Assembly (NCBI GenBank): GCA_903897605.1
Contig: CAIUCH010000032.1
Coordinates: forward strand, 1 to 64,000
Direction of reading: 5' to 3'
DNA from: an uncultured Alphaproteobacteria bacterium
GTDB lineage: Bacteria > Pseudomonadota > Alphaproteobacteria > Micropepsales > Micropepsaceae
Length of the DNA stretch: 64,000 bases
Part shown: piece by piece, positions 1 to 64,000 of the stretch
How positions within the stretch are numbered: the stretch's first letter is position 1
Layout: every line of letters begins with the position of its first letter
Notes under the pieces: model-generated
Seen by the model: only the letters and a program-made list of their open reading frames with translations
Told to the model about the DNA's origin: nothing
The model's database searches: none
Translations under genes and position numbers: made by a program

Positions 1-76
1 TGCCCTGTGCCATCAGCACATCGACCTGCCGTAGCTTCGCGACAATCTCTTCCGCCGTATGCCTTTTCCTTGCCAT
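1..76 (-). CDS. IS3-family transposase OrfA, N-terminal fragment
   Basis: Only the first 25 codons are inside the window, starting at the ATG at 76. They read MARKRHTAEEIVAKLRQVDV and then LMAQG. This is the start of the helix-turn-helix OrfA protein of IS3-family elements, in which OrfA binds the IS ends and OrfB (made as an OrfAB frameshift fusion) catalyses transposition. A purine-rich GGAGG lies about 10 nt upstream of the ATG. The rest of OrfA and all of OrfB are beyond the left edge, so intactness cannot be judged. Confidence 0.8.
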   Translation of the reverse strand, partial: MARKRHTAEEIVAKLRQVDVLMAQG

Positions 77-125
77 CTATCCAATCCTCCTTGGTCAAAA
101 CCATACTTCAGGGAGGACCAGTTCA
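1..125 (-). mobile_element. Left end of an IS3-family insertion sequence (partial, runs off the window)
   Basis: The element is recognised by the start of its transposase orfA at position 76. On the minus strand the sequence TGAACTGGTCCTCCC begins at 125, about 50 nt before the orfA ATG. That is a normal leader length for an IS3-family element, whose ends start with TG. This terminus is inferred, because the other end and the target duplication lie outside the window. If it is right, the element entered the 3' end of phhA and now supplies that gene's last codons and stop. Confidence 0.55.
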
Positions 126-946
126 AAGGGGGCAGGACAGGACGCCATGATCGCGTCGGGCGCGATGTCGGAGAGTGATTCCAACCGATCATAGACCGGC
201 GCGAAATCCGCCTCGGCGGTTTGTTGCAGCAATTCGTCAAAGCCATCGACCACAAAATAACTCTGCTGGTAGTCGTCGATCCGGTATTGCGTGCGCATCA
301 CACGTTCCAGGTCAAATCGAATGCGGTTGGGCGAGTCGCTATCCAGCGCAAATACCGATTCGCTGAAACTCGACAGAATGCCCGCGCCGTATAGCCTCAG
401 TCCGTCCTGTTCGCGGATAAGACCGAATTCCACGGTGTACCAATAAAGGCGCGCCAGTTTTTCAAGGGATTGAAAGGTGATCGCCCGGAGCCCGCCAAGC
501 CCGTAGGCCTGCATGTAATCGGCGAACACCGGATCGGACAGCAACGGAACATGTCCGAATACGTCATGAAAAACGTCCGGCTCCAGGAGATAGTCAAGCT
601 GATCCGGTTTGCGGATGAAGCGCCCGGCGACAAACCGGCGATTGGCAAGATGATCGAAAAAAACCTCGTCCGGCACCAGTCCCGGCACGGCCACCACGCG
701 CCATCCGGTCAGCTTGTGCAGCCTATCGGACAGTTCTTCGAAATCCGGAATTCCGCCCCGGGATATGCGCAAGCTGTCCAATCCGCGCAGGAAGGATGCG
801 CTGGCGCGTCCCTTCAGCAATTGAATCTGGCGGGCGAAAAGTTGATCCCATACCCGATGCTCGCTCTGCGAATAGCCGGCCCAGCGTTGCGGGATGGTCC
901 AGTCGCGCGCGGCGCCCGGCGGCGGATTCGCAATGGCGGTGCTCAT
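95..946 (-). CDS. phhA: Phenylalanine 4-monooxygenase
   Basis: Converts L-phenylalanine to L-tyrosine with O2, tetrahydropterin and non-haem iron in the cytoplasm. The 283-residue protein is the single-domain bacterial form. The iron ligands are visible as H127 and H132 (in PDVFHDVFGHVPLL) and E173 (in YWYTVEFGL), with the spacing known from Chromobacterium PhhA. The ATG at 946 has GGAG about 10 nt upstream. It is the last gene of a minus-strand run behind sugar-oxidation genes, 61 bp after the mutarotase. No phhB pterin dehydratase is in the window. Tyrosine made here could feed the hppD-hmgA-fahA-maiA operon about 37 kb away. The final nine residues probably derive from the end of the adjacent insertion sequence. 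Confidence 0.95.
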   Translation of the reverse strand: MSTAIANPPPGAARDWTIPQRWAGYSQSEHRVWDQLFARQIQLLKGRASASFLRGLDSLRISRGGIPDFEELSDRLHKLTGWRVVAVPGLVPDEVFFDHLANRRFVAGRFIRKPDQLDYLLEPDVFHDVFGHVPLLSDPVFADYMQAYGLGGLRAITFQSLEKLARLYWYTVEFGLIREQDGLRLYGAGILSSFSESVFALDSDSPNRIRFDLERVMRTQYRIDDYQQSYFVVDGFDELLQQTAEADFAPVYDRLESLSDIAPDAIMASCPAPFELVLPEVWF

Positions 947-1007
947 CGCATTGGCTCCGGATGACGCGCATAGTATTGAATATACGGCCGGATTTTGGCA
1001 ACCCGAT

Positions 1008-2150
1008 CTATTGGTGGCTGAACCGGAAGACCGTCACTTCGTGCAGCGGTTTTCCCGGCTTTATCACCGTCGATGGATCGGCAGGGAAGCTCGGCTGGTT
1101 GACCTGATCCAGGTAATTCTGGGTTTCCAGGCACATGGCATAGAAGCTGCGGTAGGTCTTGCCGCCCTTGCCGATATTGGTCCGCTCGCCGATCCCGTCG
1201 CTGTAAAGCTGGATGCCGGGCTGCGTCGTGGACACATCCATCACGATGCCGGTGCCCGGATCACGCATTCTCGCCGCCGGGCGCAACACTCCCGGTTTGC
1301 CATTGACCACAAAATTCATGTCCAGGCCCTGGCGCATGGCAATCTGGGGGAAGCTGGAATGCAACACATCGCCCAGGCGCACGGGTTTGCGAAAATCCAG
1401 CGGCGTTCCATCGACCGGCAGGATTTCTCCGGTTTCCAGATTGCCGGCATCGGCGGGCGTATATTTGTCGGCAAAGACCTGGATGGACTGGTCGGAAATG
1501 TCGCCATTGCCTTCGCCCTGCAGCGCGAAATAGGCATGGTTGGTAAGATTGGCGATGGTCGGCCGGTCAACCGCCCGGGCGCGATATTCTATTTTCAGAC
1601 CGTCGTCTTTGGTGACCGTGTAGATGACGGTGGTGATGAGCACGCCCGGAAAACCGCCATCGCCGTCTGGACTCTTGAGGGTAAGGATAAGGCTGGGCTC
1701 TTCGCCATCGCGTGCCTTTGCGGACCATATCTGGTTGGAAAAAGCCGCGGTGCCGCCATGGATGACAAACTTGTCGTCCGGGGCCGTCTTATTCAGCTGG
1801 TAGGTCTTCCCATCCAGCGTGAAGCTGCCGCCATGGCTGATGCGTCCGACATAGCGGCCGACAATGGCGCCATAGATGCTGTCCTTCCGGAAATAGGAGG
1901 CGAAGTCGTCATAACCCAGCTGGACATCCGTCTTGGTGCCCTGCCGGTTCGGAACGTACAAATTCACGATCCTGCCACCGAAATTGGTGATGCGCGCTTC
2001 CAACCCGTGCGCACCCTTCAAAGTATAGAGTGAAACCTTTTCACCCTTGTCGCCGGTGCCCCAGTCCTGCCGGGTGATATTCTGGGCCTGTGCCGGCGCA
2101 GCCAGGCCGGCGGCGCAAGCGATGACAAGGATCTGAGAGCGGATATTCAT
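1008..2150 (-). CDS. Exported aldose 1-epimerase (galactose mutarotase)
   Basis: Interconverts alpha and beta anomers of aldoses. The 380-residue protein starts with a Sec signal peptide (about residues 1-22, cleavage after AQA), so it acts in the periplasm. Family motifs are present: NLTNHAYFAL in the middle, and LETQNYLDQVNQPSFP near the C-terminus carrying the catalytic glutamate. AAGGAA precedes the ATG at 2150. It follows the PQQ sugar dehydrogenase by 18 bp and the lactonase is further upstream. Together they suggest a periplasmic sugar oxidation unit: the mutarotase supplies the beta anomer, the dehydrogenase makes the lactone and the lactonase opens it. Confidence 0.92.
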   Translation of the reverse strand: MNIRSQILVIACAAGLAAPAQAQNITRQDWGTGDKGEKVSLYTLKGAHGLEARITNFGGRIVNLYVPNRQGTKTDVQLGYDDFASYFRKDSIYGAIVGRYVGRISHGGSFTLDGKTYQLNKTAPDDKFVIHGGTAAFSNQIWSAKARDGEEPSLILTLKSPDGDGGFPGVLITTVIYTVTKDDGLKIEYRARAVDRPTIANLTNHAYFALQGEGNGDISDQSIQVFADKYTPADAGNLETGEILPVDGTPLDFRKPVRLGDVLHSSFPQIAMRQGLDMNFVVNGKPGVLRPAARMRDPGTGIVMDVSTTQPGIQLYSDGIGERTNIGKGGKTYRSFYAMCLETQNYLDQVNQPSFPADPSTVIKPGKPLHEVTVFRFSHQ

Positions 2151-2168
2151 CGCCGTTCCTTCCGTTGG

Positions 2169-3671
2169 TTATGGCATCGGCTGCAGCCGGATCACCATGC
2201 CCTCGGTGGCTGCCGAAAGCAGTGTGCCGGTACCGCCGCCGGTCGGGCTCTGCAGCAGGACATAGAGCATGCCGTCCGGCCCGCTGATCACATCGCGCAC
2301 CCGGCCATACTGGTTGAACAGGGTTTCCTGGGCGACGATCTTGCGGCCTTTGATTTCCAGCCGCAAAAGCTGCTGTCCTGCCAGAGCGGCGACAAAGAGA
2401 TTGTTCTTCCATCCCGGATAGCGATCGCCAACATTGAAGGCGATACCGCTGGGCGCAATGGTGGGCGAATAAGAGGCGATCGGCGGATCGGTGTTGGGCA
2501 TGTTCTGCTTGAAGATGCCCGGCTCCAGCCCCATCGAGGCAAGACCCCAGCCATAATTGTGGCCCTTGTCGATCACATTGATTTCATCGCCACCGGTAGG
2601 GCCATGCTCGGATTCCCACAGATTGCCGGTCACCGGATCGAAGGCGAGGCCCTCGGGATTGCGGTGGCCGAGACTCCAAATCGACGCGACGGCGTCCGGA
2701 AGCCCGACAAAGGGGTTGTCCTTGGGAATCGAGCCGTCTTCGTTGACGCGATGGATCTTACCCAGCGGTGTGGCAAGGCTTTGCGCATTGACCATGTTGT
2801 GCCGCTCGCCCAGCGAGAAGAACAAATGGCCCTTGCCGTCGAACAGAAAGCGCGAACCGTAATGATCGCTGGTGGTGGTGTAGAGCGACGACGGCGCACG
2901 GAATAATTCGTGGCTGTCCACCCATTGATTGTCGCGGATGTGGCCGCGCACCAGCACCGTCATGGTGGGCGGCGCCGTCACCGGCGCGACGTCACTGCCC
3001 GGCGCGGGCGTGACGCCGGGTTCGACCTCGGTATAGGACAGATAGATCCAGCCCTTGTGCACGGCCACATCCAGCATGCCGCCATCCTGGCGCACGAAGA
3101 CTTTGGGCGTGCCCTTGACGGGCTCGGGCAAAAGCTTGCCATGGTCGATGATGCGCAGCGGCCCCGTGCGCTCGGTGACCAGCATGCGTCCGTCCGGCAG
3201 GAACGCCCCACCCCAGGGGGTTTGCAGGCCGGACGCGATGACGTCGATCCGGAAGGTTTGCTTTTGGCTATGGATAATCTGGCCGCTGGGATCAGGAACG
3301 AAGGGAGGGTTGGCCCTCAGCTGACCGCCGCGGATGCGCAGATAGGCGATGACCTGGCTGATTTCGTCACCATTGAGCTGGTTTGCGAAAGACGGCATCT
3401 CGCTGTTGGGAATACCGGTCTTGATGATCTGCCGGAGCGCGTCGTCGGAATGACTCGACAACAGCCCGTCGGCGAACAGGCTGGGACCGCGGCCACCGGC
3501 GAGCGTGGCGCCGTGACAGCTTTGGCAATTGTCCGTGTAGGTCTGGGCACCGGGGAGGGGCGGGCCGGCGGGGGCAGCGACCTTGACCGGTGCATCATCG
3601 GTCTGTGCCAGCGCGGCACCCGCGGCAACCAGTGCGCAAAGGGCAGTGATATAGCCGTATCTTCTTTTCAT
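2169..3671 (-). CDS. PQQ-dependent aldose sugar dehydrogenase with N-terminal cytochrome c domain
   Basis: Predicted periplasmic dehydrogenase that oxidises aldoses and passes electrons to its own haem c. The 500-residue protein has a signal peptide (residues 1-22), then a cytochrome c domain with C49-x2-C52-H53 and probable axial Met M92 in NSEMPSF. A glucose/sorbosone dehydrogenase beta-propeller (about 135-495) follows, with SLGHRNPEGLAFDP and EHGPTGGDEIN as typical active-site segments. The ATG at 3671 is preferred to the upstream start 51 nt earlier because AGGGGAC lies just upstream and the signal peptide starts here. It sits 48 bp after the lactonase gene. No pqq biosynthesis genes are in the window. 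The natural sugar is not known. Confidence 0.9.
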   Translation of the reverse strand: MKRRYGYITALCALVAAGAALAQTDDAPVKVAAPAGPPLPGAQTYTDNCQSCHGATLAGGRGPSLFADGLLSSHSDDALRQIIKTGIPNSEMPSFANQLNGDEISQVIAYLRIRGGQLRANPPFVPDPSGQIIHSQKQTFRIDVIASGLQTPWGGAFLPDGRMLVTERTGPLRIIDHGKLLPEPVKGTPKVFVRQDGGMLDVAVHKGWIYLSYTEVEPGVTPAPGSDVAPVTAPPTMTVLVRGHIRDNQWVDSHELFRAPSSLYTTTSDHYGSRFLFDGKGHLFFSLGERHNMVNAQSLATPLGKIHRVNEDGSIPKDNPFVGLPDAVASIWSLGHRNPEGLAFDPVTGNLWESEHGPTGGDEINVIDKGHNYGWGLASMGLEPGIFKQNMPNTDPPIASYSPTIAPSGIAFNVGDRYPGWKNNLFVAALAGQQLLRLEIKGRKIVAQETLFNQYGRVRDVISGPDGMLYVLLQSPTGGGTGTLLSAATEGMVIRLQPMP

Positions 3672-3718
3672 TATTGGTCCCCTGAAGGCGATTGGACGGA
3701 CGTATGCGGTGGATTGGA

Positions 3719-4870
3719 TCAACCTGGCGCGGCGCCCTGAATATTCACTCTGAGCATGTAGATCGATTGGGTCGCGGCCATGAAAAGATGATCGCGCTTG
3801 GGGCCGGCGAAGCAGACATTGGCGCAGCCTTCCGGCAGGCGGATGCGCCCGATCAAGGTGCCGCCCGGATTCCAGATCGTCACGCCGGCATAGCCCAGCA
3901 GCGCGGCGGAACTGACCCAGATATTGCCGGCGCGATCCGCCCGCATGCCGTCAGGGGCGCAATGCACGCCATCCGCCATGCAGTCGGTGAAGACCTTTAA
4001 ATTCGCGATCCTGTTTCCCCTGACATCGGCCACGAAAACACTTCCACCGCGAATGACATAAACCTTGCCGCAATCGGGTGAGAAACAGATGCCATTGGGA
4101 AACAATCCGGCTTCGAATGGCAGCACCATGTCCACTTTTCCGCTGGGATCCCAGCGATAGACATTGGCCGGCAAGGTCTGATGCATGCCGCCGCTGAGGC
4201 CGACGCCGCTATTGCCGATGTGAGGATCGCGAAACCCGCCGGGATTGAAAGGCCCGTCGCCATCATCGGGATGGCCTTCCGCAAGAACGCCACCATAAAT
4301 CGGATCGGTGAACCAGACGCTACCGTCCTTGTGCGGCGCCAGATCGTTCGGCGCGTTGAATGGCTTGCCGTCGAAATTGTCGGCCAGCACGGTCATGGAG
4401 CCGTCGATCTCCCACCGGATCACCCGGCGGAAAAAATCCTGACAAGTAATCTGCCGGCCCTGATAATCGAAACTGTTGCCATTGGAATTGAAGGATGGCT
4501 TGCGGAATGCCGTGACTTCGCCGGTCTCCCAGATATAGCGGTAGAGCGTGTCGTTCTTGACGTCGCTGAAGATCGCGTATTGTCCCTCGCTGCTCCAAGC
4601 CGGTCCTTCGGCGAGATGATATCCGGTCGAAATCCGGCGGATGACTTCCTGACCAATCAAAAGGCCGTCAAAGCTCGGATCGAGGCGCAGCACATCCGGG
4701 TCGGGCGCGATGGAAGGCGCGGCGCCGGGGCCGAATTCCCGGGGCGGTTCACTGATCACCGATCGCGGCATGCCCAGGGCCGGTTTGCGGGCGCCCTGTG
4801 CATGCGCGAAGGCGGGAATCAATGCGGCGCTTGCCGCCAGGACGCTGCGGCGGGTCATGCGATCCGTCAT
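3719..4870 (-). CDS. Tat-exported SMP-30/gluconolactonase family protein
   Basis: Likely hydrolyses sugar lactones. The 383-residue protein begins with a twin-arginine signal (MTRRSVLAAS, cleavage after AHA) and continues as a six-bladed SMP-30/LRE-like propeller. Metal- and substrate-site segments are recognisable: the early glutamate in HLAEGPAWS, NDLAPHKDGSVWFTD, and the late DGMRADRAGNIWV. GGGAGG precedes the ATG at 4870. As first gene of the run that continues with the PQQ dehydrogenase and mutarotase, it fits opening of the lactone formed by the dehydrogenase in the periplasm. Family members also act on other lactones, so gluconolactone is only one option. Confidence 0.88.
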   Translation of the reverse strand: MTDRMTRRSVLAASAALIPAFAHAQGARKPALGMPRSVISEPPREFGPGAAPSIAPDPDVLRLDPSFDGLLIGQEVIRRISTGYHLAEGPAWSSEGQYAIFSDVKNDTLYRYIWETGEVTAFRKPSFNSNGNSFDYQGRQITCQDFFRRVIRWEIDGSMTVLADNFDGKPFNAPNDLAPHKDGSVWFTDPIYGGVLAEGHPDDGDGPFNPGGFRDPHIGNSGVGLSGGMHQTLPANVYRWDPSGKVDMVLPFEAGLFPNGICFSPDCGKVYVIRGGSVFVADVRGNRIANLKVFTDCMADGVHCAPDGMRADRAGNIWVSSAALLGYAGVTIWNPGGTLIGRIRLPEGCANVCFAGPKRDHLFMAATQSIYMLRVNIQGAAPG

Positions 4871-5026
4871 GCTTTATCCTCCCACCATATTTGTCGCCGA
4901 ACCGGCCATCGCGGACAAGGGCGGGCCATCTGGCTCTTGAGAATGCCCGGTAACAACTCTGCTGTACAAGCGCCCATTTGGGTCAAAGATCTCGAAAAGC
5001 CCGATCCGGCTTGCTAGATTGGCATC

Positions 5027-5518
5027 ATGTTTGCCGCCGTCCCCAATTTGAACGCCGATCCGCGCACATTCTATGTCGAGCTGGCGCAGCAGCTGGAAGG
5101 TCTGCTGGCGGGGGAGCGGGATACCATCGCCAACGCGGCCAATACCGCGGCCCTGATCTTCAACAATCTTGCCGATTTGAATTGGGCCGGCTTTTACTTT
5201 CTGCGTGGCGACACGCTGGTGCTTGGCCCGTTCCAAGGCAAGCCCGCCTGTGTACGAATCGCGATGGGGCGCGGGGTTTGCGGGTCCGCCGCAGCCCAGC
5301 GTAAGACGATGCGGGTCGATGACGTGAATGCATTTGCCGATCACATCGCCTGCGACTCGGCTTCGCGCTCGGAACTGGTCGTGCCCCTGATCCGCGATGA
5401 CGCCGTGGTCGGGGTTCTGGATCTGGACAGCCCCCTTGCGGCGCGGTTTGGCGCGATTGACCAGACAGGGATCGAGCGGATGGCGGCGATCTTCCTGGCG
5501 GGCAGCGACGCTTCCTAG
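5027..5518 (+). CDS. msrC: Free methionine-(R)-sulfoxide reductase (GAF domain)
   Basis: Reduces free L-methionine-R-sulfoxide with thioredoxin and so repairs oxidised methionine in the cytoplasm. The 163-residue protein is a single GAF domain of the fRMsr type. The three conserved cysteines are C75, C85 (in GRGVCG) and C109 (in HIACD). Their spacing of 10 and 24 residues equals that of the E. coli enzyme (C84, C94, C118). It is transcribed away from the lactonase gene, with 156 bp between them, and ends convergently with the MFS gene 23 bp further on. Confidence 0.93.
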   Translation: MFAAVPNLNADPRTFYVELAQQLEGLLAGERDTIANAANTAALIFNNLADLNWAGFYFLRGDTLVLGPFQGKPACVRIAMGRGVCGSAAAQRKTMRVDDVNAFADHIACDSASRSELVVPLIRDDAVVGVLDLDSPLAARFGAIDQTGIERMAAIFLAGSDAS

Positions 5519-5541
5519 CGCGCAGCCGGGTTGCACCAAAT

Positions 5542-6852
5542 CTATTGCGAATCGGATGGCATGGCATCGGCCATCAGAGGGTCCAACGCGTCCAGATGAT
5601 CCTTGACCTTCTGCCGGAATGCGCCCGTGGCCGTCAGCGAAATGGCCGCCAGCAGCAAGGGCGGCAAGGCAACCCAGCAGACCATGGTCCAGCCATAGGT
5701 TTCCAGCAGCCCGCCGGAAATAAAAGAACCCACCGCGACAAAACCGAAAACCACGAAATCGTTGAAGGCCTGCACCCGCGTGCGTTCTTCCGGCCGGTAG
5801 CATTCCAGCACCAGCGAGGAAGCGCCCAGGAAAGCGAAATTCCACCCCAGGCCCAGCAGGATCAACAAGCTCCAGAAATGCGTCTCGGTGATTCCGGCCA
5901 GTCCGGTCACGATCGCGGCGGCGGTAAGAAGCAGACCCGCCATCACCATGCGGCCCGCGCCGAAACGGGCAATCAAGCTGCCGGTGAAGAGGCTGGGCGC
6001 ATACATGGCGATGACATGCCATTGCAATCCAAGGTCGGATGACGCCAGGGACAGGCCGCACATCTTCATGGCCAGTGGCGCGGCCGTCATGATGAAATTC
6101 ATCAGCAGATAGCTGATCACGCCGCAAATGATCGCGGCGATGAATTTGCGCTGCCGCACGATGACGGCCAGCGGCCGGCCGGCGCCGGTTTTTTCCGCCG
6201 CCAGACGCGGCAGTGAAATGCCCGACAGCACCAATCCGCACAACAGCGCCAGCCCGGCTTGCGCCAGATAGCTGGCGAGAAACAGATAAGGCGGCAAAAG
6301 CTTCATTGTGTGGGTGACGATCTGCGGGCCCAGAACGCCGGCGAACACACCGCCCACCATCACGATGGAAAGTGCTCGCGCGCGTTTTTCCTGCGGCACA
6401 CAATCCGCCGCGGCAAAACGGAACGACAATACTGCTGCCGCGTAGGCGCCGCCCAGGAACGTCGCCGCCGAGAATAGCCAGAAGGATCCCAGCAGAACCG
6501 CCAAGGCCGAAATAAGGCCCGACAGCATGCCGGCCCCCGTACCCGTCCGGAAGGCGGCCTGGCGTCCATAGCGGCGCGCGATCGCACCCATCGGCAAAGT
6601 GCAGGCCGCCATGCCGACGACGAATACCGAGATCGGGAAAGTCGCCAGCGCCTTGTTGGGCGCCAGCATGTCGCCCACGATCGCGCCGGTCGCATAGACG
6701 ATCACGGAATTGGCGCTGCCGAACGCCTGGGCCACCGCGAACCGGATAATATTGTTACGGATCAGGCTCGCGTCCGCTCCCCGACCTTCGACCACACCCA
6801 GCATTTTCCCACTCTTATATATAGGCAGCGATTTTCCCATGATCGATCGCAT
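5542..6852 (-). CDS. MFS transporter
   Basis: Inner-membrane permease of the major facilitator superfamily, 436 residues, with about 12 hydrophobic segments. The inter-helix motif after TM2 appears as GAIARRYGRQAAFR. The order suggests an MFS porter with a large hydrophobic C-terminal half, and no substrate can be read from the sequence. The start is uncertain: ATG at 6852, 6840 or 6804 are all in frame, and the last has AGTGGG upstream. The first membrane segment begins only after residue 30, so the shorter forms are plausible. It follows the amidase on the same strand with a gap of about 90 bp. Confidence 0.8.
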   Translation of the reverse strand: MRSIMGKSLPIYKSGKMLGVVEGRGADASLIRNNIIRFAVAQAFGSANSVIVYATGAIVGDMLAPNKALATFPISVFVVGMAACTLPMGAIARRYGRQAAFRTGTGAGMLSGLISALAVLLGSFWLFSAATFLGGAYAAAVLSFRFAAADCVPQEKRARALSIVMVGGVFAGVLGPQIVTHTMKLLPPYLFLASYLAQAGLALLCGLVLSGISLPRLAAEKTGAGRPLAVIVRQRKFIAAIICGVISYLLMNFIMTAAPLAMKMCGLSLASSDLGLQWHVIAMYAPSLFTGSLIARFGAGRMVMAGLLLTAAAIVTGLAGITETHFWSLLILLGLGWNFAFLGASSLVLECYRPEERTRVQAFNDFVVFGFVAVGSFISGGLLETYGWTMVCWVALPPLLLAAISLTATGAFRQKVKDHLDALDPLMADAMPSDSQ

Positions 6853-6941
6853 CTAAAACGGCCGGCTGCAACCTGCTTTCTCGCTCTTGCCATCCCGCAG
6901 CGGCAACCCTCCATTGCAAGGACCGGGACGCGATCAAAGTG

Positions 6942-8486
6942 TTAAGCATGCCCCAGCAGCAGCGGCAGTCGCTGCGCCGTCCAGTCCGTAGCGGTTTGAT
7001 ACGCATAACCCAATTGCAAACAGTCCATTTCGCGGTGGACGGGGGCGATGACCTGCAAGCCCATGGGCAGTCCCTGGGACCCGAATCCCGCAGGAACAGC
7101 CAGCGACGGGCAACCCGCCATGGTGATCAGGCAAACCGCCTTCATCCACTCGTGATAGGTCTGCATTTTCTGTCCGGCAATCTCGTGCGGCCAGGTCGCG
7201 GTAACGTCAAACGGAAACAGCTGCGCCGTCGGCATGGCGAGAAAATCGTAATGCTCGAAGAGCCGGCGCACCGCAGCGGACCAGGCGGTGCGCGTGACCG
7301 AAGCAGCCGTGACGTCGTTCGCCGAAAGCTTCAGCCCGCCTTCGATTTCCCAGATCGCTTCCGGCTTCAGCAGCGCGCGTTTCGCGGGGTCCGCGTAATA
7401 GCCCGCCAGGCTGGCGCCCTGCTGCCATTGGCGCAGCCGGATGAAGGCCTGCCACACCGGCTCCATCGCCATGTCCGGCAGAGCCGGTTCGACCGTGCAG
7501 CCCAATGTCTCGAACGTCTTGAGCGCGGCGCGGCACACATCCAGCACGCCCGCTTCATAGGGCGCCAAACCACCCAGATTGCCGAGCCAAGCGATGCGCT
7601 TGCCTTTGACGTCCGCACTCAGCGGGGCCAGGAAGCGGCGGCCTTCGCCCGCCACTGACAGCGGCGCGCGCGGATCGTAGCCGGCCTGGACGGACAGCAG
7701 CATGGCGAGATCGCTGACGGTTCGCGCCATCGGTCCGGTGACGCCCATGGACGGCAACCACACTTCGTCGCCGGCGGTGGGCACGATTCCAAAGCTGGTG
7801 CGAAATCCGAACACGTTATTCCATCCCGCCGGATTGCGCAGGCTGCCGCCATAGTCACTGCCGTCGGCAACGGGCAGCATGCGCAGCGCCAGCGAAACCG
7901 CGGCGCCGCCACTGCTGCCGCCGGCGGACCTGGTCTGATCGTAAGCATTGTGCGTGGCGCCATAGACCGGATTGTAGGTGTGCGAGCCCAATCCGAATTC
8001 CGGCACATTGGTTTTGCCGATATAGATCGCACCGGCGGCGCGCATGCGCTCCACCGGCAGCGAGTCGCGGCTGGGCACGAAGTCTTTCAGGATCGGCGAT
8101 CCCGATGTGGACCGGATGCCTTTGACCGACTGCAGATCCTTGACCGCATGGGGAAAGCCATGGAGCGGCCCCATGATCTCGCCGCGCAGCACCTGGGCGT
8201 CGCGCTCCCGCGCCTGGGCCAGCAGACTATCGCGATCCTGCAGCGCGACGATGGCATTCACTTTGGGATTGAACGCCGCGATATGGTCCAGATAAGCGTT
8301 CATCACTTCGACGCAGGACAGCTTGCGCGAGGCGATGGCGCCGGTCAGGTCATGGGCGTTCATCAGAACGATGTCGGAAATTGCCGCTTTCGCCGTGGTG
8401 GGAGTCAATCCCGCGATCGCCGCCGCGCCCCCGGCCAGTTCCAGGACTGACCGCCGGTCAAATTCAGATCGGGATTTGTCAGCCAT
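6942..8486 (-). CDS. Exported amidase-signature hydrolase
   Basis: Hydrolyses a carboxamide or cyclic amide bond; the substrate is unknown. The 514-residue protein has a twin-arginine-like signal (FDRRSVLELAGG) and then the amidase-signature domain with the Lys/cis-Ser/Ser triad: K116 in HAVKDLQ, S191 in SAGGSSGG and S215 in YGGSLRNPA. The usual GTD before GGS reads GSD here. It resembles the 6-aminohexanoate-cyclic-dimer hydrolase branch. The ATG at 8486 is preferred to an upstream TTG because GGGG sits 7 nt before it. It is divergent from an MFS gene and followed by another on its own strand, so uptake of an amide or its product is a reasonable guess. Confidence 0.88.
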   Translation of the reverse strand: MADKSRSEFDRRSVLELAGGAAAIAGLTPTTAKAAISDIVLMNAHDLTGAIASRKLSCVEVMNAYLDHIAAFNPKVNAIVALQDRDSLLAQARERDAQVLRGEIMGPLHGFPHAVKDLQSVKGIRSTSGSPILKDFVPSRDSLPVERMRAAGAIYIGKTNVPEFGLGSHTYNPVYGATHNAYDQTRSAGGSSGGAAVSLALRMLPVADGSDYGGSLRNPAGWNNVFGFRTSFGIVPTAGDEVWLPSMGVTGPMARTVSDLAMLLSVQAGYDPRAPLSVAGEGRRFLAPLSADVKGKRIAWLGNLGGLAPYEAGVLDVCRAALKTFETLGCTVEPALPDMAMEPVWQAFIRLRQWQQGASLAGYYADPAKRALLKPEAIWEIEGGLKLSANDVTAASVTRTAWSAAVRRLFEHYDFLAMPTAQLFPFDVTATWPHEIAGQKMQTYHEWMKAVCLITMAGCPSLAVPAGFGSQGLPMGLQVIAPVHREMDCLQLGYAYQTATDWTAQRLPLLLGHA

Positions 8487-8588
8487 GTGCAGCCCCAAAA
8501 GATCGAAACAATGCTAGCGTGCCCGCCGTCAGCCTAGCACGATCCGAACCCTCATCGAGGCCCGCCTTTCATCTTGGAGATTGCCTTC

Positions 8589-9857
8589 ATGGCAACACCG
8601 ATCCGCACGCCGCTGAATCGCCAGCAGATATTGGGTTTCTGGGCGGCTTGGTTCGGCTGGACGCTCGATGGCATGGACTCGGTGATCTACGCCCTGGTGT
8701 TGAGCCCGGCGATGAAGGAGCTGCTGCCAAAATCGGGCCTGCCCAACGCGCCCGCCGATATCGCTTTTGCCGGCTCGATCCTGTTTGCGCTGTTTCTGGT
8801 GGGCTGGGGATTATCGTTCATCTGGGGTCCGATCGCGGACCGATTTGGCCGCGCCAGATGCCTGGCGATCACGATCCTGATCTTTTCGGTTTTCACCGGC
8901 GCGGCAGCCTTGGCGCACAATGTCTGGGAGCTGGGTCTTTTCCGCTTTCTGGCGGGCATCGGCATTGGCGGCGAATGGGCGATGGCCGGCACCTATGTCG
9001 CCGAAGCCTGGCCGGAGGATCGCCGCAAGATGGGCGCCGGCTATTTGCAGACCGGCTATTACGCTGGATTCTTCCTGGCGGCGGCCCTCAATTTCACGGT
9101 CGGCGCCACCTTCGGCTGGCGTGCCATGTTCCTGTGCGGCGCGGTGCCGGTGCTGGTGGCGCTGTTCACCCTGTCGCGAGTGAAAGAGCCGCCACGTTGG
9201 GAGCGGGCGCATGCCGGTCCCAAAAGCCAACCGTTGATTATGATATTTGCCGGCGAAAATCTGCGGCGCACGATCGTGAATACCGCGCTGGTATCGATTG
9301 CGATCATCGGCCTGTGGGCGGGAACGGTCTATGAGCCGACCGCACTTCTGGCCTTGGCGAAAAATGCCGGCTTCACCGCCGTGCAAGGCACCAGGATCGC
9401 GTCCCTTGGCACGGCCGTGCTTTCCGTCGGCACCATCCTGGGATGCCTGCTGGCGCCGTTTCTGGCGGAGCGGTTCGGGCGCAAGAAGACACTGGCGGTC
9501 TATTTTGCCGGCATGGCAATCGCCATCACGCTCGCTTTTGGCTGGGCTTTCTATCTGCCGAACGGCCTTGTGCCATTCATCACGGTGTTATTCTTTCTGG
9601 GCCTTGCCGGCGGCAATTTCGCCATCTTCAGCCTGTGGCTGCCCGAGCAATACAATACCGCGATGCGGGCAACCGCCTTCGCCTTCTGCACCTCGTTCGG
9701 ACGGTTTCTGGGCGCGGGCGCGAATTTCGCCATCGCCGGCTTGATCCAATGGTCCGGGTCCCTGGGTTATGTGATCGCCCTGACGGCGATCCCCTTTGTC
9801 CTGGGTCTGGCGGTCATACCCTTTGCGACGGAAACCAAAGGCGAAGTCCTGCCGTAA
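8589..9857 (+). CDS. MFS transporter (metabolite:proton symporter type)
   Basis: Inner-membrane permease of 422 residues with 12 predicted helices. Signature segments are GPIADRFGRARCLAI between TM2 and TM3, and FRFLAGIGIGGEWAMAG in TM4, which is typical of the sialate/aromatic-acid symporter-like group. A second GRKK motif (FGRKKTLAV) marks the start of the second half. The ATG at 8589 has GGAGA eight bases upstream. It is divergent from the exported amidase, and the 3' ends of this gene and the next MFS gene are only 3 bp apart. The substrate is likely an organic acid, but this is inferred from family only. Confidence 0.85.
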   Translation: MATPIRTPLNRQQILGFWAAWFGWTLDGMDSVIYALVLSPAMKELLPKSGLPNAPADIAFAGSILFALFLVGWGLSFIWGPIADRFGRARCLAITILIFSVFTGAAALAHNVWELGLFRFLAGIGIGGEWAMAGTYVAEAWPEDRRKMGAGYLQTGYYAGFFLAAALNFTVGATFGWRAMFLCGAVPVLVALFTLSRVKEPPRWERAHAGPKSQPLIMIFAGENLRRTIVNTALVSIAIIGLWAGTVYEPTALLALAKNAGFTAVQGTRIASLGTAVLSVGTILGCLLAPFLAERFGRKKTLAVYFAGMAIAITLAFGWAFYLPNGLVPFITVLFFLGLAGGNFAIFSLWLPEQYNTAMRATAFAFCTSFGRFLGAGANFAIAGLIQWSGSLGYVIALTAIPFVLGLAVIPFATETKGEVLP

Positions 9858-9860
9858 CGA

Positions 9861-11210
9861 TCAACTCATGCTGCGATAGCGGTCGCGATACTGCTTCAAT
9901 CCGATCCAGGTCACCGCAAAGGTCAGCGGGCCGATGATCGCCGCCGTCACCGATAGCGCGTGAGGCAATGCATTCGGCCCGGTGAAAACATAGTCGCTGA
10001 GGAAGGCCGGAAGAATCGGGCCGCCGGTGACGCCGATGAGCCCAGTCGCGAACAAGAAGAGTGCGCCCAGCTGGGCGCGGATATGGTTCGGCGCCACCAT
10101 CTGTAAGGCCGATGGGATCAGCACGGGGGTGAATCCGATAAAGAATTTGAACGGAAAAAGCAGCGCCGCCATGATGGTGGCATTGGGCGCGATCGGCAGA
10201 AGCGCTGCCGGTAATGTGATGCCCAAAGCCGCCCAGGCGGTGAGACGCAGACAGGCGTCGGTCTTTCCCCGCGCGATCCAGCGGCTGGACTGCCAGCCGG
10301 CGAACAACATGCCCATCGGCCCGGCGATGAGAGAGGACAGACCGACGATCCGGCCGGCGCTTTGAACATTCCAACCCCAAAGACGCATGAAAAGCGTGGG
10401 GTACCAGGAGTCGGCATAGGCCATGGCCGAGAACAAGGCCGCGCCGATGAACAGCGATATCGCCATCAGCGGCATGTCCCGGACGAACGTCAGAACCTGC
10501 GAGAAGGGAACGCCATTATTCCCGGAAGCGAATTTCACAACCCCGGTGCGCTTCGGCTCCCGCAAGGTGGAAACCCACAGCGCGACCACAAGGCCGGGCA
10601 AACCGACAATCAGGAACACCAGATGCCAGGAGCGCAATTCACCGATAACGGGAATAACCATGGCCGGCATTTTTTCCACCACGCCGATGACTTCGCCGCC
10701 GATGATCAAGGCGATGCCCGCACCGATGAAGAGGCCGAGCGCATAGACGCTCAAGGCACGCGGCAGCCGGACCCTGTCGAACGAATCCGACAGGAAGGAA
10801 TAGGCCGATGGCGACAAGGTGGCCTCGCCAACCCCGACGCCGATGCGGGCCAGAAACAGCAATCCATAACTCTGTGCGAAGCCGCACAGCATGGTCATGA
10901 TGCTCCATGCCACGATCCCGGCGGTAATCAGCTTCTTGCGGTTGTGCTTGTCCGCCAGCCAACCGATCGGCAAGCCCATCAAGGTATAGAAAATGCCGAA
11001 CGCCGCGCCGGTCAGGAGCGAAAACTGAAAATCGCTGATGTGCAGATCTTTGCGGATGGGACCGACCATCAGATACAGGATCTGGCGGTCCAGATAGGAC
11101 AGGACATAGGCCACCATCAACACGATGGTGGCGTACCAGGGATAGAAACGCCCCAGCGGTGAGGGAGAGGCGGTTGCCGCGACCTGCGGACTGCTGTCAG
11201 AATCCGTCAC
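9861..11210 (-). CDS. MFS transporter of the spinster-like group, last gene of the Rieske operon
   Basis: Inner-membrane transporter of 449 residues and about 12 helices. It has the spinster-like N-terminus YVLSYLDRQILYLMVGPI, the loop motif IGWLADKHNRKKLI and the TM4 segment RIGVGVGEATLSPSAYS. This group is often found beside aromatic or steroid catabolic genes. The ATG at 11210 lies 15 bp after the stop of the ThDP enzyme gene, so it is very probably co-transcribed with the ThDP enzyme, aldehyde dehydrogenase and Rieske oxygenase genes. It would import that operon's unknown substrate. Confidence 0.85.
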   Translation of the reverse strand: MTDSDSSPQVAATASPSPLGRFYPWYATIVLMVAYVLSYLDRQILYLMVGPIRKDLHISDFQFSLLTGAAFGIFYTLMGLPIGWLADKHNRKKLITAGIVAWSIMTMLCGFAQSYGLLFLARIGVGVGEATLSPSAYSFLSDSFDRVRLPRALSVYALGLFIGAGIALIIGGEVIGVVEKMPAMVIPVIGELRSWHLVFLIVGLPGLVVALWVSTLREPKRTGVVKFASGNNGVPFSQVLTFVRDMPLMAISLFIGAALFSAMAYADSWYPTLFMRLWGWNVQSAGRIVGLSSLIAGPMGMLFAGWQSSRWIARGKTDACLRLTAWAALGITLPAALLPIAPNATIMAALLFPFKFFIGFTPVLIPSALQMVAPNHIRAQLGALFLFATGLIGVTGGPILPAFLSDYVFTGPNALPHALSVTAAIIGPLTFAVTWIGLKQYRDRYRSMS

Positions 11211-11225
11211 GGCTTTATCTCCCTG

Positions 11226-12905
11226 TCAGCCCGCTGGTCCGGCCGGATTGAACGGCTCGCCCAGGGGATTAGGTGGTGGCGCCACCGGTGATGGCACAAA
11301 GGGATGGATCAAGGGCCAGGCGCTCGGCATTTCCCCGACCCGTACTTCAATCAGACACGGCCCGCCAGCGGCCTGTGCGGTTGTCAGTGCCGCCGCCAGA
11401 TCGGCGGGGCTGTCCGCCCGATAGGACACCACGCCAAAGGCTTTTGCCAGGAGCTGGAAGTCGGGATTGTGCAAATCGACGGCGAATTCGCGGCCGAAGA
11501 CGCGCCGTTGAATGCGTTGCACATTGCCGAAGCGGCCATCGGCGAAAACGACGACACTCAGATTCAGATCATACTTTGCCGCCGTCGCCAGTTCCTGGAG
11601 GCTCCAGCCAAAGCCGCCGTCACCGACGATGGAAACGGTGCGCTTGCCGGGGGCGCCGGCCGCAACGCCAAGGGCGGTGGGAAAGCCATAGCCCAGGGTT
11701 CCCTGATAGCCCGGCGTGATGAAGGTTCGCGGCGCATGGACCTTGTAGGCGATGTTGGAGAAATATCCGACCTGGGTCAGTTCGCTCACCAATACCGCGT
11801 CATCGGCAATGTGTTCGCGCAAGATCGCGACGAAATCCGCCTGGGGCTTGATGGCGGACATTTGTTGGTCTTCCCACGCCTTGACCTTGGCGACATCTTC
11901 AATGCGGGAATTCCGCGCGGAGGTCGATCCAATCGCGGCAACAAGCCCCTCGCATCCCAGGCGGACATCGCCGAGCAATTCGAGGCCGGGCTGGCGAGGC
12001 GCGCCCACATCATTTTCCTCGATGTTGAGATAGATGAATTTGCAATGCGGCACGGCATGGGTGGGGCGGGCAATGGCGTCCAGGAAGCGTGAACCGGCAA
12101 CCAGCACGACATCCGCATGCGGCAACACGCAGCGGCCGCCCAGCGTCGTCAGAGCGAGGGGGTGACGGGCCGAAAGCGCGCCGCGCGCGCCTTCGGTCAT
12201 GACCACCGGGGCCTGGAGTTTTTCCGCCAGCGCCCGGAGCGCTTCGTCGGCGTTGCCGGCGCTGGCACCGCCACCGGCATAGATGACCGGGAATTTGGCA
12301 TCGCTTAGAAGCTTCGCGGCCTGGGCGACCAGCTTCGCATCGACCGGAGCGGGAGCGGATGGCGCGGCGTCGAAATAAGTCGCGCTGTCAATCGTTGCCT
12401 GAAGCAGGTCCGGTGGAATTTCCAAGGCGACGGGGCGCGGGCGGCCCGACCGCAATTGCGTGAAGGCCTCATGGACAAGACTTGGAATTTCCGCAGCGGT
12501 CCTGGCAATGGCATGCCATTTGGTCAGGGATTTCAGAATACCGGATTGATCGGGGATTTCGTGCAGCATGCCGAATCCCTTGCCGATTGTGGGCGACGGG
12601 ATCTGGCCGGCGATGAACAGCACGCGCGCATTGCAAGCCCAGGCGGTGGAAAGGCCGGCCAATGCGTTCAGCACGCCCGGACCGGGCACCATCATGCAGA
12701 CGCCTTCCTTGCCGGTGGTGCGGGCATAGCCGTCGGCCATGTAAGACGTGGCCTGCTCGTGGCGGGGAACGATATATTGGATGTCGCCCGCGGCATCGCA
12801 CAAGGCATCGACCGCCCAGTCCAACTGCACCCCTGGAATGCCGAATACGATCTTCACGCCTTCGCGGCGCAATTGCTCGACCAGGGCTTGACCGCCGGTT
12901 GTCAT
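11226..12905 (-). CDS. ThDP-dependent enzyme (acetolactate synthase/2-oxoacid decarboxylase family)
   Basis: Cytoplasmic thiamine-diphosphate enzyme of 559 residues with the usual Pyr, middle and PP domains. The catalytic glutamate is in IVPRHEQATSYMADGYA (about residue 50). The ThDP/Mg site is the GDGGFGWSLQ segment with the FADGRFGN loop about 25 residues later. Members of this superfamily act as acetolactate synthases, 2-oxoacid decarboxylases or benzaldehyde lyases, and sequence alone does not decide. Its 3' neighbour is a transporter, and its start overlaps the stop of an aldehyde dehydrogenase by 4 bp. A decarboxylase making an aryl-acetaldehyde for that dehydrogenase is the simplest reading (inference). 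No ilvN-like regulatory subunit is adjacent, which argues against branched-chain biosynthesis. Confidence 0.85.
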   Translation of the reverse strand: MTTGGQALVEQLRREGVKIVFGIPGVQLDWAVDALCDAAGDIQYIVPRHEQATSYMADGYARTTGKEGVCMMVPGPGVLNALAGLSTAWACNARVLFIAGQIPSPTIGKGFGMLHEIPDQSGILKSLTKWHAIARTAAEIPSLVHEAFTQLRSGRPRPVALEIPPDLLQATIDSATYFDAAPSAPAPVDAKLVAQAAKLLSDAKFPVIYAGGGASAGNADEALRALAEKLQAPVVMTEGARGALSARHPLALTTLGGRCVLPHADVVLVAGSRFLDAIARPTHAVPHCKFIYLNIEENDVGAPRQPGLELLGDVRLGCEGLVAAIGSTSARNSRIEDVAKVKAWEDQQMSAIKPQADFVAILREHIADDAVLVSELTQVGYFSNIAYKVHAPRTFITPGYQGTLGYGFPTALGVAAGAPGKRTVSIVGDGGFGWSLQELATAAKYDLNLSVVVFADGRFGNVQRIQRRVFGREFAVDLHNPDFQLLAKAFGVVSYRADSPADLAAALTTAQAAGGPCLIEVRVGEMPSAWPLIHPFVPSPVAPPPNPLGEPFNPAGPAG

Positions 12906-14353
12906 GTCTTCTTCTCTTCCGCCGGACTTGCGCTGGGACGGGTGATGGCCTTGGGCGCGAAATATTCCTCAAGCCCATAGCGGCCATTCTCGCGGCCGAT
13001 GCCGGATTGCTTGACGCCGCCAAATGGCGCGGCAAGATCGAGCGAGGCGCCGTTGAGGATCACTTGCCCGGTCCGCATGCGGCGGGCAATCGCCATCATG
13101 CGGTCGTCATTGCCGGACCAGACGCCGCCGGACAAGCCATAGTCGCTGTCATTGGCGATCCGCACCGCTTCAGCTTCGTCGGCATAGCCGATGATCGATA
13201 AAACCGGCCCAAAGGTTTCTTGCCGAGCGATGTCCATGTGCGAATGCACATCCGATAGAATGGTTGGTGTGATGTAAGCGCCTTTGGGCTGCGCGACCGG
13301 CTGCTGCGATCCGCCGGTCACAAGGCGCGCGCCTTGTTCCACCGCGCCATTGATCGCGTCGCGCACGCTGGCTTGCTGGGTGCGATTGGCGAGCGGTCCC
13401 AGGCGGGTGGCGGGATCCATGGGATCGCCAAGGGTCCAGCCCTTGACGGCTTGGGCCGCGATAGCCTCGATTTGCTTGCGCCTGCTTTCCGGCACGATCA
13501 GGCGCGACAGCGCGGCGCAAACCTGGCCGGAATTTATGAACGCCTGACCCAGGGACGCCGGGATGGCTTTTTCCAGATCGGCGTCATCCAATATGATGTT
13601 GGCGGATTTGCCGCCCAGCTCCAGCGCGACCTTCTTGGGACCCTTGGCCGCCGCTTGTGCCACCGCGCGGCCGCCGCGCGTCGATCCCGTGAACGAGACC
13701 ATGTCGATATCGGGATGCGAGACCAGGGCCTGGCCGGTCTCGCGGCCGCCGATGATCAAATTGAAAACGCCTTTCGGCGCGCCCGCCGCATGGAAGATTT
13801 CCGCCAGGATGACGGCATTCAACGGCGTGACTTCGCTGGGCTTCAGCACCACGGTGCAGCCGGCGGCCAGGGCCGGGGCGATCTTGGCCATGATCTGGTG
13901 GAGTGGAAAATTCCACGGCGTGATGGCGGCGACGACGCCGACAGGATCGTTCTGAATGATGGAGCGGCCGATCACGCGATCGTCCAAATCCGCCGCCACA
14001 TCCAGGGTGGCCTTGATGTCGCCCAGCGGCAGGCCGATCTGGGCCGCGCGCGAAAAGCCGATCGGGCACCCCATTTCGGAGGTAATGGTTCTGGCCAACT
14101 CGTCCGCCCGCGCCGCAATTCCGGCGCTCACCCGCCGCAGCAAGCCGAGACGCTCGTCCAAGGATGTCTGCGACCAGGAATCGAAGGCCGTGCGCGCCGC
14201 TATGGCCGCGTCGGCGGCGTCCTGACGCGAACCGGCCGTGGCGCTGGCGATCACCGCTTCGGTGGCGGGATTGATCACGGCAATGACGTCGGTGGATTTG
14301 GAGGCTACCCAGGCACCGCCAATATAGAGAATACGCCCCGAACTTTGATCCAT
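12902..14353 (-). CDS. NAD(P)+-dependent aldehyde dehydrogenase
   Basis: Oxidises an aldehyde to the acid. The 483-residue protein is a full-length ALDH with the Asn site in TPWNFPLHQ, the general-base glutamate in LELGGKSANI and the nucleophilic cysteine in NSGQVCAALSR. It is closest in style to the broad-specificity aldehyde dehydrogenases. It lies 3 bp after the Rieske gene and overlaps the ThDP enzyme start by 4 bp (ATGA), so the three are one transcript. The natural substrate is probably the aldehyde released by the ThDP enzyme, possibly an arylacetaldehyde on the way to a phenylacetate (inference). Confidence 0.92.
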   Translation of the reverse strand: MDQSSGRILYIGGAWVASKSTDVIAVINPATEAVIASATAGSRQDAADAAIAARTAFDSWSQTSLDERLGLLRRVSAGIAARADELARTITSEMGCPIGFSRAAQIGLPLGDIKATLDVAADLDDRVIGRSIIQNDPVGVVAAITPWNFPLHQIMAKIAPALAAGCTVVLKPSEVTPLNAVILAEIFHAAGAPKGVFNLIIGGRETGQALVSHPDIDMVSFTGSTRGGRAVAQAAAKGPKKVALELGGKSANIILDDADLEKAIPASLGQAFINSGQVCAALSRLIVPESRRKQIEAIAAQAVKGWTLGDPMDPATRLGPLANRTQQASVRDAINGAVEQGARLVTGGSQQPVAQPKGAYITPTILSDVHSHMDIARQETFGPVLSIIGYADEAEAVRIANDSDYGLSGGVWSGNDDRMMAIARRMRTGQVILNGASLDLAAPFGGVKQSGIGRENGRYGLEEYFAPKAITRPSASPAEEKKT

Positions 14354-14356
14354 CGG

Positions 14357-15535
14357 TCAGCGTTCCAGGATTTCGACCGCGGTGCCGGCATCGAGATGCA
14401 CCAGCTCCTTGTCCGGATCGAAGCTGACGCCCATCGGATCTTTTCCGGCGGCGATGGCGTCCAATTGCTGGCGATACACTTTGCGCAGCATCGAGATGCC
14501 CCGGTCGGTGGAATTGAGATGTTCTTCGGAATGCAAGGTGATCGCGCCCTGGCTGACCTGGGCTTCGTAATCGCCCGGCATTTTCTGGTGCTCGGCTTGC
14601 GTCAAATCGTGCCACGGCCGGCCATTGAAGTGAGAGCGAATTTTCCCCAACGCGCCGGCCTCGGTGACGCGGCCGGCGGAGTAGATCCGAAAGCTGGTGT
14701 CGTCGATCGGAAGCACCCAGCCCAACAGCGAACACGGTCCGTCCTTGTCGGCGCGCGGATTGGCGACGGCGCGAATGGCCGGCAGCACGGCTTCGGTGAT
14801 GCGGCGATGCACGCCGCCTTCGACATCGCGCAGTTGAAGGGAGCGGGTTCCCCGTTCGGTATATTCAAAGCTGACGCGCGGCATCAGAGCCATCTTGGCG
14901 GTGAATTGGTTGCCGCTGAAGGAGCTGTGAAGGATCGGCACATGGAAGGGATCCATCACATTCTCGAAATGCTGCAGCCAATTGCAGGGCACGATCACCG
15001 GCCCGCCGCTGCCGATGCTGTTGTCGTCGGCCTCGATGAATTCACCGGGCCCAACATTTTCCAATACGTCGTAGCGCGGCAATATCGGCTGCTTATCCGG
15101 CGGACCCAGATAGGCGAAAATCAGGCCATACAGCTCCTTGACGGGATAATGCGGCTGGCGCACCAGGCGGCATGTGGCGGCGCCATTGTTCGGTTCGCAG
15201 GGCTGTTCGACGCAACGGCCATCGACGGTGAATTTCCAGCCATGATAGCAGCAGCGGATGCCGTCTTCCTCGACCCGCCCATAATAGAGCGAAGCGCCGC
15301 GGTGTATGCATCGCGGGTAGAGAAGACCGGCGCGGCCGCTGCCATCGCGGAACAGAATCAAATCCTCGCCCAACACCTGGATCTGGCGCGGCGTATCCGT
15401 CGCATCCGAAACCAGCCCCACCGGATGCCAATAGCGCCGGAGCAGCTCTCCCATTGGCGTGCCCCGGCCCACCAGGGTCAGTTTCTCGATAAAGGTTGGA
15501 TTTGGCCGTCCATATGCCGTGACTTGGCTGGTCAT
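14357..15535 (-). CDS. Rieske non-haem iron oxygenase, alpha subunit (phthalate dioxygenase/LigX-like)
   Basis: Hydroxylates or O-demethylates an aromatic ring using O2 and electrons from a reductase. In the 392-residue protein the Rieske [2Fe-2S] ligands are C76/H78 (CIHRG) and C95/H98 (CCYHGW). The bridging Asp and catalytic iron ligands are D195, H198 and H203 in NVMDPFHVPILH. The N-terminal style (GELLRRYWHPVGL) is that of the phthalate 4,5-dioxygenase and 5,5'-dehydrodivanillate demethylase (LigX) branch, which lacks a beta subunit. The ATG at 15535 follows AGAGGG, while the longer frame has no such signal. No reductase or ferredoxin gene is nearby. It is divergent from hpaE with two HpaR-like palindromes between them, which suggests a role in making homoprotocatechuate. 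Confidence 0.9.
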   Translation of the reverse strand: MTSQVTAYGRPNPTFIEKLTLVGRGTPMGELLRRYWHPVGLVSDATDTPRQIQVLGEDLILFRDGSGRAGLLYPRCIHRGASLYYGRVEEDGIRCCYHGWKFTVDGRCVEQPCEPNNGAATCRLVRQPHYPVKELYGLIFAYLGPPDKQPILPRYDVLENVGPGEFIEADDNSIGSGGPVIVPCNWLQHFENVMDPFHVPILHSSFSGNQFTAKMALMPRVSFEYTERGTRSLQLRDVEGGVHRRITEAVLPAIRAVANPRADKDGPCSLLGWVLPIDDTSFRIYSAGRVTEAGALGKIRSHFNGRPWHDLTQAEHQKMPGDYEAQVSQGAITLHSEEHLNSTDRGISMLRKVYRQQLDAIAAGKDPMGVSFDPDKELVHLDAGTAVEILER

Positions 15536-15635
15536 CACACCCTCTGCGTCAGAGATCGCGCGCCGGACCGTGAGGCGCAAGTCATTGTCCGCCACTCTTT
15601 GGCTGCGCGAAGCGGCCCCGCGCGACCCAAACAAT

Positions 15636-15646
15636 TTAACATGTTA
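15636..15646. promoter_or_regulatory. HpaR-type operator 1 (palindrome TTAACATGTTA)
   Basis: The 10-bp core TAACATGTTA is a perfect dyad, about 100 bp upstream of the Rieske gene. The same core recurs between hpaR and hpaG1 and, with one change, upstream of hpaE. Short AT-rich dyads of this form are typical MarR-family sites. HpaR as the binding protein is an inference from location. Confidence 0.6.
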
Positions 15647-15703
15647 TCTTTTTTGCCGCAAGTCGTTCGCGCCGCATCCGGCCCCGCAATCCGGCTTGAA
15701 ATT

Positions 15704-15719
15704 ACTTAATATGTTAAGT
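15704..15719. promoter_or_regulatory. HpaR-type operator 2 (ACTTAATATGTTAAGT)
   Basis: A 16-bp inverted repeat with a single mismatched pair, 25 bp before the hpaE start codon. Its arms match those of the sites at 15636 and 17775. It could cover the hpaE promoter or transcription start. It is probably bound by the MarR-family regulator encoded at 17277-17723. Confidence 0.65.
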
Positions 15720-15744
15720 ATTCTGGCCTCGTCGGGAGGCCCGC

Positions 15745-17253
15745 ATGAATGCCATGACCACCAAACGCCGCGATACCGCGCTGGCGGCGCTGCGTCGGCT
15801 GCCCAGTCCGCTCGGACACTTTATCAATGGCCAATCGGTGCCGGGAGACGGGCCCGCTTTCGCGGTCACCGAGCCGGCCACGGGCGGAGAATTGGGCCAG
15901 GTGCGCGATGCGTCCGAGGCGGACCTCAACGCGGCCGTCGCCGCGGCCAAGTCGGCGTTTGCCCCCTGGGCCGCCACCCCGGGTGAAAAACGAAAACAGA
16001 TCCTGCACAAAGTCGCCGACCTGATTGAAGCCCGCGCCGACGAAATCGCCGCCGTCGAATGTCTGGACGCCGGCCAATGCTGGCGCTTCATGTCGAAGGC
16101 GGCTCTTCGCGGCGCTGAAAATTTCCGCTTCTTCGCCGACCGCGCCCCCGGCGCGGCGGACGGCGAGGCGCTGCCCACCGCGGATCATCTCAACTACACT
16201 ACCCGCAAGCCGATCGGCCCGGTCGCCGTGATCACGCCCTGGAACACGCCGTTCATGCTGTCCACCTGGAAGATCGCGCCTGCCTTGGCCGCGGGCTGCA
16301 CCGTGGTGCACAAGCCGGCGGAATGGTCACCCTATTCGGCCCGGCTGCTGGCCGAAATCGCCGGCGAGGCCGGGGTTCCCCCCGGTGTTCTGAATTCGAT
16401 CAACGGTCTGGGCGAAACCACCGGCAAGCGCCTTACCGAACATCCGGACATCAAGGCTGTCGCTTTTGTCGGCGAGTCGCAGACCGGGTCGGCGATCATG
16501 AGGCAGGGCGCCGATACCCTGAAGCGCGTCCACTTCGAATTGGGCGGCAAGAATCCGGTCATCGTTTTCGACGACGCCGATTTGGAGCGGGCGCTCGATG
16601 CCGCGATCTTCATGATCTATTCGCTGAATGGCGAGCGTTGCACGTCTTCGTCTCGTGCGCTGATTCAGGCCTCGATCTATGACAGTTTTGTCGAGAAGCT
16701 GGCCGCCCGGGTGCGCAATCTCAAGGTCGGCGATCCGTTCGACCCGGCGACCGAGGTCGGCCCGCTGATCCATCCCCGCCATCTTTCCAAGGTTGCCAGT
16801 TATATGGATGTCGCCCGCCAGGGTGGCGCGACTATCGCGGCTGGCGGCGAAAAGATTGCCGGCGAGGGCTATTTCTTCCAGCCGACCTTGTTCAGCAATG
16901 CCGCGCAATCCATGCGCATCGCCCAGGACGAGATCTTCGGCCCGGTCCTGACCGCGATCCCGTTCACCGACGAGGCCGATGCCATCGCCAAGGCCAACGA
17001 CATCAAATACGGCCTTGCCGGATATCTGTGGACCAGCAATCTGGAGCGCGCCCTGCGGGTCTCGGATGCTTTGGACGCGGGAATGATTTGGGTGAACAGC
17101 GAGAATATTCGCCACCTGCCGACGCCATTTGGCGGCGTCAAGGCCAGCGGCATTGGCCGCGATGGCGGTGACTGGAGCTTCGATTTCTTCATGGAGACCA
17201 AGAATGTCGCCCTGGCGCGGGGCAGCCATAAGAGCCAGCGGCTTGGCGTTTGA
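15745..17253 (+). CDS. hpaE: 5-carboxymethyl-2-hydroxymuconate semialdehyde dehydrogenase
   Basis: NAD-dependent oxidation of the ring-cleavage product of homoprotocatechuate to 5-carboxymethyl-2-hydroxymuconate. The 502-residue ALDH has TPWNTPFMLS, the general-base glutamate in FELGGKNPV and the nucleophilic cysteine in NGERCTSSSR, which is characteristic of the HpaE subgroup. GGGAGG lies 5 bases before the ATG at 15745, and a second ATG 9 nt later is also possible. It is separated from the rest of the hpa genes by the oppositely oriented hpaR, and it is divergent from the Rieske operon with two MarR-type palindromes in the gap. Confidence 0.94.
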   Translation: MNAMTTKRRDTALAALRRLPSPLGHFINGQSVPGDGPAFAVTEPATGGELGQVRDASEADLNAAVAAAKSAFAPWAATPGEKRKQILHKVADLIEARADEIAAVECLDAGQCWRFMSKAALRGAENFRFFADRAPGAADGEALPTADHLNYTTRKPIGPVAVITPWNTPFMLSTWKIAPALAAGCTVVHKPAEWSPYSARLLAEIAGEAGVPPGVLNSINGLGETTGKRLTEHPDIKAVAFVGESQTGSAIMRQGADTLKRVHFELGGKNPVIVFDDADLERALDAAIFMIYSLNGERCTSSSRALIQASIYDSFVEKLAARVRNLKVGDPFDPATEVGPLIHPRHLSKVASYMDVARQGGATIAAGGEKIAGEGYFFQPTLFSNAAQSMRIAQDEIFGPVLTAIPFTDEADAIAKANDIKYGLAGYLWTSNLERALRVSDALDAGMIWVNSENIRHLPTPFGGVKASGIGRDGGDWSFDFFMETKNVALARGSHKSQRLGV

Positions 17254-17276
17254 GTTTCGGGCGGTCCCGTGCCGCC

Positions 17277-17723
17277 CTATCCGTCGATCGCCTTGATCAG
17301 TGCGCGCAATTCGGCGATCAGGTTCTTCAAGCGCTTGTCGCCGAATTTCTTGGAATACAAGCTCAGTTGCAGGATGGTGTGGGTGGCGGTCTCCTCAATC
17401 AAGGTTCGCCCGCTTGCCGAAAGGGATACGATCGCGCCACGGCCATCCTTGGGATTGGCTTGGCGGATGACGAGTTCGCGCTCCACCAGGTCTTTGAGGA
17501 TTCGGGTGACACTGGGACCGAACAGCAGGGCGGAATCCGCCAAGGTTTTGAGATCGATGGGCCCGCTATCATCCAGCACCCGCAACACGCGCCATTGCTG
17601 CTCGGTGACGCCGGCCTCCGCCAGCATGGGCCGGATCGGCGCCATGACGGCTTCGCGCGCGGCCAAAAGCGTGCCGGCCAGCGAATGGCGATAGGGCGGC
17701 AGGTTTTTGGAGTTTTTTTTCAT
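17277..17723 (-). CDS. hpaR: MarR-family regulator of homoprotocatechuate degradation
   Basis: Probable repressor released by an intermediate of the pathway. The 148-residue winged-helix protein has the MarR core, with the recognition region around LADSALLFGPSVTRILKDL and the wing NPKDGRGAIVSLS. The HpaR subgroup is indicated by the N-terminal PPYRHSLAGTLLAAREAVMA and by its place between hpaE and hpaG. It is transcribed opposite to both. The palindrome TTAACATGTTAA lies 51 bp upstream of its start, in the gap shared with hpaG1, so it probably also controls its own gene. Confidence 0.92.
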   Translation of the reverse strand: MKKNSKNLPPYRHSLAGTLLAAREAVMAPIRPMLAEAGVTEQQWRVLRVLDDSGPIDLKTLADSALLFGPSVTRILKDLVERELVIRQANPKDGRGAIVSLSASGRTLIEETATHTILQLSLYSKKFGDKRLKNLIAELRALIKAIDG

Positions 17724-17774
17724 GCCGGCCTGTCGACAGGATAGCTTGTCGTTATGGACAATGCATTTTATAAT

Positions 17775-17786
17775 TTAACATGTTAA
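17775..17786. promoter_or_regulatory. HpaR-type operator 3 (TTAACATGTTAA)
   Basis: A perfect 12-bp palindrome in the divergent hpaR/hpaG1 intergenic region, 30 bp before the hpaG1 start. It has the same core as the sites at 15636 and 15704. The position fits joint control of hpaR and the hpaG1-hpaH operon. Binding itself is inferred. Confidence 0.7.
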
Positions 17787-17816
17787 GTATATGACCGTCG
17801 GGAGATCGAGTCAAAC

Positions 17817-18461
17817 ATGGCGATGATCGCTGGAACCATATACGGCGTGGTCCTGAATGACAGGGAGCAGCATCGGCGGCTCGCGGCCGCGTTCCTGGAG
17901 CCGCCCTATAAGGCGCCGCCGCAAAAGCCCGTCCTTTACATCAAATCGCGCAATTGTCTGACGACGAGCGGCGGCGAGGTCATGCTTTCGCCCGATCTCA
18001 CCCAGGTCGAAGCGGCCGCGACCTTGGGCCTCTTGATCGGCCGCGATGCCCATCGTGTCACCATGGAAACGGCGCTCGCCCATGTCGCGGGCGCTTGCCT
18101 GGCGCTCGACATCACCGAACCGCATGACAGCTATTATCGCCCCTCCGTGCGCCAGCGCTGCCGCGACGGATTTCTGCCTTTGGGTGGATTGGCGGACTTC
18201 ACACCCGCGCTGCTGGACGGCGATATCGAGACCCGTGTCAACGACATTGCCGTTCATAGCTGGTCGCCGCGCCGCCTGGTGCGGGACGCTGCGCGGTTGA
18301 TGGCCGATATCAGCGTCTTCATGACCTTGGCGGCAGGGGACCTGTTGCTTATCGGCTTGCCGTTCGACGCGCCCCGGATTGCCGCCGGAGATCATGTCGC
18401 GGTTTGTGCCGGGCGCCTGCCACACTTGTCGGCCCGGTTCCGTGCGGAGATCGCTGCGTGA
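17817..18461 (+). CDS. hpaG1: HpaG1: 2-hydroxyhepta-2,4-diene-1,7-dioate isomerase/decarboxylase, N-terminal-type subunit
   Basis: A FAA-hydrolase-fold protein of 214 residues that matches the N-terminal half of the E. coli HpaG bifunctional decarboxylase/isomerase. HpaG converts 5-oxopent-3-ene-1,2,5-tricarboxylate to 2-oxohept-3-ene-1,7-dioate. Segments such as KPVLYIKSRNCL, QVEAAATLGLLIG and LDITEPHDSYYRP are typical of this half. An ATG two codons downstream is an alternative start. Its stop overlaps the hpaG2 start as GTGA, and it leads a six-gene transcript to hpaH. Confidence 0.9.
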   Translation: MAMIAGTIYGVVLNDREQHRRLAAAFLEPPYKAPPQKPVLYIKSRNCLTTSGGEVMLSPDLTQVEAAATLGLLIGRDAHRVTMETALAHVAGACLALDITEPHDSYYRPSVRQRCRDGFLPLGGLADFTPALLDGDIETRVNDIAVHSWSPRRLVRDAARLMADISVFMTLAAGDLLLIGLPFDAPRIAAGDHVAVCAGRLPHLSARFRAEIAA

Positions 18462-19216
18462 AACGTGCGCGCATTTTCCACAAGGGGGCCGTCACCTGGG
18501 CAGCGCTGGTCGACAATGACAGGGCGTTACGCCTGCCGAGCGGCGAAATCCTGGCCTTGACGCAGGCCCATTGGCTGGCGCCGGTTACGCCCGGCGCAAC
18601 CATTTTCGCGCTCGGCCTCAACTATGCCGACCATGTCAAGGAATTGGGATTCAAAACCAAGGAACCGCCCCTGGTGTTCCTGAAAGGGCCGAACACGCTG
18701 ACGGGCCATCTTGGCGAAACGGTGCGGCCGGCGGATGGCAATCAAATGCATCCGGAATGCGAACTCGTCGCCATCGTCGGAAAGCCAGCCCGCCATGTGA
18801 GCGCGGCAGAGGCCATGAATCATGTCGGCGGCTACACGGTGGCCTGCGACTATGCCATCCGCGAATATCTCGAAAATTATTACCGGCCCAACCTGGCGGT
18901 GAAGAATCGCGACGCGACAACGCCGCTGGGCCCCTGGGTGGTCGATGCCGCCGAAATCGCCGATCCCCAGAAGCTGCGCCTACGCACGATGGTCAATGGA
19001 AAAATGGTGCAGGAGGGTTCGACCGCGGACATGGTGTTGGATATCGCTGGCATCATTGCCTATCTCTCCGAAACCATGACCCTTCTGCCGGGCGACATGA
19101 TCATGACCGGCACGCCGCCGGGGATACATTTTTGCAGCCCCGGTGATCAGGTGGTGTGCGAGATTGAAGAAGTCGGCCGCTTGGTCAACACTCTGGTTGC
19201 GGAGACCGGGCCATGA
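18458..19216 (+). CDS. hpaG2: HpaG2: decarboxylase/isomerase, C-terminal-type subunit
   Basis: FAA-hydrolase family protein of 252 residues that is the catalytic partner of HpaG1. The metal- and substrate-site segments are visible: FALGLNYADHVKELG, the acidic HPECELVAIVGK, and CDYAIREYLENYYRPN followed by VKNRD. The GTG start at 18458 is chosen because it overlaps the hpaG1 stop by 4 bp and has GGAGA 7 nt upstream; the longer reading frame would lie inside hpaG1. Its own stop overlaps the next ATG by 4 bp. Confidence 0.92.
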   Translation: MKRARIFHKGAVTWAALVDNDRALRLPSGEILALTQAHWLAPVTPGATIFALGLNYADHVKELGFKTKEPPLVFLKGPNTLTGHLGETVRPADGNQMHPECELVAIVGKPARHVSAAEAMNHVGGYTVACDYAIREYLENYYRPNLAVKNRDATTPLGPWVVDAAEIADPQKLRLRTMVNGKMVQEGSTADMVLDIAGIIAYLSETMTLLPGDMIMTGTPPGIHFCSPGDQVVCEIEEVGRLVNTLVAETGP

Positions 19217-19539
19217 GTCTTTATCAGTTGAGCAAGTTTCTGTTTCAGCTAAACAGGGACGAAGACCTGAAGACGCGGTTCAAGGCCGGGCCGCAAGCGG
19301 CGCTGGAGCCATTCGGTCTGACCACAGAAGAGCGCGACGCGATTCTGAGTCACGATATCGGTCTAATCTATGTGCTTGGGGTTAACGGCCAGATCCTCAT
19401 GCACTTCGCCGCTTTTTGCGGCATCGAATGGTCCGATTATCTTCAGCGCATGCGAGATGGCGTCAAACATTATGGGCCGGTGCGGGCGGGGATCTACACC
19501 ATGCAATCCGGCTTGGATGACAAAGTGGCGGGGGCCTAG
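19213..19539 (+). CDS. LigA-type small subunit of an extradiol dioxygenase
   Basis: A 108-residue protein of the protocatechuate 4,5-dioxygenase alpha-subunit (LigA) fold. The segments YQLSKFLFQLNRDEDLKTRF and LLYVLGVNG-like LIYVLGVNGQILMH, with GLTTEERDAI between, are typical. It carries no iron but lines the active site of the LigB-type partner encoded directly downstream. It overlaps hpaG2 by ATGA and precedes the large subunit by 3 bp. In classical hpa operons this position is taken by a single-subunit HpaD, so the pair is proposed to be the homoprotocatechuate 2,3-dioxygenase. Confidence 0.85.
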   Translation: MSLYQLSKFLFQLNRDEDLKTRFKAGPQAALEPFGLTTEERDAILSHDIGLIYVLGVNGQILMHFAAFCGIEWSDYLQRMRDGVKHYGPVRAGIYTMQSGLDDKVAGA

Positions 19540-19542
19540 ACC

Positions 19543-20361
19543 ATGGCTCTGGTGTTCTGCGGTGTCTGCAGCCACGCCCCCGGTATCACCGGCCGCGCCG
19601 AACGGGCCGATCCGGACCTGCGCGAACCTTTCTATGCCGCCTTGGGCGGCATGCGCGATGGCTTGCATGCCACGCGGCCCGATGCCCTTGTCGTCGTCGC
19701 CGCCGAACACTTCGCCAATTTCTTCATGAACAACATGCCGGCCTATGCCCTCGGCATGGCGGACAGCTATGACGGCCCGATCGAGGATCCGGCCTGGCTT
19801 GGCATCCGACCGCGCACCGTGCGCGGCAATCCCGATCTGTCGCGGCGCTTGATCGCCGAAGTTCAGCAGACCGTCGATGTCGCCTATGCCGAGGAATGGC
19901 GCTTTGACCATGGCATCATGGTGCCGCTGCATTTCCTGGACCCGAACAATGTGCTGACCGTCATCCCCGGCAACATCAATTGCCAGGGTCCGCCCTTGTC
20001 GCCATTGCGACGCGCCTGGGCTTTTGGCGAAGCCATTCGCCGGGCCGCCGATCTTGTGCCCGAGCGCATTGCCCTGGTCTGCACCGGCGGCATCTCGCAC
20101 TGGCCGGCGACACCGGACAGCGGAATGATCAATGAGGCTTGGGATCGCCAATTCCTGGATCGCTGGGCGCGCCAGGACAAGGCGGGCATGGTGTCCTATA
20201 CCGACCAGGCGACCTATTGCGATGCGGGGCAGGGCGGATTCGAGATTCGCACCTTTGTCGCCGCGGCGGCGGCGGCGCGAGGCCCCGGCACGGTTCATTT
20301 CTATGCGCCCATTCCCATCTTCGCCGTGGGATGCACGGTCGGCACATTGGAGATTGTCTGA
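19543..20361 (+). CDS. LigB-type class III extradiol dioxygenase, large subunit (predicted homoprotocatechuate 2,3-dioxygenase)
   Basis: Cleaves a catechol ring next to the hydroxyls with Fe(II). In the 272-residue protein the probable iron ligands are H11 (CSHAPG), H56 (AEHFANF) and E234 (GGFEIRT). H123 and H186 (GGISHWP) match active-site histidines of LigB. The gene overlaps hpaF (TGATG) and lies between hpaG2 and hpaF, so homoprotocatechuate is the expected substrate. E. coli HpaD has the same fold but is single-subunit, whereas this one comes with a LigA partner. Protocatechuate or another catechol acid cannot be excluded from the sequence. Confidence 0.87.
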   Translation: MALVFCGVCSHAPGITGRAERADPDLREPFYAALGGMRDGLHATRPDALVVVAAEHFANFFMNNMPAYALGMADSYDGPIEDPAWLGIRPRTVRGNPDLSRRLIAEVQQTVDVAYAEEWRFDHGIMVPLHFLDPNNVLTVIPGNINCQGPPLSPLRRAWAFGEAIRRAADLVPERIALVCTGGISHWPATPDSGMINEAWDRQFLDRWARQDKAGMVSYTDQATYCDAGQGGFEIRTFVAAAAAARGPGTVHFYAPIPIFAVGCTVGTLEIV

Positions 20362-20753
20362 TGGCGCATGCGATCGTCGAATGGACCGCCAATCTCGAAG
20401 GGCAAGCGGATATCCATGGGTTGCTGGAACTGATCGCCGCGGCGATGCGCGATTCCGGCGGCGTGTTTCCTTGGGGCGGCATTCGCGTTCGCGCCGTCCG
20501 GCTGGATGATTATGTCATCGCCGATGGCAAGGCCGACGACGCTTTTGTCAATATCACCGTCAAGATGGGCGCCGGCCGGAGCGCCGAGTTCAAGCGCGAA
20601 TTCTTTACCGCCCTGTTCGAAAGGATAAAGGCGCATTTCGCCGGCCTCTATGCCAGCCGTTTTCTGGCATTGTCACTGTATGTCGAGGAAGCCGATGAAA
20701 GCGGCAGCTTCAAGCACAATAATATCCATCAGCGATTCAAGAAGGCTCCGTGA
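20361..20753 (+). CDS. hpaF: 5-carboxymethyl-2-hydroxymuconate delta-isomerase-like protein, lacking Pro1
   Basis: Tautomerase-superfamily protein of 130 residues. Its segments [36 protein letters not shown] and [11 protein letters not shown] match HpaF, which isomerises 5-carboxymethyl-2-hydroxymuconate. The start is fixed by overlap with the dioxygenase stop at 20359-20361. It reads Met-Ala-His-Ala-Ile-Val-Glu-Trp. Family members normally have Pro as residue 2, which becomes the catalytic N-terminal Pro1, and here the codon is GCG (Ala). The rest of the fold looks intact. The protein may use a different base, be slow, or have changed role. It ends with a 1-base stop/start overlap with hpaH. 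Confidence 0.88.
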
Positions 20754-21559
20754 TGCCTCTTTCCCAAGCCATCATCGCCGATATGGCGGCGCGCCTGGAG
20801 GCGGCGGAACAAAGCGGTGAACAGATCGGCCATTTTTCCCGCGAACAACCGGATATGACCATCGAGGATGGTTATAATGTGCAGCGCGCCTGGGTGGCGC
20901 ACAAACTTGCGGCCGGCCGCCGGCTAATCGGCCACAAGATCGGCCTGACCAGCCGCGCCATGCAGCGCTCATCCAATATCAACGAGCCGGATTATGGCGC
21001 CTTGCTCGACAACATGCTGTTTCCCGACAGGAGCGACATTCCGTGCAAGCGCTTTATCGAACCGCGCGTCGAAGTCGAACTGGCCTTCATCCTGAAGGAT
21101 CGGCTGGCGGGTCCCGATTGCACGATTGCGGACGTATTGCGCGCCACTGAAACTGTCGTGCCCGCGATCGAGATCATCGACGCCCGCATTCGCCGCATCG
21201 ACACCGAGAGCGGCGCCACCCGCAAAGTGTTCGATACGATCTCCGACAACGCCGCCAGTGCCGGCCTGGTCCTGGGCGGCACGCCGGTTCGTCCCGGCGC
21301 GGCCGATCTTCGCTGGGTGGCGGCTTTGATTCATCGCAACGATGTCATCGAGGATTCCGGCGTCGCCGCCGCCGTGCTCGGGCATCCCGCCATGGGGGTG
21401 GCCTGGCTGGCCAACAAGCTGGCGCCTTGGGGCGAATCGCTTGCGCCCGGTGAAATCGTGCTCAGCGGCAGTTTCACCGCGCCGGTCTTCGCCTCGGCCG
21501 GAGATCAGTTTCTGGTGGACTATGGCCCGCTGGGCACAATTTCGGTGCGGTTCGTCTAA
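20753..21559 (+). CDS. hpaH: 2-oxo-hept-4-ene-1,7-dioate hydratase
   Basis: Adds water to 2-oxohept-4-ene-1,7-dioate to give 4-hydroxy-2-oxoheptanedioate, the substrate of HpaI. The 268-residue protein belongs to the MhpD/HpaH hydratase branch of the FAH-like fold, with [12 protein letters not shown], the metal-site [10 protein letters not shown] and AIEIIDARI. The ATG at 20753 is preferred to a GTG one codon earlier. It is the last gene of the hpaG1-hpaH transcript. No hpaI follows, although an HpaI-like aldolase gene is present at 27396-28190 on the other strand. Confidence 0.93.
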
Positions 21560-21629
21560 CGAACCTGGCGCGGCGGCATTTGCGCGTCTCAAGGTCTGAA
21601 GACATGATCCCGGCTTTTGAGTTCCGAAC

Positions 21630-22643
21630 ATGACAGCAGGCAAACGATTGCGGTGGGGCGTGCTGGGCACCGCGAAAATTTTTCGCGACCAGATCGGTCC
21701 CGCGCTCAAGACCACGCAATATTGCGAACTTGCTGCCATAGCGTCTCGTGATATCGATCGGGCCAAAGCCGCCGCCGCGGCGAGCGGCGCCGGTAAGGCT
21801 TTGGGATCTTACGAAGCGCTGTTGGCCGATCCGGACATAGATGTCATCTATAATCCCTTGCCCAATCATCTCCACGCTTATTGGACCATTCGCGCCCTGG
21901 AGGCCGGCAAGCCTGTGCTGTGCGAAAAGCCCATTGCCCTGAGCGCGGCGCAGGCTTGCGAAATCAAGGCGGCGCAAGAGCGAACGGGATATGTGGCGGT
22001 TGAAGCCTTCATGGTCCGCTTTCACCCGCAATGGCCTCGTGTGCGGCAGATGGTGCGCGATGGCCGCATTGGAACCATGCGCTCGCTGCATGTTTTCTTC
22101 GGCTACAACGATGTCGATCCCGCCAGTATCCACAATGACACGCGATCGGGTGGCGGCGCGCTTTACGATATCGGTTGCTATCCCATCATGTTGGCCCGCT
22201 TCCTGTTCGCGGATGATCCGGTGCGGGCAATCGGTCATTTTGATCGCGATCCGTCCTTTGGCACGGACCGTCTGACCGGCGGTCTGGTGGCATTTCCACA
22301 GGGGCGGCAACTGGACTTCACCTGCTCGACCCAGTTGGCCTTGTCGCAATTGGCGATACTTTATGGCGACCGCGGAAAGATCACGATGCACACGCCGATC
22401 AATCCGGACCGTGGTCGCAAAGCGCGCATCGTCTTTGACGACTGCCGGGATTTGTTCGGCGGTGGCGAAGCGGTGGAGGAAGTTGAATATGCGGATCAAT
22501 TCGCGCTGCAATGTGACGCTTTCGCGCGCGCCATCCTGACCGGCAAGCCGCCGGATTACACAATTGATGATGCCATCAAGAATATGCGCGTCATCGACGC
22601 GCTTTTTGCGTCTGAATCTTCCCAGACTTGGACGCGGGTGTGA
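21630..22643 (+). CDS. Gfo/Idh/MocA-family NAD(P)-dependent oxidoreductase
   Basis: Cytoplasmic dehydrogenase of 337 residues with an N-terminal Rossmann domain (RWGVLGTAKIFRD) and the family signature CEKPIALSAAQA carrying the catalytic lysine. The C-terminal domain contains SGGGALYDIGCYPI. The dimeric dihydrodiol/D-xylose dehydrogenase-like branch is the closest in style, and the substrate could be a sugar or a dihydrodiol. It starts 70 bp after hpaH on the same strand and may be transcribed from it, but no functional tie to the meta pathway is evident. Confidence 0.85.
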   Translation: MTAGKRLRWGVLGTAKIFRDQIGPALKTTQYCELAAIASRDIDRAKAAAAASGAGKALGSYEALLADPDIDVIYNPLPNHLHAYWTIRALEAGKPVLCEKPIALSAAQACEIKAAQERTGYVAVEAFMVRFHPQWPRVRQMVRDGRIGTMRSLHVFFGYNDVDPASIHNDTRSGGGALYDIGCYPIMLARFLFADDPVRAIGHFDRDPSFGTDRLTGGLVAFPQGRQLDFTCSTQLALSQLAILYGDRGKITMHTPINPDRGRKARIVFDDCRDLFGGGEAVEEVEYADQFALQCDAFARAILTGKPPDYTIDDAIKNMRVIDALFASESSQTWTRV

Positions 22644-22859
22644 ATTCCCCGGCCGGCGCTCGACCCGGCGTCATTCGTTCGGGCGGCAGGCCGAATTCGG
22701 CTTTGATTCACGGCAATTCCGGCTCGAATGTCGGGATATCGCCCTTGCGTTGCGTCGTGAGCGTCATGTTTCCTTCAATTCAGGCCCGGTATGCGACGCC
22801 GAATATTGGGCAGGACATGCGAATTGCGCTATCATTCTCGCGTTTCCAGGAGCCCAACC

Positions 22860-24344
22860 ATGAACGCCCCGCACAGTGACGCACCTCGCCGCCTCGACTT
22901 GAAAGACCCATCGCTTTTCACCGACAAAGCCTATGTCGCGGGGGAATGGATTTGTGCGCCTGACGGCAAGACCATGACGATCAGCGATCCTTTTGATGGC
23001 TCGCTTCTGGCCAAGGTGCCCGATCTGGGTGTGGACATGCTGCGCCGCGCCATCGACGCCGCCCATGAGGCGCAAAAGCTTTGGGCCAAGAAGACTGTCA
23101 AGGAACGGGCGGGGGTACTGCGCCGCTGGTATGACCTGGTGATCGCCAACGCCGACGATCTGGCGCTGATCCTGACCAGCGAACAGGGCAAGCCGCTGGC
23201 GGAGGCCAAGGGCGAGATCGTCGCCAATGCGGCTTATCTGGAATGGTTCGCGGAGGAAGCCAAGCGGATCGACGGCGACATCATTCCCAGTTCGCGCGCC
23301 GACCAGCGTATTCTGGTCTTGAAACAGCCGGTGGGCGTTTGTGCCGCCATCACGCCGTGGAATTTCCCCAATGGCATGATCACCCGCAAGGTCGCACCCG
23401 CGCTGGCTGCTGGATGCACCATGGTGCTGAAGCCGGCGCCGCAGACGCCGCTCTCCGCCCTGGCGCTGGCGGTGCTGGGCGAGCGGGCTGGTGTGCCGAA
23501 GGGCTGCTTTTCGGTCGTCACGGGCGAGGCGAAGCCGATCGGCGAGGAGTTCTGCCACAATCCCAAGATCGCCAAGATCACTTTCACTGGTTCGACGGCG
23601 GTGGGCGCCTGGCTGATGCGCGAAGCATCGGGACAGATCAAGCGGCTATCGCTGGAGTTGGGCGGCAACGCCCCCTTCATCGTGTTTGACGATGCCGATC
23701 TGGACGCGGCCATCGAAGGCGCGATGGCTTCGAAATATCGCAATGCCGGACAGACCTGCATCAGTTCCAATCGCATCTATCTGCAGGATTCCATTCATGA
23801 CGCTTTTGTGGAAAAACTGAAAGCCAAGATCGCCACCTTGAAGCTGGGGCGCGGCACCGAGGCTGGCGTGCAGATGGGGCCACTGATCGACGGCAAGGCG
23901 GTGGCCAAGATGCAGGAACATCTGAAGGACGCGCTGGCGCAGGGCGGCACCCTGGTGGCCGGCGGCAAACAGCCCGATCTGGGCGGGACCTTCTTCGAGC
24001 CCACCATCGTCACCGGCGTCACCCAGAACATGAAGGTGGCACGCGAGGAAACCTTCGCGCCGCTGGCGCCCATCATCCGGTTCAAGACCGAAGACGAAGT
24101 GATCGCGATGGCGAACGCCACCCAGTTCGGCCTTGCGGCCTATTTCTATGCCCGCGATCTGTCGCGCGTCTGGCGGGTGGCCGAGAGCTTGGAAAGCGGC
24201 ATGGTCGGCGTCAACTCACCGATGATCGTCAGCGAGATGGCGCCCTTCGGCGGCGCCAAGCAATCGGGCTTGGGGCGCGAAGGTTCCAAATACGGCATCG
24301 AGGGTTATCTGGAACTCAAACTGGTCTGCATGAGCGGCATCTAG
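22860..24344 (+). CDS. gabD: NAD(P)+-dependent succinate-semialdehyde-type dehydrogenase
   Basis: Aldehyde dehydrogenase of 494 residues in the GabD branch. Characteristic segments are TSEQGKPLAEAKGE, TPWNFPNGMITRKVAPALAA, the general-base glutamate in LELGGNAPFIVFDDADLD and the nucleophilic cysteine in NAGQTCISSNR. It would oxidise succinic semialdehyde, which is also the product of the HpaI aldolase step, or a related semialdehyde. CCAGGAG precedes the ATG at 22860, while the reading frame extends upstream without a better start. It is followed after 9 bp by glpD and then glpK. A link of GabD to the hpa pathway is plausible but not proven. Confidence 0.9.
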   Translation: MNAPHSDAPRRLDLKDPSLFTDKAYVAGEWICAPDGKTMTISDPFDGSLLAKVPDLGVDMLRRAIDAAHEAQKLWAKKTVKERAGVLRRWYDLVIANADDLALILTSEQGKPLAEAKGEIVANAAYLEWFAEEAKRIDGDIIPSSRADQRILVLKQPVGVCAAITPWNFPNGMITRKVAPALAAGCTMVLKPAPQTPLSALALAVLGERAGVPKGCFSVVTGEAKPIGEEFCHNPKIAKITFTGSTAVGAWLMREASGQIKRLSLELGGNAPFIVFDDADLDAAIEGAMASKYRNAGQTCISSNRIYLQDSIHDAFVEKLKAKIATLKLGRGTEAGVQMGPLIDGKAVAKMQEHLKDALAQGGTLVAGGKQPDLGGTFFEPTIVTGVTQNMKVAREETFAPLAPIIRFKTEDEVIAMANATQFGLAAYFYARDLSRVWRVAESLESGMVGVNSPMIVSEMAPFGGAKQSGLGREGSKYGIEGYLELKLVCMSGI

Positions 24345-24353
24345 GGACGCGGT

Positions 24354-25838
24354 TTGGACCAGTTCGACATTGTCGTGATCGGGGGCGGCGTCAATGGCTG
24401 CAGCATCGCGCGCGATGCGGCGGGACGCGGCTTTTCGGTGCTGCTGGCGGAGCAGGGCGATCTGGCCAGCGGCACGTCATCGGCCTCGACCAAGCTGATC
24501 CATGGTGGCCTGCGCTATCTGGAATTCTACGAATTCGCCCTGGTGCGTGAGGCGCTGAAGGAGCGCGAAGTGTTGTGGGCAATGGCGCCGCACATCATCT
24601 GGCCGCTGCGGTTCGTGCTGCCCGAAAGCGAGGATTCGCGACCTGCCTGGTTGTTGCGGCTGGGATTGTTTCTTTACGACCATATCGGCGGCCGCAAACG
24701 TCTGCCGCCCACCCGCAGCCTGGATCTGCGGCAGGACGTGGTGGGTGCGGTGCTCAAGCCGGCCATGACCCGTGGCTTCGAATACTCCGACTGCTGGGTG
24801 ATGGATGCACGCCTGGTGGTGCTGAATGCCCGCGATGCGGCGGCGCACGGCGCGCAAATTCTCACCCACACCGAAGCCGTTTCCATGACGCGTCGGAGCG
24901 GGAGTTTCGCCGTGGCTTTGAAGGATCATGTGTCCGGAGCCCAGCGCGAAGTGGGTGCTCGGCTGGTGGTCAATGCCGCCGGCCCTTGGGTCGACCGGGT
25001 GCTGAATCGTGTCGCCGGGGACGCGCCGCGCCATCATGTCCGCTTGGTGCAAGGCAGTCATATCGTGGTCCGTAAACTTTACGATCATGATCGCTGCTAT
25101 ATTTTCCAGAACCGCGATGGCCGCGTCATTTTCGCCATTCCCTACGAAAATGATTTCACCTTGATCGGCACCACCGATCGCGATTATTCCGGTGACCCGG
25201 CCCAGGTGCGGATTGCCGAAGAGGAAGCGAATTATCTTTGCGCCGCCGCTAGCGAATATTTCCTTGCGCCCGTGACGCGCGACCAGATCGTTTGGAGCTA
25301 TTCCGGCGTGCGGCCGCTTTATGACGATGGCGCCTCCAAGGCGCAGGAAACCACCCGCGAATATGTTCTCACGCTGGAGGGCGATGCCACGACCGGCGCG
25401 CTTCTAAATGTGTTTGGCGGCAAGATCACCACTTCTCGCCATATGGCCGAAAAGGCGCTGGAGAAAATTGAAGCGGTGCTGGGACGGCGCGGCGCGGCCT
25501 GGACCAGGGGCTCGACTTTGCCGGGCGGTGATTTTCCGCTGGACGGATTCGAAAGCCTGGTGAATTCGCTGCAGGCCGCCGCGCCCAATGTGGCTGCCAA
25601 GACGGTTCGCCGGCTTGCCCGCGCGTACGGCACGGACGCCCGTGCCTTGCTGGCGCATGGCGATCTGGGCCCCATCTTCGGCGCCGATCTGGGATCGCGG
25701 GAAGTGGCGTTCCTGGTGGAAAAGGAGTGGGCGCGCAGCGCCGAGGACATCCTCTGGCGGCGCGGCAAGCTAGGCTTGCGATTCTCGGCGGACGAAACCG
25801 CTGCTCTGGCGCGCCATCTGGAAAGCGGTCAGATTTAG
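24354..25838 (+). CDS. glpD: FAD-dependent glycerol-3-phosphate dehydrogenase
   Basis: Oxidises glycerol-3-phosphate to dihydroxyacetone phosphate and feeds electrons to the quinone pool at the inner membrane. The 494-residue protein has the FAD Rossmann motif IGGGVNGCSIARDAAGRG and the GlpD signature STKLIHGGLRYLE. The start is a TTG at 24354 with AGGGA upstream and 9 bp after the gabD-like gene. It precedes glpK by 24 bp, giving a two-gene glycerol module without glpF or a glpR regulator in view. Confidence 0.94.
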   Translation: MDQFDIVVIGGGVNGCSIARDAAGRGFSVLLAEQGDLASGTSSASTKLIHGGLRYLEFYEFALVREALKEREVLWAMAPHIIWPLRFVLPESEDSRPAWLLRLGLFLYDHIGGRKRLPPTRSLDLRQDVVGAVLKPAMTRGFEYSDCWVMDARLVVLNARDAAAHGAQILTHTEAVSMTRRSGSFAVALKDHVSGAQREVGARLVVNAAGPWVDRVLNRVAGDAPRHHVRLVQGSHIVVRKLYDHDRCYIFQNRDGRVIFAIPYENDFTLIGTTDRDYSGDPAQVRIAEEEANYLCAAASEYFLAPVTRDQIVWSYSGVRPLYDDGASKAQETTREYVLTLEGDATTGALLNVFGGKITTSRHMAEKALEKIEAVLGRRGAAWTRGSTLPGGDFPLDGFESLVNSLQAAAPNVAAKTVRRLARAYGTDARALLAHGDLGPIFGADLGSREVAFLVEKEWARSAEDILWRRGKLGLRFSADETAALARHLESGQI

Positions 25839-25862
25839 AACCTGCAGACCTAGGGAGAAATC

Positions 25863-27350
25863 ATGGCGGAATTCATTCTGGCGGTCGATCAGGGCACCAC
25901 ATCGTCGCGCGCCATCGTGTTCGATGGCGCGTATCGGGTTCGCGGCGTGGCGCAGCAGGAATTTCCCCAGCATTTTCCCCGCTCCGGCTGGGTCGAGCAT
26001 GACCCGGAAGATTTGTGGCGCACCGTCCTGGCGACCATGCGCGGCGCGCTGGCCGACGCCAAATTGTCGGCCTCCGACATTGCCGCCATCGGCATCACCA
26101 ATCAGCGCGAAACCACCCTGATCTGGGACCGCAAGACCGGCCGTGCCATTCACAACGCCATCGTCTGGCAGGACCGGCGCACCGCGGACCGCTGCGAGGA
26201 ATTGCGGCGCGACGGCGTGGAGCCCCTGGTGACGCAAAAGACCGGACTTCTGCTGGATGCCTATTTCTCCGGCACCAAGGCGGCCTGGATTCTGGATCAT
26301 GTCGAGGGTGCGCGCGAAAAAGCCGAACGCGGCGAGCTGGCTTTCGGCACGGTGGACACGTTCCTGCTGTGGCGGCTCACCAGCGGCAAGGTGCATGCCA
26401 CCGATCTCACCAATGCCTCGCGCACCCTGCTGTGCGATATCGACAAGGGTGATTGGGATGACGAGTTGCTGAGGCTGCTGCGGGTGCCGCGCGCGCTGCT
26501 GCCTGAAATCAAGCAATGCATGGATGATTTCGGTGCCACCGATCCGGCGCTGTTCGGGACCGCCATTCCGCTGCGTGGCGTGGCCGGCGACCAGCAGGCC
26601 GCCACCATCGGCCAGGCCTGTTTTCAGCCCGGCATGCTGAAATCCACCTATGGCACCGGATGTTTTGCGCTGCTCAATACGGGCAAGACCCGAATCGCCT
26701 CGACCAAGCGGCTGCTCACCACGGTCGCCTATCGCATCGGCGGCGAGACCGCCTATGCCATCGAAGGCTCGATCTTCGTGGCGGGCGCGGCGGTGCAATG
26801 GCTGCGCGATGGCCTGCATCTGATTGCGCGCGCCGACGAAAGCGGTCCGCTGGCCGCCGCGGCGGACCCGGAACAGGCGGTCTATCTGGTCCCGGCTTTC
26901 ACGGGTCTGGGTGCGCCCTGGTGGGACGCGCATGCCCGCGGCGCCATCTTCGGCCTCACCCGCAATAGTGGCCCGCGCGAATTTGCCCGTGCCGCGCTGG
27001 ATGCGGTCTGCTACCAGACCTCCGATCTTTTGGAAGCGATGCGTGCCGATTGGCGTGGCGCGACACAAACCGTCCTTCGGGTGGATGGCGGCATGGTGGC
27101 CAGCGATTGGATGCTGCAGCGCCTGGCCGACATTCTGGACGCGCCGGTCGACCGGCCGGTGGTGCTGGAGACCACGGCGCTGGGCGCGGCCTGGCTGGCA
27201 GGCGCGGGTGCGCATGTCTGGCCCGATCGCGACGGTTTCGCCAAAAGCTGGCAGCGTCAGCGGCGCTTTACGCCTGCGATGGACGGGGCGACGCGCGGGC
27301 GGTTAATGGCGGGCTGGCGCGATGCGGTGAGCCGCACGCTCTCGAAATAG
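25863..27350 (+). CDS. glpK: Glycerol kinase
   Basis: Phosphorylates glycerol with ATP to sn-glycerol-3-phosphate. The 495-residue FGGY-family kinase has the phosphate-binding [13 protein letters not shown], the substrate loop [27 protein letters not shown] and the C-terminal [13 protein letters not shown]. Length matches E. coli GlpK (502). TAGGGAGA lies 5 bases before the ATG. It follows glpD and ends the plus-strand run that starts with the gabD-like gene. The next gene is convergent. Confidence 0.96.
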
Positions 27351-27395
27351 TCAGAGGATTTTCAGACCAAGCGGCGTGATAATCATGCATCGCAC

Positions 27396-28190
27396 TCAAT
27401 AGGGCGAGGAGGAAGCGGGCGCCGCCGCGACACCGCGCAAGCTGGAAAGATATTCCCGCGCTCTTCCTGTCATCATCGCGATGTCGGACGATACCGCGGC
27501 ATAATCATAGCCATAGTCCAGAAAACGCCGGACCATCTCGGGCGTGCCGCCGAGAATGCCGATGGGCTTTGCCGCCGCCCGCGCCGCCTTGGCCGCATCC
27601 GCAATCGCCGCCTGAACGTCCAGATGGGTGAGGTCGCCCAGCCGTCCCATCGCGGCCGCGAGATCGGAAGGACCTATGAAAAGGGCATCCACCCCTGGAA
27701 CGGCGGCAATCTCCGGCAATTGCCGGATCGCAGCGGGGGTCTCCAACTGCAGGATCACCGCGATCCCGGCATTGGCATTGGTGAGATAATCCTTGGTCTG
27801 ACCATAACGGGACGCGCGATGCATTCCGGCGACGCCGCGCACGCCATCCGGCGGATAGCGGGTATAGGAAACCGCGGCCTTGGCCTGTTCCGCATTCTGA
27901 ATGAAGGGGAACATCAAGGTGGTGGCGCCAGCGTCCATTGCCAGCTTGACCAGAACCTGATCGTTCCATGCGACCCGCAAGACGGTCTCGGCCGGCGTGG
28001 CGGCAACGGCGCGCATCAGCGCCACGGCGTCGGGAATGGCCAGCGGCACATGCTCCATGTCCACCACCAGGAAATCGAAACCGCAATGCCCCAATGCTTC
28101 CGCGGTGGAAGGCGCGCCCGCCGACAGCCATGTGCCCAATGGCTTTTGCGATGGCGGTTTGACGAGCCAGGATTTGAAGCGGTTTTCCAT
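27396..28190 (-). CDS. HpcH/HpaI-family class II 2-oxoacid aldolase
   Basis: Retro-aldol cleavage of a 2-keto-3-deoxy acid with a divalent metal. The 264-residue protein shows GTWLSAGAPSTAEALG, the FDFLVVDMEHVP base segment, LRVAWND, a metal-binding ILQLETPAA and GPSDLAAAMG. It could be the missing HpaI (4-hydroxy-2-oxoheptanedioate to pyruvate and succinic semialdehyde), with the gabD-like gene nearby, or a sugar-acid (KDR/KDG-type) aldolase. The ATG at 28190 has GAGGATGACA upstream; the longer frame is less likely. It is divergent from the UxaA/SuyAB-type genes with a 238-bp gap. Confidence 0.88.
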   Translation of the reverse strand: MENRFKSWLVKPPSQKPLGTWLSAGAPSTAEALGHCGFDFLVVDMEHVPLAIPDAVALMRAVAATPAETVLRVAWNDQVLVKLAMDAGATTLMFPFIQNAEQAKAAVSYTRYPPDGVRGVAGMHRASRYGQTKDYLTNANAGIAVILQLETPAAIRQLPEIAAVPGVDALFIGPSDLAAAMGRLGDLTHLDVQAAIADAAKAARAAAKPIGILGGTPEMVRRFLDYGYDYAAVSSDIAMMTGRAREYLSSLRGVAAAPASSSPY

Positions 28191-28428
28191 TGTCATCCTC
28201 AAAAGATGGGCAGTTCGCGTGCGGCTCTCAAGAAAATCGAAATCGCAGGCTATGGGTAATGCCGCGCCCTGCGGCACCACGGAGACGATTCATGATGTCT
28301 CTTTCGTCATCTCCGCCCCGGTTTTACAGTGTTTTGCGCCCGGTGCCGCATTCCAGGCGTTGCCAAGAAAAGTCGTATCTGCGATGTCATGTCTTGTATA
28401 TGTCCTAAACCCAATAAGGGAAAGATAC

Positions 28429-28716
28429 ATGGGCGTCCCGCATCTGCTGATCCATCACCGCCAGGACAATGTCGGCGTGGTGGTGGTCGAAGACCTGACC
28501 GCCGGCACCGACATGCTGGCCGTAATCACCGAGGATAACAGCGATTTCCGGATGCAGGCGAAACAAGCCACGCCTATCGGACACAAGATAGCGCTGAAAG
28601 ACCTCGCTATCGGCGACACCGTCATCAAATATGGCGAGGATATCGGCAAGGTCGTGGCGCCGATCGTCAAGGGCGAACATGTCCATATCCATAATCTCAA
28701 GACCAAGCGCTGGTAA
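28429..28716 (+). CDS. UxaA/SuyA-type small subunit (SAF domain)
   Basis: A 95-residue SAF-domain protein. Its pattern (LTAGTDMLAVITEDNS, KIALKDLAIGDTVIKYGE, GEHVHIHNLKTKRW) is that of the small subunit of split altronate dehydratases and of sulfolactate sulfo-lyase. It would form one enzyme with the large subunit encoded 12 bp downstream. AAGGGAAAG precedes the ATG at 28429. Small and large subunits are fused in E. coli UxaA, and separate genes are usual for SuyA/SuyB and for many alphaproteobacterial homologues. Substrate assignment depends on the large subunit. Confidence 0.82.
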   Translation: MGVPHLLIHHRQDNVGVVVVEDLTAGTDMLAVITEDNSDFRMQAKQATPIGHKIALKDLAIGDTVIKYGEDIGKVVAPIVKGEHVHIHNLKTKRW

Positions 28717-28728
28717 GGAGCTGCTCCG

Positions 28729-29904
28729 ATGAATCTCGCCGACCGCAAAATCTGGGGCTACCGGCGCGAGAATGGCCGGGTGGGCGTGCGCAATTATGTG
28801 GCGATCCTGCCGCTGGACGATATCTCCAATGCCGCCTGCGAGGCCGTGGCCGCCCATATCCAGGGCACCATCGCACTGCCACATGCCTATGGCCGGCTGC
28901 AATTCGGCGAGGATCTGGACCTGCATTTCCGCACCATGATCGGCACCGGCGCCAATCCCAATGTCGCGGCCTGTATCGTGATCGGCATCGAAGGCGGTTG
29001 GACTGAGAAGGTCGTGGCGGGCATCGCCAAGACCGGCAAGCCCGTGGCGGGATTTTCCATCGAAGGCAATGGCGACATCGCCACGGTGGCGGCGGCGTCG
29101 CGCAAGGCCAAGGAATTCGTGCACTGGGCCTCGGAGAAAGTGCGCGAGCAATGCCCCATCACCGATGTCTGGGTGGCGGCGAAATGCGGCGAGAGCGACA
29201 CCACCACCGGTCTGGCGTCATGTCCGACGGTCGGAAACATGTATGACAAGCTTGTACCGCTGGGACTTTATGGCTGCTTCGGCGAAACTTCCGAGCTGAC
29301 CGGCGCCGAACATCTGGCGGCGGCGCGCGCCGTCTCGCCCGAGATCAAGGACAAATTCCTCAAGACCTGGCAGGCCTATCAGGATGACGTGATCGAGGCG
29401 CATAAGACGTCCGACCTGTCCGACAGCCAGCCCACCAAGGGCAACATCGCCGGCGGCCTCACCACCATCGAGGAGAAGGCACTGGGCAATCTAGAAAAGA
29501 TCGGCAAGAAGATCAAATTCATCGACGTGCTGGAACCGGCGCTAGCGCCGGCGCGCGGCAATGGCCTTTACTTCATGGATACGTCCTCGGCGGCGGCGGA
29601 ATGCTGCACCTTGCAGGCGGCGGCGGGCTATGTCGTTCACATCTTTCCCACCGGGCAGGGCAATGTCATCGGCAATCCGATCATGCCGGTGATCAAGTTG
29701 ACGGGAAATCCGCGCACCGTGCGGTTGATGAGCGAACATGTCGATGTCGATGTCTCCGGCATTGTGCGGCGCGAAATGACCATCGATCAGGCAGGCGACG
29801 TGCTGATCGAGATGATCGAGAAGACCGCCAATGGCCGGCTGACCGCCGCCGAGGCGCTGGGCCATCGCGAATTCGTGATGACCAAATTGTATCGCAGCGC
29901 TTGA
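28729..29904 (+). CDS. UxaA-family lyase large subunit; candidate (2R)-sulfolactate sulfo-lyase SuyB or altronate-type dehydratase
   Basis: Catalytic subunit of a metal-dependent eliminating lyase, 391 residues. It has the family segments [31 protein letters not shown] and [18 protein letters not shown], with cysteines placed as iron ligands (for example around CCTLQAA). The segments [14 protein letters not shown] and [20 protein letters not shown] recall SuyB more than sugar-acid dehydratases, but this rests on memory of the family, not on an alignment. SuyAB releases sulfite from sulfolactate, giving pyruvate. The next gene is an LDH2-family dehydrogenase, a family that includes sulfolactate dehydrogenases. 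GGAG precedes the ATG at 28729. Confidence 0.8.
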
Positions 29905-29908
29905 TTCC

Positions 29909-30910
29909 GTGAGCGTCACACTGTCCCTTGCGGAAGCCGAGGCATTGGCGACGCGGGCGTTGATCAACAACCGCGTCTCGCCGGACAATGCCCGCATCAC
30001 CGCCCAGGCATTGGTCGCGGCCGAGGCGGACGGGCAGGGCGGGCATGGCCTGATCCGCGTGTTGTCCTATTGCGAACAGGCGCGGGTGGGAAAGATAGAC
30101 GGCCGCGCGGTGCCCAAGATTTCCGGCACGGGCGCAGCACGGAGAATCGATGCGGATATCGGTTTTGCCTATCCGGCGATGGAATTGGCGCGTGAAACCC
30201 TTGTTCCTTTGACGCACGAAATGGGCGTCGCCAGCGTGGGGATATTCGCATCGCATCATTGCGGCCAGGCGGGACGGCATGTCGAACGTCTTGCGGATGA
30301 GGGTTTGGTCGCCTTTCTGTATGCCAACACCCCCAGCGCCATGGCCTTTCATGGCGGTTTGCGTTCGCGGATGGGGACCAATCCTTTGGCCTTCGCCGCG
30401 CCCATCCCGGACCGCGAACCGCTGGTGATCGACATGGCGCTGTCGGTGGTGGCGCGCGGCAAGATCCTGTCCGCAAAAAGCAAGGGCGAAGCGATTCCCG
30501 GCGATTGGGCCGTGGGCGCGGATGGCAAACCCACCACCGATCCCAACCAGGCGCTGGCCGGAACCTTATTGCCGATCGGCGGCGCTAAGGGCTCGGCACT
30601 GGCGCTGATGGTGGAGATATTATGCGGCGCCTTGGCCGGCGCGAATTTCGGCTGGCAAGCCAGTGCCTTTCTGGACGCTAAAGGCGGACCGCCAAGGTCG
30701 GGACAGTTCCTGATCGCGCTCGATCCAGCGCATTTTGCCGGCGCGAATTTTGCCGGGCGGATGTCGGAACTTGCAGCGGTGGTGGCGGCGGACGGCGCAC
30801 GTCTGCCGGGCGACCGGCGCCTGATTGCCCGCAAGTGCGCCGCTGAAAATGGCCTCGGCATCGCTGACGATCTGCATGCCCAGATCGCCGCCCTGGCGGG
30901 CACGGCATAA
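29909..30910 (+). CDS. Ldh family (LDH2/MDH2) NAD(P)-dependent 2-hydroxyacid dehydrogenase
   Basis: Oxidises or reduces a 2-hydroxy acid in the family of MdhA, YbiC, AllD and the (R)-sulfolactate dehydrogenase ComC/SlcC. The 333-residue protein has the conserved GQGGHGLIRVLSY at the N-terminus and SHHCGQAGRHVERLA in the middle. It ends with the typical GGAKGSALALMVEILCG stretch. The start is GTG at 29909, 4 bp after the lyase stop. Position in this three-gene run suggests a substrate shared with the SuyAB/UxaA-like lyase, such as sulfolactate or a sugar acid (inference). Confidence 0.85.
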   Translation: MSVTLSLAEAEALATRALINNRVSPDNARITAQALVAAEADGQGGHGLIRVLSYCEQARVGKIDGRAVPKISGTGAARRIDADIGFAYPAMELARETLVPLTHEMGVASVGIFASHHCGQAGRHVERLADEGLVAFLYANTPSAMAFHGGLRSRMGTNPLAFAAPIPDREPLVIDMALSVVARGKILSAKSKGEAIPGDWAVGADGKPTTDPNQALAGTLLPIGGAKGSALALMVEILCGALAGANFGWQASAFLDAKGGPPRSGQFLIALDPAHFAGANFAGRMSELAAVVAADGARLPGDRRLIARKCAAENGLGIADDLHAQIAALAGTA

Positions 30911-30937
30911 GCGCCGACCTATGACCTGCCGTCCGCG

Positions 30938-31303
30938 CTAGCGATTGAGCAGGGGAATATCCTTGCCGGTCGGCGCGGGCCCCTGGGACAGTGATTGGAT
31001 ATAGGCGACAAGATCGGCGGCTTCGCTGTCGGGTAGGACTTTTTCGGTATAAGCCGGCATCTGCGCCTGGGGATGGCGCAACTGCCGCATGATCTGGCCC
31101 ACGGTCAGTCCGGCATGCGCCAGCTTGGGTCCGACAAAGCTGGTGCTGGCGCCGGTAGTGCCGTGGCAAGTGTAGCAGGCATCGCGCATGTAGATCTGCT
31201 TGCCGCGCGCGACGTCGCCGGATGGCGCGCCTTGTGCCAGCGCGGATGTGGCAAGCAAGAGTGTCGTCGCGGTGGCAAGGAGATATTGTTTCATGTTTTT
31301 CAC
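30938..31303 (-). CDS. Small periplasmic cytochrome c
   Basis: Single-haem class I cytochrome c of 121 residues with a Sec signal peptide (cleavage after ALA, about residue 23). It carries C43-x2-C46-H47 (CYTCH) and an axial methionine, probably M82 in AQMPAYTE. The GTG start at 31303 overlaps the stop of the Tat-exported ThDP enzyme by 4 bp; an ATG three codons later is the alternative. Translational coupling and common export make it the likely electron acceptor of that enzyme, although direct pairing is inferred only from the genes. Confidence 0.9.
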   Translation of the reverse strand: MKNMKQYLLATATTLLLATSALAQGAPSGDVARGKQIYMRDACYTCHGTTGASTSFVGPKLAHAGLTVGQIMRQLRHPQAQMPAYTEKVLPDSEAADLVAYIQSLSQGPAPTGKDIPLLNR

Positions 31304-33252
31304 CGCCCCTGACAGACGACATCGATCAAGGCGGGTTCGCCGCGCTTGACCACGGCAATGGCGCGCTTGATGGCGGCGTTGAGGTCCTTGGGATCGGTGA
31401 CAGGTCCCTGGCCATAAACGCCCATGCTTTGCGCCAGCTTGCCGTAATCGATGAAGGGGTCGCGGATGGTGGTGCCGATATGGGTGCGATCGACGCCGCG
31501 CTGCATGCGATTGGCCATCTGCTGCAGCAACATGATCTCCTGATGCCAGGCGCGATTATTGTGCATGATGTAGAGGATCGGAATCTTCTCATGCGCTGCG
31601 GTCCAAAGCGCGCTGGGACAGCACATCAGATCGCCGTCGGATTGGATCGAAACCGTCAATCGGCCATGCTTCTTGTTGGCAAGCGCGGCGCCCAGGGTCG
31701 CCGGTGCGGTATAGCCAATGCCATAGGCGCCGGCATCGCCGATATAGCGATGATGTTTGTCGGCATGCCAAAGCTTCTGCGGCCAGGAATTCTGGAACAG
31801 GGAGCCGGACGCCAAAGTCCAGTCTTCATCCTTGATGACGTTGTAAAGCTCCATCACCAGCCGCGCCGTGGTGATCGGTTGCGAATCCCAACCTTCGGCC
31901 GCAAGCGCGCGCTGCTCGCCAAGCGCCGCCAAATGCGCATCGCCCAGCTTTTTGCCGCGAAGGTCGAAATTCGAGCGTTTGTTCTGGTCGATCAAAACCC
32001 GGCACGCTTCGATCAGCGAAGGCAGGCTGGCTTCGGCGTCGCCTTCCAGCGCCAGATCGGCATCGGGATAACGTTGGAAATCCTGGTAGTTGGAATGGAA
32101 GTTGAGATCGACGGCGGAAAGACTGATGCGTTTCGCGCCGGGCTTGGTGATGCTTTGGGTGCTGACGTCGGTATGCGGGACAAAGGAATGGGTGGTGCCC
32201 CAGAAATCGGTCATCTCCATGCCCAAGATCATATCAGCCCCGGCAATTGCCGCACGACCGCGGCTGGTCTGGTTGAGGGGATGGCGCCAGGGAAAATTCA
32301 TCCGCCCGGAGGCATCCACCACCGGCGCCTGCAACAGCTCGGCAAGTTCGACCAGATACCGCAGTCCCGCCGGCGTGCGCGCGACGCGGTCGCAGACCAG
32401 GACCGGGGCTTCGGCCGCGACCAGCATTTTGGCGACATCCCGCAGCGCGCCGTCTTCGGCTTGCGGCGCGGCGATCTTGGGCGGATGCGGAATTGCCGGA
32501 CGCGGCGCGTCTTCGATCGGGTCTTCCTGCAAGTCTGTGGAGGTGACCAGCAGGACCGGTCCATAGGGCGGCGTCATGGCGTATTTCCACGCCCGTGTCG
32601 CGGATTCCGCCCAATGCTGAAGGGAGCCGGGGCGGTCGTCCCATTTGACGAAATCGCGCACGATCGCCGCCCCGTCCTGCACCGAATGGACGAACTGCAC
32701 CATGGTCTTGCGGGTACGCAGGTCCGGCGCCGTCGGCGTGATCAGGAATATCGGTACGCGGTCGGCATAGGCATTGTAGATCGCCATCGAGCCATGCTGC
32801 AGGCCCACCGTGTCGTGCATCATCGCCGCCATGGGCTTGCCTTCGATCTTGGCATAGCCATGGCACATGGCGACCGAGACCTCTTCATGCATGCAGGAGA
32901 GGAAATCGATATGCGGTTCGGTCAGCATGCCGTAATTGATCAGCGACTCGTGAATGCCGCGGAAACTTGAGCCGACAAAAGCTGCGGCATGTTCGATGCC
33001 CAGGCCGCGCATGACATCGACCATGAAGTCGCCGCCGCTGCTCGATTGGGTGATCGGCTGGACGTCCGCAGGCATACCGCGCTCGGCCTCGCGATCCGGT
33101 GCCGCCGGAATACTGGATGCGGGTGCCTTCGGCGGAGCGGCTTCTTGCGCTGCAACGGACAATGGGGCTGTGAGGGCGCCGGCCCCGGCCAGGGTCGCGC
33201 CTTTGAGGAAGAAGCGGCGTCCGAGCTTGATTTCATCGCTACGCTTCGCCAT
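31300..33252 (-). CDS. Tat-exported ThDP-dependent enzyme of the acetolactate synthase superfamily
   Basis: A 650-residue protein that begins with a canonical twin-arginine signal (KLGRRFFLKGATLAGAGALT), so it should fold with its cofactor in the cytoplasm and be exported. The three ThDP-enzyme domains follow. The catalytic glutamate is in CMHEEVSVAMCHGYA (about 122-124), and the metal/ThDP site has D539-G540 (SDGDLM; the usual first Gly is Ser) and N565/N566 in IMHNNRAWHQE. Nearly all described relatives are cytoplasmic. The overlapping cytochrome c gene suggests an oxidative decarboxylase of a 2-oxo acid in the periplasm (inference). The ATG at 33252 is chosen because the Tat signal then starts normally. 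A CHRD protein and a PQQ alcohol dehydrogenase are divergent from it. Confidence 0.85.
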   Translation of the reverse strand: MAKRSDEIKLGRRFFLKGATLAGAGALTAPLSVAAQEAAPPKAPASSIPAAPDREAERGMPADVQPITQSSSGGDFMVDVMRGLGIEHAAAFVGSSFRGIHESLINYGMLTEPHIDFLSCMHEEVSVAMCHGYAKIEGKPMAAMMHDTVGLQHGSMAIYNAYADRVPIFLITPTAPDLRTRKTMVQFVHSVQDGAAIVRDFVKWDDRPGSLQHWAESATRAWKYAMTPPYGPVLLVTSTDLQEDPIEDAPRPAIPHPPKIAAPQAEDGALRDVAKMLVAAEAPVLVCDRVARTPAGLRYLVELAELLQAPVVDASGRMNFPWRHPLNQTSRGRAAIAGADMILGMEMTDFWGTTHSFVPHTDVSTQSITKPGAKRISLSAVDLNFHSNYQDFQRYPDADLALEGDAEASLPSLIEACRVLIDQNKRSNFDLRGKKLGDAHLAALGEQRALAAEGWDSQPITTARLVMELYNVIKDEDWTLASGSLFQNSWPQKLWHADKHHRYIGDAGAYGIGYTAPATLGAALANKKHGRLTVSIQSDGDLMCCPSALWTAAHEKIPILYIMHNNRAWHQEIMLLQQMANRMQRGVDRTHIGTTIRDPFIDYGKLAQSMGVYGQGPVTDPKDLNAAIKRAIAVVKRGEPALIDVVCQGR

Positions 33253-33401
33253 GCGGCCCCGCCGGTATTGCTGGTCGGCGGCCATTCTCAGGAAGAAGCC
33301 TTGCCAGTCAATGCGGGGAGAGGCAAAAGCCAGCCCCGCTCTATCCGGGGCGATGCGAATTCTGATAAGAAAAATATGTCCAATGCCGAGGGGGCAAAGC
33401 C

Positions 33402-33839
33402 ATGAAGCGCATGATCAGCGGAGCGGTCGTTTTTGCCATCCTCACGGCTGTTCCCGTCTTTGCGGCCGATCCGCAATTCGAAGGCGAGCTCGATCCTGTC
33501 CCGCACGACAATTCCACCCGCGACAATGTCGTGGGCACCGGCATGGTATCCGCCCTATTGTCCGGCAATACCCTCACGGTGAGCGGAAACTTTGCCGGGT
33601 TGTCCTCGGCCGCGACGGCGGCGCATCTCAAAATGGGATTGGCGATGGGCGTTCCCGGCCCGTCGATCGGCGATCTCACCGCGACGCAAGCAACGGACGG
33701 CAAGATTTCTGGCAGCATCAAGTTGAACGCCGCTGCGATCGCCGCTCTGAAAAAAGGCGGACTGTATGTCGAACTCGACAGTGCCAACGCGCCGGACGGC
33801 AATTCCTGGGGCTGGCTCGAGAATCCGGAGCCGAACTAG
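33402..33839 (+). CDS. Exported CHRD-domain protein
   Basis: Secreted protein of 145 residues with a Sec signal peptide (cleavage after VFA, residue 21). The rest is one CHRD-type beta domain, seen in the segments [34 protein letters not shown] and the C-terminal [11 protein letters not shown]. The domain is named after chordin, and its function in bacteria is unknown. GAGGGGG precedes the ATG. The PQQ alcohol dehydrogenase follows 28 bp downstream, so the two are probably co-expressed, and it may bind or stabilise a periplasmic partner. Confidence 0.75.
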
Positions 33840-33867
33840 CCTTAATGATCCAAGGAGACGTCATTTC

Positions 33868-36003
33868 ATGACCGGGTTTGGAAAATATTTCGCGCTGGCG
33901 GTTGCCATCATTGCTCTTGACCATGTCTACGCCGCCGCCGTTGAAAATCCGCCTGTGGCGGTTTTCGCGGTGGACCAGGCCGCCGCCGGGAGAAGCGAAT
34001 ATCTCGAGAATTGCGCCGGCTGCCACGGCAACAATCTCGCGGGCGGGAATGATTCGCCGGCGCTTGCGGGCATCGGCTTCATGAGCAGTTGGGGCAGCCG
34101 ATCGACCAAGGCGCTCTACCAGTTCATCTCCACCACCATGCCGGTGGGCAATGCCGGCAATCTCGGCGCCGGCACCTATGCGGACATCGCCGCTTTTCTT
34201 CTGGAAGCCAATGGCGCCAAACCCGGCACGGCCATTCTGACCGGCAACACCGACGTCCGCGTCGGCTCTGTCGCCAATGGCCAGGTCTTGGCCGAGGTGC
34301 AGAAGGGATTGGCGCCGCCGCTGGATCAGGGTGGCTCGCCGCGCGCAACCACCCATCTGGGCATCACGGTCGCGGGCATGGTGCGAAATTACGTTCCGGT
34401 CACTGACGACATGCTGGCGCATCCGTCCGATGGCGACTGGCTGATGTATCGGCGCAGCTACCAGGGTTGGAGCTACAGCCCGCTCACTCAGATCGATGCG
34501 CGCAACGTCAAAACGCTTCAGCTCAAATGGTCCTGGGCGATGAAAGAGGGCGGCGCCAGCGAGGTGACGCCGATCGTTCACAATGGTGTGATCTTTCTGT
34601 CCAACACCTCCAACACGGTGCAGGCGCTGGATGCCAGGACCGGCGAACTGATCTGGGAGAATCATATCGGGCCGGAAGCAACAGTCGCCTATATGGCGAC
34701 GCGCAGCTTGGCGCTCTATGCCGACAAGGTCTATGTCGCGACCACCGATGCCAAGCTGTATGCACTGGACGCGCGCACCGGCAAGGTTGCATGGCATGTC
34801 GAAATCGCGCCGCCGCCGAAAGGCGAGACCGGCGGCGTCATCGTCATTCACGACAAGGTGCTGGTGGGGATGATGGGCTGCGACAATTACACGATCGTCA
34901 ATTGCCACATGAGCGCCTATGACGCGCAAACCGGTAAGCAGGATTGGACCTTCTACACCACGGCGCGCGAAGGAACGCCCGGCGGCGACAGCTGGAACAA
35001 ACTTCCCGACACGCAGCGCGCCGGCACCGATACCTGGATTGCCGGGACTTATGATCCGGAACTGAACACGACCTATTGGGGCGTGGCGCAGTCAAAACCC
35101 TGGATGCGCGCCAGCCGCAAGACATATGGCGCACCGACGCTTTATGCCAATTCGACTTTGGCGCTCGATCCGGATAGCGGCAAACTCAAATGGTATTACC
35201 AGCACATCCCGGGAGAATCGCTTGACCTGGACGAAGTTTTCGAACGGGTGTTGATCGATCATGGCGACCAGAAGACCCTGATGACAATCGGCAAGGATGG
35301 CGTGTTGTGGAAGCTGGATCGCGTCACGGGCAAATTCCTGGGTGAAAAGGAGACCCTGTTTCAGAATGTCTTCAGCAAGATCGATCCCAAGACCGGTCAG
35401 GTGACCTATCGTTCCGATATCATCAACCAGAAGACCAATGAATGGATCTCCTCCTGCCCCGGACCGGAAGGTGGCCATGACTGGCAGGCGACCAGTTACA
35501 ACGCGCCCACCGATCTGCTGATCATTCCGCTCAGCCAAAGTTGCGTGCTGATGCGCGGCCATGACGTCGACATGAAGCTGGGCGGCGGCGGCACCGCCGC
35601 GTCGCAGCTTTTCTATTTCATGCCCGGAACCCATCGCAACATGGGCAAGCTGGTCGCCTATGACACCAAGAGCATGAAGGAAGTCTGGTCCTTCCAGCAG
35701 CGTGCGCCGTTCCTCACCTCGGTGCTCTCGACCGGCGGCGGTGTCGCCTTCATTGGCGATTTCGACCGCGTCTTCAAGGCGGTGGATGTGAGGACCGGCA
35801 AGACGCTGTGGCAGACCAGGCTGGGAAACACGGTGCAGGGCTATCCCGTCTCGTTCAGTCTCGATGGCAAACAATATGTCGCCGTCACGACTGGACTGGG
35901 CGGCGGCAGTCCCGAACAAAAGCCCTCCACCTTGCTGACCGAGGTGCATCGCTCCGGCACCGGCCAGCAGCTTTATCTGTTCGCGCTGCCGGACGGCGGT
36001 TGA
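33868..36003 (+). CDS. Quinoprotein alcohol dehydrogenase with N-terminal cytochrome c domain
   Basis: Periplasmic PQQ enzyme of 711 residues. A Sec signal is followed by a cytochrome c domain (C49-x2-C52-H53, CAGCH) and then an eight-bladed propeller (about 190-705) with W-motifs such as [12 protein letters not shown] and [26 protein letters not shown] is a classical PQQ-ADH segment. The candidate catalytic aspartate is D453 in GESLDLDEV, with a second Asp (D455) two residues later. That Asp-x-Asp pattern is associated with lanthanide-dependent XoxF/ExaF-type enzymes. The haem domain is at the N-terminus, whereas type II quinohaemoproteins carry it at the C-terminus. AAGGAG precedes the ATG at 33868, so the longer frame is rejected. 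Confidence 0.9.
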
Positions 36004-36009
36004 GCCAGT

Positions 36010-36126
36010 TCAGTTCTTGAAGGTTTTCTTCTCCACGTTCCATTCGCTGCAGGAGCCGCGATACAAGACGTTGTCGGACGCCGCATAAAGTTCGTGAATC
36101 AGGCAGCCGGTGAACCGGTCAATTCA
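36010..36126 (-). pseudogene. Possible remnant of a small cysteine-containing protein gene
   Basis: In the gap between two convergent genes the minus strand is open for 37 codons, reading IDRFTGCLIHELYAASDN and, later, EWNVEKKTFKN before a stop at 36010. An in-frame TGA at 36124-36126 separates it from a further open stretch (CGTTNKASC) that overlaps the neighbouring gene's end. There is no ATG. It could be decayed coding DNA. No family is recognised. Confidence 0.25.
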
Positions 36127-36155
36127 GCACGAGGCCTTGTTCGTGGTGCCGCAAC

Positions 36156-37190
36156 CTATCGTGTGGGCGCACTATAGGTATATGTGTAAGTCCAGCGCTT
36201 GGTTTCGCCGGGCGCCAGCTCGATGCCGATATGAGGCTCCACCGCCATCACGGTGCGGATAGACCAAAGATACATTTTTACCAATTTCTGGTCTCCCGTA
36301 ACCCGCATCCCAGCTCCGGTTTTGGTGTTCTCCACTTTGATGTCGTAGTCGCGTGCGTTATCGCCGAAACCGGAAATGAGAAAAGCAACGCGCTCCTCGC
36401 CCACCAGCGGCCGGACATAGGCGATGTGATTGCCGCGAATGCGCGCCGTGCCTGCGTTCGGCATGATGTCGGGCGTGATCGCGTAGGGGAGGGTCACCAT
36501 CACGTCGCCATTGCCGGGGCTGAGCTTAAGAAAGTTATGATCATAGACATTCGTATTGATCGGCATGATGCCGGTGTTGGTCAGCTCGTGCTCGATCCGC
36601 ATTTGCGGTTTGCCCGGGACCAACTGCAGTCTTTTCAGATAATGAAAACCGCCCGCGATATCCTGAGTGAAAGTGACACCCGAGTCCGTTACTGTGACAC
36701 CGCGCTGGCCAGCGTCGATAAGGTCATAGCTGCGGCCATGGTCATAGTCCTTGTGATCGGGCTTGCGCAGCATGCCGACGCCGACTTTGAGGAATGTCCC
36801 GCCGGGCATGGCTTCGTCGAAGCCGATGGGCGCGAATTCCTCCACCGGACCGGATATCGCACTGTGGAATCCCACCACCAGGCCCTGCGGCGTATAGGGA
36901 TCTTCCAGATCCTCCGATGAAACACGGTCAAACCAGGGTCCATAAAATTCCTGCCCACCGAAGGTCAGGCTACCGACCACCCCCGCCTGATCGAAGCGCT
37001 GGCCGCGATAGAAGCCTTTACCGGGATCGATCAGATATATTTTCGCTTTGATCAGACCGTTGCCGATAGTCGCCGAGGGGGAATCTGGTGACACGGGGAG
37101 GACACGGATCGGCGCCGCCGCCACAGCCGCCGCGCCCATCGTCAGCATCGCCGTCAAAGTGATAGCCGCGAATAATCTTCCGGTCGCCAT
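36156..37190 (-). CDS. Exported protein of unknown function, galactose-mutarotase-like fold
   Basis: A 344-residue protein with a Sec signal (cleavage near residue 25, after AVAAA). The body is beta-rich with DPGKGFYRGQRFDQAG, LTNTGIMPINTNVYDHNFL and ELAPGETKRWTYTYTYS, which resemble proteins of the galactose mutarotase-like superfamily. The catalytic residues of true mutarotases were not identified, so an enzymatic role is not claimed. The ATG at 37190 has GGGGGACAGG just upstream and is preferred to ATG 37202. It lies 32 bp downstream of the Lrp regulator gene on the same strand. Confidence 0.65.
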   Translation of the reverse strand: MATGRLFAAITLTAMLTMGAAAVAAAPIRVLPVSPDSPSATIGNGLIKAKIYLIDPGKGFYRGQRFDQAGVVGSLTFGGQEFYGPWFDRVSSEDLEDPYTPQGLVVGFHSAISGPVEEFAPIGFDEAMPGGTFLKVGVGMLRKPDHKDYDHGRSYDLIDAGQRGVTVTDSGVTFTQDIAGGFHYLKRLQLVPGKPQMRIEHELTNTGIMPINTNVYDHNFLKLSPGNGDVMVTLPYAITPDIMPNAGTARIRGNHIAYVRPLVGEERVAFLISGFGDNARDYDIKVENTKTGAGMRVTGDQKLVKMYLWSIRTVMAVEPHIGIELAPGETKRWTYTYTYSAPTR

Positions 37191-37222
37191 CCTGTCCCCC
37201 ATTTTGCGCCTCAGTCCGGACA

Positions 37223-37696
37223 TCAGCGGCTGGTCCGCAGCGGCACTGCCGTGGTGCGCTTGATCTCTTCCAGCACGATGCTGGAGCGCACGCTGGCCAC
37301 CTCGGACGCCTTGAGTAGATATTCCGTCAGCAGGCGATTATAGCTCTGCAGATCCGCCGTGATCACCCGCAGCATGTAATCTCCGTCGCCGGTAATCTTG
37401 GCGCATTCCTGAACTTCCGGCAGGCGCAGCAACCGTTCCCGGAACGCCAGAATCTCGGATTCGGCATGGGTGCGCATCACGATCATGACGAATGCGGTGA
37501 CGCCCAAGCCCAGCTTGCTGCTGTTCAGGATCGCCACCCGGCGGTCGATATAATCGTCCTGTTCCAGCCGCTGGACGCGGCGCGAAATCTGAGAGGCCGA
37601 CAAGCGGGCCTGATCGGCGAGGTCGCTGTTGGTCAGCTGCGCGTTGGACTGCAGCGCCTCCAGGATGCGGATGTCGAAGCTGTCCAAATCGGCCAT
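37223..37696 (-). CDS. Lrp/AsnC-family transcriptional regulator
   Basis: Regulator of 157 residues with an N-terminal helix-turn-helix (SDLADQARLSASQISRRVQR) and a C-terminal RAM ligand-binding domain (VQECAKITGDGDYMLRVI). It is divergent from hppD and the homogentisate operon with a 163-bp gap. Lrp-type activators or repressors of tyrosine and homogentisate catabolism in this arrangement commonly respond to the amino acid. The ATG at 37696 has TTGGGG upstream; the longer reading frame starts inside the promoter region. A dyad at 37785-37799 is a candidate binding site. Confidence 0.9.
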   Translation of the reverse strand: MADLDSFDIRILEALQSNAQLTNSDLADQARLSASQISRRVQRLEQDDYIDRRVAILNSSKLGLGVTAFVMIVMRTHAESEILAFRERLLRLPEVQECAKITGDGDYMLRVITADLQSYNRLLTEYLLKASEVASVRSSIVLEEIKRTTAVPLRTSR

Positions 37697-37784
37697 AACG
37701 ACCCCAACGGGCGACATATTTGATGCATGGAATCGGCAAAATATGCAAAACTGGTGCACATCTTTATCAAAAATGGCCAATGAA

Positions 37785-37799
37785 TGCAAATAATTCGCA
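37785..37799. promoter_or_regulatory. Candidate Lrp-type operator upstream of hppD
   Basis: TGCAAAT-A-ATTCGCA is an inverted repeat with one mismatch in 7-bp arms, 61 bp before the hppD start. A related half site (ATATGCAAAA) lies at 37741-37750. Lrp-family proteins bind such short AT-rich dyads in series. Binding is inferred from location beside the divergent regulator gene. Confidence 0.4.
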
Positions 37800-37859
37800 T
37801 ATTCATGCGCCTAACATGGGGCTCAGCGCGGATCGGCGCGCCTTTGCCGGGAGCAAAAG

Positions 37860-38909
37860 ATGTTGGAATGCGACAATCCCCTTGGTCTGAACGGCTTCGC
37901 CTTTGTCGAATTCACCAGCCCGGATATCGACACGATGACGGGTCAACTCAAGCAGTTGGGATTTGTCGCGGCCGCCCGGCAAGAGGCCCGAAACCTGACC
38001 CTGTTCCGTCAAGGCAATATCGCCATCGTGCTCAACTCGGGAAGCGGCCGCCAGGCCGCTGAGTTCCGCGACCTGCATGGTCCGTCCGCCAATGGCATGG
38101 CATTTCGCGTCACCGATGCCGCCAAGGCGCATGCTCTTGCGCTGTCGCGCGGCGCCATTTCGGTGCCGGCGGAATATGGCGCCCTTGGCCCGGACAGTAA
38201 GATTCTGCAGGGTATCGGCGGTTCGCTTTTATATCTGGTCGATTCCGACCCGTTCCAGGATTGGCGCGAAGTGCCGGGCTGGCGCCAGGCCGCGGCCGAG
38301 AATGGTGTCGGCCTCAATATTCTCGATCACCTCACTCACAATGTCCGGCGTGGCGAGATGCGCGTCTGGTCCAACTTTTACAGCAAGCTGTTCGGCTTCG
38401 AGGAACAGAAATATTTCGACATCAAGGGCCAGATGACGGGCCTGTTCAGTCAGGCCATGATCGCGCCGGACCACGCCATCCGCATTCCGCTCAATGAAAG
38501 CCAGGACGACAAGAGCCAGATCGAGGAATTCATCGAGCAGTATCATGGCGAAGGCATCCAGCATCTGGCCTTCACCACTGGCGACATCTATGCCACGGTC
38601 GAGGCGCTGCGCCGGCGCGGCGTCAAGCTGCAGGACACGATCGAGACCTATTACGAACTGGTGGACAAGCGCGTTCCTGGGCATGGCGAGGATGTCGCGC
38701 GCCTCAAGCGCAATCGCATCCTGATCGATGGCAGCGTGGAAGAGGGCATTTTGCTGCAGATTTTCACGGAGAATCTGTTCGGCCCGATCTTCTTCGAGAT
38801 CATCCAACGCAAGGGCAATGAGGGCTTCGGCAACGGCAATTTCCAGGCCCTGTTCGAATCCATCGAACTCGACCAGATCCGGCGGGGTGTCATCTCTGCC
38901 CATGCATAG
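37860..38909 (+). CDS. hppD: 4-hydroxyphenylpyruvate dioxygenase
   Basis: Converts 4-hydroxyphenylpyruvate to homogentisate with Fe(II) and O2. The 349-residue protein consists of two vicinal-oxygen-chelate halves. The iron ligands are H157 (LDHLTHNV), H235 (IQHLAF) and E313 (FFEIIQRKG). GGGAG precedes the ATG at 37860. It is the first gene of hppD-hmgA-fahA-maiA, with a 63-bp gap to hmgA, and it is divergent from the Lrp regulator. Its substrate comes from tyrosine by an aminotransferase that is not in this window. Confidence 0.96.
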   Translation: MLECDNPLGLNGFAFVEFTSPDIDTMTGQLKQLGFVAAARQEARNLTLFRQGNIAIVLNSGSGRQAAEFRDLHGPSANGMAFRVTDAAKAHALALSRGAISVPAEYGALGPDSKILQGIGGSLLYLVDSDPFQDWREVPGWRQAAAENGVGLNILDHLTHNVRRGEMRVWSNFYSKLFGFEEQKYFDIKGQMTGLFSQAMIAPDHAIRIPLNESQDDKSQIEEFIEQYHGEGIQHLAFTTGDIYATVEALRRRGVKLQDTIETYYELVDKRVPGHGEDVARLKRNRILIDGSVEEGILLQIFTENLFGPIFFEIIQRKGNEGFGNGNFQALFESIELDQIRRGVISAHA

Positions 38910-38972
38910 GCGCCCGCATGTGCCAAACGGCATCATGTGTGATAAGAGCGAACGGGCGGAGCGCCACTTTCG

Positions 38973-40265
38973 ATGACAGCCACGATGATGACGGGCTTTG
39001 GCAACAGCTTTGAAACCGAGGCGCTCGCCGGCGCATTGCCTGCCCACCAGAATTCACCGCAGAAGGTGCCGTTCGGCCTTTATGCCGAGCAATTGTCCGG
39101 TTCGCCCTTCACGGCGCCGCGCGCCGACAATCGTCACAGTTGGCTCTATCGCCTGAGGCCAGCTGCGGCGCACCCCCCCTACCGGCTCGATCCGAAAATC
39201 GGATTGCTGCGCTCCGGGCCTTTTTCCGAAGTGCCGCCCAGCCCCAATCGCCTGCGCTGGAATCCGTTGCCCATGCCGGGCGCGCCGACGGATTTCGTCG
39301 ACGGCCTGATCACTTGGGGCGGCAATGGCGACGTCGCGGCAGGTTTCGGAATGGGCATCCATCTGTACGCCGCCAACCGCTCGATGGAGCGCCGCGCCTT
39401 TACCAACGCCGATGGCGAATTGCTGATTGTCCCCCAGCAGGGATCACTTTTGCTGGTGACGGAGATGGGGCGCTTCACCGTCGAACCGGAGCAGGTCGGC
39501 ATTATCCCGCGCGGCGTGGGATTTCGCGTCGAACTGCCCGACGGCCAGGCGCGCGGTTATGTTTGCGAAAATTATGGCGCGATGCTGCGCCTGCCCGAGC
39601 TGGGCCCGATTGGTTCGAACGGCCTGGCCAACCGGCGCGATTTCGAAACGCCAAAGGCGGCATTCGAGGATATCGAAGAACCTTGCGAGCTGGTCCAGAA
39701 ATTCCAGGGGCGGCTTTGGACCACCACACTGTCCCACAGCCCATTCGATGTCGTCGCCTGGCAGGGCAACCTGGCGCCCTACCGGTATGATCTTCGACGG
39801 TTCAATACCATCAATACGGTCAGCTTCGACCATCCCGATCCGTCGATCTTCACGGTGCTGACATCGCCGAGCGATACCGCCGGCACGGCCAATATCGATT
39901 TCGTGATCTTCCCGCCCCGCTGGATGGTGGCCGAGCATAGTTTCCGGCCTCCCTGGTTTCATCGCAACATCATGAGCGAGTTCATGGGCCTGATCCGAGG
40001 CAGTTATGACGCCAAGGATAGTTTTTCCGCGGGCTGCTCATCCCTGCACAACCAGATGGCCGCGCATGGCCCCGACAAGATCAGCTATGAGAAGGCGGTT
40101 GCGGCCGATCTCAAGCCCCACAAAATCGACAATACCATGGCCTTCATGTTCGAAAGCCGCATGGTGATCCGCCCGACCCGTTTTGCGATGGAGACGCCGC
40201 TCTTGCAGAGCGATTACGACGCCTGCTGGGCGGGTTTCACCCCGGCGAATTTGAACGCTCCATGA
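38973..40265 (+). CDS. hmgA: Homogentisate 1,2-dioxygenase
   Basis: Opens the homogentisate ring to maleylacetoacetate with Fe(II). The 430-residue protein matches the usual length. It has the conserved N-terminus [17 protein letters not shown] and the iron-binding segment [14 protein letters not shown] with a His and a Glu, plus the later histidine in [14 protein letters not shown] lies about 13 nt before the ATG. Its stop overlaps the fahA start by 4 bp, which supports a single transcript. Confidence 0.96.
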
Positions 40266-41548
40266 GTGCAATCGACGAAACCCATGATCGCGGACGTGCC
40301 AGTTGGCTCGAATCCGCGAATGGGCATTGCGACTTTCCGATCCAGAATCTGCCCTTTGGCATATTCAGCGGCCCCGATGGGCCGGCCCGTCCCGGCGTCG
40401 CCATCGGCGATTTTGTGCTGGATCTTTCGGCGGCCTCCCGTGAAGGACTGCTTGCCGAATTTCCCGCCGGTCTTTTTTCCGCGCCAACTCTCAACGGACT
40501 TTTGGCGTTCGGCGAGCGGCGCAATCTTAGGCGCCGTCTTTTCACGCTTCTGTCAGACGTCGGTTATCAGCCGAAAGTCGAACCGCTGCTGCGCCGGATA
40601 AATGATGTCGCACTGCAGATGCCCGCGGCCATCGGCGACTATACGGATTTCTATGCCGGTATCCATCACGCCGAAAATGTCGGGCGTCTGTTTCGCCCGG
40701 ACAATCCGCTTCTTCCCAACTACAAGCATGTGCCCATCGGCTATCATGGCCGCGCCTCATCGGTGCGAGTATCGGGGCACGCCGTCCGGCGGCCCAATGG
40801 CCAGCGCAAGGGGGAAGGCGAGGCGCCTTCGTTCGGCCCTTCGACGCGGCTCGATTATGAATTGGAGTTGGGCATCTGGATCGGCGCCGGCAATGAGTTG
40901 GGCGAGACCATCCCGATCGCCGAGGCCCCGTCTCACATCGCCGGTTTTTGCCTTCTCAATGACTGGTCGGCGCGGGACATTCAGGCCTGGGAATATCAGC
41001 CATTGGGCCCATTCCTGGCAAAGAATTTTGCCACCACCATATCGCCCTGGATTGTCACCGCCGAGGCGATGGCTCCATTCCGCATTGCCCAATCCGCGAG
41101 GCCGGCCGGCGATCCCCAGCCGCTCGCCTATCTTTGGGATCCGGGCGATCAAGCAGCTGGAGCATTGGCGATCGATTTCGAGGTCAGCCTTCTGACCGGG
41201 CGCATGCGTGCAAGTCATGAGCAGGCGTTCCGGCTCAGCCGTTCCCAGGCGCATGATCTATATTGGACGCCGGCGCAACTGGTCACACACCATGCCTCCA
41301 ACGGCTGCAACATGAATCCGGGGGACCTGCTGGGAACCGGCACGATTTCCGGTTCCCAGGATGGGCAATGCGGCAGCCTGCTCGAGGTCACGCAAGGCGG
41401 GCGCGTGCCGGTCAAGCTACCGAACGGTGAAACCCGAACCTTTCTGGAAGATGGCGACGAAGTTCTTTTCCATGGCCGCGCCCATGCCGATGGCTATGCG
41501 AGCATCGGCTTTGGCCCGTGCCGCGGCGTGATCCGGCCTGCGCCATGA
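40262..41548 (+). CDS. fahA: Fumarylacetoacetase
   Basis: Hydrolyses fumarylacetoacetate to fumarate and acetoacetate, the last step of the homogentisate route. The 428-residue protein has the metal and catalytic segments [25 protein letters not shown] (two Glu) and [14 protein letters not shown] (Asp), as in the mammalian enzyme. The start ATG overlaps hmgA by 4 bp, and the end overlaps maiA by 4 bp. In the operon order the isomerase gene comes after the hydrolase gene. Confidence 0.96.
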
Positions 41549-42195
41549 CAAATTCTCTCCGTCTGCACGGCTACTGGCGTTCCTCGGCCTCCTATCGCGT
41601 CCGTATTGCGCTGAATCTCAAGGGCATTTCGTATGATCAGGTCACGCATGACCTCAGGCGGAATGAACAGGCTGCGCCCGCTTACCGCAACATCGCGCCG
41701 CAAGGCTTGGTGCCGGCGTTGGAGACGCAAGATGGCGTGCTCACCCAATCGCCTGCCATCCTGGAATGGATCGAAGAGCGCTGGCCGGCGCCGCCTTTAT
41801 TGCCGAAAGATCTCCATGGGCGCGCCATTGTCCGCGCCATGGCGGCGCTGATCGGTTGCGATATCCATCCCCTGAACAATCTGCGCGTTCTGCGCGTCTT
41901 GCAGAATGAATTTCAGCTGACACAAGAGCAAACGAATGCCTGGGCGGGCCGTTGGATCCATGAAGGATTCCAGGCGCTGGAAATCCTTGCCGGGCAGCAT
42001 GGCAGCCTGTTTTGCTACTGCGATCAGCCGACTTTGGCCGATTGCTATCTGGTACCCCAGATTTATAACGCCGAGCGTTTTGGCGTCGGCCTTTCCCAAT
42101 TTCCAAAACTTGACGCCATAGCGGCGAGGGCGTTGACGTTGCCGGCTTTCGCCGATGCCCATCCCAGGCGCCAGCCGGATGGCGAGCCCGCTTGA
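41545..42195 (+). CDS. maiA: Maleylacetoacetate isomerase (zeta-class GST)
   Basis: Isomerises maleylacetoacetate to fumarylacetoacetate using glutathione. The 216-residue protein has a thioredoxin-like N-terminal domain with the active-site segment WRSSASYRVRIALNLKGI. The C-terminal helical domain contains CDIHPLNNLRVLR and TLADCYLVPQIYNA, which are typical of the zeta class. The ATG at 41545 overlaps the fahA stop by 4 bp, while the longer frame starts inside fahA. It ends the homogentisate operon, and ogt is convergent 8 bp further on. Confidence 0.95.
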   Translation: MTNSLRLHGYWRSSASYRVRIALNLKGISYDQVTHDLRRNEQAAPAYRNIAPQGLVPALETQDGVLTQSPAILEWIEERWPAPPLLPKDLHGRAIVRAMAALIGCDIHPLNNLRVLRVLQNEFQLTQEQTNAWAGRWIHEGFQALEILAGQHGSLFCYCDQPTLADCYLVPQIYNAERFGVGLSQFPKLDAIAARALTLPAFADAHPRRQPDGEPA

Positions 42196-42202
42196 ATCCA
42201 AG

Positions 42203-42757
42203 CTAAGCGCCGATATTCCCTTTACCGCCTTCAAGCGCCAGCAGATGGGCCTTGGTTTTCAGGCCGCCGGCAAAGCCCGTCAATTTCCCGGTCGACCCGA
42301 TCACGCGGTGGCAAGGCGCGATGATGGAGATCGGATTCTTGCCATTCGCCGCGCCCACCGCGCGCATTGCCTTGGGGTTTCCCAACTGCCGGGCGATCTC
42401 GCCATAGCTGCGGGTCTCGCCGAACGGAATGGCGAGCAGGGCCCGCCATACTTTGTTCTGAAATTCCGTGCCTACGAAATCCAGCTTGACGTTGAATGTC
42501 TTGCGCTTGCGGGCAAAATATTCGGCCAGCTGGCGTTGCGTTTCCATCAGGATGGGATGTTTCCTGTCTTCGCCGACAATGTTCAAGCGCACGCGTTTGG
42601 GATCGTCATTTTCCCAAAGGATCGCGGCCAGGCCCCCGTCGCTGCCAACCAATGTGAGATCGCCGACCGGCGAGCGCATCGTCGTGTACACATATGTCCT
42701 TTGATTTGGCGCCTTCTGATTTCGAGGCTTCGGCCTGGGCATGAATTTCTCCGTCAT
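42203..42757 (-). CDS. ogt: Methylated-DNA-[protein]-cysteine S-methyltransferase
   Basis: Repairs O6-alkylguanine by transfer of the alkyl group to its own cysteine. The 184-residue protein has an N-terminal ribonuclease-like domain and the C-terminal methyltransferase domain with RAVGAANGKNPISIIAPCHRV, where the cysteine of PCHRV is the acceptor. A basic N-terminal tail of about 20 residues (PRPKPRNQ) is longer than usual, and Met-6 is another possible start. It is convergent with maiA and divergent from kynB. Confidence 0.94.
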   Translation of the reverse strand: MTEKFMPRPKPRNQKAPNQRTYVYTTMRSPVGDLTLVGSDGGLAAILWENDDPKRVRLNIVGEDRKHPILMETQRQLAEYFARKRKTFNVKLDFVGTEFQNKVWRALLAIPFGETRSYGEIARQLGNPKAMRAVGAANGKNPISIIAPCHRVIGSTGKLTGFAGGLKTKAHLLALEGGKGNIGA

Positions 42758-42861
42758 TCGCGTGCGGCTCCGCCAGGAGGGTAGTGGCTTGATCGGCGAA
42801 TTGAAGCGGTGCGAACCATCAAATGGGCAATTCGGCAGTCGTCACCGCGCCAATCCATTCT

Positions 42862-42871
42862 GAACCGGTTC
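42862..42871. promoter_or_regulatory. Perfect palindrome GAACCGGTTC upstream of kynB
   Basis: A 10-bp perfect dyad in the 209-bp gap between ogt and kynB, about 95 bp before the kynB start. It could be an operator, but a dyad this short may also occur by chance. No regulator is assigned. Confidence 0.25.
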
Positions 42872-42966
42872 TAAGCTAACATATTGTGTACATTGAGAAA
42901 ATCAGATTGCTGGAGCGGCCCGGCCGGCTATGGCGCCTGGGGCCGCGGACTCGTATAGAAAGTGAG

Positions 42967-43602
42967 ATGCGCTCAACCAGAAGACTCTGGGATATTTCCC
43001 AGCCCTTGCGTCCGGCTCTGCCAGTCTGGCCTGGCGATTCCAAATTTGCGATCCGGCAGCACTGGTCTTATGGCGAAGGCAGTCCGGTGAATGTCGCCTC
43101 GATCGCGCTTTCCACCCATTCGGGTGCCCATGCCGACGCGCCGTTGCATTACGATCCCGCCGGTTCCCCGATCGATGCGGTGGCGCTTGAGCCTTATCTG
43201 GGACCGTGCCGATTGGTGGATGCGCGCGGCGCCGGTGACGTTGTCGGCGCCGATCTGGTGGAAACCCATTGGAGCCCTGGCGTCACGCGAATGCTGTTTC
43301 GCACCTTTAATCGGTTTCCGATGAATAGCTGGCCTGCGAGTTTCACCGCGATGAGTGCTCCGGCCATTCGGGCGCTTGGCGCCCACGGTGTTGTCCTTGT
43401 CGGCATCGATTCGCCCTCGATTGACCCGGAAACCTCCAAGACCATGGATGCCCATCTCTCGGTGCCACGCGACATGAGAATCCTGGAAGGGTTGGTGCTG
43501 GATCACGTCCCGCCTGGCGATTATGAGCTGATTGCATTGCCGCTGCCCCTGACAGGTCTGGACGCTTCACCGGTTCGCGCGGTCTTGCGAGAGCTGGAGT
43601 AG
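42967..43602 (+). CDS. kynB: Kynurenine formamidase (cyclase-family arylformamidase)
   Basis: Hydrolyses N-formyl-L-kynurenine to L-kynurenine and formate. The 211-residue metal-dependent hydrolase has the KynB metal motif in STHSGAHADAPLHY and the C-terminal metal/active-site segments GIDSPSIDPETSKTMDAH and LEGLVLDHV. The ATG at 42967 begins MRSTRRLWDISQPL, the typical N-terminus; the longer frame has no ribosome site. It precedes kynU by 215 bp. Tryptophan 2,3-dioxygenase (kynA), normally the first step, is not in this window. Confidence 0.94.
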   Translation: MRSTRRLWDISQPLRPALPVWPGDSKFAIRQHWSYGEGSPVNVASIALSTHSGAHADAPLHYDPAGSPIDAVALEPYLGPCRLVDARGAGDVVGADLVETHWSPGVTRMLFRTFNRFPMNSWPASFTAMSAPAIRALGAHGVVLVGIDSPSIDPETSKTMDAHLSVPRDMRILEGLVLDHVPPGDYELIALPLPLTGLDASPVRAVLRELE

Positions 43603-43683
43603 TTCCCACCGTCCTTCCAAAAGACTAGGCTGGGCAAGCGGCCAATCGGACCGCCTGCAGGCGAATTCATTGGGGTCGTATTC

Positions 43684-43821
43684 GTGTCGATCAAAAGTGT
43701 TGCCCAGTCGGTCGATCCGGCCGTAGAAATTTCACCGGAATTCGACGCTGTAAATTCAGGCGGCAGGCTGTGGCGCGCCTATCTCATGTTTGGTGTAAGA
43801 CGCGGTGGACCTGCATCATGA
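43684..43821 (+). other. Possible 45-codon upstream ORF coupled to kynU
   Basis: A GTG-started frame with TTGGGG upstream ends in a TGA that overlaps the kynU ATG (ATGA). The same frame is open from the kynB stop onwards, so it may be non-coding sequence that happens to lack stops. No family is recognised. It is listed because of the overlap and because the kynB-kynU gap has no other content. Confidence 0.2.
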
Positions 43822-45056
43822 CAGCGGAAGTACCCAGCTTCATCCAGGCGCGGGATGAGGCAGATCCCATACGAATGTTTCGCCAACGATTCTCGCTGCC
43901 GCCTGGCATTGTCTATCTGGACGGCAATTCCCTGGGGGCGCTGCCGACGGCAACTGCGCCGCGCCTGGATGAGCTGGTGCGACAGGAGTGGGGCGTGGGC
44001 CTGATCCGCAGTTGGAACAGCCATGATTGGATCGGCGCATCCCGGCGCGTGGGCGACAAGATCGCCACTCTGGTCGGCGCCCGCGCGGGTGAGGTGGTGG
44101 TCGCCGATTCGACATCGGTCAACATATTCAAGCTTCTGATGGCGGCGATTGCCGCCCGGCCGGGCCGCAAGATCATTTTGTCGGAGACGGACAATTTTCC
44201 GACCGATCTCTATGTTGCGCAGGGAATTGCGGCATTGCTGCCGCAGCAGACGGTTCGCGCGGTCGACCCCGGCAAGGTGCTGGAGGCGATAGACAAGGAT
44301 GTTGCTGTCATCCTCCTGACCCATGTTCATTACAAGACCGGGCAAAAATACGACATGGCGCGCATCACAAAACGCGCCCATGAATGCGGCGCCTTGATCA
44401 TCTGGGACCTCAGCCACAGCACCGGCGCGGTTGACGTCGATCTCGGCGCGGTGGATGCCGATATGGCGGTGGGATGCGGCTACAAGTATCTCAATGGCGG
44501 CCCCGGCGCCCCCGCGTTCGTTTACGTCGCCAAGCGGCTGCAAGGCGAGCTGAAATCGCCGATCACCGGCTGGTTCGGACATGCCGCGCCTTTTGAGTTT
44601 GCCGGAAATTTCCAGCCGGCGACCGACATCAACCGGTTCCTGAGCGGTACGCCGCCGGTCCTGGCGCTGGCGGGCCTGGAAATCGGGGTGGCGCTTTTGG
44701 CGGAAGCGCCGCGCAAATTGCTGTTCCAAAAATCGCAGGAGCTTTGCTCGCTTTTTATCGAACGCATCGACAAAACCTGCCAGGGTTACGGCCTTGAAGT
44801 GGTGACCCCCCGCGATCCGCAGGAACGGGGAAGCCATGTCTCGTTGCGCCATCCCGAAGGCTACCCGATCATCCGAGCGCTTATTGCCCGCGGCGTCATT
44901 GGCGATTTTCGGGCTCCGGATATTCTCCGGTTTGGCATCGCTCCGCTGTATCTGAGTTTCGCGGATATATGGCGGGCCGCCGATGCCTTGCGCGATGTGC
45001 TGGTGACGCGCCAATGGGACACCGCGGAATTCAAGGCGCGCGCGCCGGTTACTTGA
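43818..45056 (+). CDS. kynU: Kynureninase
   Basis: PLP enzyme that cleaves L-kynurenine to anthranilate and L-alanine. The 412-residue protein shows IVYLDGNSLGALP, SETDNFPTDLYVAQG, the PLP-aspartate region LIIWDLSHSTGAVDVDL and the Schiff-base lysine in GCGYKYLNGGPG, all typical. The ATG at 43818 is the likely start, because the longer frame adds 16 unconserved residues. Its product, anthranilate, is the substrate expected for the CoA ligase at 55458-57083, which links this pair to the 2-aminobenzoyl-CoA genes. Confidence 0.96.
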   Translation: MTAEVPSFIQARDEADPIRMFRQRFSLPPGIVYLDGNSLGALPTATAPRLDELVRQEWGVGLIRSWNSHDWIGASRRVGDKIATLVGARAGEVVVADSTSVNIFKLLMAAIAARPGRKIILSETDNFPTDLYVAQGIAALLPQQTVRAVDPGKVLEAIDKDVAVILLTHVHYKTGQKYDMARITKRAHECGALIIWDLSHSTGAVDVDLGAVDADMAVGCGYKYLNGGPGAPAFVYVAKRLQGELKSPITGWFGHAAPFEFAGNFQPATDINRFLSGTPPVLALAGLEIGVALLAEAPRKLLFQKSQELCSLFIERIDKTCQGYGLEVVTPRDPQERGSHVSLRHPEGYPIIRALIARGVIGDFRAPDILRFGIAPLYLSFADIWRAADALRDVLVTRQWDTAEFKARAPVT

Positions 45057-45251
45057 TCATCGCAAGATTAAGAGATGTCGAATGCGACGCCTTGCGCCAG
45101 GGGACAATCGCGGCCGTAATTTATATTCTGCGTCCGGCGGCGCACATCGACTTTCCAGGCATCCGAATCGCTTTCGCGCCCGCATGGTTGCCGTCATGGG
45201 ATTGCTCTTTGCGGAATATGCGACAGGCCGGATCAGCGGACCGATCGCAAA

Positions 45252-45560
45252 CTAGGAAGACTTGGGGCGGCGGGTCATGTCTTCCGCCCGGGGTTCGAAT
45301 TCGGGACGCGGTTCGGGATTCCAGCGAAATTTGAAGGCGACGATGGAATAGGTGTCGCGGATTCCGGGGACGAGCTGGAGCTTCTTGGTCACGAACTCGC
45401 CATAGCTTCGTTCATCGCCCAGTTCGAATTTCGCCAGAAGATCATAGGTCCCTGAAGTGGAATAGACCTCCGCGGTTTCCGGGAAATTGTCGACCAGATA
45501 GGCGGCGACATCGAACGCCTTGGTCAGTTCGCATTTGATCTGGACAAAAATGGCCTTCAT
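45252..45560 (-). CDS. Stand-alone Lrp/AsnC ligand-binding (RAM) domain protein
   Basis: A 102-residue protein that matches the effector-binding half of Lrp/AsnC regulators (ELTKAFDVAAYLVDNFPETA, YDLLAKFELGDERSYGEFV, LQLVPGIRDTYSIVAFKF) but lacks a DNA-binding domain. Such proteins bind amino acids or small acids as oligomers and may modulate full-length Lrp proteins. It lies between kynU and an amidohydrolase gene, with 195 bp of unassigned sequence on the kynU side. Its function here is unknown. Confidence 0.85.
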   Translation of the reverse strand: MKAIFVQIKCELTKAFDVAAYLVDNFPETAEVYSTSGTYDLLAKFELGDERSYGEFVTKKLQLVPGIRDTYSIVAFKFRWNPEPRPEFEPRAEDMTRRPKSS

Positions 45561-45731
45561 TGGAGGTCTCCCGGCGCGTTTGGAGGTTTCAGCTTAGACG
45601 CCTTCTTGGCCCAGGTGGAGACAAAATTCGGCGGGGCGGCTGGCGGAAGTCGCGGCCGCGCGGCCGGGCTGCCTTGACACCGGTGCGCAATCCCACGAGC
45701 TTTAACCCTAAAACAATTCGGGGAGGGTGCC

Positions 45732-47432
45732 GTGATCCGCACAAATGCCGTCCGGTCGGCCTGCGTCTCGGCCCTTGTTCTCGCCGCCTTTCCGTTGGCC
45801 GCCGGAGCGGCTCCCCAGCGGGCGGATGCGGTTTATGTCAACGGCAAGATATTCACCGCCGACGCCAAGGACGATGTCGTACAGGGGATTGCGGTTTCCG
45901 GCGATCATTTCATCGCGGCGGGCAGCAACGCCCAAATCCGCAAATTCATCGGCCAAGGCACCAAGGTCGTTGACCTCAAGGGGCATTTCGTCAGTCCCGG
46001 CCTGACCGATGACCATTTCCACAATGAGGGGGGCGGTAGCGGCATCGATCTGTCCCATGTCCGCACCCTGGCCGAGCTTCTCACCACGGTGGCCAATGCG
46101 GCGGCAAAAACGGCGCCCGGCACGCTGCTGGTCTCCAATTCCGATTGGCACGAGGCGCAGCTGAAGGAGCAGCGCCTGCCGACAGCCAGGGAGCTGGATC
46201 AGGCCGCGCCCAACAACCCGGTTGTGCTGGTGCGGGGCGGCCATTCCTACATTCTCAGCGATGTTGCTTTCCGCAAATACAACATCAGCAAGGATACGCC
46301 GGTGCCGGCAGGTGGTCAGATCAGCCGTGGCCCGGATGGCGAGTTGACCGGTGAGATCTTCGACAATGCCAAGGCATTGGTGCCGCTGCCGCCCGAAAAA
46401 CCGCTGACCATGCAAGATATCGTCACCACCCAGAAAGCGGTCAATCCCTACGGCATCACGGCATTGCGGATCGCGGGTTCCTACAAAGGCGACATGTTGC
46501 AAGCGCTGCGGTTGTGGAAACAGGCGGAGGCCAACCACACACTGACCTTGCGCTACACCGTCTATATGCCCGGCTTCGAATTCCACACGCCGCAACAAGT
46601 GGATCAGGCCATCGCGCGTTGGGGCGTCAAGCAGGATGAGGGCGACGATTTTGTGCGCATCGGCGGCATCAAGTTGATCGTGGATGGCGGGTTCGAGGGC
46701 GGCCATATTTCGCGGCCTTATCTGGAGCCCTACGGAAAGGGCGGCACCTATACCGGCCTCACCGTGTCGCCGCCGGCGGCATATAATTCCGTGGTGCAGG
46801 AAATCAACCGCCAGGGCTGGCGCGCCACCACCCATGCGGTCGGCGACGCGGCAGTGGACCAGGTGCTCACCGCCTATGAATTGGCCAATAAGGACAAACC
46901 GCTGATCGGCAAGCGCTGGGCGATCGAGCATGCCTTCGTCGCCCGGCCCGATCTGGTCAAGCGGATGCAGGATTTGAAATTGATGGTCTCGGCCCAGGAC
47001 CATCTTTATCTCGCCGCGCCCGCGCTGAAGAAATATTGGGGCTGGGACCTGGCCAGCGAAGTGACGCCGGTGAAGACCTATCTGGATGCGGGACTGCTGG
47101 TGGCAGGCGGCACGGATTCGCCGGTGATTCCTTTCAATCCCTTCTGGGAGTTTTATCACTTCGCCAGCCGCGACACGATTTCCGATGGCGTGTATGGCGC
47201 CGACCAGAAGATCATTTCGCGAACGCTGCTCCTCAGGCTGGATACGATCAATTACGCCAAGCTGATCGGCGAGGAAGATCATCGCGGCTCGATCGAGCCG
47301 GGAAAGTTGGCGGATTTTGCGGTGCTGACGGATAATTTTCTCACCGTGCCGGCGGAAAAGATTCCGAACATGAAGGCCTTGGCCACCTATGTCGGCGGCG
47401 AGGAAGTTTATCGCGACCCGAACTATCACTGA
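45732..47432 (+). CDS. Exported YtcJ-like amidohydrolase
   Basis: Metal-dependent hydrolase of 566 residues with a Sec signal (cleavage after AGA, about residue 26). The TIM-barrel amidohydrolase has DHFHNEGG as the HxH metal pair, THAVGDAAVDQVL and AIEHAFVARP carrying later histidines, and GGTDSPVIPFNP with the metal aspartate. The C-terminal beta sandwich has GSIEPGKLADFAVLTDN. The YtcJ group acts on N-substituted amides or formamides of aromatic compounds. The GTG start at 45732 follows GGGAGG. It is convergent with the 3-hydroxyacyl-CoA dehydrogenase gene 3 bp away. A periplasmic N-acyl or N-formyl aromatic substrate that feeds anthranilate is a guess only. Confidence 0.85.
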   Translation: MIRTNAVRSACVSALVLAAFPLAAGAAPQRADAVYVNGKIFTADAKDDVVQGIAVSGDHFIAAGSNAQIRKFIGQGTKVVDLKGHFVSPGLTDDHFHNEGGGSGIDLSHVRTLAELLTTVANAAAKTAPGTLLVSNSDWHEAQLKEQRLPTARELDQAAPNNPVVLVRGGHSYILSDVAFRKYNISKDTPVPAGGQISRGPDGELTGEIFDNAKALVPLPPEKPLTMQDIVTTQKAVNPYGITALRIAGSYKGDMLQALRLWKQAEANHTLTLRYTVYMPGFEFHTPQQVDQAIARWGVKQDEGDDFVRIGGIKLIVDGGFEGGHISRPYLEPYGKGGTYTGLTVSPPAAYNSVVQEINRQGWRATTHAVGDAAVDQVLTAYELANKDKPLIGKRWAIEHAFVARPDLVKRMQDLKLMVSAQDHLYLAAPALKKYWGWDLASEVTPVKTYLDAGLLVAGGTDSPVIPFNPFWEFYHFASRDTISDGVYGADQKIISRTLLLRLDTINYAKLIGEEDHRGSIEPGKLADFAVLTDNFLTVPAEKIPNMKALATYVGGEEVYRDPNYH

Positions 47433-47435
47433 CCG

Positions 47436-48719
47436 CTAGGCGGAGAGATCCGCAAACACCTTGCCTTCGGCGACCAACCGTTCCAGCAGCGGCGCTGGCG
47501 TCCAGCCATATTTCCGGACGCCAGCCAGTACCGTCGCCAAGCCAATCCGGTCGGCGTAATATGTCGGTCCGCCGCGTTTGGCTGGCCAGCCATAGCCGTT
47601 CAGCCACACCACATCGATGTCGGAGGCGCGCAGGGCTTTGCCTTCGTCCAGAATATTCGCGGCTTCGTTGATCATGGAATAGAGCGTGCGCTCCAGAATC
47701 TCCTGGTCGGAAATCCGGCGCGGCGCGATGCCCTTCTGCGCCATCAACTCGGCAACGATATTTTCCGTGACAGGCGAAGGCGTCGCTTTGCGGTTTTCAT
47801 CGTAATCATAGTAGCCGGCGCCCACCTTTTGTCCGTGGCGGCCGATCTCATTCAGCCGGTCGCGCAGGGTCTCGCCTTTGGATTCGGCGCGCACCCAGCC
47901 GAGATTCAGGCCCGCCAGATCGCTCATCCGGAACGGCCCCATCGGCAGACCGAATTCCGTTACCACCCGGTCGATGTCCCAGGGTAATGCGCCTTCCATC
48001 ACCATCTTCTGCACTTCACGGGTGCGTTGTGCCAAAAGGCGGTTACCGACAAAGCCGGGGCCGACACCGACCAGGACCGCGACCTTGCCGATTTTGCGCG
48101 CCAGATTCATCGCCGTGGCGATGACCGGTTGGGCGGTCTTGTCGCCGCGCACCACTTCCAGAAGCTTCATCACATGGGCGGGCGAGAAGAAATGCAGCCC
48201 CAGCACATGATCGGGCCGGGCGGTGGCGGCAGCGATCTGGTTGATGTCGAGATAGGAAGTGTTGGAGGCCAGGATCGCGCCCGGCCTGGCGATCTTGTCG
48301 AGCTTGGCGAACAGGTCCGTCTTGACATCCATGCGTTCGAATACCGCCTCGATGATCAGGTCGCAGTCGGCCAGATCCTCCAGCGCGAGCGAACCGGTGA
48401 GCAGAGCGAAACGGCGCGCCGCTTCCTCCGGAGAGAAGCGCCCCCGGCTGGCGCTGGCATCGTAATTTTTTTTGACGACGCCAAGGCCGCGCGCCAGCGC
48501 CTCGGCCTGCCGCTCCACTACGGTGACGGGGATGCCGGCGTTGGCGAAATTCATCGCGATGCCGCCGCCCATCGTGCCGGCGCCGACAATGCCGACCTTA
48601 TGGATCGGCAGGATCGGCGTGTCGTCCGCCAGATCCGGAATCCGGGATGCCTGCTGGACGGCAGCGGCGGCATAGCGCTCCGCGTCGGACAGCGAATTCT
48701 CATCAATTTGGCGTGGCAT
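47436..48719 (-). CDS. 3-hydroxyacyl-CoA dehydrogenase (stand-alone)
   Basis: NAD-dependent oxidation of an L-3-hydroxyacyl-CoA. The 427-residue protein has the Rossmann motif [20 protein letters not shown] and the catalytic region [15 protein letters not shown] then [18 protein letters not shown]. Two C-terminal helical domains follow, the second with [18 protein letters not shown]. It has no enoyl-CoA hydratase domain, unlike FadB. An N-terminal extension of about 40 residues precedes the Rossmann fold. It is divergent from an acyl-CoA dehydrogenase with an AT-rich dyad between them, and so probably belongs to the 2-aminobenzoyl-CoA beta-oxidation-like branch. Confidence 0.93.
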
Positions 48720-48750
48720 AGGCTTGACAGGTCACGGGGTGAAGGCCTCA

Positions 48751-48770
48751 ATATTTGATACATAAAGTAT
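48751..48770. promoter_or_regulatory. AT-rich dyad between the hydroxyacyl-CoA and acyl-CoA dehydrogenase genes
   Basis: ATATTTGATACATAAAGTAT has symmetry at 7 of 10 positions per arm. It matches the 20-bp site at 53042 at 14 of 20 positions, with the same spacing. The shared layout suggests one regulator, the MarR protein at 51731-52240, controls both divergent promoter regions. This is inferred from pattern only. Confidence 0.45.
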
Positions 48771-48845
48771 ATGTGTTGCGCTACCGCAATCGAATTGTGC
48801 GCGATGCTGACGGAGCGGATTTTCGTTCCGGATGGAGAGTCCGCA

Positions 48846-49988
48846 TTGAGCGATAAAAGCTATCTCGCCTGGCCATGGTTCGAGGATCGTCACCGCGAGC
48901 TTGCGGCGCAGCTGCAGGATTGGGCGGCGGCGAAGCTGCCGGCGCTGCTGGGCGATCATCGCGATCCGGACGCGTCCTGCCGCAAGGTGGTGGCGGCGCT
49001 GGGCGAAGCGGGCTGGCTCGACCTGGCCGTGCCGGGTGAAGGTGCCGGTTTCGATCTGCGGTCCATCTGCCTGGCGCGCGAGATATTGGCGCGGCATGCG
49101 GCATTGGCCGATTTTGCCTTCGCCATGCAAGGGCTTGGAACCGCGTCGATCACCCTGTTCGGCACGCCGCAGCAGCGGGCCCGGTGGTTGCCGGGTGCGC
49201 GTAGCGGGCGTCATTTGACCGGCTTTGCATTGTCCGAACCGGATGCGGGATCCGATGTCGCGGCGATGGGTACGCGCGCGCGCGAAGCGCCGGGCGGGTT
49301 TCGCCTTAGCGGCATCAAGACCTGGATCTCCAATGGCGGGATTGCCGACCAATATGTGATGTTCGCCAGGGACGGAGAAAAATACACTGCCTTCGCGGTC
49401 GCGGCCGATGCGCCGGGTCTCAAGCTGGTGGAGCGTATCGAGATCATCGCGCCGCATCCGATGGCGACATTGCAATTCGACGATTGTTTCGTGCCCGAAG
49501 ACGCGGTGATCGGCGGGCGCGGCGCCGGCATGCGGGTGGCGCTTGGGACCCTGGACGTGTTTCGCCCCAGCGTGGGCGCGGCGGCCTTGGGCCTTGCCCG
49601 CCGGGCGCTGGATGAATCCCTGTCGCGTGCGATCGGGCGGCCCATGTTCGGAGCCCGGCTTGCCGATCTTCAGCTGACCCAGGTCAAGCTGGCCGAGATG
49701 GCGCTGAAAGTGGATGCGGCGGCGTTGCTGGTCTATCGCGCCGCCTGGGCCCGCGATCGCGGCGGCCAGCAGCGCATAACCCGGGAAGCGGCGATGGCCA
49801 AGCTTTATGCCACCGAAGCGGCGCAAGAGATCATCGACGACGCCGTGCAGATCTGGGGTGCTGCCGGGGTGCGTTCTGGCGCTGTGGTCGAGAGTCTCTA
49901 TCGCGAGATCCGCGCCATGCGCATCTATGAAGGTGCTTCGGAAGTCCAGAAGATCGTGATCGCACGCAGCCTGCTGAAGTCGGAATGA
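48846..49988 (+). CDS. Acyl-CoA dehydrogenase
   Basis: FAD-dependent alpha,beta-dehydrogenation of an acyl-CoA. The 380-residue protein has the FAD-binding segment [34 protein letters not shown] and the C-terminal [14 protein letters not shown]. The catalytic glutamate is probably in [16 protein letters not shown]. The TTG start at 48846 is preferred because GGAGAG lies 6 bases upstream and the N-terminus then matches the usual length; ATG 48804 is in frame but has no ribosome site. It is divergent from the hydroxyacyl-CoA dehydrogenase and close to the anthraniloyl-CoA operon, so a cyclic or dicarboxylic acyl-CoA from that pathway is likely. Confidence 0.92.
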
Positions 49989-50001
49989 TGGAAAGCCTGA
50001 T

Positions 50002-50033
50002 CTAGCCGGGGATGACGCTAGCCGGGAATGACG
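50002..50033. repeat. 16-bp tandem duplication across the ridA stop codon
   Basis: CTAGCCGGGRATGACG occurs twice back to back, the copies differing at one base. Each copy contains a minus-strand TAG in the ridA frame context, so the duplication has placed a second copy just beyond the gene's end. It lies between the 3' ends of the acyl-CoA dehydrogenase and ridA. Confidence 0.7.
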
Positions 50034-50416
50034 GCGGTGGTTTCGATCTCCAACATCGCTTGGGGCTCCACCAGGCTCACCACCTGCACCAATGTCATGG
50101 TGGGATAATGGTCGCCGAAGACATCGCGATAGATTTTGCCGATTTCCTTCAGATTGCCGGTATAGGCGGCCAGGTCCGTCACGAACCAAGCCAGTCGCAC
50201 CACACTTTGCGGCGTGGCGCCCGCCTCTTCCAGCAGGCGAACAATATTTTGCAAGGCCTGGCGGACCTGCCCGGCAAAATCGGCTGGGAAAATTCCTTTT
50301 TCATCCCAGCCGATCTGTCCGCTAAGAAATATCTGCGTGCCCCTGGCAACCAAGCCGTTGACATAACCTTTCGGCCGCGGCCAACCCTGTGGCAGCAGAA
50401 TTTTGTGCGGGCTCAT
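50018..50416 (-). CDS. RidA-family (YjgF) protein
   Basis: Predicted to hydrolyse reactive enamines or imines to ketones and ammonia. The 132-residue protein has the RidA fold, with GLVARGTQIFLSGQIGWDEK, QVRQALQNIVRLLEEAGA and the C-terminal PTMTLVQVVSLVEPQAMLEIE. Position of the conserved arginine of classical RidA was not verified. The ATG at 50416 overlaps the thioesterase stop by 4 bp, so it is the last gene of the SDR-MarR-hydratase-thioesterase run. Beside a 2-aminobenzoyl-CoA monooxygenase/reductase, an enamine-CoA or derived enamine acid is an attractive substrate (inference). Confidence 0.9.
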   Translation of the reverse strand: MSPHKILLPQGWPRPKGYVNGLVARGTQIFLSGQIGWDEKGIFPADFAGQVRQALQNIVRLLEEAGATPQSVVRLAWFVTDLAAYTGNLKEIGKIYRDVFGDHYPTMTLVQVVSLVEPQAMLEIETTAVIPG

Positions 50417-50904
50417 CGGCAGCCATCCCGATAGGCGACCAGCGCGTCCTTCAGATCCGCGGGAATATTGATTGCGCTGTTGGTGTTCAGCGACGTCGTC
50501 ACCATCACCAGCCGGCAACGCATGATTTCCTCAATCTCCCGGACGCAATGGATCGAGAAGATGACGGAGGTGCGTCCGATATGCTCAATCAGCAGCGTGA
50601 AATTCAGGCGGTCGCCCATCAGGGCCGGCTTGAAGAAATCGGTATCGACGCTCTTATAGCCAAGGCCGATCCGATCGGTCCGAATCAACGCGTGATAGTC
50701 GATGCGCAGCCGGTCCAGGAAGAAGTCCTCGATCACGCCATTGGCCATGTCGATAAAGCGCGGCGTGTAGACGATGCTGGCGGGATCGCAATCCGAGAAG
50801 CGCACCGTCCGGTAGGTGGACCAGGCATCCTCCGGCAGATAGCGGGGATGCAGCGGGATAGGGCGTTCGCGGCCTTTGGGCAATGGCGGCGTGGCGGGGT
50901 CCAT
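50413..50904 (-). CDS. Hotdog-fold acyl-CoA thioesterase (4-hydroxybenzoyl-CoA thioesterase type)
   Basis: Hydrolyses an acyl- or aroyl-CoA. The 163-residue protein has the family signature FSDCDPASIVYTPRFIDMAN, with the catalytic Asp of the 4-hydroxybenzoyl-CoA thioesterase group, then MGDRLNFTLLIEHIGRTSVI. The ATG at 50904 has AAGGAA upstream; a longer in-frame reading runs through the hydratase gene and is rejected. It overlaps ridA by 4 bp and follows the enoyl-CoA hydratase by 5 bp. It may release CoA from dead-end or late intermediates of the anthraniloyl-CoA route. Confidence 0.9.
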   Translation of the reverse strand: MDPATPPLPKGRERPIPLHPRYLPEDAWSTYRTVRFSDCDPASIVYTPRFIDMANGVIEDFFLDRLRIDYHALIRTDRIGLGYKSVDTDFFKPALMGDRLNFTLLIEHIGRTSVIFSIHCVREIEEIMRCRLVMVTTSLNTNSAINIPADLKDALVAYRDGCR

Positions 50905-50909
50905 GCGGA

Positions 50910-51734
50910 TCAGTTTCCTTGGAACACAGGTTTTTCGCGCGCCGCGAAGGCGCGATAGGCGCGGGCGAAATCCTCGGTCTGCATGCAAAGCGCTTGCGCC
51001 ACGGCTTCGGCGTCGATTGCCGCATCCAGCGCCATCGCCCATTCCATGGTCAGCATCTTCTTGGTCATGCCATGGGCAAAGCTGGGGCCGGCGGCGATTT
51101 CGCGTGCCAGCACCGATGCCATCTCCTGCAATGCCTCGGGCGCGGCGAGACGGTTGAAGAATCCCCAACCCAAGCCTTCCTCGCCGCTCATGCTGCGGCC
51201 CAGAAACAGAAGCTCCGAGGCGCGGCCCAAACCGATAATCCGGGGCAGCATGGCGCAGGCCCCCATATCGCATCCGGCCAAACCCACCCGATTGAACAGG
51301 AACGCGACCTTGGCACCGGGCGTGCCGATGCGCAGGTCGGATGCCATGGCCAAGATTGCGCCCGCGCCCGCGCAAATGCCGTCCACCGCCGCGATGATGG
51401 GCTGGGGGCAGGCCCGCATGGCCTTGACCAGATCGCCGGTCATCTGGGTAAAGGCGAGTAGGCCCTTGGCATCCTTTTCCAGAAGCGGTCCGATGATCTC
51501 GAAGACGTCGCCGCCGGAACAGAAATTGCCGCCTTCGCCGCCCAGCACGAATGCCTTGACGCCGGTATCTCCGGCGGCCAGGCGAAACAATTGGACCAGT
51601 TCGGCATAGCTTTCAAATGTCAGCGGATTCTTTTTCTCCGGCCGGGCCAAGGTGACATGCGCCACCCCGCCTTCGACCCCAAGCTTGAAATGCCGGGGGT
51701 TCCATTCCTTCAACAAAGCCGCCGATCCGGTCAT
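50910..51734 (-). CDS. Enoyl-CoA hydratase/isomerase family protein
   Basis: Crotonase-fold enzyme of 274 residues. The oxyanion-hole segments are [18 protein letters not shown] and [20 protein letters not shown], and the later region [20 protein letters not shown] has an Asp where many hydratases have Glu. Such enzymes hydrate, isomerise or open rings of CoA esters. The ATG at 51734 overlaps the MarR stop by 4 bp. In a cluster with a 2-aminobenzoyl-CoA monooxygenase/reductase it probably acts on the reduced cyclic CoA intermediate, as hydratase or ring-opening hydrolase. Confidence 0.92.
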
Positions 51735-52240
51735 GGCGTGGCCGTCCCATTGCCGGATTTCACCGAACCCTTGAGCTTGCCCAGCGACTGGATCAACTCA
51801 CCGATATCCTTGGGTGAAAGTTCGCCAAAGAATTCGGCGATCCATTCCTCGTGGGCGCTGGCGATGCGGTTGAAATGCGCATGGCCTTTGGGAGTCAGTT
51901 TGACGATCTGCACCCGCCGATCCTTCGGCAGCGAAAAACGCTTGAGATGACCGGACTGCACCAGCCGTTCCACCAGCCCCGTGACATTGCCGTTGGTCAC
52001 CATCATCCGCCGCGACAGATCGCCCAGAGTCATGCCCTGCGGCGCGCGCTCCAATTGCGCCAACAGGTCGAAGCGCGGCAAGGTCGTGTCGAAGCGTTCT
52101 GCCAGGCGTTTGCGGATTCCCGCCTCGATCAGATTGGTGCAGGTCAGAAGGCGCAGCCATAGGCGCAATTCGTCCTTGTGGGCATGGGGCGATTCCAGGA
52201 CCTTGGTTTCGGAATCCAGATGCGCCAGTCTTGGATTCAT
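51731..52240 (-). CDS. MarR-family transcriptional regulator
   Basis: Winged-helix regulator of 169 residues with the MarR core: [40 protein letters not shown] as recognition region and the wing [21 protein letters not shown] precedes the ATG at 52240. It overlaps the SDR gene upstream and the hydratase downstream by 4 bp each, so it lies inside the operon it probably controls. MarR proteins in CoA-dependent aromatic clusters usually sense an aryl-CoA. Candidate operators are the AT-rich dyads at 53042, 48751 and, weaker, 57075. Confidence 0.93.
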
Positions 52241-52995
52241 ATCTCTCCCCCCGCGACCGCGATTGCCGTGCCGGTAATGGCTCCGGAATCGCGCCGGGCA
52301 AGAAAGCATACCGCATCCGCGACTTCTTCGGGAGCGATCAGGCGACCCATCGGATTGGACTTGGTGAATTCCGCGCGAACCGCTTCGGCTGTCCGGCCGG
52401 TCTTGGCGACGACGGTTTCCACGCTCGTGCCAACCATGTCGGTATCCGTAAAGCCGGGGCAGACCGCATTGACGGTGACGCCGGACTTGGCGAGTTCCAC
52501 GGCCAGCGAACGGGTGAGGCCGAGGAGCGCATGCTTGGACGCGACATAGGCGCTGACATAGGGATAGCCCTTCAAGGCGGCGGTCGAGGCGATATTGACG
52601 ATGCGGCCGAATTTTCGCGCGATCATTCCCGGCAGGATTGCCTGCGTCGCGATCATCGGGCCCATCAGATTCACGTTTAGCATCCGGTGAAAGTCGGAAC
52701 TGCCGGTCTTCAGGAATGGAGCGGAGATGGCGGCGCCGGCATTGTTGACCAGGATATCGATGGTTCCGTCCGCCGCGAGCTTGGTCACGATGGCTGCAAA
52801 GCCAATCTCATCGGTGACATCGGCCACGACATAGCGCGCTGCATCTCCGGCCTTGACGCGCGCCGCCAAGGCAGCTTGGTTACGCCCCAGAATCGTAACC
52901 TCGGCGCCGGACCGTGTCAGCGCAGTCGCAATCGCGGCGCCGATACCCCGTCCGCCGCCCGTCACCAAGGCGCCAAGGCCCGCGACCTCCGACAT
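52237..52995 (-). CDS. SDR-family oxidoreductase
   Basis: NAD(P)-dependent dehydrogenase of 252 residues with the classical SDR features. These are the cofactor motif TGGGRGIG near residue 13, NNAGAAIS, the catalytic Ser in IASTAALKG and Tyr/Lys in YVASK. The style is that of 3-hydroxyacyl-CoA or cyclic alcohol dehydrogenases. The ATG at 52995 has GGTGAG upstream and is preferred to a GTG 9 nt earlier. It is the first gene of the SDR-MarR-hydratase-thioesterase-RidA operon and is divergent from the 2-aminobenzoyl-CoA monooxygenase/reductase gene. Confidence 0.92.
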
Positions 52996-53041
52996 TTTTC
53001 TCACCGCGACAATTGCACCTCAACTTGACTCGGGCAGGGAG

Positions 53042-53061
53042 ATATTTCAAGATTAAAATAT
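53042..53061. promoter_or_regulatory. Candidate MarR operator of the 2-aminobenzoyl-CoA genes
   Basis: ATATTT and AAATAT form perfect 6-bp arms around an 8-bp spacer (8 of 10 symmetric positions per arm overall). The site lies in the gap between the SDR operon and the monooxygenase/reductase gene, 47 bp from the SDR start. Similar 20-bp sequences occur at 48751 and 57075. Confidence 0.55.
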
Positions 53062-53120
53062 ATATCGGAATGCGCGTGACAGCCTCCGGCGCTCGGAGCG
53101 GCAACGGGTCTGACAGCAAA

Positions 53121-55442
53121 ATGAAGGTTTCGATTCTTGGCGGTGGGCCGGCCGGCCTCTACTTCTCGATCCTGTTGAAGAAGGCGCGGCCGGAGTGCGA
53201 GATCGCTCTATATGAGCGCAACCGGGCCGACGACACATTCGGCTTCGGCGTGGTTTTCTCCGACCAGACCCTCGATATTTTCCGGCGCTATGATTCCGTC
53301 AGCCATGCGGCAATTCTGGATAATTTTGCCTATTGGGACGACATCGAAATTCATTTCAAGAACGAAACCATAAGAGTGGGCGGCAACGGTTTTTGCGGCT
53401 GCTCGCGCCAAACACTACTGGGCCTGTTACAGGACCGCGCGGCGGAGCTCGGGGTCGCGCTTCATTTCCAGCACGAATTCACCGACCTGGCCGGCTTTGC
53501 CGACAGCGACCTGATCGTCGGCGCGGATGGCATCAATAGCCGCGTGCGGGCGCTGTATGAGGATCATTTCGAACCCAGTGTGGATCTGCGCCCCAACAAA
53601 TTTGTCTGGTTGGGTTCGACGCGTCCGCTGGACGCCTTCACCTTCTTTTTCCGCGAGACCGCCTTCGGTGTCTTCATCGCCCATTGCTACCAATATGAAG
53701 TGGGCCATTCGACCTGGGTGATCGAGACCGATCCGGCCACCTGGGACAAAGCGGGGCTGGCGGCGATGAGCGAGGCGGAATCGGCGCGCTTCCTGGAAGG
53801 CATATTCGCCGAGGAACTGGCGGGCCATCCCCTGATCACCAACCGGTCGCTGTGGCGCAACTTCCCGATGATCCGCAACGAGCGCTGGGTGAAGGACAAT
53901 ATCGTCCTGATCGGCGATGCCAAGGCGACGGCGCATTTCTCGATCGGGGCGGGCACCAAGCTCGCCATGGAAGACGCGATCGCGCTGTTCGAGGCGGTGC
54001 AGGCGCATGGCGACGACATGAAGGCGGCGCTTGCGGGGTTCGAGCGCGACCGCCGCGAGGATGTGGAGAAAACCCAGCATGCCGCGAATGTCTCGCTGGT
54101 CTGGTTCGAGCATCTCGCCCGATTCTGGAACTATGATCCGATCAAATTCGCCTTCGGCCTGATGACCCGGTCCAAATCCATCACCTATGACAATTTGGCG
54201 ATGCGCGCACCGGAATTCACGCGGGCGGTGACGCGCAATTTCGCGCAAGAACAGAAGGCGCATGGACTGCCGATCCGCGGCGAGGACGTGCCGCCCATGT
54301 TCCAGCCTTTCCGCCTGCGCGGCATGGAATTGGCCAATCGCGTGGTGCTGTCGCCCATGTGCATGTATTCGGCCGATGAAGGCCTGACTGATGACTGGCA
54401 TCTGGTGCATCTGGGGGCACGGGCGCTGGGCGGCGCCGGGCTCATCTTCACCGAGATGACGACCGTTTCGCCGCAAGCGCGCATCACCCATGGCTGTGCC
54501 GGAATTTATTCCGACCGGCAGGAAGCCGCCTGGAAACGGGTGACCGAATTCGTCCATGGCCATACGCAAGCCAAAATTTGCATGCAGCTCGGTCATGCCG
54601 GGCGCAAGGGCGCGACCAAGCTGATCTGGGACGGCATGGACGAGCCGCTAGATGAGGGCGCCTGGCCACTGATTGCGGCATCCGCGATACCTTATTATCC
54701 GCATAGTCAGGTCCCCCGGTCGATGACCAGGGCCGACATGGATCACGTGCGCGACGATTTCGTGCGCGCAGCCCTTCGCGCCGAACGTGCCGGCTTCGAC
54801 ATGCTGGAACTGCATTGCGGTCACGGCTATCTGCTGGCCTCCTTCATTTCGCCTCTCACCAATCATCGCGCCGACGAATATGGCGGCAGCCTGGAAAACC
54901 GGCTGCGCTATCCGCTAGAGATATTTCGCGCCATCCGTGCCGCTTGGCCCGCCGCCAAACCGATGTCGGTTCGCATTTCGGCAACCGACTGGAAGGAAGG
55001 CGGGATTACCGGCGAGGAATCCGTGGAGATTGCGCGAATGTTTTCGCAGGCGGGCTGCGATCTGCTCGATGTCTCGACCGGCCAGACCGTGCATGATGCC
55101 GAGCCTGTGTATGGCCGCATGTTCCAGACGCCGTTTTCCGACAAGATCCGCAACGAAGCCAATATCGCCACCATGGCAGTGGGCGCGGTGTCATCGGCCG
55201 ACCAGATCAACACCATTCTGGCGGCGGGGCGCGCCGATCTGGTGGCGATCGGCCGGGGACATTTGGTCGATCCCTCGCTGACCGTCCGCGCTGCCGCCTG
55301 GTATGGCCTCGAGATACCAACCGCGCCGCAATATGAATTGGGCTATCGGGCGCAGCTTTCGCTTGCCCGCCGCGAACGCCAGGATCTGGCGGATTTGCGC
55401 CAGCGCGCGCGGCCTCTCGGCGGCAAAGCCGCGGGCAAATAA
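53121..55442 (+). CDS. 2-aminobenzoyl-CoA monooxygenase/reductase (salicylyl-CoA 5-hydroxylase/oxidoreductase type)
   Basis: Two-domain flavoprotein of 773 residues. Residues 1-390 are a flavin monooxygenase: [18 protein letters not shown] binds FAD, with [14 protein letters not shown] and [17 protein letters not shown] as further motifs. Residues 395-770 are an Old-Yellow-Enzyme reductase domain with [33 protein letters not shown] and [13 protein letters not shown]. In Azoarcus this fusion hydroxylates and then reduces 2-aminobenzoyl-CoA, and homologues act on salicylyl-CoA. The ATG at 53121 begins the FAD motif directly; ATG 53070 is possible and would add 17 residues. With kynU and the aryl-CoA ligase nearby, anthraniloyl-CoA is the best substrate. 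It is convergent with the ligase gene. Confidence 0.93.
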
Positions 55443-55457
55443 AATCCGCGGATATTT

Positions 55458-57083
55458 CTATTTCGCGCGAAGCGCGCTGCGCAGCAGTTTGCCGGTGGTG
55501 GTTTTTGGCAATGCCGCGCGGAATTCGATCGCCCGGGGATATTTGTAAGGCGCCAGAACCTGCTTGACGTAATCCTGCAGGATTTTGATGAATTCGGGGC
55601 CGGCCACGACACCCGGCCTCGGTACCACCACCGCCTTGACGATCTGACCCCGCTCCGGATCGGGCCATCCGATCACGGCGCATTCCTCGACATCGGGATG
55701 TTGCGTCAGCACCGCTTCGATCTCGGGCCCGGCGATATTGTAACCGCTGGAGACGATCATGTCGTCAGCGCGGGCGACGAACCAGTAATAGCCATCCTCA
55801 TCGCGGCGATAAATGTCGCCGGTCATGTTCCAGCCATTGACCACATAATCGCGCTGGCGCGGATCGCTGAGATAGCGGCAACCGGTGGGCCCGCGAACGC
55901 CCAGCCTGCCGGTTGCCGCACCGTCCATGGGACGAAAATCCGGATCGAACAATTGCGCGGTATAACCGGGCACGGGCTTGCCGGTGGCGCCGGGACGTAT
56001 CTGCGCCGCCGTCGCGGAAATGAAGATGTGGATCATCTCGGTGCCGCCAATTCCATCGATCAGTCGCAAGCCCGTGGCGGCAAACCAACCATCGGAGATT
56101 GCCTTGGCGAGGGCCTCACCCGCCGATACGCAGACGTTCAAACTGGAAAAGTCGAATTCGCCGGTCCGGGTTGTCATCGCCTTGTAGGCTGTCGGTGAAG
56201 TGAAGACATGGGTCGCCCGATATCGCTGAATCGTTTGCGCCAAAGCCGCGGGCGTCGATCCGTCCGGCAACGCGATGGCGGCGCGGAAATACAGCGGAAA
56301 CACCAGAAGGCCACCCAGACCGAAGGTGAAGGCGATCGACGGCGTGCCCGTAAAAATCGCGTTCCTGTCCGCGGGCACCATATGCTTGGCAAAGGTCTCA
56401 CACATCGCCAGCACGTCGCGATGAAAATGCATCGTCGCCTTGGGCTCGCCGGTGGTGCCGGAGGTAAAGGCGATCAGACAGACATCGTCCTGGCTGGTCG
56501 GGACGGCGCGGAACTGGTCCGGCATTCCCGCCATCAAGGTTTCAAGCTCTTTTGTGGCGCCGCCATAACGGACAATCCGGCGGAGCGGCGAAGTTGCGAG
56601 AATGGCTTCCAGTTCGCCCGTCAGATCGTCCGCGCAAATCGCAACTGCGATCTCGGCCTTGTCGGTGATCTGCTTGAGTTCATGCGCCCGCAGCATCGGC
56701 ATGGTCGAGACCGCGATGGCGCCGGTCTTCATCACCGCCAGCCAGGCGGCGAACATCAGCGGTGAATTGGCGCCGCGCAACAGAACGCGATTGCCGGGAA
56801 TCACGCCCAGTTCTTGTGTCAGTACGTGGCAAAGCCGGTTGGTCTGAGCTGCCAGATCCGCGTAATTCCAGACCGCGCCGTCATAAAAGATCGCCGGCTT
56901 GTCCGGCGCGATCTCGGCCAACGCATCGTCGAGCAAGCGCTGACCGCAATTGAACGGATCGGAAAGCCGCAACGCGGGAAGGGTAAATTCAAAAACCGGC
57001 CACTGGTCTTCCGGCGGCAGACTTTCCCGGGCAAAGGCATCGCGGTGAAAAGACGGATGGAGCGCCATGGCGGTTAATTTCAT
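55458..57083 (-). CDS. 2-aminobenzoate-CoA ligase-type aryl-CoA synthetase
   Basis: Activates an aromatic acid with ATP and CoA. The 541-residue ANL-family enzyme shows the P-loop-like LIAFTSGTTGEPKATMH, GIGGTEMIHIF, NGWNMTGDIYRRDEDGYYW, DDMIVSSGYNIAGPEIE and the C-terminal lysine in LPKTTTGKLLRS. The N-terminal HPSFHRDAFARESLPPEDQW is typical of 2-aminobenzoate-CoA ligases. The start is uncertain: ATG 57083 or ATG 57068, the latter favoured if the dyad at 57075 is a real operator. It is convergent with the monooxygenase/reductase that would use its product and divergent from an exported amidohydrolase. Confidence 0.9.
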   Translation of the reverse strand: MKLTAMALHPSFHRDAFARESLPPEDQWPVFEFTLPALRLSDPFNCGQRLLDDALAEIAPDKPAIFYDGAVWNYADLAAQTNRLCHVLTQELGVIPGNRVLLRGANSPLMFAAWLAVMKTGAIAVSTMPMLRAHELKQITDKAEIAVAICADDLTGELEAILATSPLRRIVRYGGATKELETLMAGMPDQFRAVPTSQDDVCLIAFTSGTTGEPKATMHFHRDVLAMCETFAKHMVPADRNAIFTGTPSIAFTFGLGGLLVFPLYFRAAIALPDGSTPAALAQTIQRYRATHVFTSPTAYKAMTTRTGEFDFSSLNVCVSAGEALAKAISDGWFAATGLRLIDGIGGTEMIHIFISATAAQIRPGATGKPVPGYTAQLFDPDFRPMDGAATGRLGVRGPTGCRYLSDPRQRDYVVNGWNMTGDIYRRDEDGYYWFVARADDMIVSSGYNIAGPEIEAVLTQHPDVEECAVIGWPDPERGQIVKAVVVPRPGVVAGPEFIKILQDYVKQVLAPYKYPRAIEFRAALPKTTTGKLLRSALRAK

Positions 57084-57094
57084 GCTTAAAACAA
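57075..57094. promoter_or_regulatory. Weak third match to the MarR-type site, at the ligase start
   Basis: TAATTTCATGCTTAAAACAA matches the 53042 site at 14 of 20 positions (shared ATTTCA and TTAAAA blocks). It overlaps the candidate start codon at 57083. If it is used, transcription would begin close by and translation could start at 57068 instead. Confidence 0.3.
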
Positions 57095-57212
57095 TATCCG
57101 TCAAGGTTTCCGTTGCCGGACGCGGCAATTGGATTCGCACCCGGCGCTGATTGACTTACGCCCCCATTGCCGCATCATCAGCCGTCATTTCTCGCACGAC
57201 GGGGCTGCCGCC

Positions 57213-58739
57213 ATGCCGAAGTCGATCTTGGATCGCCCAACCTCCCAGCCTGCCAATGTCAACCGGCGCCAGCTTCTTGCCGGCGCCGGCGCCGGCATCG
57301 GTTCGGCGGCGATTCTGCTGCAGCAAGGCAGTGTCCAGGCGCAAGGGATAAGGCCTGTCGTCTTCGCGCATATTACTGTCGCCAATCCCGATGCGGTACA
57401 GGATGATGTGGCATTGGCGGTGGTGGACGGCAAGATCGCCGCAATCGGTCCCACCGATGCGACTGTGCGGAAATATCCCAACGCCGAAATTTATGACGGG
57501 CGCGGAAAGGCCATTCTGCCGGGCCTGATCAACTGTCATGCCCATTTGCGGGAGACCATGGGCCGCGGTTTCAACGAGGATTTCGGCTTTCCCAATTCCG
57601 CGCATGTCGCCATCCGGCCCGAAAGCCTGCTTTCGGTCGATGAGCGAACCTTGATGGTCACGGTCGGCGCGCTGGAAGCGATCAAGACCGGCACCACGTC
57701 GATCGTGGAATTCGCCAGTGGCATCGGCTCCTATGCCGGCGCCCTGGCGCAATCCGGCTTGCGCTGCGTCTTCGCGGAATCCATCGCCGACAGCGAGAAT
57801 GTCGCGGGCCCGATGTCGGTCGAGGGCTTGGCCAAAAGCGAGACGCCCAAATTCTCGGCGTCGCGGCGTGACGAAGGCATGAAGCGGATCAGCGATCTGT
57901 TCGCGGCCTGGCACGGCAAGAATAATGGCCGCATCAGCGTCTTTCCGACCGCGGCGCTGGCCGAAACATCGTCGCCCGAGCTGATGCAGGCGGTACGCGC
58001 CTTCGCCGACAAGCACGATCTGGGATATTCCATTCATCTGTCGCAGAGCCGCGCCGAGGTCGAATTCATGGTCCGGCACCATGGCCTTTCGCCGCCCGCT
58101 TTTCTGGCCAAGGCAGGCTTTCTCGGCCCCAGGCTGTTCGCGGCCCATTGCCGGTATGTCAGCGAGGCGGACATCGCGCTATTGGGCAATTCGCGCACCA
58201 TCATTTCGCACCAGGCGGCGATGGCGGCGAACCGGGGGGTCATTCCGCCCATTCCGGCGCTGCGTGCCGCCGGTTGTCCCATCGCCAATGGCACCGACAA
58301 CAACACCAATGACATGTTCGAAGTGATGCGGATCGCGCTTTTGACCGAGCGGATCAAGCGCGACGATGCGATGCCGGGCCTTCGGCCTCAGCCGGAAGAC
58401 ATGCTCGAAGACGCCACGCAAGGCGGCGCGTGTGTCCTGGGCCAGGAAAAAATGCTCGGCTCGCTTGTGGTGGGCAAGAAGGCCGATCTTATCGTTCTCG
58501 ATACCCAGCGCGCCCATCTGGTGCCGGCGGGGCGTATTGTGTCGGCATGGGTCCACAACGGCCAGCCGTCCGACATCGAAACCGTCATGGTTGACGGCCA
58601 ATTTGTCATGCGCGACCGCAAGGTCCTGACGATGGACGAGGGTGCCATCATCGCCGAAGCCGACAAGGTTGGGCGGCGGGTCTGGACGCAGGTAAAGGCC
58701 GCGGGCCCAATCGCGATCCCGGGCCGCGCCGGCATTTAA
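57213..58739 (+). CDS. Tat-exported amidohydrolase
   Basis: Metal-dependent hydrolase or deaminase of 508 residues. A twin-arginine signal (NVNRRQLLAGAGAGIGSAAI, cleavage after VQA) precedes an amidohydrolase barrel with the HxH pair in INCHAHLRE, later metal or substrate histidines in GYSIHLSQSRAE and FAAHCRYVSEA, and the aspartate in IANGTDNNTNDMFE. This layout is that of the chlorohydrolase/cytosine deaminase branch (TrzN/AtzA-like), which acts on amino- or chloro-heterocycles. The ATG at 57213 follows GGGG and starts the Tat signal; the longer frame is not needed. It is divergent from the aryl-CoA ligase, with no clear functional tie. Confidence 0.85.
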   Translation: MPKSILDRPTSQPANVNRRQLLAGAGAGIGSAAILLQQGSVQAQGIRPVVFAHITVANPDAVQDDVALAVVDGKIAAIGPTDATVRKYPNAEIYDGRGKAILPGLINCHAHLRETMGRGFNEDFGFPNSAHVAIRPESLLSVDERTLMVTVGALEAIKTGTTSIVEFASGIGSYAGALAQSGLRCVFAESIADSENVAGPMSVEGLAKSETPKFSASRRDEGMKRISDLFAAWHGKNNGRISVFPTAALAETSSPELMQAVRAFADKHDLGYSIHLSQSRAEVEFMVRHHGLSPPAFLAKAGFLGPRLFAAHCRYVSEADIALLGNSRTIISHQAAMAANRGVIPPIPALRAAGCPIANGTDNNTNDMFEVMRIALLTERIKRDDAMPGLRPQPEDMLEDATQGGACVLGQEKMLGSLVVGKKADLIVLDTQRAHLVPAGRIVSAWVHNGQPSDIETVMVDGQFVMRDRKVLTMDEGAIIAEADKVGRRVWTQVKAAGPIAIPGRAGI

Positions 58740-58843
58740 GCCGGGCGGACGGCCGGGCGATGGCGACGGTTTTCGGGCTTTAGGGCTTCGAAACCATCCC
58801 CACTTTAGTCTTGCACCGGATCGGCGGCAGATTGCGGGCGTGA

Positions 58844-59602
58844 ATGAATCCAGACCAGACCACTCCAGCGCTATCCATAAAAGGACTCCGCAAGAGTTTC
58901 GGACGGCCGGCGGTTGATGACCTGGCGCTGAATGTCCGCGCCGGGGAATTCTATTTGCTGCTCGGCCCGAACGGCGCCGGCAAGACCACCACCCTGAGGA
59001 TGGTGAGCGGATTGCTGAAACCCGATGCGGGCGAGATTCGCATATTCGGGATCGATGCGATTGCCGATCCGGTTGCCGCCAAACGGATCACCGGCTGGCT
59101 TTCCGACGAACCGATGATCTATGACAAACTGACGCCGCTGGAATATCTCGAATTCGTGGCGGGACTGTGGAGCGTCGAGGCGTCCGTTGCCGCCGCGCGG
59201 GCACGCGAGCTTCTTGGCTGGCTGAATCTGGAAGCCCATGCACGGGAACGGTGCGAAGGTTTCTCGCGCGGCATGCGCCAGAAAGTGGCGCTGGCCGGAG
59301 CACTGGTGCACGATCCCAAGCTCATCATTCTCGATGAGCCGCTGACGGGTTTGGATGCCGGCTCGGCGCGTATGGTCAAGGATGTGCTGGCTGAAAAGGT
59401 CCGCGCCGACGCCAGCGTGGTAATGACAACTCACATTCTGGAGATCGCCGAACGGATGGCGGACCGGATCGGGGTGATCTCGGGCGGCCGGCTGGTCGCG
59501 GAAGGCACCTTGGCAGAGCTGCGCGACCAGTTCGGGCGCGGGCAAGCGAGCCTGGAAGACATGTTCCTGACGATCGTGGAACAGGACCGCGCGGCGGAAT
59601 GA
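58844..59602 (+). CDS. ABC transporter ATP-binding protein
   Basis: ATPase of 252 residues with Walker A GPNGAGKTTTLRM, the ABC signature FSRGMRQKVALAGAL and Walker B LIILDEPLTGLD, followed by the switch histidine in MTTHILE. The style is that of CcmA/NatA-like ABC-2 exporters. It overlaps the permease gene by 4 bp (ATGA), so the two make one exporter. The substrate is unknown. Confidence 0.94.
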   Translation: MNPDQTTPALSIKGLRKSFGRPAVDDLALNVRAGEFYLLLGPNGAGKTTTLRMVSGLLKPDAGEIRIFGIDAIADPVAAKRITGWLSDEPMIYDKLTPLEYLEFVAGLWSVEASVAAARARELLGWLNLEAHARERCEGFSRGMRQKVALAGALVHDPKLIILDEPLTGLDAGSARMVKDVLAEKVRADASVVMTTHILEIAERMADRIGVISGGRLVAEGTLAELRDQFGRGQASLEDMFLTIVEQDRAAE

Positions 59603-61128
59603 GCGCGGCGCGATCCCTGCCCTGGTTCGCGCGTCACGAAGCGCGGCTCGCCTGGCGTGACATGCTCGCCATGATGACTGCGGGACAGCCCCGCCGCGAA
59701 CGCCGGGTCGCAATCTGGCTGGTGGCGTTCGCCGTGTCGCTGCATGCCATCGCCTATCTTGTGCTGCGGCCCTATGTCAGCCGGGAAATTCAGCCCGATC
59801 TGCCCACCTTGATCGCCGTCACCTCCACCATTCTTCTGTCCGGGTCGGCGATGCTGTCACAGGCGATGGAAAGCGTCACCCGCACCTTTTATACCCGCTC
59901 CGATCTCGAGCTGATCCTGAGCGCGCCGGTGCAGGCACAGAAAGTGTTTGCCGTCCGCATCGGCGCGATGGCGCTTTCCGCCAGCCTGATGTCCATCCTT
60001 TTGATGGGCCCTTTTATCGACATTCTGATATTCCGCGGTGGTCCGCGCTGGCTGGGCGCCTATGGCATTCTGATCGCGGTCTCGCTGGTCACTACCGTGC
60101 TGGCCGTGGCCCTGACCATCAAGCTGTTCCAGTTGATCGGTCCCAGGCGTACCCGGCTCGCTGCCCAGATCGTCGCCGCCATTGTCGGCGGCATTTTTGT
60201 CATCGGGCTTCAGACCGCCGCGATGTTTTCGGGCGGAACCTTCTCACGGCTTTCCTTCCTGCAATCGTCGTTTGTCTTGGCGCATGTGCCGGGTGAACAC
60301 AGTATATTGTGGTGGCCGGCCCGCGCCGCCCTGGGGAATTGGCATGCGCTGATTTGGGTATTGGGCGGCAGCGTGCTGGCATTTCTTGCCATCACCGCCC
60401 GCTATGCGCCCCGCTTTGCCGGTTACGTTTTGGCTGCAACCAGTACCTCCATCCGGCCGCGCTACCGACAATCGGGCAGCAACCGGTTTCGTGTCGGAAC
60501 GCCCGCCATGGTATTGCGCCGCAAGGAGCGTCTGTTGATTTTGCGCGATCCCTGGCTGATTTCCCAGTCGTTGATGCAGCTGCTGTATCTTTCGCCGCCC
60601 GCGCTTTTGCTCTGGCACAATTACGGCCGCGGCAGCACGGCCATAGTCCTGGTACCGGTGCTGATCATGTCGGCGGGCCAGCTCGCCGGCGGCCTGGCTT
60701 GGTTGACCATATCCGGCGAGGACGCGCCCGATCTGGTGGGATCGGCCCCGGTCGCGCCGGGCCGTTTGCTGCGCGCCAAGATCGAAGCGGTGATGCAATG
60801 CATCGGTCTTATCTTCTGTCCCTTCGTCGCCGGCTTGCTGTTGGTTTCGCGTTATCAAGCGTTGATCGCGTTCGCAGGCATCTTCCTGGCCGCGGCATCT
60901 TCCACCGCCATCCAGCTCTGGTTCCGGGCTCAAGCCAAGCGAAGCCAGTTCCGCCGTCGTCATACCTCGTCACGCATCGCTACCTTGGCGGAGGCGCTGA
61001 TCTCGATAAATTGGGCGGCGGCGGGCGGCATTGCCGTTACCGGCAGTCCGCTCGGCATTATTGTCGTGCTGTTGGCCGCCTTTTTGCTGTGGTGCGTCTG
61101 GCGGCTCAGTCCGGCGCGTCTGCGCTAG
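59599..61128 (+). CDS. ABC-2-type exporter permease
   Basis: Membrane protein of 509 residues with about 10-12 hydrophobic segments, for example VAFAVSLHAIAYLVL, LIAVTSTILLSGSAM and the C-terminal LGIIVVLLAAFLLWCVW. It has a soluble N-terminus and the loop TFYTRSDLELILSAPVQAQK found in this group of ABC-2 permeases. It pairs with the ATPase encoded upstream (4-bp overlap). Its 3' end overlaps the convergent aldose epimerase gene by 23 bp. Cargo and physiological role are not evident. Confidence 0.85.
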   Translation: MSAARSLPWFARHEARLAWRDMLAMMTAGQPRRERRVAIWLVAFAVSLHAIAYLVLRPYVSREIQPDLPTLIAVTSTILLSGSAMLSQAMESVTRTFYTRSDLELILSAPVQAQKVFAVRIGAMALSASLMSILLMGPFIDILIFRGGPRWLGAYGILIAVSLVTTVLAVALTIKLFQLIGPRRTRLAAQIVAAIVGGIFVIGLQTAAMFSGGTFSRLSFLQSSFVLAHVPGEHSILWWPARAALGNWHALIWVLGGSVLAFLAITARYAPRFAGYVLAATSTSIRPRYRQSGSNRFRVGTPAMVLRRKERLLILRDPWLISQSLMQLLYLSPPALLLWHNYGRGSTAIVLVPVLIMSAGQLAGGLAWLTISGEDAPDLVGSAPVAPGRLLRAKIEAVMQCIGLIFCPFVAGLLLVSRYQALIAFAGIFLAAASSTAIQLWFRAQAKRSQFRRRHTSSRIATLAEALISINWAAAGGIAVTGSPLGIIVVLLAAFLLWCVWRLSPARLR

Positions 61129-62014
61129 GGCCGCAAAGCGCGATCGACATCCGGCAATGTTTTGTTGCGCCCGGCGGCACCAGGAAAATTCCAGGCTTGG
61201 TCCGGAAGTCTCCGGAAAATTCTTCCGGATCGCAATGGCCATGCCATGGCTCGATGCAGATGAAGCCCGCGCCCGGCTTGGTCCAGATGCCAAGATAGGG
61301 CGTGTCCGGAAACCGTACTTCCAATTGCGGCCCGGTTTGGGCGCCATAACGCAGGCTGCGGCTGGCGATGCGGTCGAATATGATCGCATCATTCCGGAAC
61401 AGTTCGTCACGCAGCGCCAGCTTGCGTCCCGTGACCGGAGTCGGGAATGCCGCCGGCAACAACAGACCCTCGGCGTCGACCCGGCGGATTGGCGCCGGCT
61501 CGTCCATTTCAAAATTGATTGCGTGCCCATCCCGGGATTGACCGTAGGGCAGAGGCCATGACAAGGCGGGATGAAAGCCGAAACTGGCGGGCAGGGCATT
61601 TTCCGTCTCCAGGTTTTTCACCGAAGCGACGATGCTCAGCGCGGGCCCCTCGAGATCGAAAGCCAGGTCCAGTTCAAAGCGGAACGGATAGGCCTCGAAC
61701 GTGTCCTTGTCCCATCGCAGCCGAAACAAGGCGCGCGCCGGTGTTTGCTCCACCAGTGTGAACAGCCTGTCCCGCGCGAAACCATGCCTGGGCAAGCGAT
61801 AGGTGTCGCCATTCAGCCGGTATTGGTTCGCAGCCAATGTCCCCACAATGGGAAACAGGATCGGTGCGCGGCCCTTCCAGACCGAGGGATCGCCGCACCA
61901 TTGCAGATCGTTTCCGTGCCGGTCTCTGAGCGCAAAAAGCTGTGCTCCTAGCGGATCGATTTCGGCCTGCAGGAACTCGGATTTCAGGGACGTCAGGGAT
62001 TCTGGATCGGGCAT
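61106..62014 (-). CDS. Aldose 1-epimerase family protein (cytoplasmic)
   Basis: Galactose-mutarotase-fold protein of 302 residues without a signal peptide. Typical segments are GAPILFPIVGTLAANQYRLN, LPRHGFARDRLF, ASFGFHPALSWPL and the C-terminal FICIEPWHGHCDPEEF with the probable catalytic Glu. It belongs to the LacX/YeaD-like branch, which is separate from the exported mutarotase at 1008-2150. The ATG at 62014 is chosen because the upstream part of the frame looks non-coding. It is convergent with the ABC permease. Confidence 0.9.
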   Translation of the reverse strand: MPDPESLTSLKSEFLQAEIDPLGAQLFALRDRHGNDLQWCGDPSVWKGRAPILFPIVGTLAANQYRLNGDTYRLPRHGFARDRLFTLVEQTPARALFRLRWDKDTFEAYPFRFELDLAFDLEGPALSIVASVKNLETENALPASFGFHPALSWPLPYGQSRDGHAINFEMDEPAPIRRVDAEGLLLPAAFPTPVTGRKLALRDELFRNDAIIFDRIASRSLRYGAQTGPQLEVRFPDTPYLGIWTKPGAGFICIEPWHGHCDPEEFSGDFRTKPGIFLVPPGATKHCRMSIALCGPSADAPD

Positions 62015-62017
62015 TGA

Positions 62018-62076
62018 CCGTTTCGGAAGAGAACTACCTCGGCAGTATAGGGGGCGTGTGGAAAATGCCGAAACGG
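62018..62076. repeat. 9-bp inverted repeat upstream of the aldose epimerase gene
   Basis: CCGTTTCGG at 62018-62026 and CCGAAACGG at 62068-62076 are perfect inverted copies with a 41-bp spacer, starting just outside the start codon. The 166-bp gap has no gene. A role (operator pair or hairpin) is possible but untested. Confidence 0.35.
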
Positions 62077-62180
62077 AATGTGTCATGCCATGCGCAGCCT
62101 GGACATCGGACCAGAAGAAGCTGCTGACGTCGACCGACGAGACGATGGCCGGCGCCGGATAAACGCTGGTCAATGGCGCA

Positions 62181-62669
62181 TCACAGAAGCGCGTATTGGG
62201 TGCGTTCGCGTTTGGAAAGCAGCGCAAGCGCCTGGCCCGCGATCAGGGTTTTGAAATACGCGCTCGCCTGGTGCGCGGCCAGGGCGGCATCGTCGGTGAA
62301 AAGCTCGTAGAATAGAAACTGCGCGGGATTTTCCTTTCCGCGTGCGATCAGAAACAGCTTCACGCCGGGATCGTTCTGCGCCAGAGGCAAGTAGCGATGC
62401 AGGATACCGGCCACCGCGTCGGCCTGGCCATCCTTGGCTAGCCATTCTGCCACGACAAGAAGACCGCCGCCGCGAACAATGTCATTCATGGCGTTTGGAT
62501 TGCCGCCGCCGGACATCCCGTCGCTCTGCCGCGTTTGGGCGCCGGCGCCCGGCGCAAAACCGATGAGCTCGGTCACCGCGACCATGGCGCCCACCCCGGA
62601 TAATGCCATTCTGCGGGTGAAGGGCAGACCGTGGCGATGCGTGCATTCTGTTGGATTGTCATTCGTCAT
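62181..62669 (-). CDS. Tat-exported ABM-domain protein (YgiN-like quinol monooxygenase family)
   Basis: A 162-residue protein with a twin-arginine signal (PFTRRMALSGVGAMVAVTEL, cleavage after AGA near residue 44) followed by one antibiotic-biosynthesis-monooxygenase (ABM) domain: GLLVVAEWLAKDGQADAVAG, FLFYELFTDDAALAAHQASA and YFKTLIAGQAL. Relatives act as cofactor-independent quinol monooxygenases or haem-related enzymes, mostly in the cytoplasm, so export is unusual. It is divergent from the ArsR-type regulator gene with 137 bp between them, which may control it. Confidence 0.82.
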   Translation of the reverse strand: MTNDNPTECTHRHGLPFTRRMALSGVGAMVAVTELIGFAPGAGAQTRQSDGMSGGGNPNAMNDIVRGGGLLVVAEWLAKDGQADAVAGILHRYLPLAQNDPGVKLFLIARGKENPAQFLFYELFTDDAALAAHQASAYFKTLIAGQALALLSKRERTQYALL

Positions 62670-62806
62670 TGCGATGGGTTCCGGTCAGATCATGGATCGA
62701 CGCGCCGACCTTAGCGGCTTGATGTTCGAAGAAGCGGTCAATCACTACGGCGCCGGTCGTAGCGATGGGCCGGGACTTTCCCGCCACGGTTGGCTATGGT
62801 CGCGCC

Positions 62807-63526
62807 ATGGCGTCGCTCAATCTGAATGTTGCCGAAATTGCCGCGCTGGTGGGTGATCCGGCCCGGATAAATATCCTCGCCGCCCTGATGCATGGCCGGG
62901 CGTTGACCTCCACGGAATTGTCCTATGTTGCTCGTGTCGCGCCCCAGACGACCAGCGGACACCTCGCCAAACTCACCCGGGCAGACCTGCTTGCGATGGA
63001 GAAACAGGGCCGGCATCGCTATTACCGAATCGCGTCGCCCTTGGTCGGGCAGATGTTGGAAAGCATCATGGCGGTTGCGGGCGCGCAAAACTCGCTACGG
63101 CCAGTGCGGCCATCGCGCCTGGATGAGGCGATGCGGACCGCCCGCACCTGCTACGATCACCTTGCGGGCAGGCTGGGCGTCGCACTGGCGGATATTCTGA
63201 TCGAGCGCGGCCATGTCGCCTTCGTCCATGATGGCGGCGAGGTCACCAAGACCGGTTTTACGTTTCTGTCGAACCTTGGCGTCGGGCTGGAGGAATACAA
63301 AACGTCGAGGCGGGTGTTCTGCCGGCCCTGTCTGGATTGGAGCGAACGGCGAATTCACATCGCCGGCAGTGTCGGCGCCAGACTGTGCGAGCGGCTTCTT
63401 GCGCTGGGCTGGATCAGACAGCTCGAAAGCACGCGCGCGGTGGACATCACCGCACAGGGCCGCAAAGGATTTGCCGAACGGTTCGGGATCGATTTTGCGC
63501 AACTCGATGCGCGGGAGGCCGGTTGA
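62807..63526 (+). CDS. ArsR-family winged-helix regulator
   Basis: Regulator of 239 residues. The N-terminal ArsR-type HTH is seen in LVGDPARINILAALMHGRAL, VAPQTTSGHLAKLTRADLL and HRYYRIASPLV. A C-terminal domain with CRPCLDWSERRIHIAGSVGA is typical of a subgroup often found beside small monooxygenase or transporter genes. A cysteine pair (C-x2-C in FCRPCLD) could bind a metal or thiol ligand. Start choices are ATG 62807 and ATG 62765. The inverted repeat at 63574 is its likely terminator. Confidence 0.9.
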   Translation: MASLNLNVAEIAALVGDPARINILAALMHGRALTSTELSYVARVAPQTTSGHLAKLTRADLLAMEKQGRHRYYRIASPLVGQMLESIMAVAGAQNSLRPVRPSRLDEAMRTARTCYDHLAGRLGVALADILIERGHVAFVHDGGEVTKTGFTFLSNLGVGLEEYKTSRRVFCRPCLDWSERRIHIAGSVGARLCERLLALGWIRQLESTRAVDITAQGRKGFAERFGIDFAQLDAREAG

Positions 63527-63573
63527 CGGCGCAGCTTCGTAAGGTCGCATCGCCTCCCCGGAGAATCGCGACC

Positions 63574-63622
63574 ATCCCACCCATCTCCCGATTCCGATTT
63601 CTCGGAGATGGGTGGGATTTTC
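63574..63622 (+). terminator. Rho-independent terminator after the ArsR-family gene
   Basis: ATCCCACCCATCTCC (63574-63588) and its exact complement GGAGATGGGTGGGAT (63604-63618) form a 15-bp perfect stem with a 15-base loop, followed by TTTCTC. It lies 47 bp after the ArsR stop and can also end transcription arriving from the right on the minus strand. Confidence 0.75.
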
Positions 63623-63668
63623 TCTAACCTAGCAACGCAATGAGCGCCCTACGCTCAATGTGCCGTCA

Positions 63669-64000
63669 TTAATGTGCTGCCCACGGCCCGACTTCCGGCT
63701 TGCCTTGGGTGTTGGCGAGATTGCCCAGCTCGTCTTTCACGCCTTTGGTGATCGCGGCCATTTCGGTGCCGCCCTGGAAGCAGGTGAAATCCGGCCGGTC
63801 GCGCCAGGCGAGGGGACCGCACAGCCTAACCCCGGCCTTGATCGCGGCGTCATGCACGATGTTGATTTCGCGCTCATAGTCCGGGTCGTTCTGCTTGGTG
63901 CCGGCAAAATTGCCCAGATCGCCGCTCGCCGCGAAGATCGCGGTGACGCCGGGGATCTTGGCGATGCGGTCGGCATCCTTGAGACCGTCCAGGGTCTCGA
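63669..64000 (-). CDS. HpcH/HpaI aldolase/citrate lyase-family protein, C-terminal part (runs off the window)
   Basis: The minus-strand frame is open from the right edge to a stop at 63669, about 110 codons. It reads KIPGVTAIFAASGDLGNF, then PDYEREINIVHDAAIKAGVR, LCGPLAWRDRPDFTCFQGG and a C-terminal NTQGKPEVGPWAAH. This matches the C-terminal half of aldolase/citrate lyase-family proteins of the HpcH/HpaI fold, which cleave 2-oxo-4-hydroxy acids. The N-terminal part, including the metal-binding Glu/Asp, is beyond the window. It is separate from the HpaI-like gene at 27396. Confidence 0.75.
   Translation of the reverse strand, partial: ETLDGLKDADRIAKIPGVTAIFAASGDLGNFAGTKQNDPDYEREINIVHDAAIKAGVRLCGPLAWRDRPDFTCFQGGTEMAAITKGVKDELGNLANTQGKPEVGPWAAH

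Follow-up and report, generated by a model that had tools for sequence, protein, structure and literature searches.

Four adjacent genes in a 64 kb stretch of alphaproteobacterial DNA, the whole of which is here called the window, encode a Rieske oxygenase, an aldehyde dehydrogenase (ALDH), a ThDP enzyme and a proposed importer. With moderate confidence, these are considered an upper pathway through which arylpyruvates, most likely derived from ring-substituted aromatic amino acids, enter the catabolism of homoprotocatechuate (3,4-dihydroxyphenylacetate). The genes, their families, their recurring partnership and a set of conserved palindromes are read directly from the DNA, and all of the parts belong to known families. 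If the reading is correct, many soil bacteria, including Bradyrhizobium, possess a second, unrelated type of homoprotocatechuate-forming enzyme, which would account for some hpa gene sets that lack hpaBC. The Rieske enzymes encoded beside hpa genes would also gain a substrate class open to testing, and PobA, known for breaking down man-made diphenyl ethers, would be tied to a natural role.

Organisation of the operon and the hpa genes

The operon is borne out by the gene models, as all of its ORFs are stop-free, lie on the minus strand and could be assigned to families by Pfam or NCBIfam. The original prediction had placed four packed genes at 11226-15535; four genes do stand in a row, but this interval holds three of them and the importer lies outside, extending to 9861.

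14357..15535, minus strand: Rieske non-heme iron oxygenase alpha subunit of the PobA/phthalate-dioxygenase group, 392 aa (Pfam PF00355, 62.9 bits)
12902..14353, minus strand: aldehyde dehydrogenase, proposed arylacetaldehyde dehydrogenase, 483 aa (Pfam PF00171, 529 bits)
11226..12905, minus strand: ThDP enzyme, proposed arylpyruvate decarboxylase, 559 aa (NCBIfam PRK08266, 711 bits, cut-off 571)
9861..11210, minus strand: MFS transporter, proposed importer, 449 aa (Pfam PF07690, 140 bits)

The Rieske and ALDH genes are separated by a 3-base gap, the ALDH and ThDP genes overlap by 4 bases, and a 15-base gap precedes the transporter gene. No listed NCBIfam equivalog scored above its cut-off for the ALDH, and the transporter reaches only 37 bits against the HpaX model (cut-off 615). 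On the opposite strand, hpaE diverges from the Rieske gene with its start 209 bases off, and is followed by the lower-pathway genes.

15745..17253, plus strand: hpaE (TIGR02299, 760 bits, cut-off 638)
17277..17723, minus strand: hpaR-like MarR regulator (TIGR02337, 119.9 bits, cut-off 121.2)
17817..18461, plus strand: N-terminal half of hpaG as its own gene (TIGR02305, 195 bits, below the cut-off of 229)
18404..19216, plus strand: C-terminal half of hpaG as its own gene (TIGR02303, 320 bits, cut-off 276)
19213..19539, plus strand: LigA-type small subunit of a ring-cleavage dioxygenase (Pfam PF07746, 51 bits)
19543..20361, plus strand: LigB-type catalytic subunit, proposed homoprotocatechuate 2,3-dioxygenase (Pfam PF02900, 99.5 bits)
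20361..20753, plus strand: hpaF, CHM isomerase (PRK15031, 117 bits, below the cut-off of 215)
20750..21559, plus strand: hpaH, 2-oxo-hept-4-ene-1,7-dioate hydratase (TIGR02312, 423 bits, cut-off 351.5)
22791..24344, plus strand: succinate-semialdehyde dehydrogenase, SSADH (TIGR01780, 685 bits, cut-off 646)
27396..28280, minus strand: HpcH/HpaI-type aldolase, possible last lower-pathway step (Pfam PF03328, 141 bits)

HpaE, the C-terminal half of HpaG and HpaH exceed their cut-offs, which places the set in the Hpa meta-cleavage pathway. The aldolase scores 232 bits against the HpaI model TIGR02311, below its cut-off of 369. In place of an HpaD-type homoprotocatechuate 2,3-dioxygenase there are LigA and LigB domains, and the LigB-type subunit scores only 29 bits against the HpaD_Fe model.

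Shared palindromes

The operon and the hpa genes had been predicted to share MarR-type palindromes, and three near-identical copies were indeed found in the two hpa control regions.

15636..15647: palindrome TTAACATGTTAT, proposed HpaR operator 1, in the hpaE/Rieske gap
15706..15717: palindrome TTAATATGTTAA, proposed HpaR operator 2, in the hpaE/Rieske gap
17775..17786: palindrome TTAACATGTTAA, between hpaR and hpaG1

Allowing at most one mismatch to TTAAYATGTTAA, the positions 15636, 15706 and 17775 are the only sites in the 64 kb. The expected number is 0.05 and none of 100 shuffles contained as many, an enrichment that is partly circular because the pattern was written from the sites themselves. 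Three sister genomes (loci L023, L024 and L025) retain the palindromes in the same two gaps, with one site in one gap and two in the other. Both transcription units are probably under the control of an HpaR-like repressor acting at TTAAYATGTTAA.

Linkage to hpa genes in other genomes

Loss of linkage with hpa genes in related genomes had been named as one finding that would refute the scheme; the linkage is conserved. The Rieske gene directly adjoins hpa genes in the clade of the window protein, in Caulobacter RHG1 and in four Sphingomonas loci, as well as a fifth at a contig edge, and the gene order differs between these three groups. In a quick tree of 92 Rieske rows, in which the long branches P_RO, R_RO and S_RO are unsure and four rows are second, distant Sphingomonas Rieske proteins, the window protein falls in a clade of 14 with an SH-aLRT support of 97. 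For all 14 members, hpaE is present within the same genome or plasmid, and in 12 it exceeds the family cut-off. In the Aminobacter member it lies on the same 534-kb plasmid, ~26 kb from the Rieske gene, while in another (L030) it is a 28-aa fragment at a contig end.

Two wider counts speak against the scheme. In an even sample of the class, 4 of 385 genomes carried the Rieske protein at E 1e-110. Among these four, hpaE was found only in the window's own genome; the proteins of the other three are 49-59% identical and fall outside the clade. hpaE above cut-off is missing from eight of 28 genomes tested, a set that includes several close relatives and 24 genomes hand-picked out of 80 loci. In six genomes of Bradyrhizobium and related bacteria that carry the Rieske gene, hpaE lies elsewhere in the genome, and no hpa genes were seen within 9 kb of the Rieske gene in the Bradyrhizobium loci. 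Gene calls in the related loci followed longest-frame or third-position G+C rules and include false frames.

The Rieske protein

The protein contains the CxH...CxxH motif and 2-His-1-carboxylate site of Rieske non-heme iron oxygenases. The residues C76/H78/C95/H98, which we take to be the Rieske cluster, and D195/H198/H203/D344, presumably the iron site, are kept in at least 97% of the 92 aligned rows. Its earlier description as LigX-like did not hold. At E 0.001 Pfam gives the Rieske domain only, without LigXa_C (PF19301), and membership of the LigX (DDVA O-demethylase) family was rejected on this basis. The same scan detected LigXa_C in the second Rieske protein of locus L031 (47 bits) and in R. 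erythropolis R138 (31 bits), with 16-19 bits, below the cut-off of 27, in the Aminobacter and Bradyrhizobium relatives.

In the PDB, the top hits carry the names phthalate 4,5-dioxygenase and Rieske protein. Among characterised enzymes, the closest found is Sca of S. baderi SC-1, which shares 50% identity across 383 aa. The best sequence match thus lies in the PobA/phthalate-dioxygenase group (type I alpha, PMC2358900), whose enzymes pair with an FMN/[2Fe-2S] reductase of FNRC type. PobAB of P. pseudoalcaligenes POB310 and Sca, both phenoxybenzoate 3,4-dioxygenases, resemble the window protein in having only the Rieske domain by Pfam. According to the available text of PMC11026547, Sca/PobA converts 3-phenoxybenzoate to protocatechuate and phenol. 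This is the same C3-C4 attack giving a catechol that is proposed for the window enzyme, and the relationship fits a product with two ring hydroxyls. PobA differs in using a benzoate and forming protocatechuate; a reaction on a substrate one carbon longer would give homoprotocatechuate. Sca also departs from the 81 closer rows at 35 positions that at least 97% of them share, and in the PobA/Sca stretches read there are insertion-sequence genes nearby and no ThDP, ALDH or hpa genes.

Partner genes

The Caulobacter and Aminobacter Rieske relatives adjoin a reductase that has 49.5-51.5% identity to its counterparts next to Sca and the R. pyridinivorans copy of Sca. A reductase also adjoins the Rieske gene in Roseateles and one Burkholderiaceae MAG. 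No reductase or aminotransferase was seen adjoining the window operon, and no reductase was found in the two loci covering nearly all of the remaining window contig. A search of the window's own genome returned none at E 1e-5; it had no positive control, and absence is therefore not claimed.

A ThDP gene of at least 50% identity occurs in 8 of 80 named Rieske loci, and a 71% identical paralog is found on contig C57 of the window's own genome. In Aminobacter it adjoins a PDR/VanB reductase, the Rieske gene and a TyrB-class aminotransferase, and in S. colocasiae its neighbours are hpa genes, an ALDH and a TyrB-class aminotransferase. In Caulobacter and a bog gammaproteobacterium, a HisC-class aminotransferase gene lies between those for the Rieske protein and the ThDP enzyme, with Caulobacter sp. 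RHG1 carrying reductase, Rieske, ALDH, aminotransferase, deacylase, ThDP and importer genes in a single row. TyrB-like genes stand beside the Sphingomonas hpa clusters, where the flanks fetched contained no ThDP gene. Of the six genomes of Bradyrhizobium and related bacteria with hpaE away from the Rieske gene, the hpaE region was read in five (L122, L123, L125, L131 and L132), and in each a ThDP relative of 38-41% identity lies beside hpa genes; the one scored gave 911 bits to PRK08266. This model is named 'hypothetical protein' in NCBIfam, and we infer 2-oxoacid decarboxylation from the neighbours. The presence of aromatic aminotransferase genes with ThDP or hpa genes in five lineages suggests that the substrate is probably an arylpyruvate.

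Proposed pathway

Conversion of a 2-oxoacid via arylacetaldehyde and arylacetate to homoprotocatechuate had been predicted with a LigX-like enzyme as the last step. Apart from this label and the example of homovanillate as substrate, comparison largely supports the scheme through the hpa linkage, the aminotransferases and PobA/Sca. The reactions, their order and the substrate are proposed as follows. The importer would take up the compound, and the arylpyruvate would be external or formed by an aminotransferase encoded elsewhere in the genome. The ThDP enzyme would decarboxylate it to the arylacetaldehyde, which the ALDH would oxidise to the arylacetate. The Rieske oxygenase would then attack the ring at its C3-C4 edge, where an OH, O-alkyl, O-aryl or halogen substituent on one carbon serves as leaving group; collapse of the adduct would yield homoprotocatechuate, shifting PobA chemistry from benzoates to phenylacetates. 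The LigAB-type dioxygenase, HpaE, HpaG1/G2, HpaF, HpaH, the HpaI-type aldolase and SSADH would complete the lower pathway.

Parts of this scheme have precedents. 3-Nitrotyrosine degradation via 4-hydroxy-3-nitrophenylacetate passes from a modified tyrosine through an arylpyruvate and arylacetate to homoprotocatechuate; its ring step differs in using a flavin denitrase in place of a Rieske enzyme. The 4-chlorophenylacetate 3,4-dioxygenase of Pseudomonas CBS3 is reportedly a multi-component non-heme oxygenase that forms homoprotocatechuate from a substituted phenylacetate. In the accessible parts of the open-licence literature on homovanillate and Rieske enzymes, no Rieske enzyme forming homoprotocatechuate was found described.

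A more speculative extension, held with little confidence, is that the window protein typifies a widespread, unreported class of homoprotocatechuate-forming oxygenases non-homologous to HpaBC. With the aminotransferase, ThDP decarboxylase and ALDH, these might degrade modified tyrosines carrying O-aryl or O-alkyl groups, such as isodityrosine-like diphenyl ethers originating in peptides of plant cell walls or microbes, freed by S10-like and M20 enzymes. S10 carboxypeptidase-like and M20 deacylase genes lie beside the operon relatives in Caulobacter and S. colocasiae, and S10-like genes occur in the bog gammaproteobacterium.

Alternative substrates and reactions

HpaBC, the 4-hydroxyphenylacetate 3-hydroxylase of the E. 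coli type Hpa pathway, is a flavin enzyme not homologous to the Rieske protein. It is expected to give the same product and feeds the same lower genes, although ring cleavage in the window is LigAB-type and not HpaD. As a sub-case of the main scheme, the Rieske protein could substitute for HpaBC, making the operon a second tyrosine/4-hydroxyphenylpyruvate route. HpaB-1 or HpaB-2 above cut-off is found in only 1 of 20 genomes with both the Rieske gene and hpaE, which favours this sub-case, as do the aromatic aminotransferases beside ThDP genes. However, HpaB-like proteins below cut-off occur in 15 more of the 28 genomes, and these counts cover HpaB-type proteins, to which the C2-type 4-HPA hydroxylase is unrelated. 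The predicted absence of hpaBC holds within the window, whereas its genome has an HpaB/HpaC-like pair on contig C57: the single PF03241 match, a 502-aa HpaB-1-like protein (430.8 bits, below the cut-off of 480.2), and a nearby flavin-reductase-like gene, read from the sequence. The window also encodes the homogentisate route for tyrosine (HPPD, hmgA and FAH), with hmgA above cut-off in 22 of 28 Rieske genomes; plain tyrosine is thus less likely as the (sole) substrate, and the substitution is considered doubtful. Simple replacement of HpaB by the Rieske protein was set aside because the contrast in the counts is too weak: HpaB-1 exceeds its cut-off in 4 of 15 hpaE genomes lacking the Rieske gene and in 1 of 20 that have it. 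Locus L032 carries an HpaB-1 above cut-off together with the Rieske gene, so the two need not exclude each other.

Also within the main scheme, the Rieske protein could be an O-demethylase of homovanillate or another methoxyphenylacetate, which is unlikely. Its group includes two-component enzymes with PDR/VanB reductases, and a 45% identical relative in R. erythropolis R138 has one-carbon metabolism genes in its vicinity, namely purU, folP and one for an aminomethyltransferase. Against this, the R138 protein falls outside the window clade, and such genes were not noticed in the window operon. In the available text of PMC9867520, the VanAB-carrying Rhodococcus strains tested did not grow on homovanillate, and on that account known O-demethylases are not linked to this compound.

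A different reaction order is more improbable still. The Rieske protein would hydroxylate the side chain or amino acid, and the ThDP enzyme would be a benzoylformate-type decarboxylase in a mandelate-like route. The ThDP enzyme does also match benzoylformate decarboxylases in the PDB, and the Aminobacter cluster includes a 4-hydroxybenzoate 3-monooxygenase. However, protocatechuate would be the end point of this order, whereas homoprotocatechuate genes are present in all of the window, Caulobacter, Sphingomonas and the Aminobacter plasmid, and a mandelate dehydrogenase was not noticed in any of the loci read.

Least probable is that the operon serves another pathway and has only the divergent promoter region in common with the hpa genes, for although the Bradyrhizobium loci and the class sample, with no coupling beyond the window's own genome, are in its favour, the hpa linkage recurs in Caulobacter, Sphingomonas and the window clade despite different gene orders, hpaE accompanies every clade member and the palindromes are conserved in both gaps.

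The Rieske operon and its hpa neighbours

The Rieske oxygenase gene of the window heads four tightly packed minus-strand genes beside the hpa genes, which encode the lower pathway of homoprotocatechuate (3,4-dihydroxyphenylacetate).

Features of the operon and hpa region (operon genes from gene calls and profile families)
15535-14357, minus strand, Rieske oxygenase
14353-12902, minus strand, aldehyde dehydrogenase (ALDH)
12905-11226, minus strand, ThDP enzyme
11210-9861, minus strand, MFS transporter
15636 and 15706, TTAAYATGTTAA sites between the Rieske gene and hpaE
17775, TTAAYATGTTAA site between hpaR and hpaG1
27396-28280, HpaI-type aldolase, below the curated HpaI cut-off

This packing agrees with the four-gene operon of the original prediction, but its interval, 11226-15535, omitted the transporter. 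The operon was also rightly described as divergent from hpaE, which starts on the opposite strand 209 bases from the Rieske start. Downstream of hpaE lie an hpaR-like gene, hpaG as two genes, LigA-/LigB-type dioxygenase subunits, hpaF, hpaH, an oxidoreductase and SSADH. The lower pathway is well but not perfectly supported, as HpaE, HpaG-C, HpaH and SSADH score above the curated NCBIfam cut-offs while HpaR (119.9 against 121.2), HpaG-N, HpaF and HpaI fall below.

With up to one mismatch, TTAAYATGTTAA occurs at 3 places in 64 kb against 0.05 expected, for a pattern derived from these same sites. Independent support comes from three sister loci (L023, L024 and L025), each with a single site between hpaR and hpaG1 and a pair between hpaE and the Rieske gene. 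One palindrome lies near hpaG1/hpaR in Caulobacter sp. RHG1 (L022), and four full Sphingomonas loci each have one ahead of hpaE; the same search found none in locus L128. The palindromes are candidate operators that HpaR may bind.

Linkage of the Rieske gene with hpa genes

The predicted linkage with hpa genes recurs in related genomes, namely the sister loci, Caulobacter and Sphingomonas. Three of 95 other genomes of the family encode the Rieske protein at 74–75% identity, with hpaE adjoining in all three; the three probably correspond to the sister-locus records. Among the best 80 of 311 Rieske loci kept from a named genome collection, the locus includes hpaG2 (at least 50% identity) in 8, the ThDP gene in 8, window-type ALDH (at least 60%) in 4 and window-type MFS (at least 50%) in 11. 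The Sphingomonas loci place Rieske and MFS genes and a gene read as a TonB receptor beside hpa, with a TyrB-like aminotransferase (60% to that of Aminobacter) at the far side; no ThDP gene was found in the Sphingomonas stretches read. Beyond the hpa/Rieske cluster, locus L031 (14069-18346) has a second Rieske gene (33%), whose product includes a LigXa_C domain, along with an IclR-type gene, a FAH gene and a LigB-type dioxygenase; L026 and L027 have similar genes.

In a quick-method tree, the window protein falls in a clade of 14 rows (SH-aLRT 97) made up solely of the window, Aminobacter and L022-L033. Every member carries hpaE: 12 score above the cut-off, Aminobacter bears it on the plasmid of its Rieske gene, and L030 shows a 28-residue fragment at a contig end. 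HpaE exceeds its cut-off in 20 of 28 Rieske-bearing genomes (24 hand-picked among those 80 loci, together with G000, G160, G450 and G154) versus 16 of 385 in an even class sample, a comparison that ignores kinship. The remaining 8 of the 28 have no HpaE over the cut-off, which counts against the reading. Taken on its own, the class sample gives no sign of Rieske-HpaE coupling: at E 1e-110 the Rieske protein turns up in four of its 385 genomes, HpaE occurs among them only in the window's own genome, and the other three proteins are 49–59% identical and lie outside the window clade. A Rieske relative (55–56%) in G450 (L111, 9474-10640) adjoins genes reading like F420 biosynthesis and LLM-type oxidoreductases.

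HpaB-1, a 4-hydroxyphenylacetate hydroxylase family, is over the cut-off in 2 of the 28 Rieske genomes versus 4 of 15 hpaE genomes without the Rieske gene. Against the proposed upper pathway, L032 has an HpaB-1 that exceeds its cut-off in the Rieske gene's own locus. There (3-6934) HpaB-1 stands in one row with a GntG/threonine-aldolase-type gene and the Rieske, ThDP and MFS genes. HpaB-2 exceeds its cut-off in none of the 43 genomes, though four score 683–787 bits.

A possible amino acid side to the pathway

The ThDP enzyme is read as a putative arylpyruvate decarboxylase, mainly because loci with an amino acid side carry aminotransferases with ThDP genes; its family, PRK08266, is labelled a hypothetical protein in NCBIfam. 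Six Aminobacter plasmids have the Rieske (71%) and ThDP (60%) genes; the two regions read combine an aromatic aminotransferase (515 bits against the aromatic amino acid transaminase model PRK09257, whose cut-off is 377), ThDP, a PDR/VanB reductase and the Rieske gene. On plasmid pAA01, hpaI, H, FAH, D, E, isomerase and R lie ~22–28 kb from the Rieske gene. In S. colocasiae the hpa genes adjoin ThDP (67%), a PRK09257 aminotransferase (507 bits) and ALDH, and the Rieske gene is elsewhere, beside M20-type and S10-like genes. In a bog gammaproteobacterium (L033), the Rieske and ThDP genes flank a HisC-class aminotransferase gene. The Caulobacter locus groups a PDR-like reductase, Rieske, ALDH, a HisC-class aminotransferase, an ArgE/M20-type deacylase, ThDP and MFS, divergent from a complete hpa set. 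A further gene in this row, which has no NCBIfam match, is presumably an S10 carboxypeptidase. Peptidase- and deacylase-like genes neighbour the Rieske gene in three loci, those of Caulobacter, S. colocasiae and L033, and hint that the source may be aromatic amino acids in peptide-bound or acylated form.

Plain tyrosine already has a route, given HPPD, hmgA and FAH at 37860-41548 in the window and hmgA over the cut-off in 22 of the 28 Rieske genomes. The stretch 37860-45056 continues with a putative maleylacetoacetate isomerase, a cyclase-type gene and kynureninase; by annotation, genes for the breakdown of both tyrosine and tryptophan thus share the operon's contig.

Another contig of the genome, C57 (L108, 11847-19001; L109, 1060-9139), carries a putative second arylalanine-type cluster: a TyrB-class PRK09257 aminotransferase (510 bits), an ALDH nearest phenylacetaldehyde dehydrogenase StyD (606 bits, cut-off 850), a LigB-type dioxygenase, a paralog of the window ThDP enzyme (71% identity), and HpaB-like and flavin-reductase-like (HpaC-like) genes. 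The window also encodes a 661-aa ThDP enzyme with all three TPP domains (31300-33285, minus strand); the next gene is for a small c-type cytochrome (30938-31303, minus strand). The N-terminus of this ThDP enzyme reads as a twin-arginine export signal; if so, export would be an unusual trait for an enzyme of this type.

The proposed Rieske step

4-Chlorophenylacetate 3,4-dioxygenase is a precedent, as this multi-component non-heme oxygenase is reported to produce homoprotocatechuate. Titles and abstract openings of the open-licence literature yielded no Rieske enzyme with that product. Of the characterised relatives found, the closest is encoded by a 1,230-bp gene on a plasmid of Sphingobium baderi SC-1 (L118:11938-13167) and is 50% identical to the window protein over 383 residues. 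This gene matches sca, for phenoxybenzoate 3,4-dioxygenase, as given in PMC11026547, in strain, plasmid location, gene length and the single gene that separates it from the reductase, the reductase being 942 bases as annotated in L118 and 960 in that text. The same paper gives Sca as 96.3% identical to PobA with phenol a product, and cites PobAB as forming phenol and protocatechuate (PMC11026547). Given the 50% identity to Sca/PobA and these products, the Rieske enzyme would attack C3-C4 of a substituted phenylacetate, with loss of the substituent giving homoprotocatechuate. A search of the window's own genome, run without a positive control, found no reductase partner, a result against the scheme.

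The sequence leaves the substrate unfixed, as the same chemistry would serve a hydroxyl, methoxyl, aryloxyl or halogen substituent. Within this scheme a hydroxyphenylacetate and an aryloxy- or otherwise substituted phenylacetate are about equally likely, and a methoxyphenylacetate about half as likely as either.

The Rieske and reductase proteins of L118 (11938-14522) are 99.5% and 100% identical to those of a Rhodococcus pyridinivorans plasmid (L119, 11938-14078). Both gene pairs lie near insertion elements, a case of transfer between phyla.

Follow-up and report, generated by a model that had tools for sequence, protein, structure and literature searches.

Decarboxylases and ligases that depend on thiamine diphosphate (ThDP) are held to be enzymes of the cytoplasm. 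Benzoylformate decarboxylase (BFD) is free of FAD, and 2-hydroxyacyl-CoA lyase (HACL) is a cytoplasmic enzyme of CoA thioesters, for which we know of neither a leader peptide nor a cytochrome partner. Pyruvate oxidase (PoxB, pyruvate:quinone oxidoreductase) is a ThDP enzyme that supplies the respiratory chain with electrons, using FAD and quinone on the cytoplasmic side of the membrane. In the open-access literature, where the few papers bearing the terms were judged by title and abstract, no description was found of a Tat-exported ThDP enzyme or of a ThDP–cytochrome c pair. In this study, we focus on a window of 64,000 nucleotides from an uncultured alphaproteobacterium of the Micropepsaceae, for which a preliminary description had claimed a Tat leader on a ThDP-superfamily protein encoded beside a cytochrome c with a signal peptide. 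This arrangement was confirmed in the window and recovered in homologues (Table 1), and it is best read as a ThDP enzyme exported by Tat and partnered by a cytochrome c.

Table 1. Positions of the pair and of other features in the window.
Feature	Position	Strand	Basis
ThDP enzyme, BFD fold, 650 aa	31300..33252	minus	Pfam, profile matches, structural model
Twin-arginine leader, about residues 1-42: GRRFFLKG, hydrophobic stretch, AQ	33127..33252	minus	Sequence; RRxF[LI] in 77/77 complete N-termini of Tat-type loci
Single-haem c-type cytochrome, 121 aa, Sec-type signal peptide, CYTCH, distal MPAY Met ligand	30938..31303	minus	Pfam Cytochrome_CBB3/Cytochrom_C above cut-off
MFS permease, aromatic acid/sialate symporter-like; possible associated gene	8574..9857	+	Ortholog adjacency in L009, L010
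Catabolic island	9861-45056		
Second ThDP enzyme, leaderless, adjoining an aldehyde dehydrogenase	11226-14353		
Quinoprotein with N-terminal cytochrome c domain	33766-36003		

The 650-aa protein, whose N-terminus reads MAKRSDEIKLGRRFFLKGATLAGAGALTAPLSVAAQ, belongs to the decarboxylase/ALS type of the ThDP-dependent superfamily; an upstream ATG at 33285 is a possible alternative start and would give 661 aa. All three TPP domains score above the Pfam gathering cut-offs (TPP_enzyme_N, 59.4 vs 26.8; the central TPP_enzyme_M, 36.3 vs 30.4; TPP_enzyme_C, 82.5 vs 21.9), and both the activating Glu and the Mg2+-binding DG...NN motif are present. Among NCBIfam models, the nearest is PRK08327 ('thiamine pyrophosphate-requiring' proteins), with 237 bits against a cut-off of 456 that is not reached, and the BFD model PRK07092 gives 141.3 bits, below its cut-off of 493.

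An AlphaFold2 model of the protein, built from 44 sequences, has a mean pLDDT of 85 and a pTM of 0.84, with low confidence for residues 1-60 (leader and linker). It matches BFD across residues 71-650 (VIA-align Z of 37.6, 2.5 Å over 513-515 residues), and BFD also provides the best profile matches. The ThDP/Mg site looked for in the model is present: E123, the Glu of the HEE motif, aligns with the catalytic Glu, and D539 and N566 align with the Mg2+ ligands. Along with N565, these residues are invariant in 79 Tat-type and 27 leaderless sequences. Because of the BFD fold and the invariance of the ThDP Glu and Mg2+ Asp/Asn residues, the modelled active site is likely to be competent. With regard to the surrounding residues, H146 falls on the His in the LHSAAG segment of BFD, which we take to be BFD His70; of the 79 Tat-type sequences, 68 have His and 11 have Gln at this position, and all 27 leaderless ones have His. 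S95/S96 presumably correspond to BFD Ser26. Furthermore, E572 aligns with Glu493 of HACL, the position changed in an E493Q entry, and it is Glu in 79/79 Tat-type and Asp in 27/27 leaderless sequences. It lies within a motif of the Tat clade, H-N-N-R-A-W-H-Q-E-x-M (residues 564-574), in which H564, W569, H570 and M574, found directly after the metal-site Asn, are characteristic of the clade. One may guess at a role for these four residues in substrate or electron transfer.

The leader of the window's protein combines an RRxFLK motif with a hydrophobic stretch, and the host genome encodes a TatC protein scoring above cut-off, from which we infer Tat export of the ThDP enzyme. An RRxF[LI] motif followed by a hydrophobic stretch is found in all 77 complete N-termini of the Tat-type loci, the twin arginines and the next Phe being invariant. 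Two further sequences (L101 and L107), flagged by a loose motif filter on chance RR motifs in upstream out-of-register sequence, were rejected as Tat-type and counted as leaderless.

The partner is a class I cytochrome c by its signal peptide, CXXCH site and distal Met, and an MPx[YF] motif follows the haem site in 76 out of 77 partner cytochromes. A CcmF/NrfE-type gene also scores above cut-off in the host genome, so that, with TatC, both export and haem attachment are possible there. As for the translational coupling that had been proposed, the GTG start at 31303 does give a 4-bp overlap (GTGA) with the ThDP stop, but the cytochrome may equally start at the ATG at 31294, which yields an equally good signal peptide, MKQYLLATATTLLLATSALAQ, and the overlap is not conserved. 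In the relatives, the genes are usually separated by a few to about 30 bases, with 69 gapped pairs and eight in which an overlapping start is available; it is therefore the tight spacing that is kept, and not the 4-bp overlap. Some partner cytochromes are longer (L026, L030, L031 and L117, from Sphingomonas, Burkholderia and Caballeronia), and those of L026, L030 and L031, from the Sphingomonas and Burkholderia members, carry two CXXCH sites.

A scan of a genome collection with exact peptide patterns yielded 80 relatives, among which close relatives are over-represented because of the way the loci were found; more distant relatives came from a class-wide search. The 81 Tat-type loci, among which are the copy in the window and one genome that occurs twice (L089 is the same locus as L013), come from alpha-, beta- and gammaproteobacteria and Acidobacteriota. 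When these homologues were checked for the partner gene, a cytochrome c gene lay directly downstream of the ThDP gene in 77 of the 81. In two others (L020 and L042), it lies directly upstream instead, inside an array of two ThDP and two cytochrome genes, and the last two are unassessable, being N-masked at this place (L077) or at a contig end (L088). Conversely, an adjacent cytochrome is absent from all 27 nearest leaderless relatives (L090-L115 and L063). In a separate collection, the Novosphingobium and Caballeronia loci (L116 and L117) both have leader and cytochrome, and six others (L118, L119 and L121-L124) have neither. Since leader and pairing are kept in divergent homologues with unrelated flanks, both are far beyond chance. 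Under strict cut-offs, the wider family is rare, being found in 15 of 289 genomes class-wide and in 4 of 398 phylum-wide; the class-wide search gave no match in two genomes that share the genus of the window.

Arrays of two Tat-type ThDP genes and two cytochrome genes occur in L020, L042 and L085, which suggests duplication of the whole module. The leaderless relatives L090-L115 reach up to four copies per genome, and the plasmid-borne L118 and L119, which resemble them, adjoin transporters or hydroxyacid dehydrogenases.

In a tree of the ThDP proteins built without the leader columns (a quick tree, in which some leaderless sequences sit on long branches), the Tat-type sequences form one group of common descent, separate from the leaderless relatives. 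The only sequences within it scored as lacking the leader, L054 and L070, both start at contig ends. The tree thus shows only one transition, so that the two-by-two table is not a test of independent events; what carries weight is that the pair is kept across divergent lineages. In pairwise comparison, the ThDP proteins are on average 50% identical and the cytochromes 37%. Over 63 dereplicated pairs, the two sets of distances correlate with r = 0.90 (the highest value among 5000 permutations was 0.24), a sign of co-inheritance that is partly due to shared ancestry. When neighbouring genes were clustered, with exclusion of clusters falling inside the ThDP gene (antisense or shadow frames), no gene besides the ThDP and cytochrome genes was kept in more than about one fifth of the loci.

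With regard to the gene neighbourhood, the window holds 4-hydroxyphenylpyruvate dioxygenase (HPPD), homogentisate dioxygenase (HmgA), fumarylacetoacetase (FAH), the hydratase HpaH, an HpaI-like aldolase and a Rieske protein. Near the pair at other loci are found HpaD, a LigB dioxygenase, FAH proteins, UbiD, class II aldolases, FAD monooxygenases and aromatic acid MFS transporters, and the Caballeronia locus has a Rieske/PdxA cluster. An ortholog of the MFS permease, 88-89% identical, directly follows the cytochrome gene in L009 and L010, which are the two closest relatives; the window copy is about 20 kb from the pair. Owing to these aromatic-degradation neighbours, aromatic or related acids or aldehydes are the probable substrates. 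No single pathway recurs among the neighbourhoods, and this aromatic context, which varies from locus to locus, could reflect general gene neighbourhoods in these bacteria of soil and water.

The catabolic island of the window also includes kynureninase, aldehyde dehydrogenases, glycerol kinase and glycerol-3-phosphate dehydrogenase. The second, leaderless ThDP enzyme and the aldehyde dehydrogenase next to it make a plausible cytoplasmic decarboxylase/dehydrogenase pair. The UxaA/Ldh2 neighbours were considered as a sulfolactate pathway feeding a sulfopyruvate-type ThDP enzyme, a candidate rejected on finding no such genes near other loci. In 14 acidobacterial and proteobacterial loci (among them L043, L054, L057, L080 and L088), a protein cluster including DUF6152 members is present near the pair. 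The quinoprotein of the window scores 377 against a cut-off of 480 with the PQQ alcohol dehydrogenase model, and 293 against 650 with the 'acido-empty-quinoprotein' model.

With regard to the substrate class and the direction and route of electron flow, we infer a periplasmic oxidation, and we give an even chance to the proposal that the Tat-exported enzyme oxidises a 2-oxo acid or an aldehyde and passes the electrons to its dedicated cytochrome c. The enzyme would fold and bind ThDP and Mg2+ in the cytoplasm and then be exported in folded form. In the periplasm, ThDP would attack a 2-oxo acid, or an aldehyde giving the same carbanion/enamine intermediate, which the cytochrome would oxidise in two one-electron steps. 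The acyl-ThDP left behind would be hydrolysed to the acid, and the cytochrome would hand its electrons to a terminal oxidase. The substrates would probably come from plant or lignin breakdown, the products then being imported and degraded. Transfer straight from the ThDP intermediate to a dedicated haem c protein, with neither FAD nor an Fe-S centre, across Proteobacteria and Acidobacteriota, is a bolder proposal to which we give slightly less than an even chance. Such a transfer would be unusual, since enzymes of the BFD fold are mostly non-redox and neither an FAD nor an Fe-S relay was found here.

The active site and its context also allow aldehyde oxidation or a carboligase/lyase reaction. 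The main rival, which we consider unlikely, is a periplasmic non-oxidative decarboxylase or lyase/carboligase of the BFD/benzaldehyde lyase type, which would release an aldehyde for oxidation by a separate dehydrogenase or quinoprotein, the cytochrome serving that enzyme and not the ThDP enzyme. The closest solved structures (BFD, BAL, GCL and HACL) are indeed those of non-redox enzymes, and in the window the pair adjoins a PQQ-type quinoprotein that has a cytochrome domain of its own. The quinoprotein gene had also been put forward in the preliminary description as support for periplasmic oxidation; however, it is divergently transcribed and its relatives lie near only 5-7 other loci, and for these reasons we do not retain it as part of the unit. 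The same rarity counts against the non-oxidative rival, as do the one-to-one occurrence of the cytochrome with the ThDP gene and the lack of any dehydrogenase conserved with the pair.

A less probable rival, to which we give little credence, is that the pair acts as a periplasmic ThDP aldehyde:cytochrome c oxidoreductase, converting aldehydes rather than 2-oxo acids to acids. ThDP adds to aldehydes to form the same intermediate as from 2-oxo acids, aromatic-degradation neighbours would supply aromatic aldehydes, and aldehyde-making quinoproteins are found near the pair in some loci. However, sequence does not separate aldehydes from 2-oxo acids as substrates, and H146 (with its Gln variants) and S95/S96 match BFD residues that handle the 2-oxo acid. 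Finally, it is very improbable that the ThDP protein is an inactive periplasmic binding or sensing protein, given catalytic and metal residues invariant across divergent members, or that its leader does not bring about export, given the invariant twin arginines and following Phe.

The export tag of the ThDP enzyme and its almost constant pairing with a cytochrome gene suggest an undescribed oxidation taking place outside the inner membrane. With a conserved exported branch that has a cytochrome of its own, thiamine chemistry would reach into the periplasm. If true, the proposed oxidation by the pair would give 2-oxo acids or aldehydes a further point of entry into respiration, and would be a ThDP oxidation that needs neither CoA nor NAD and probably no FAD. 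Dozens of two-gene pairs are available that could be assayed directly.

Compared with the described systems, the window protein shares with BFD (P. putida MdlC, PDB 1bfd and relatives) the profile matches, the fold, the catalytic Glu, the active-site His and the metal Asp/Asn. It is only 22% identical to BFD, to which it adds the Tat leader and the cytochrome partner, and it carries E572, W569 and H570 where BFD has Leu461, Tyr458 and Gly459, respectively (presumed BFD numbering). Its C-terminal ThDP-binding part aligns best with the HACL enzyme AcHACL (PDB 7pt1), whose NNRAWNIE segment resembles NNRAWHQE of the window. As opposed to PoxB, the window system has a Tat leader and a cytochrome c, and its 67.6 bits with the pyruvate oxidase model PRK08611 are below the cut-off of 742. 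The leaderless relatives L090-L115 form the neighbouring group on the tree, with 30-39% identity, and have neither the adjacent cytochrome nor the H564/W569/H570/M574 signature.
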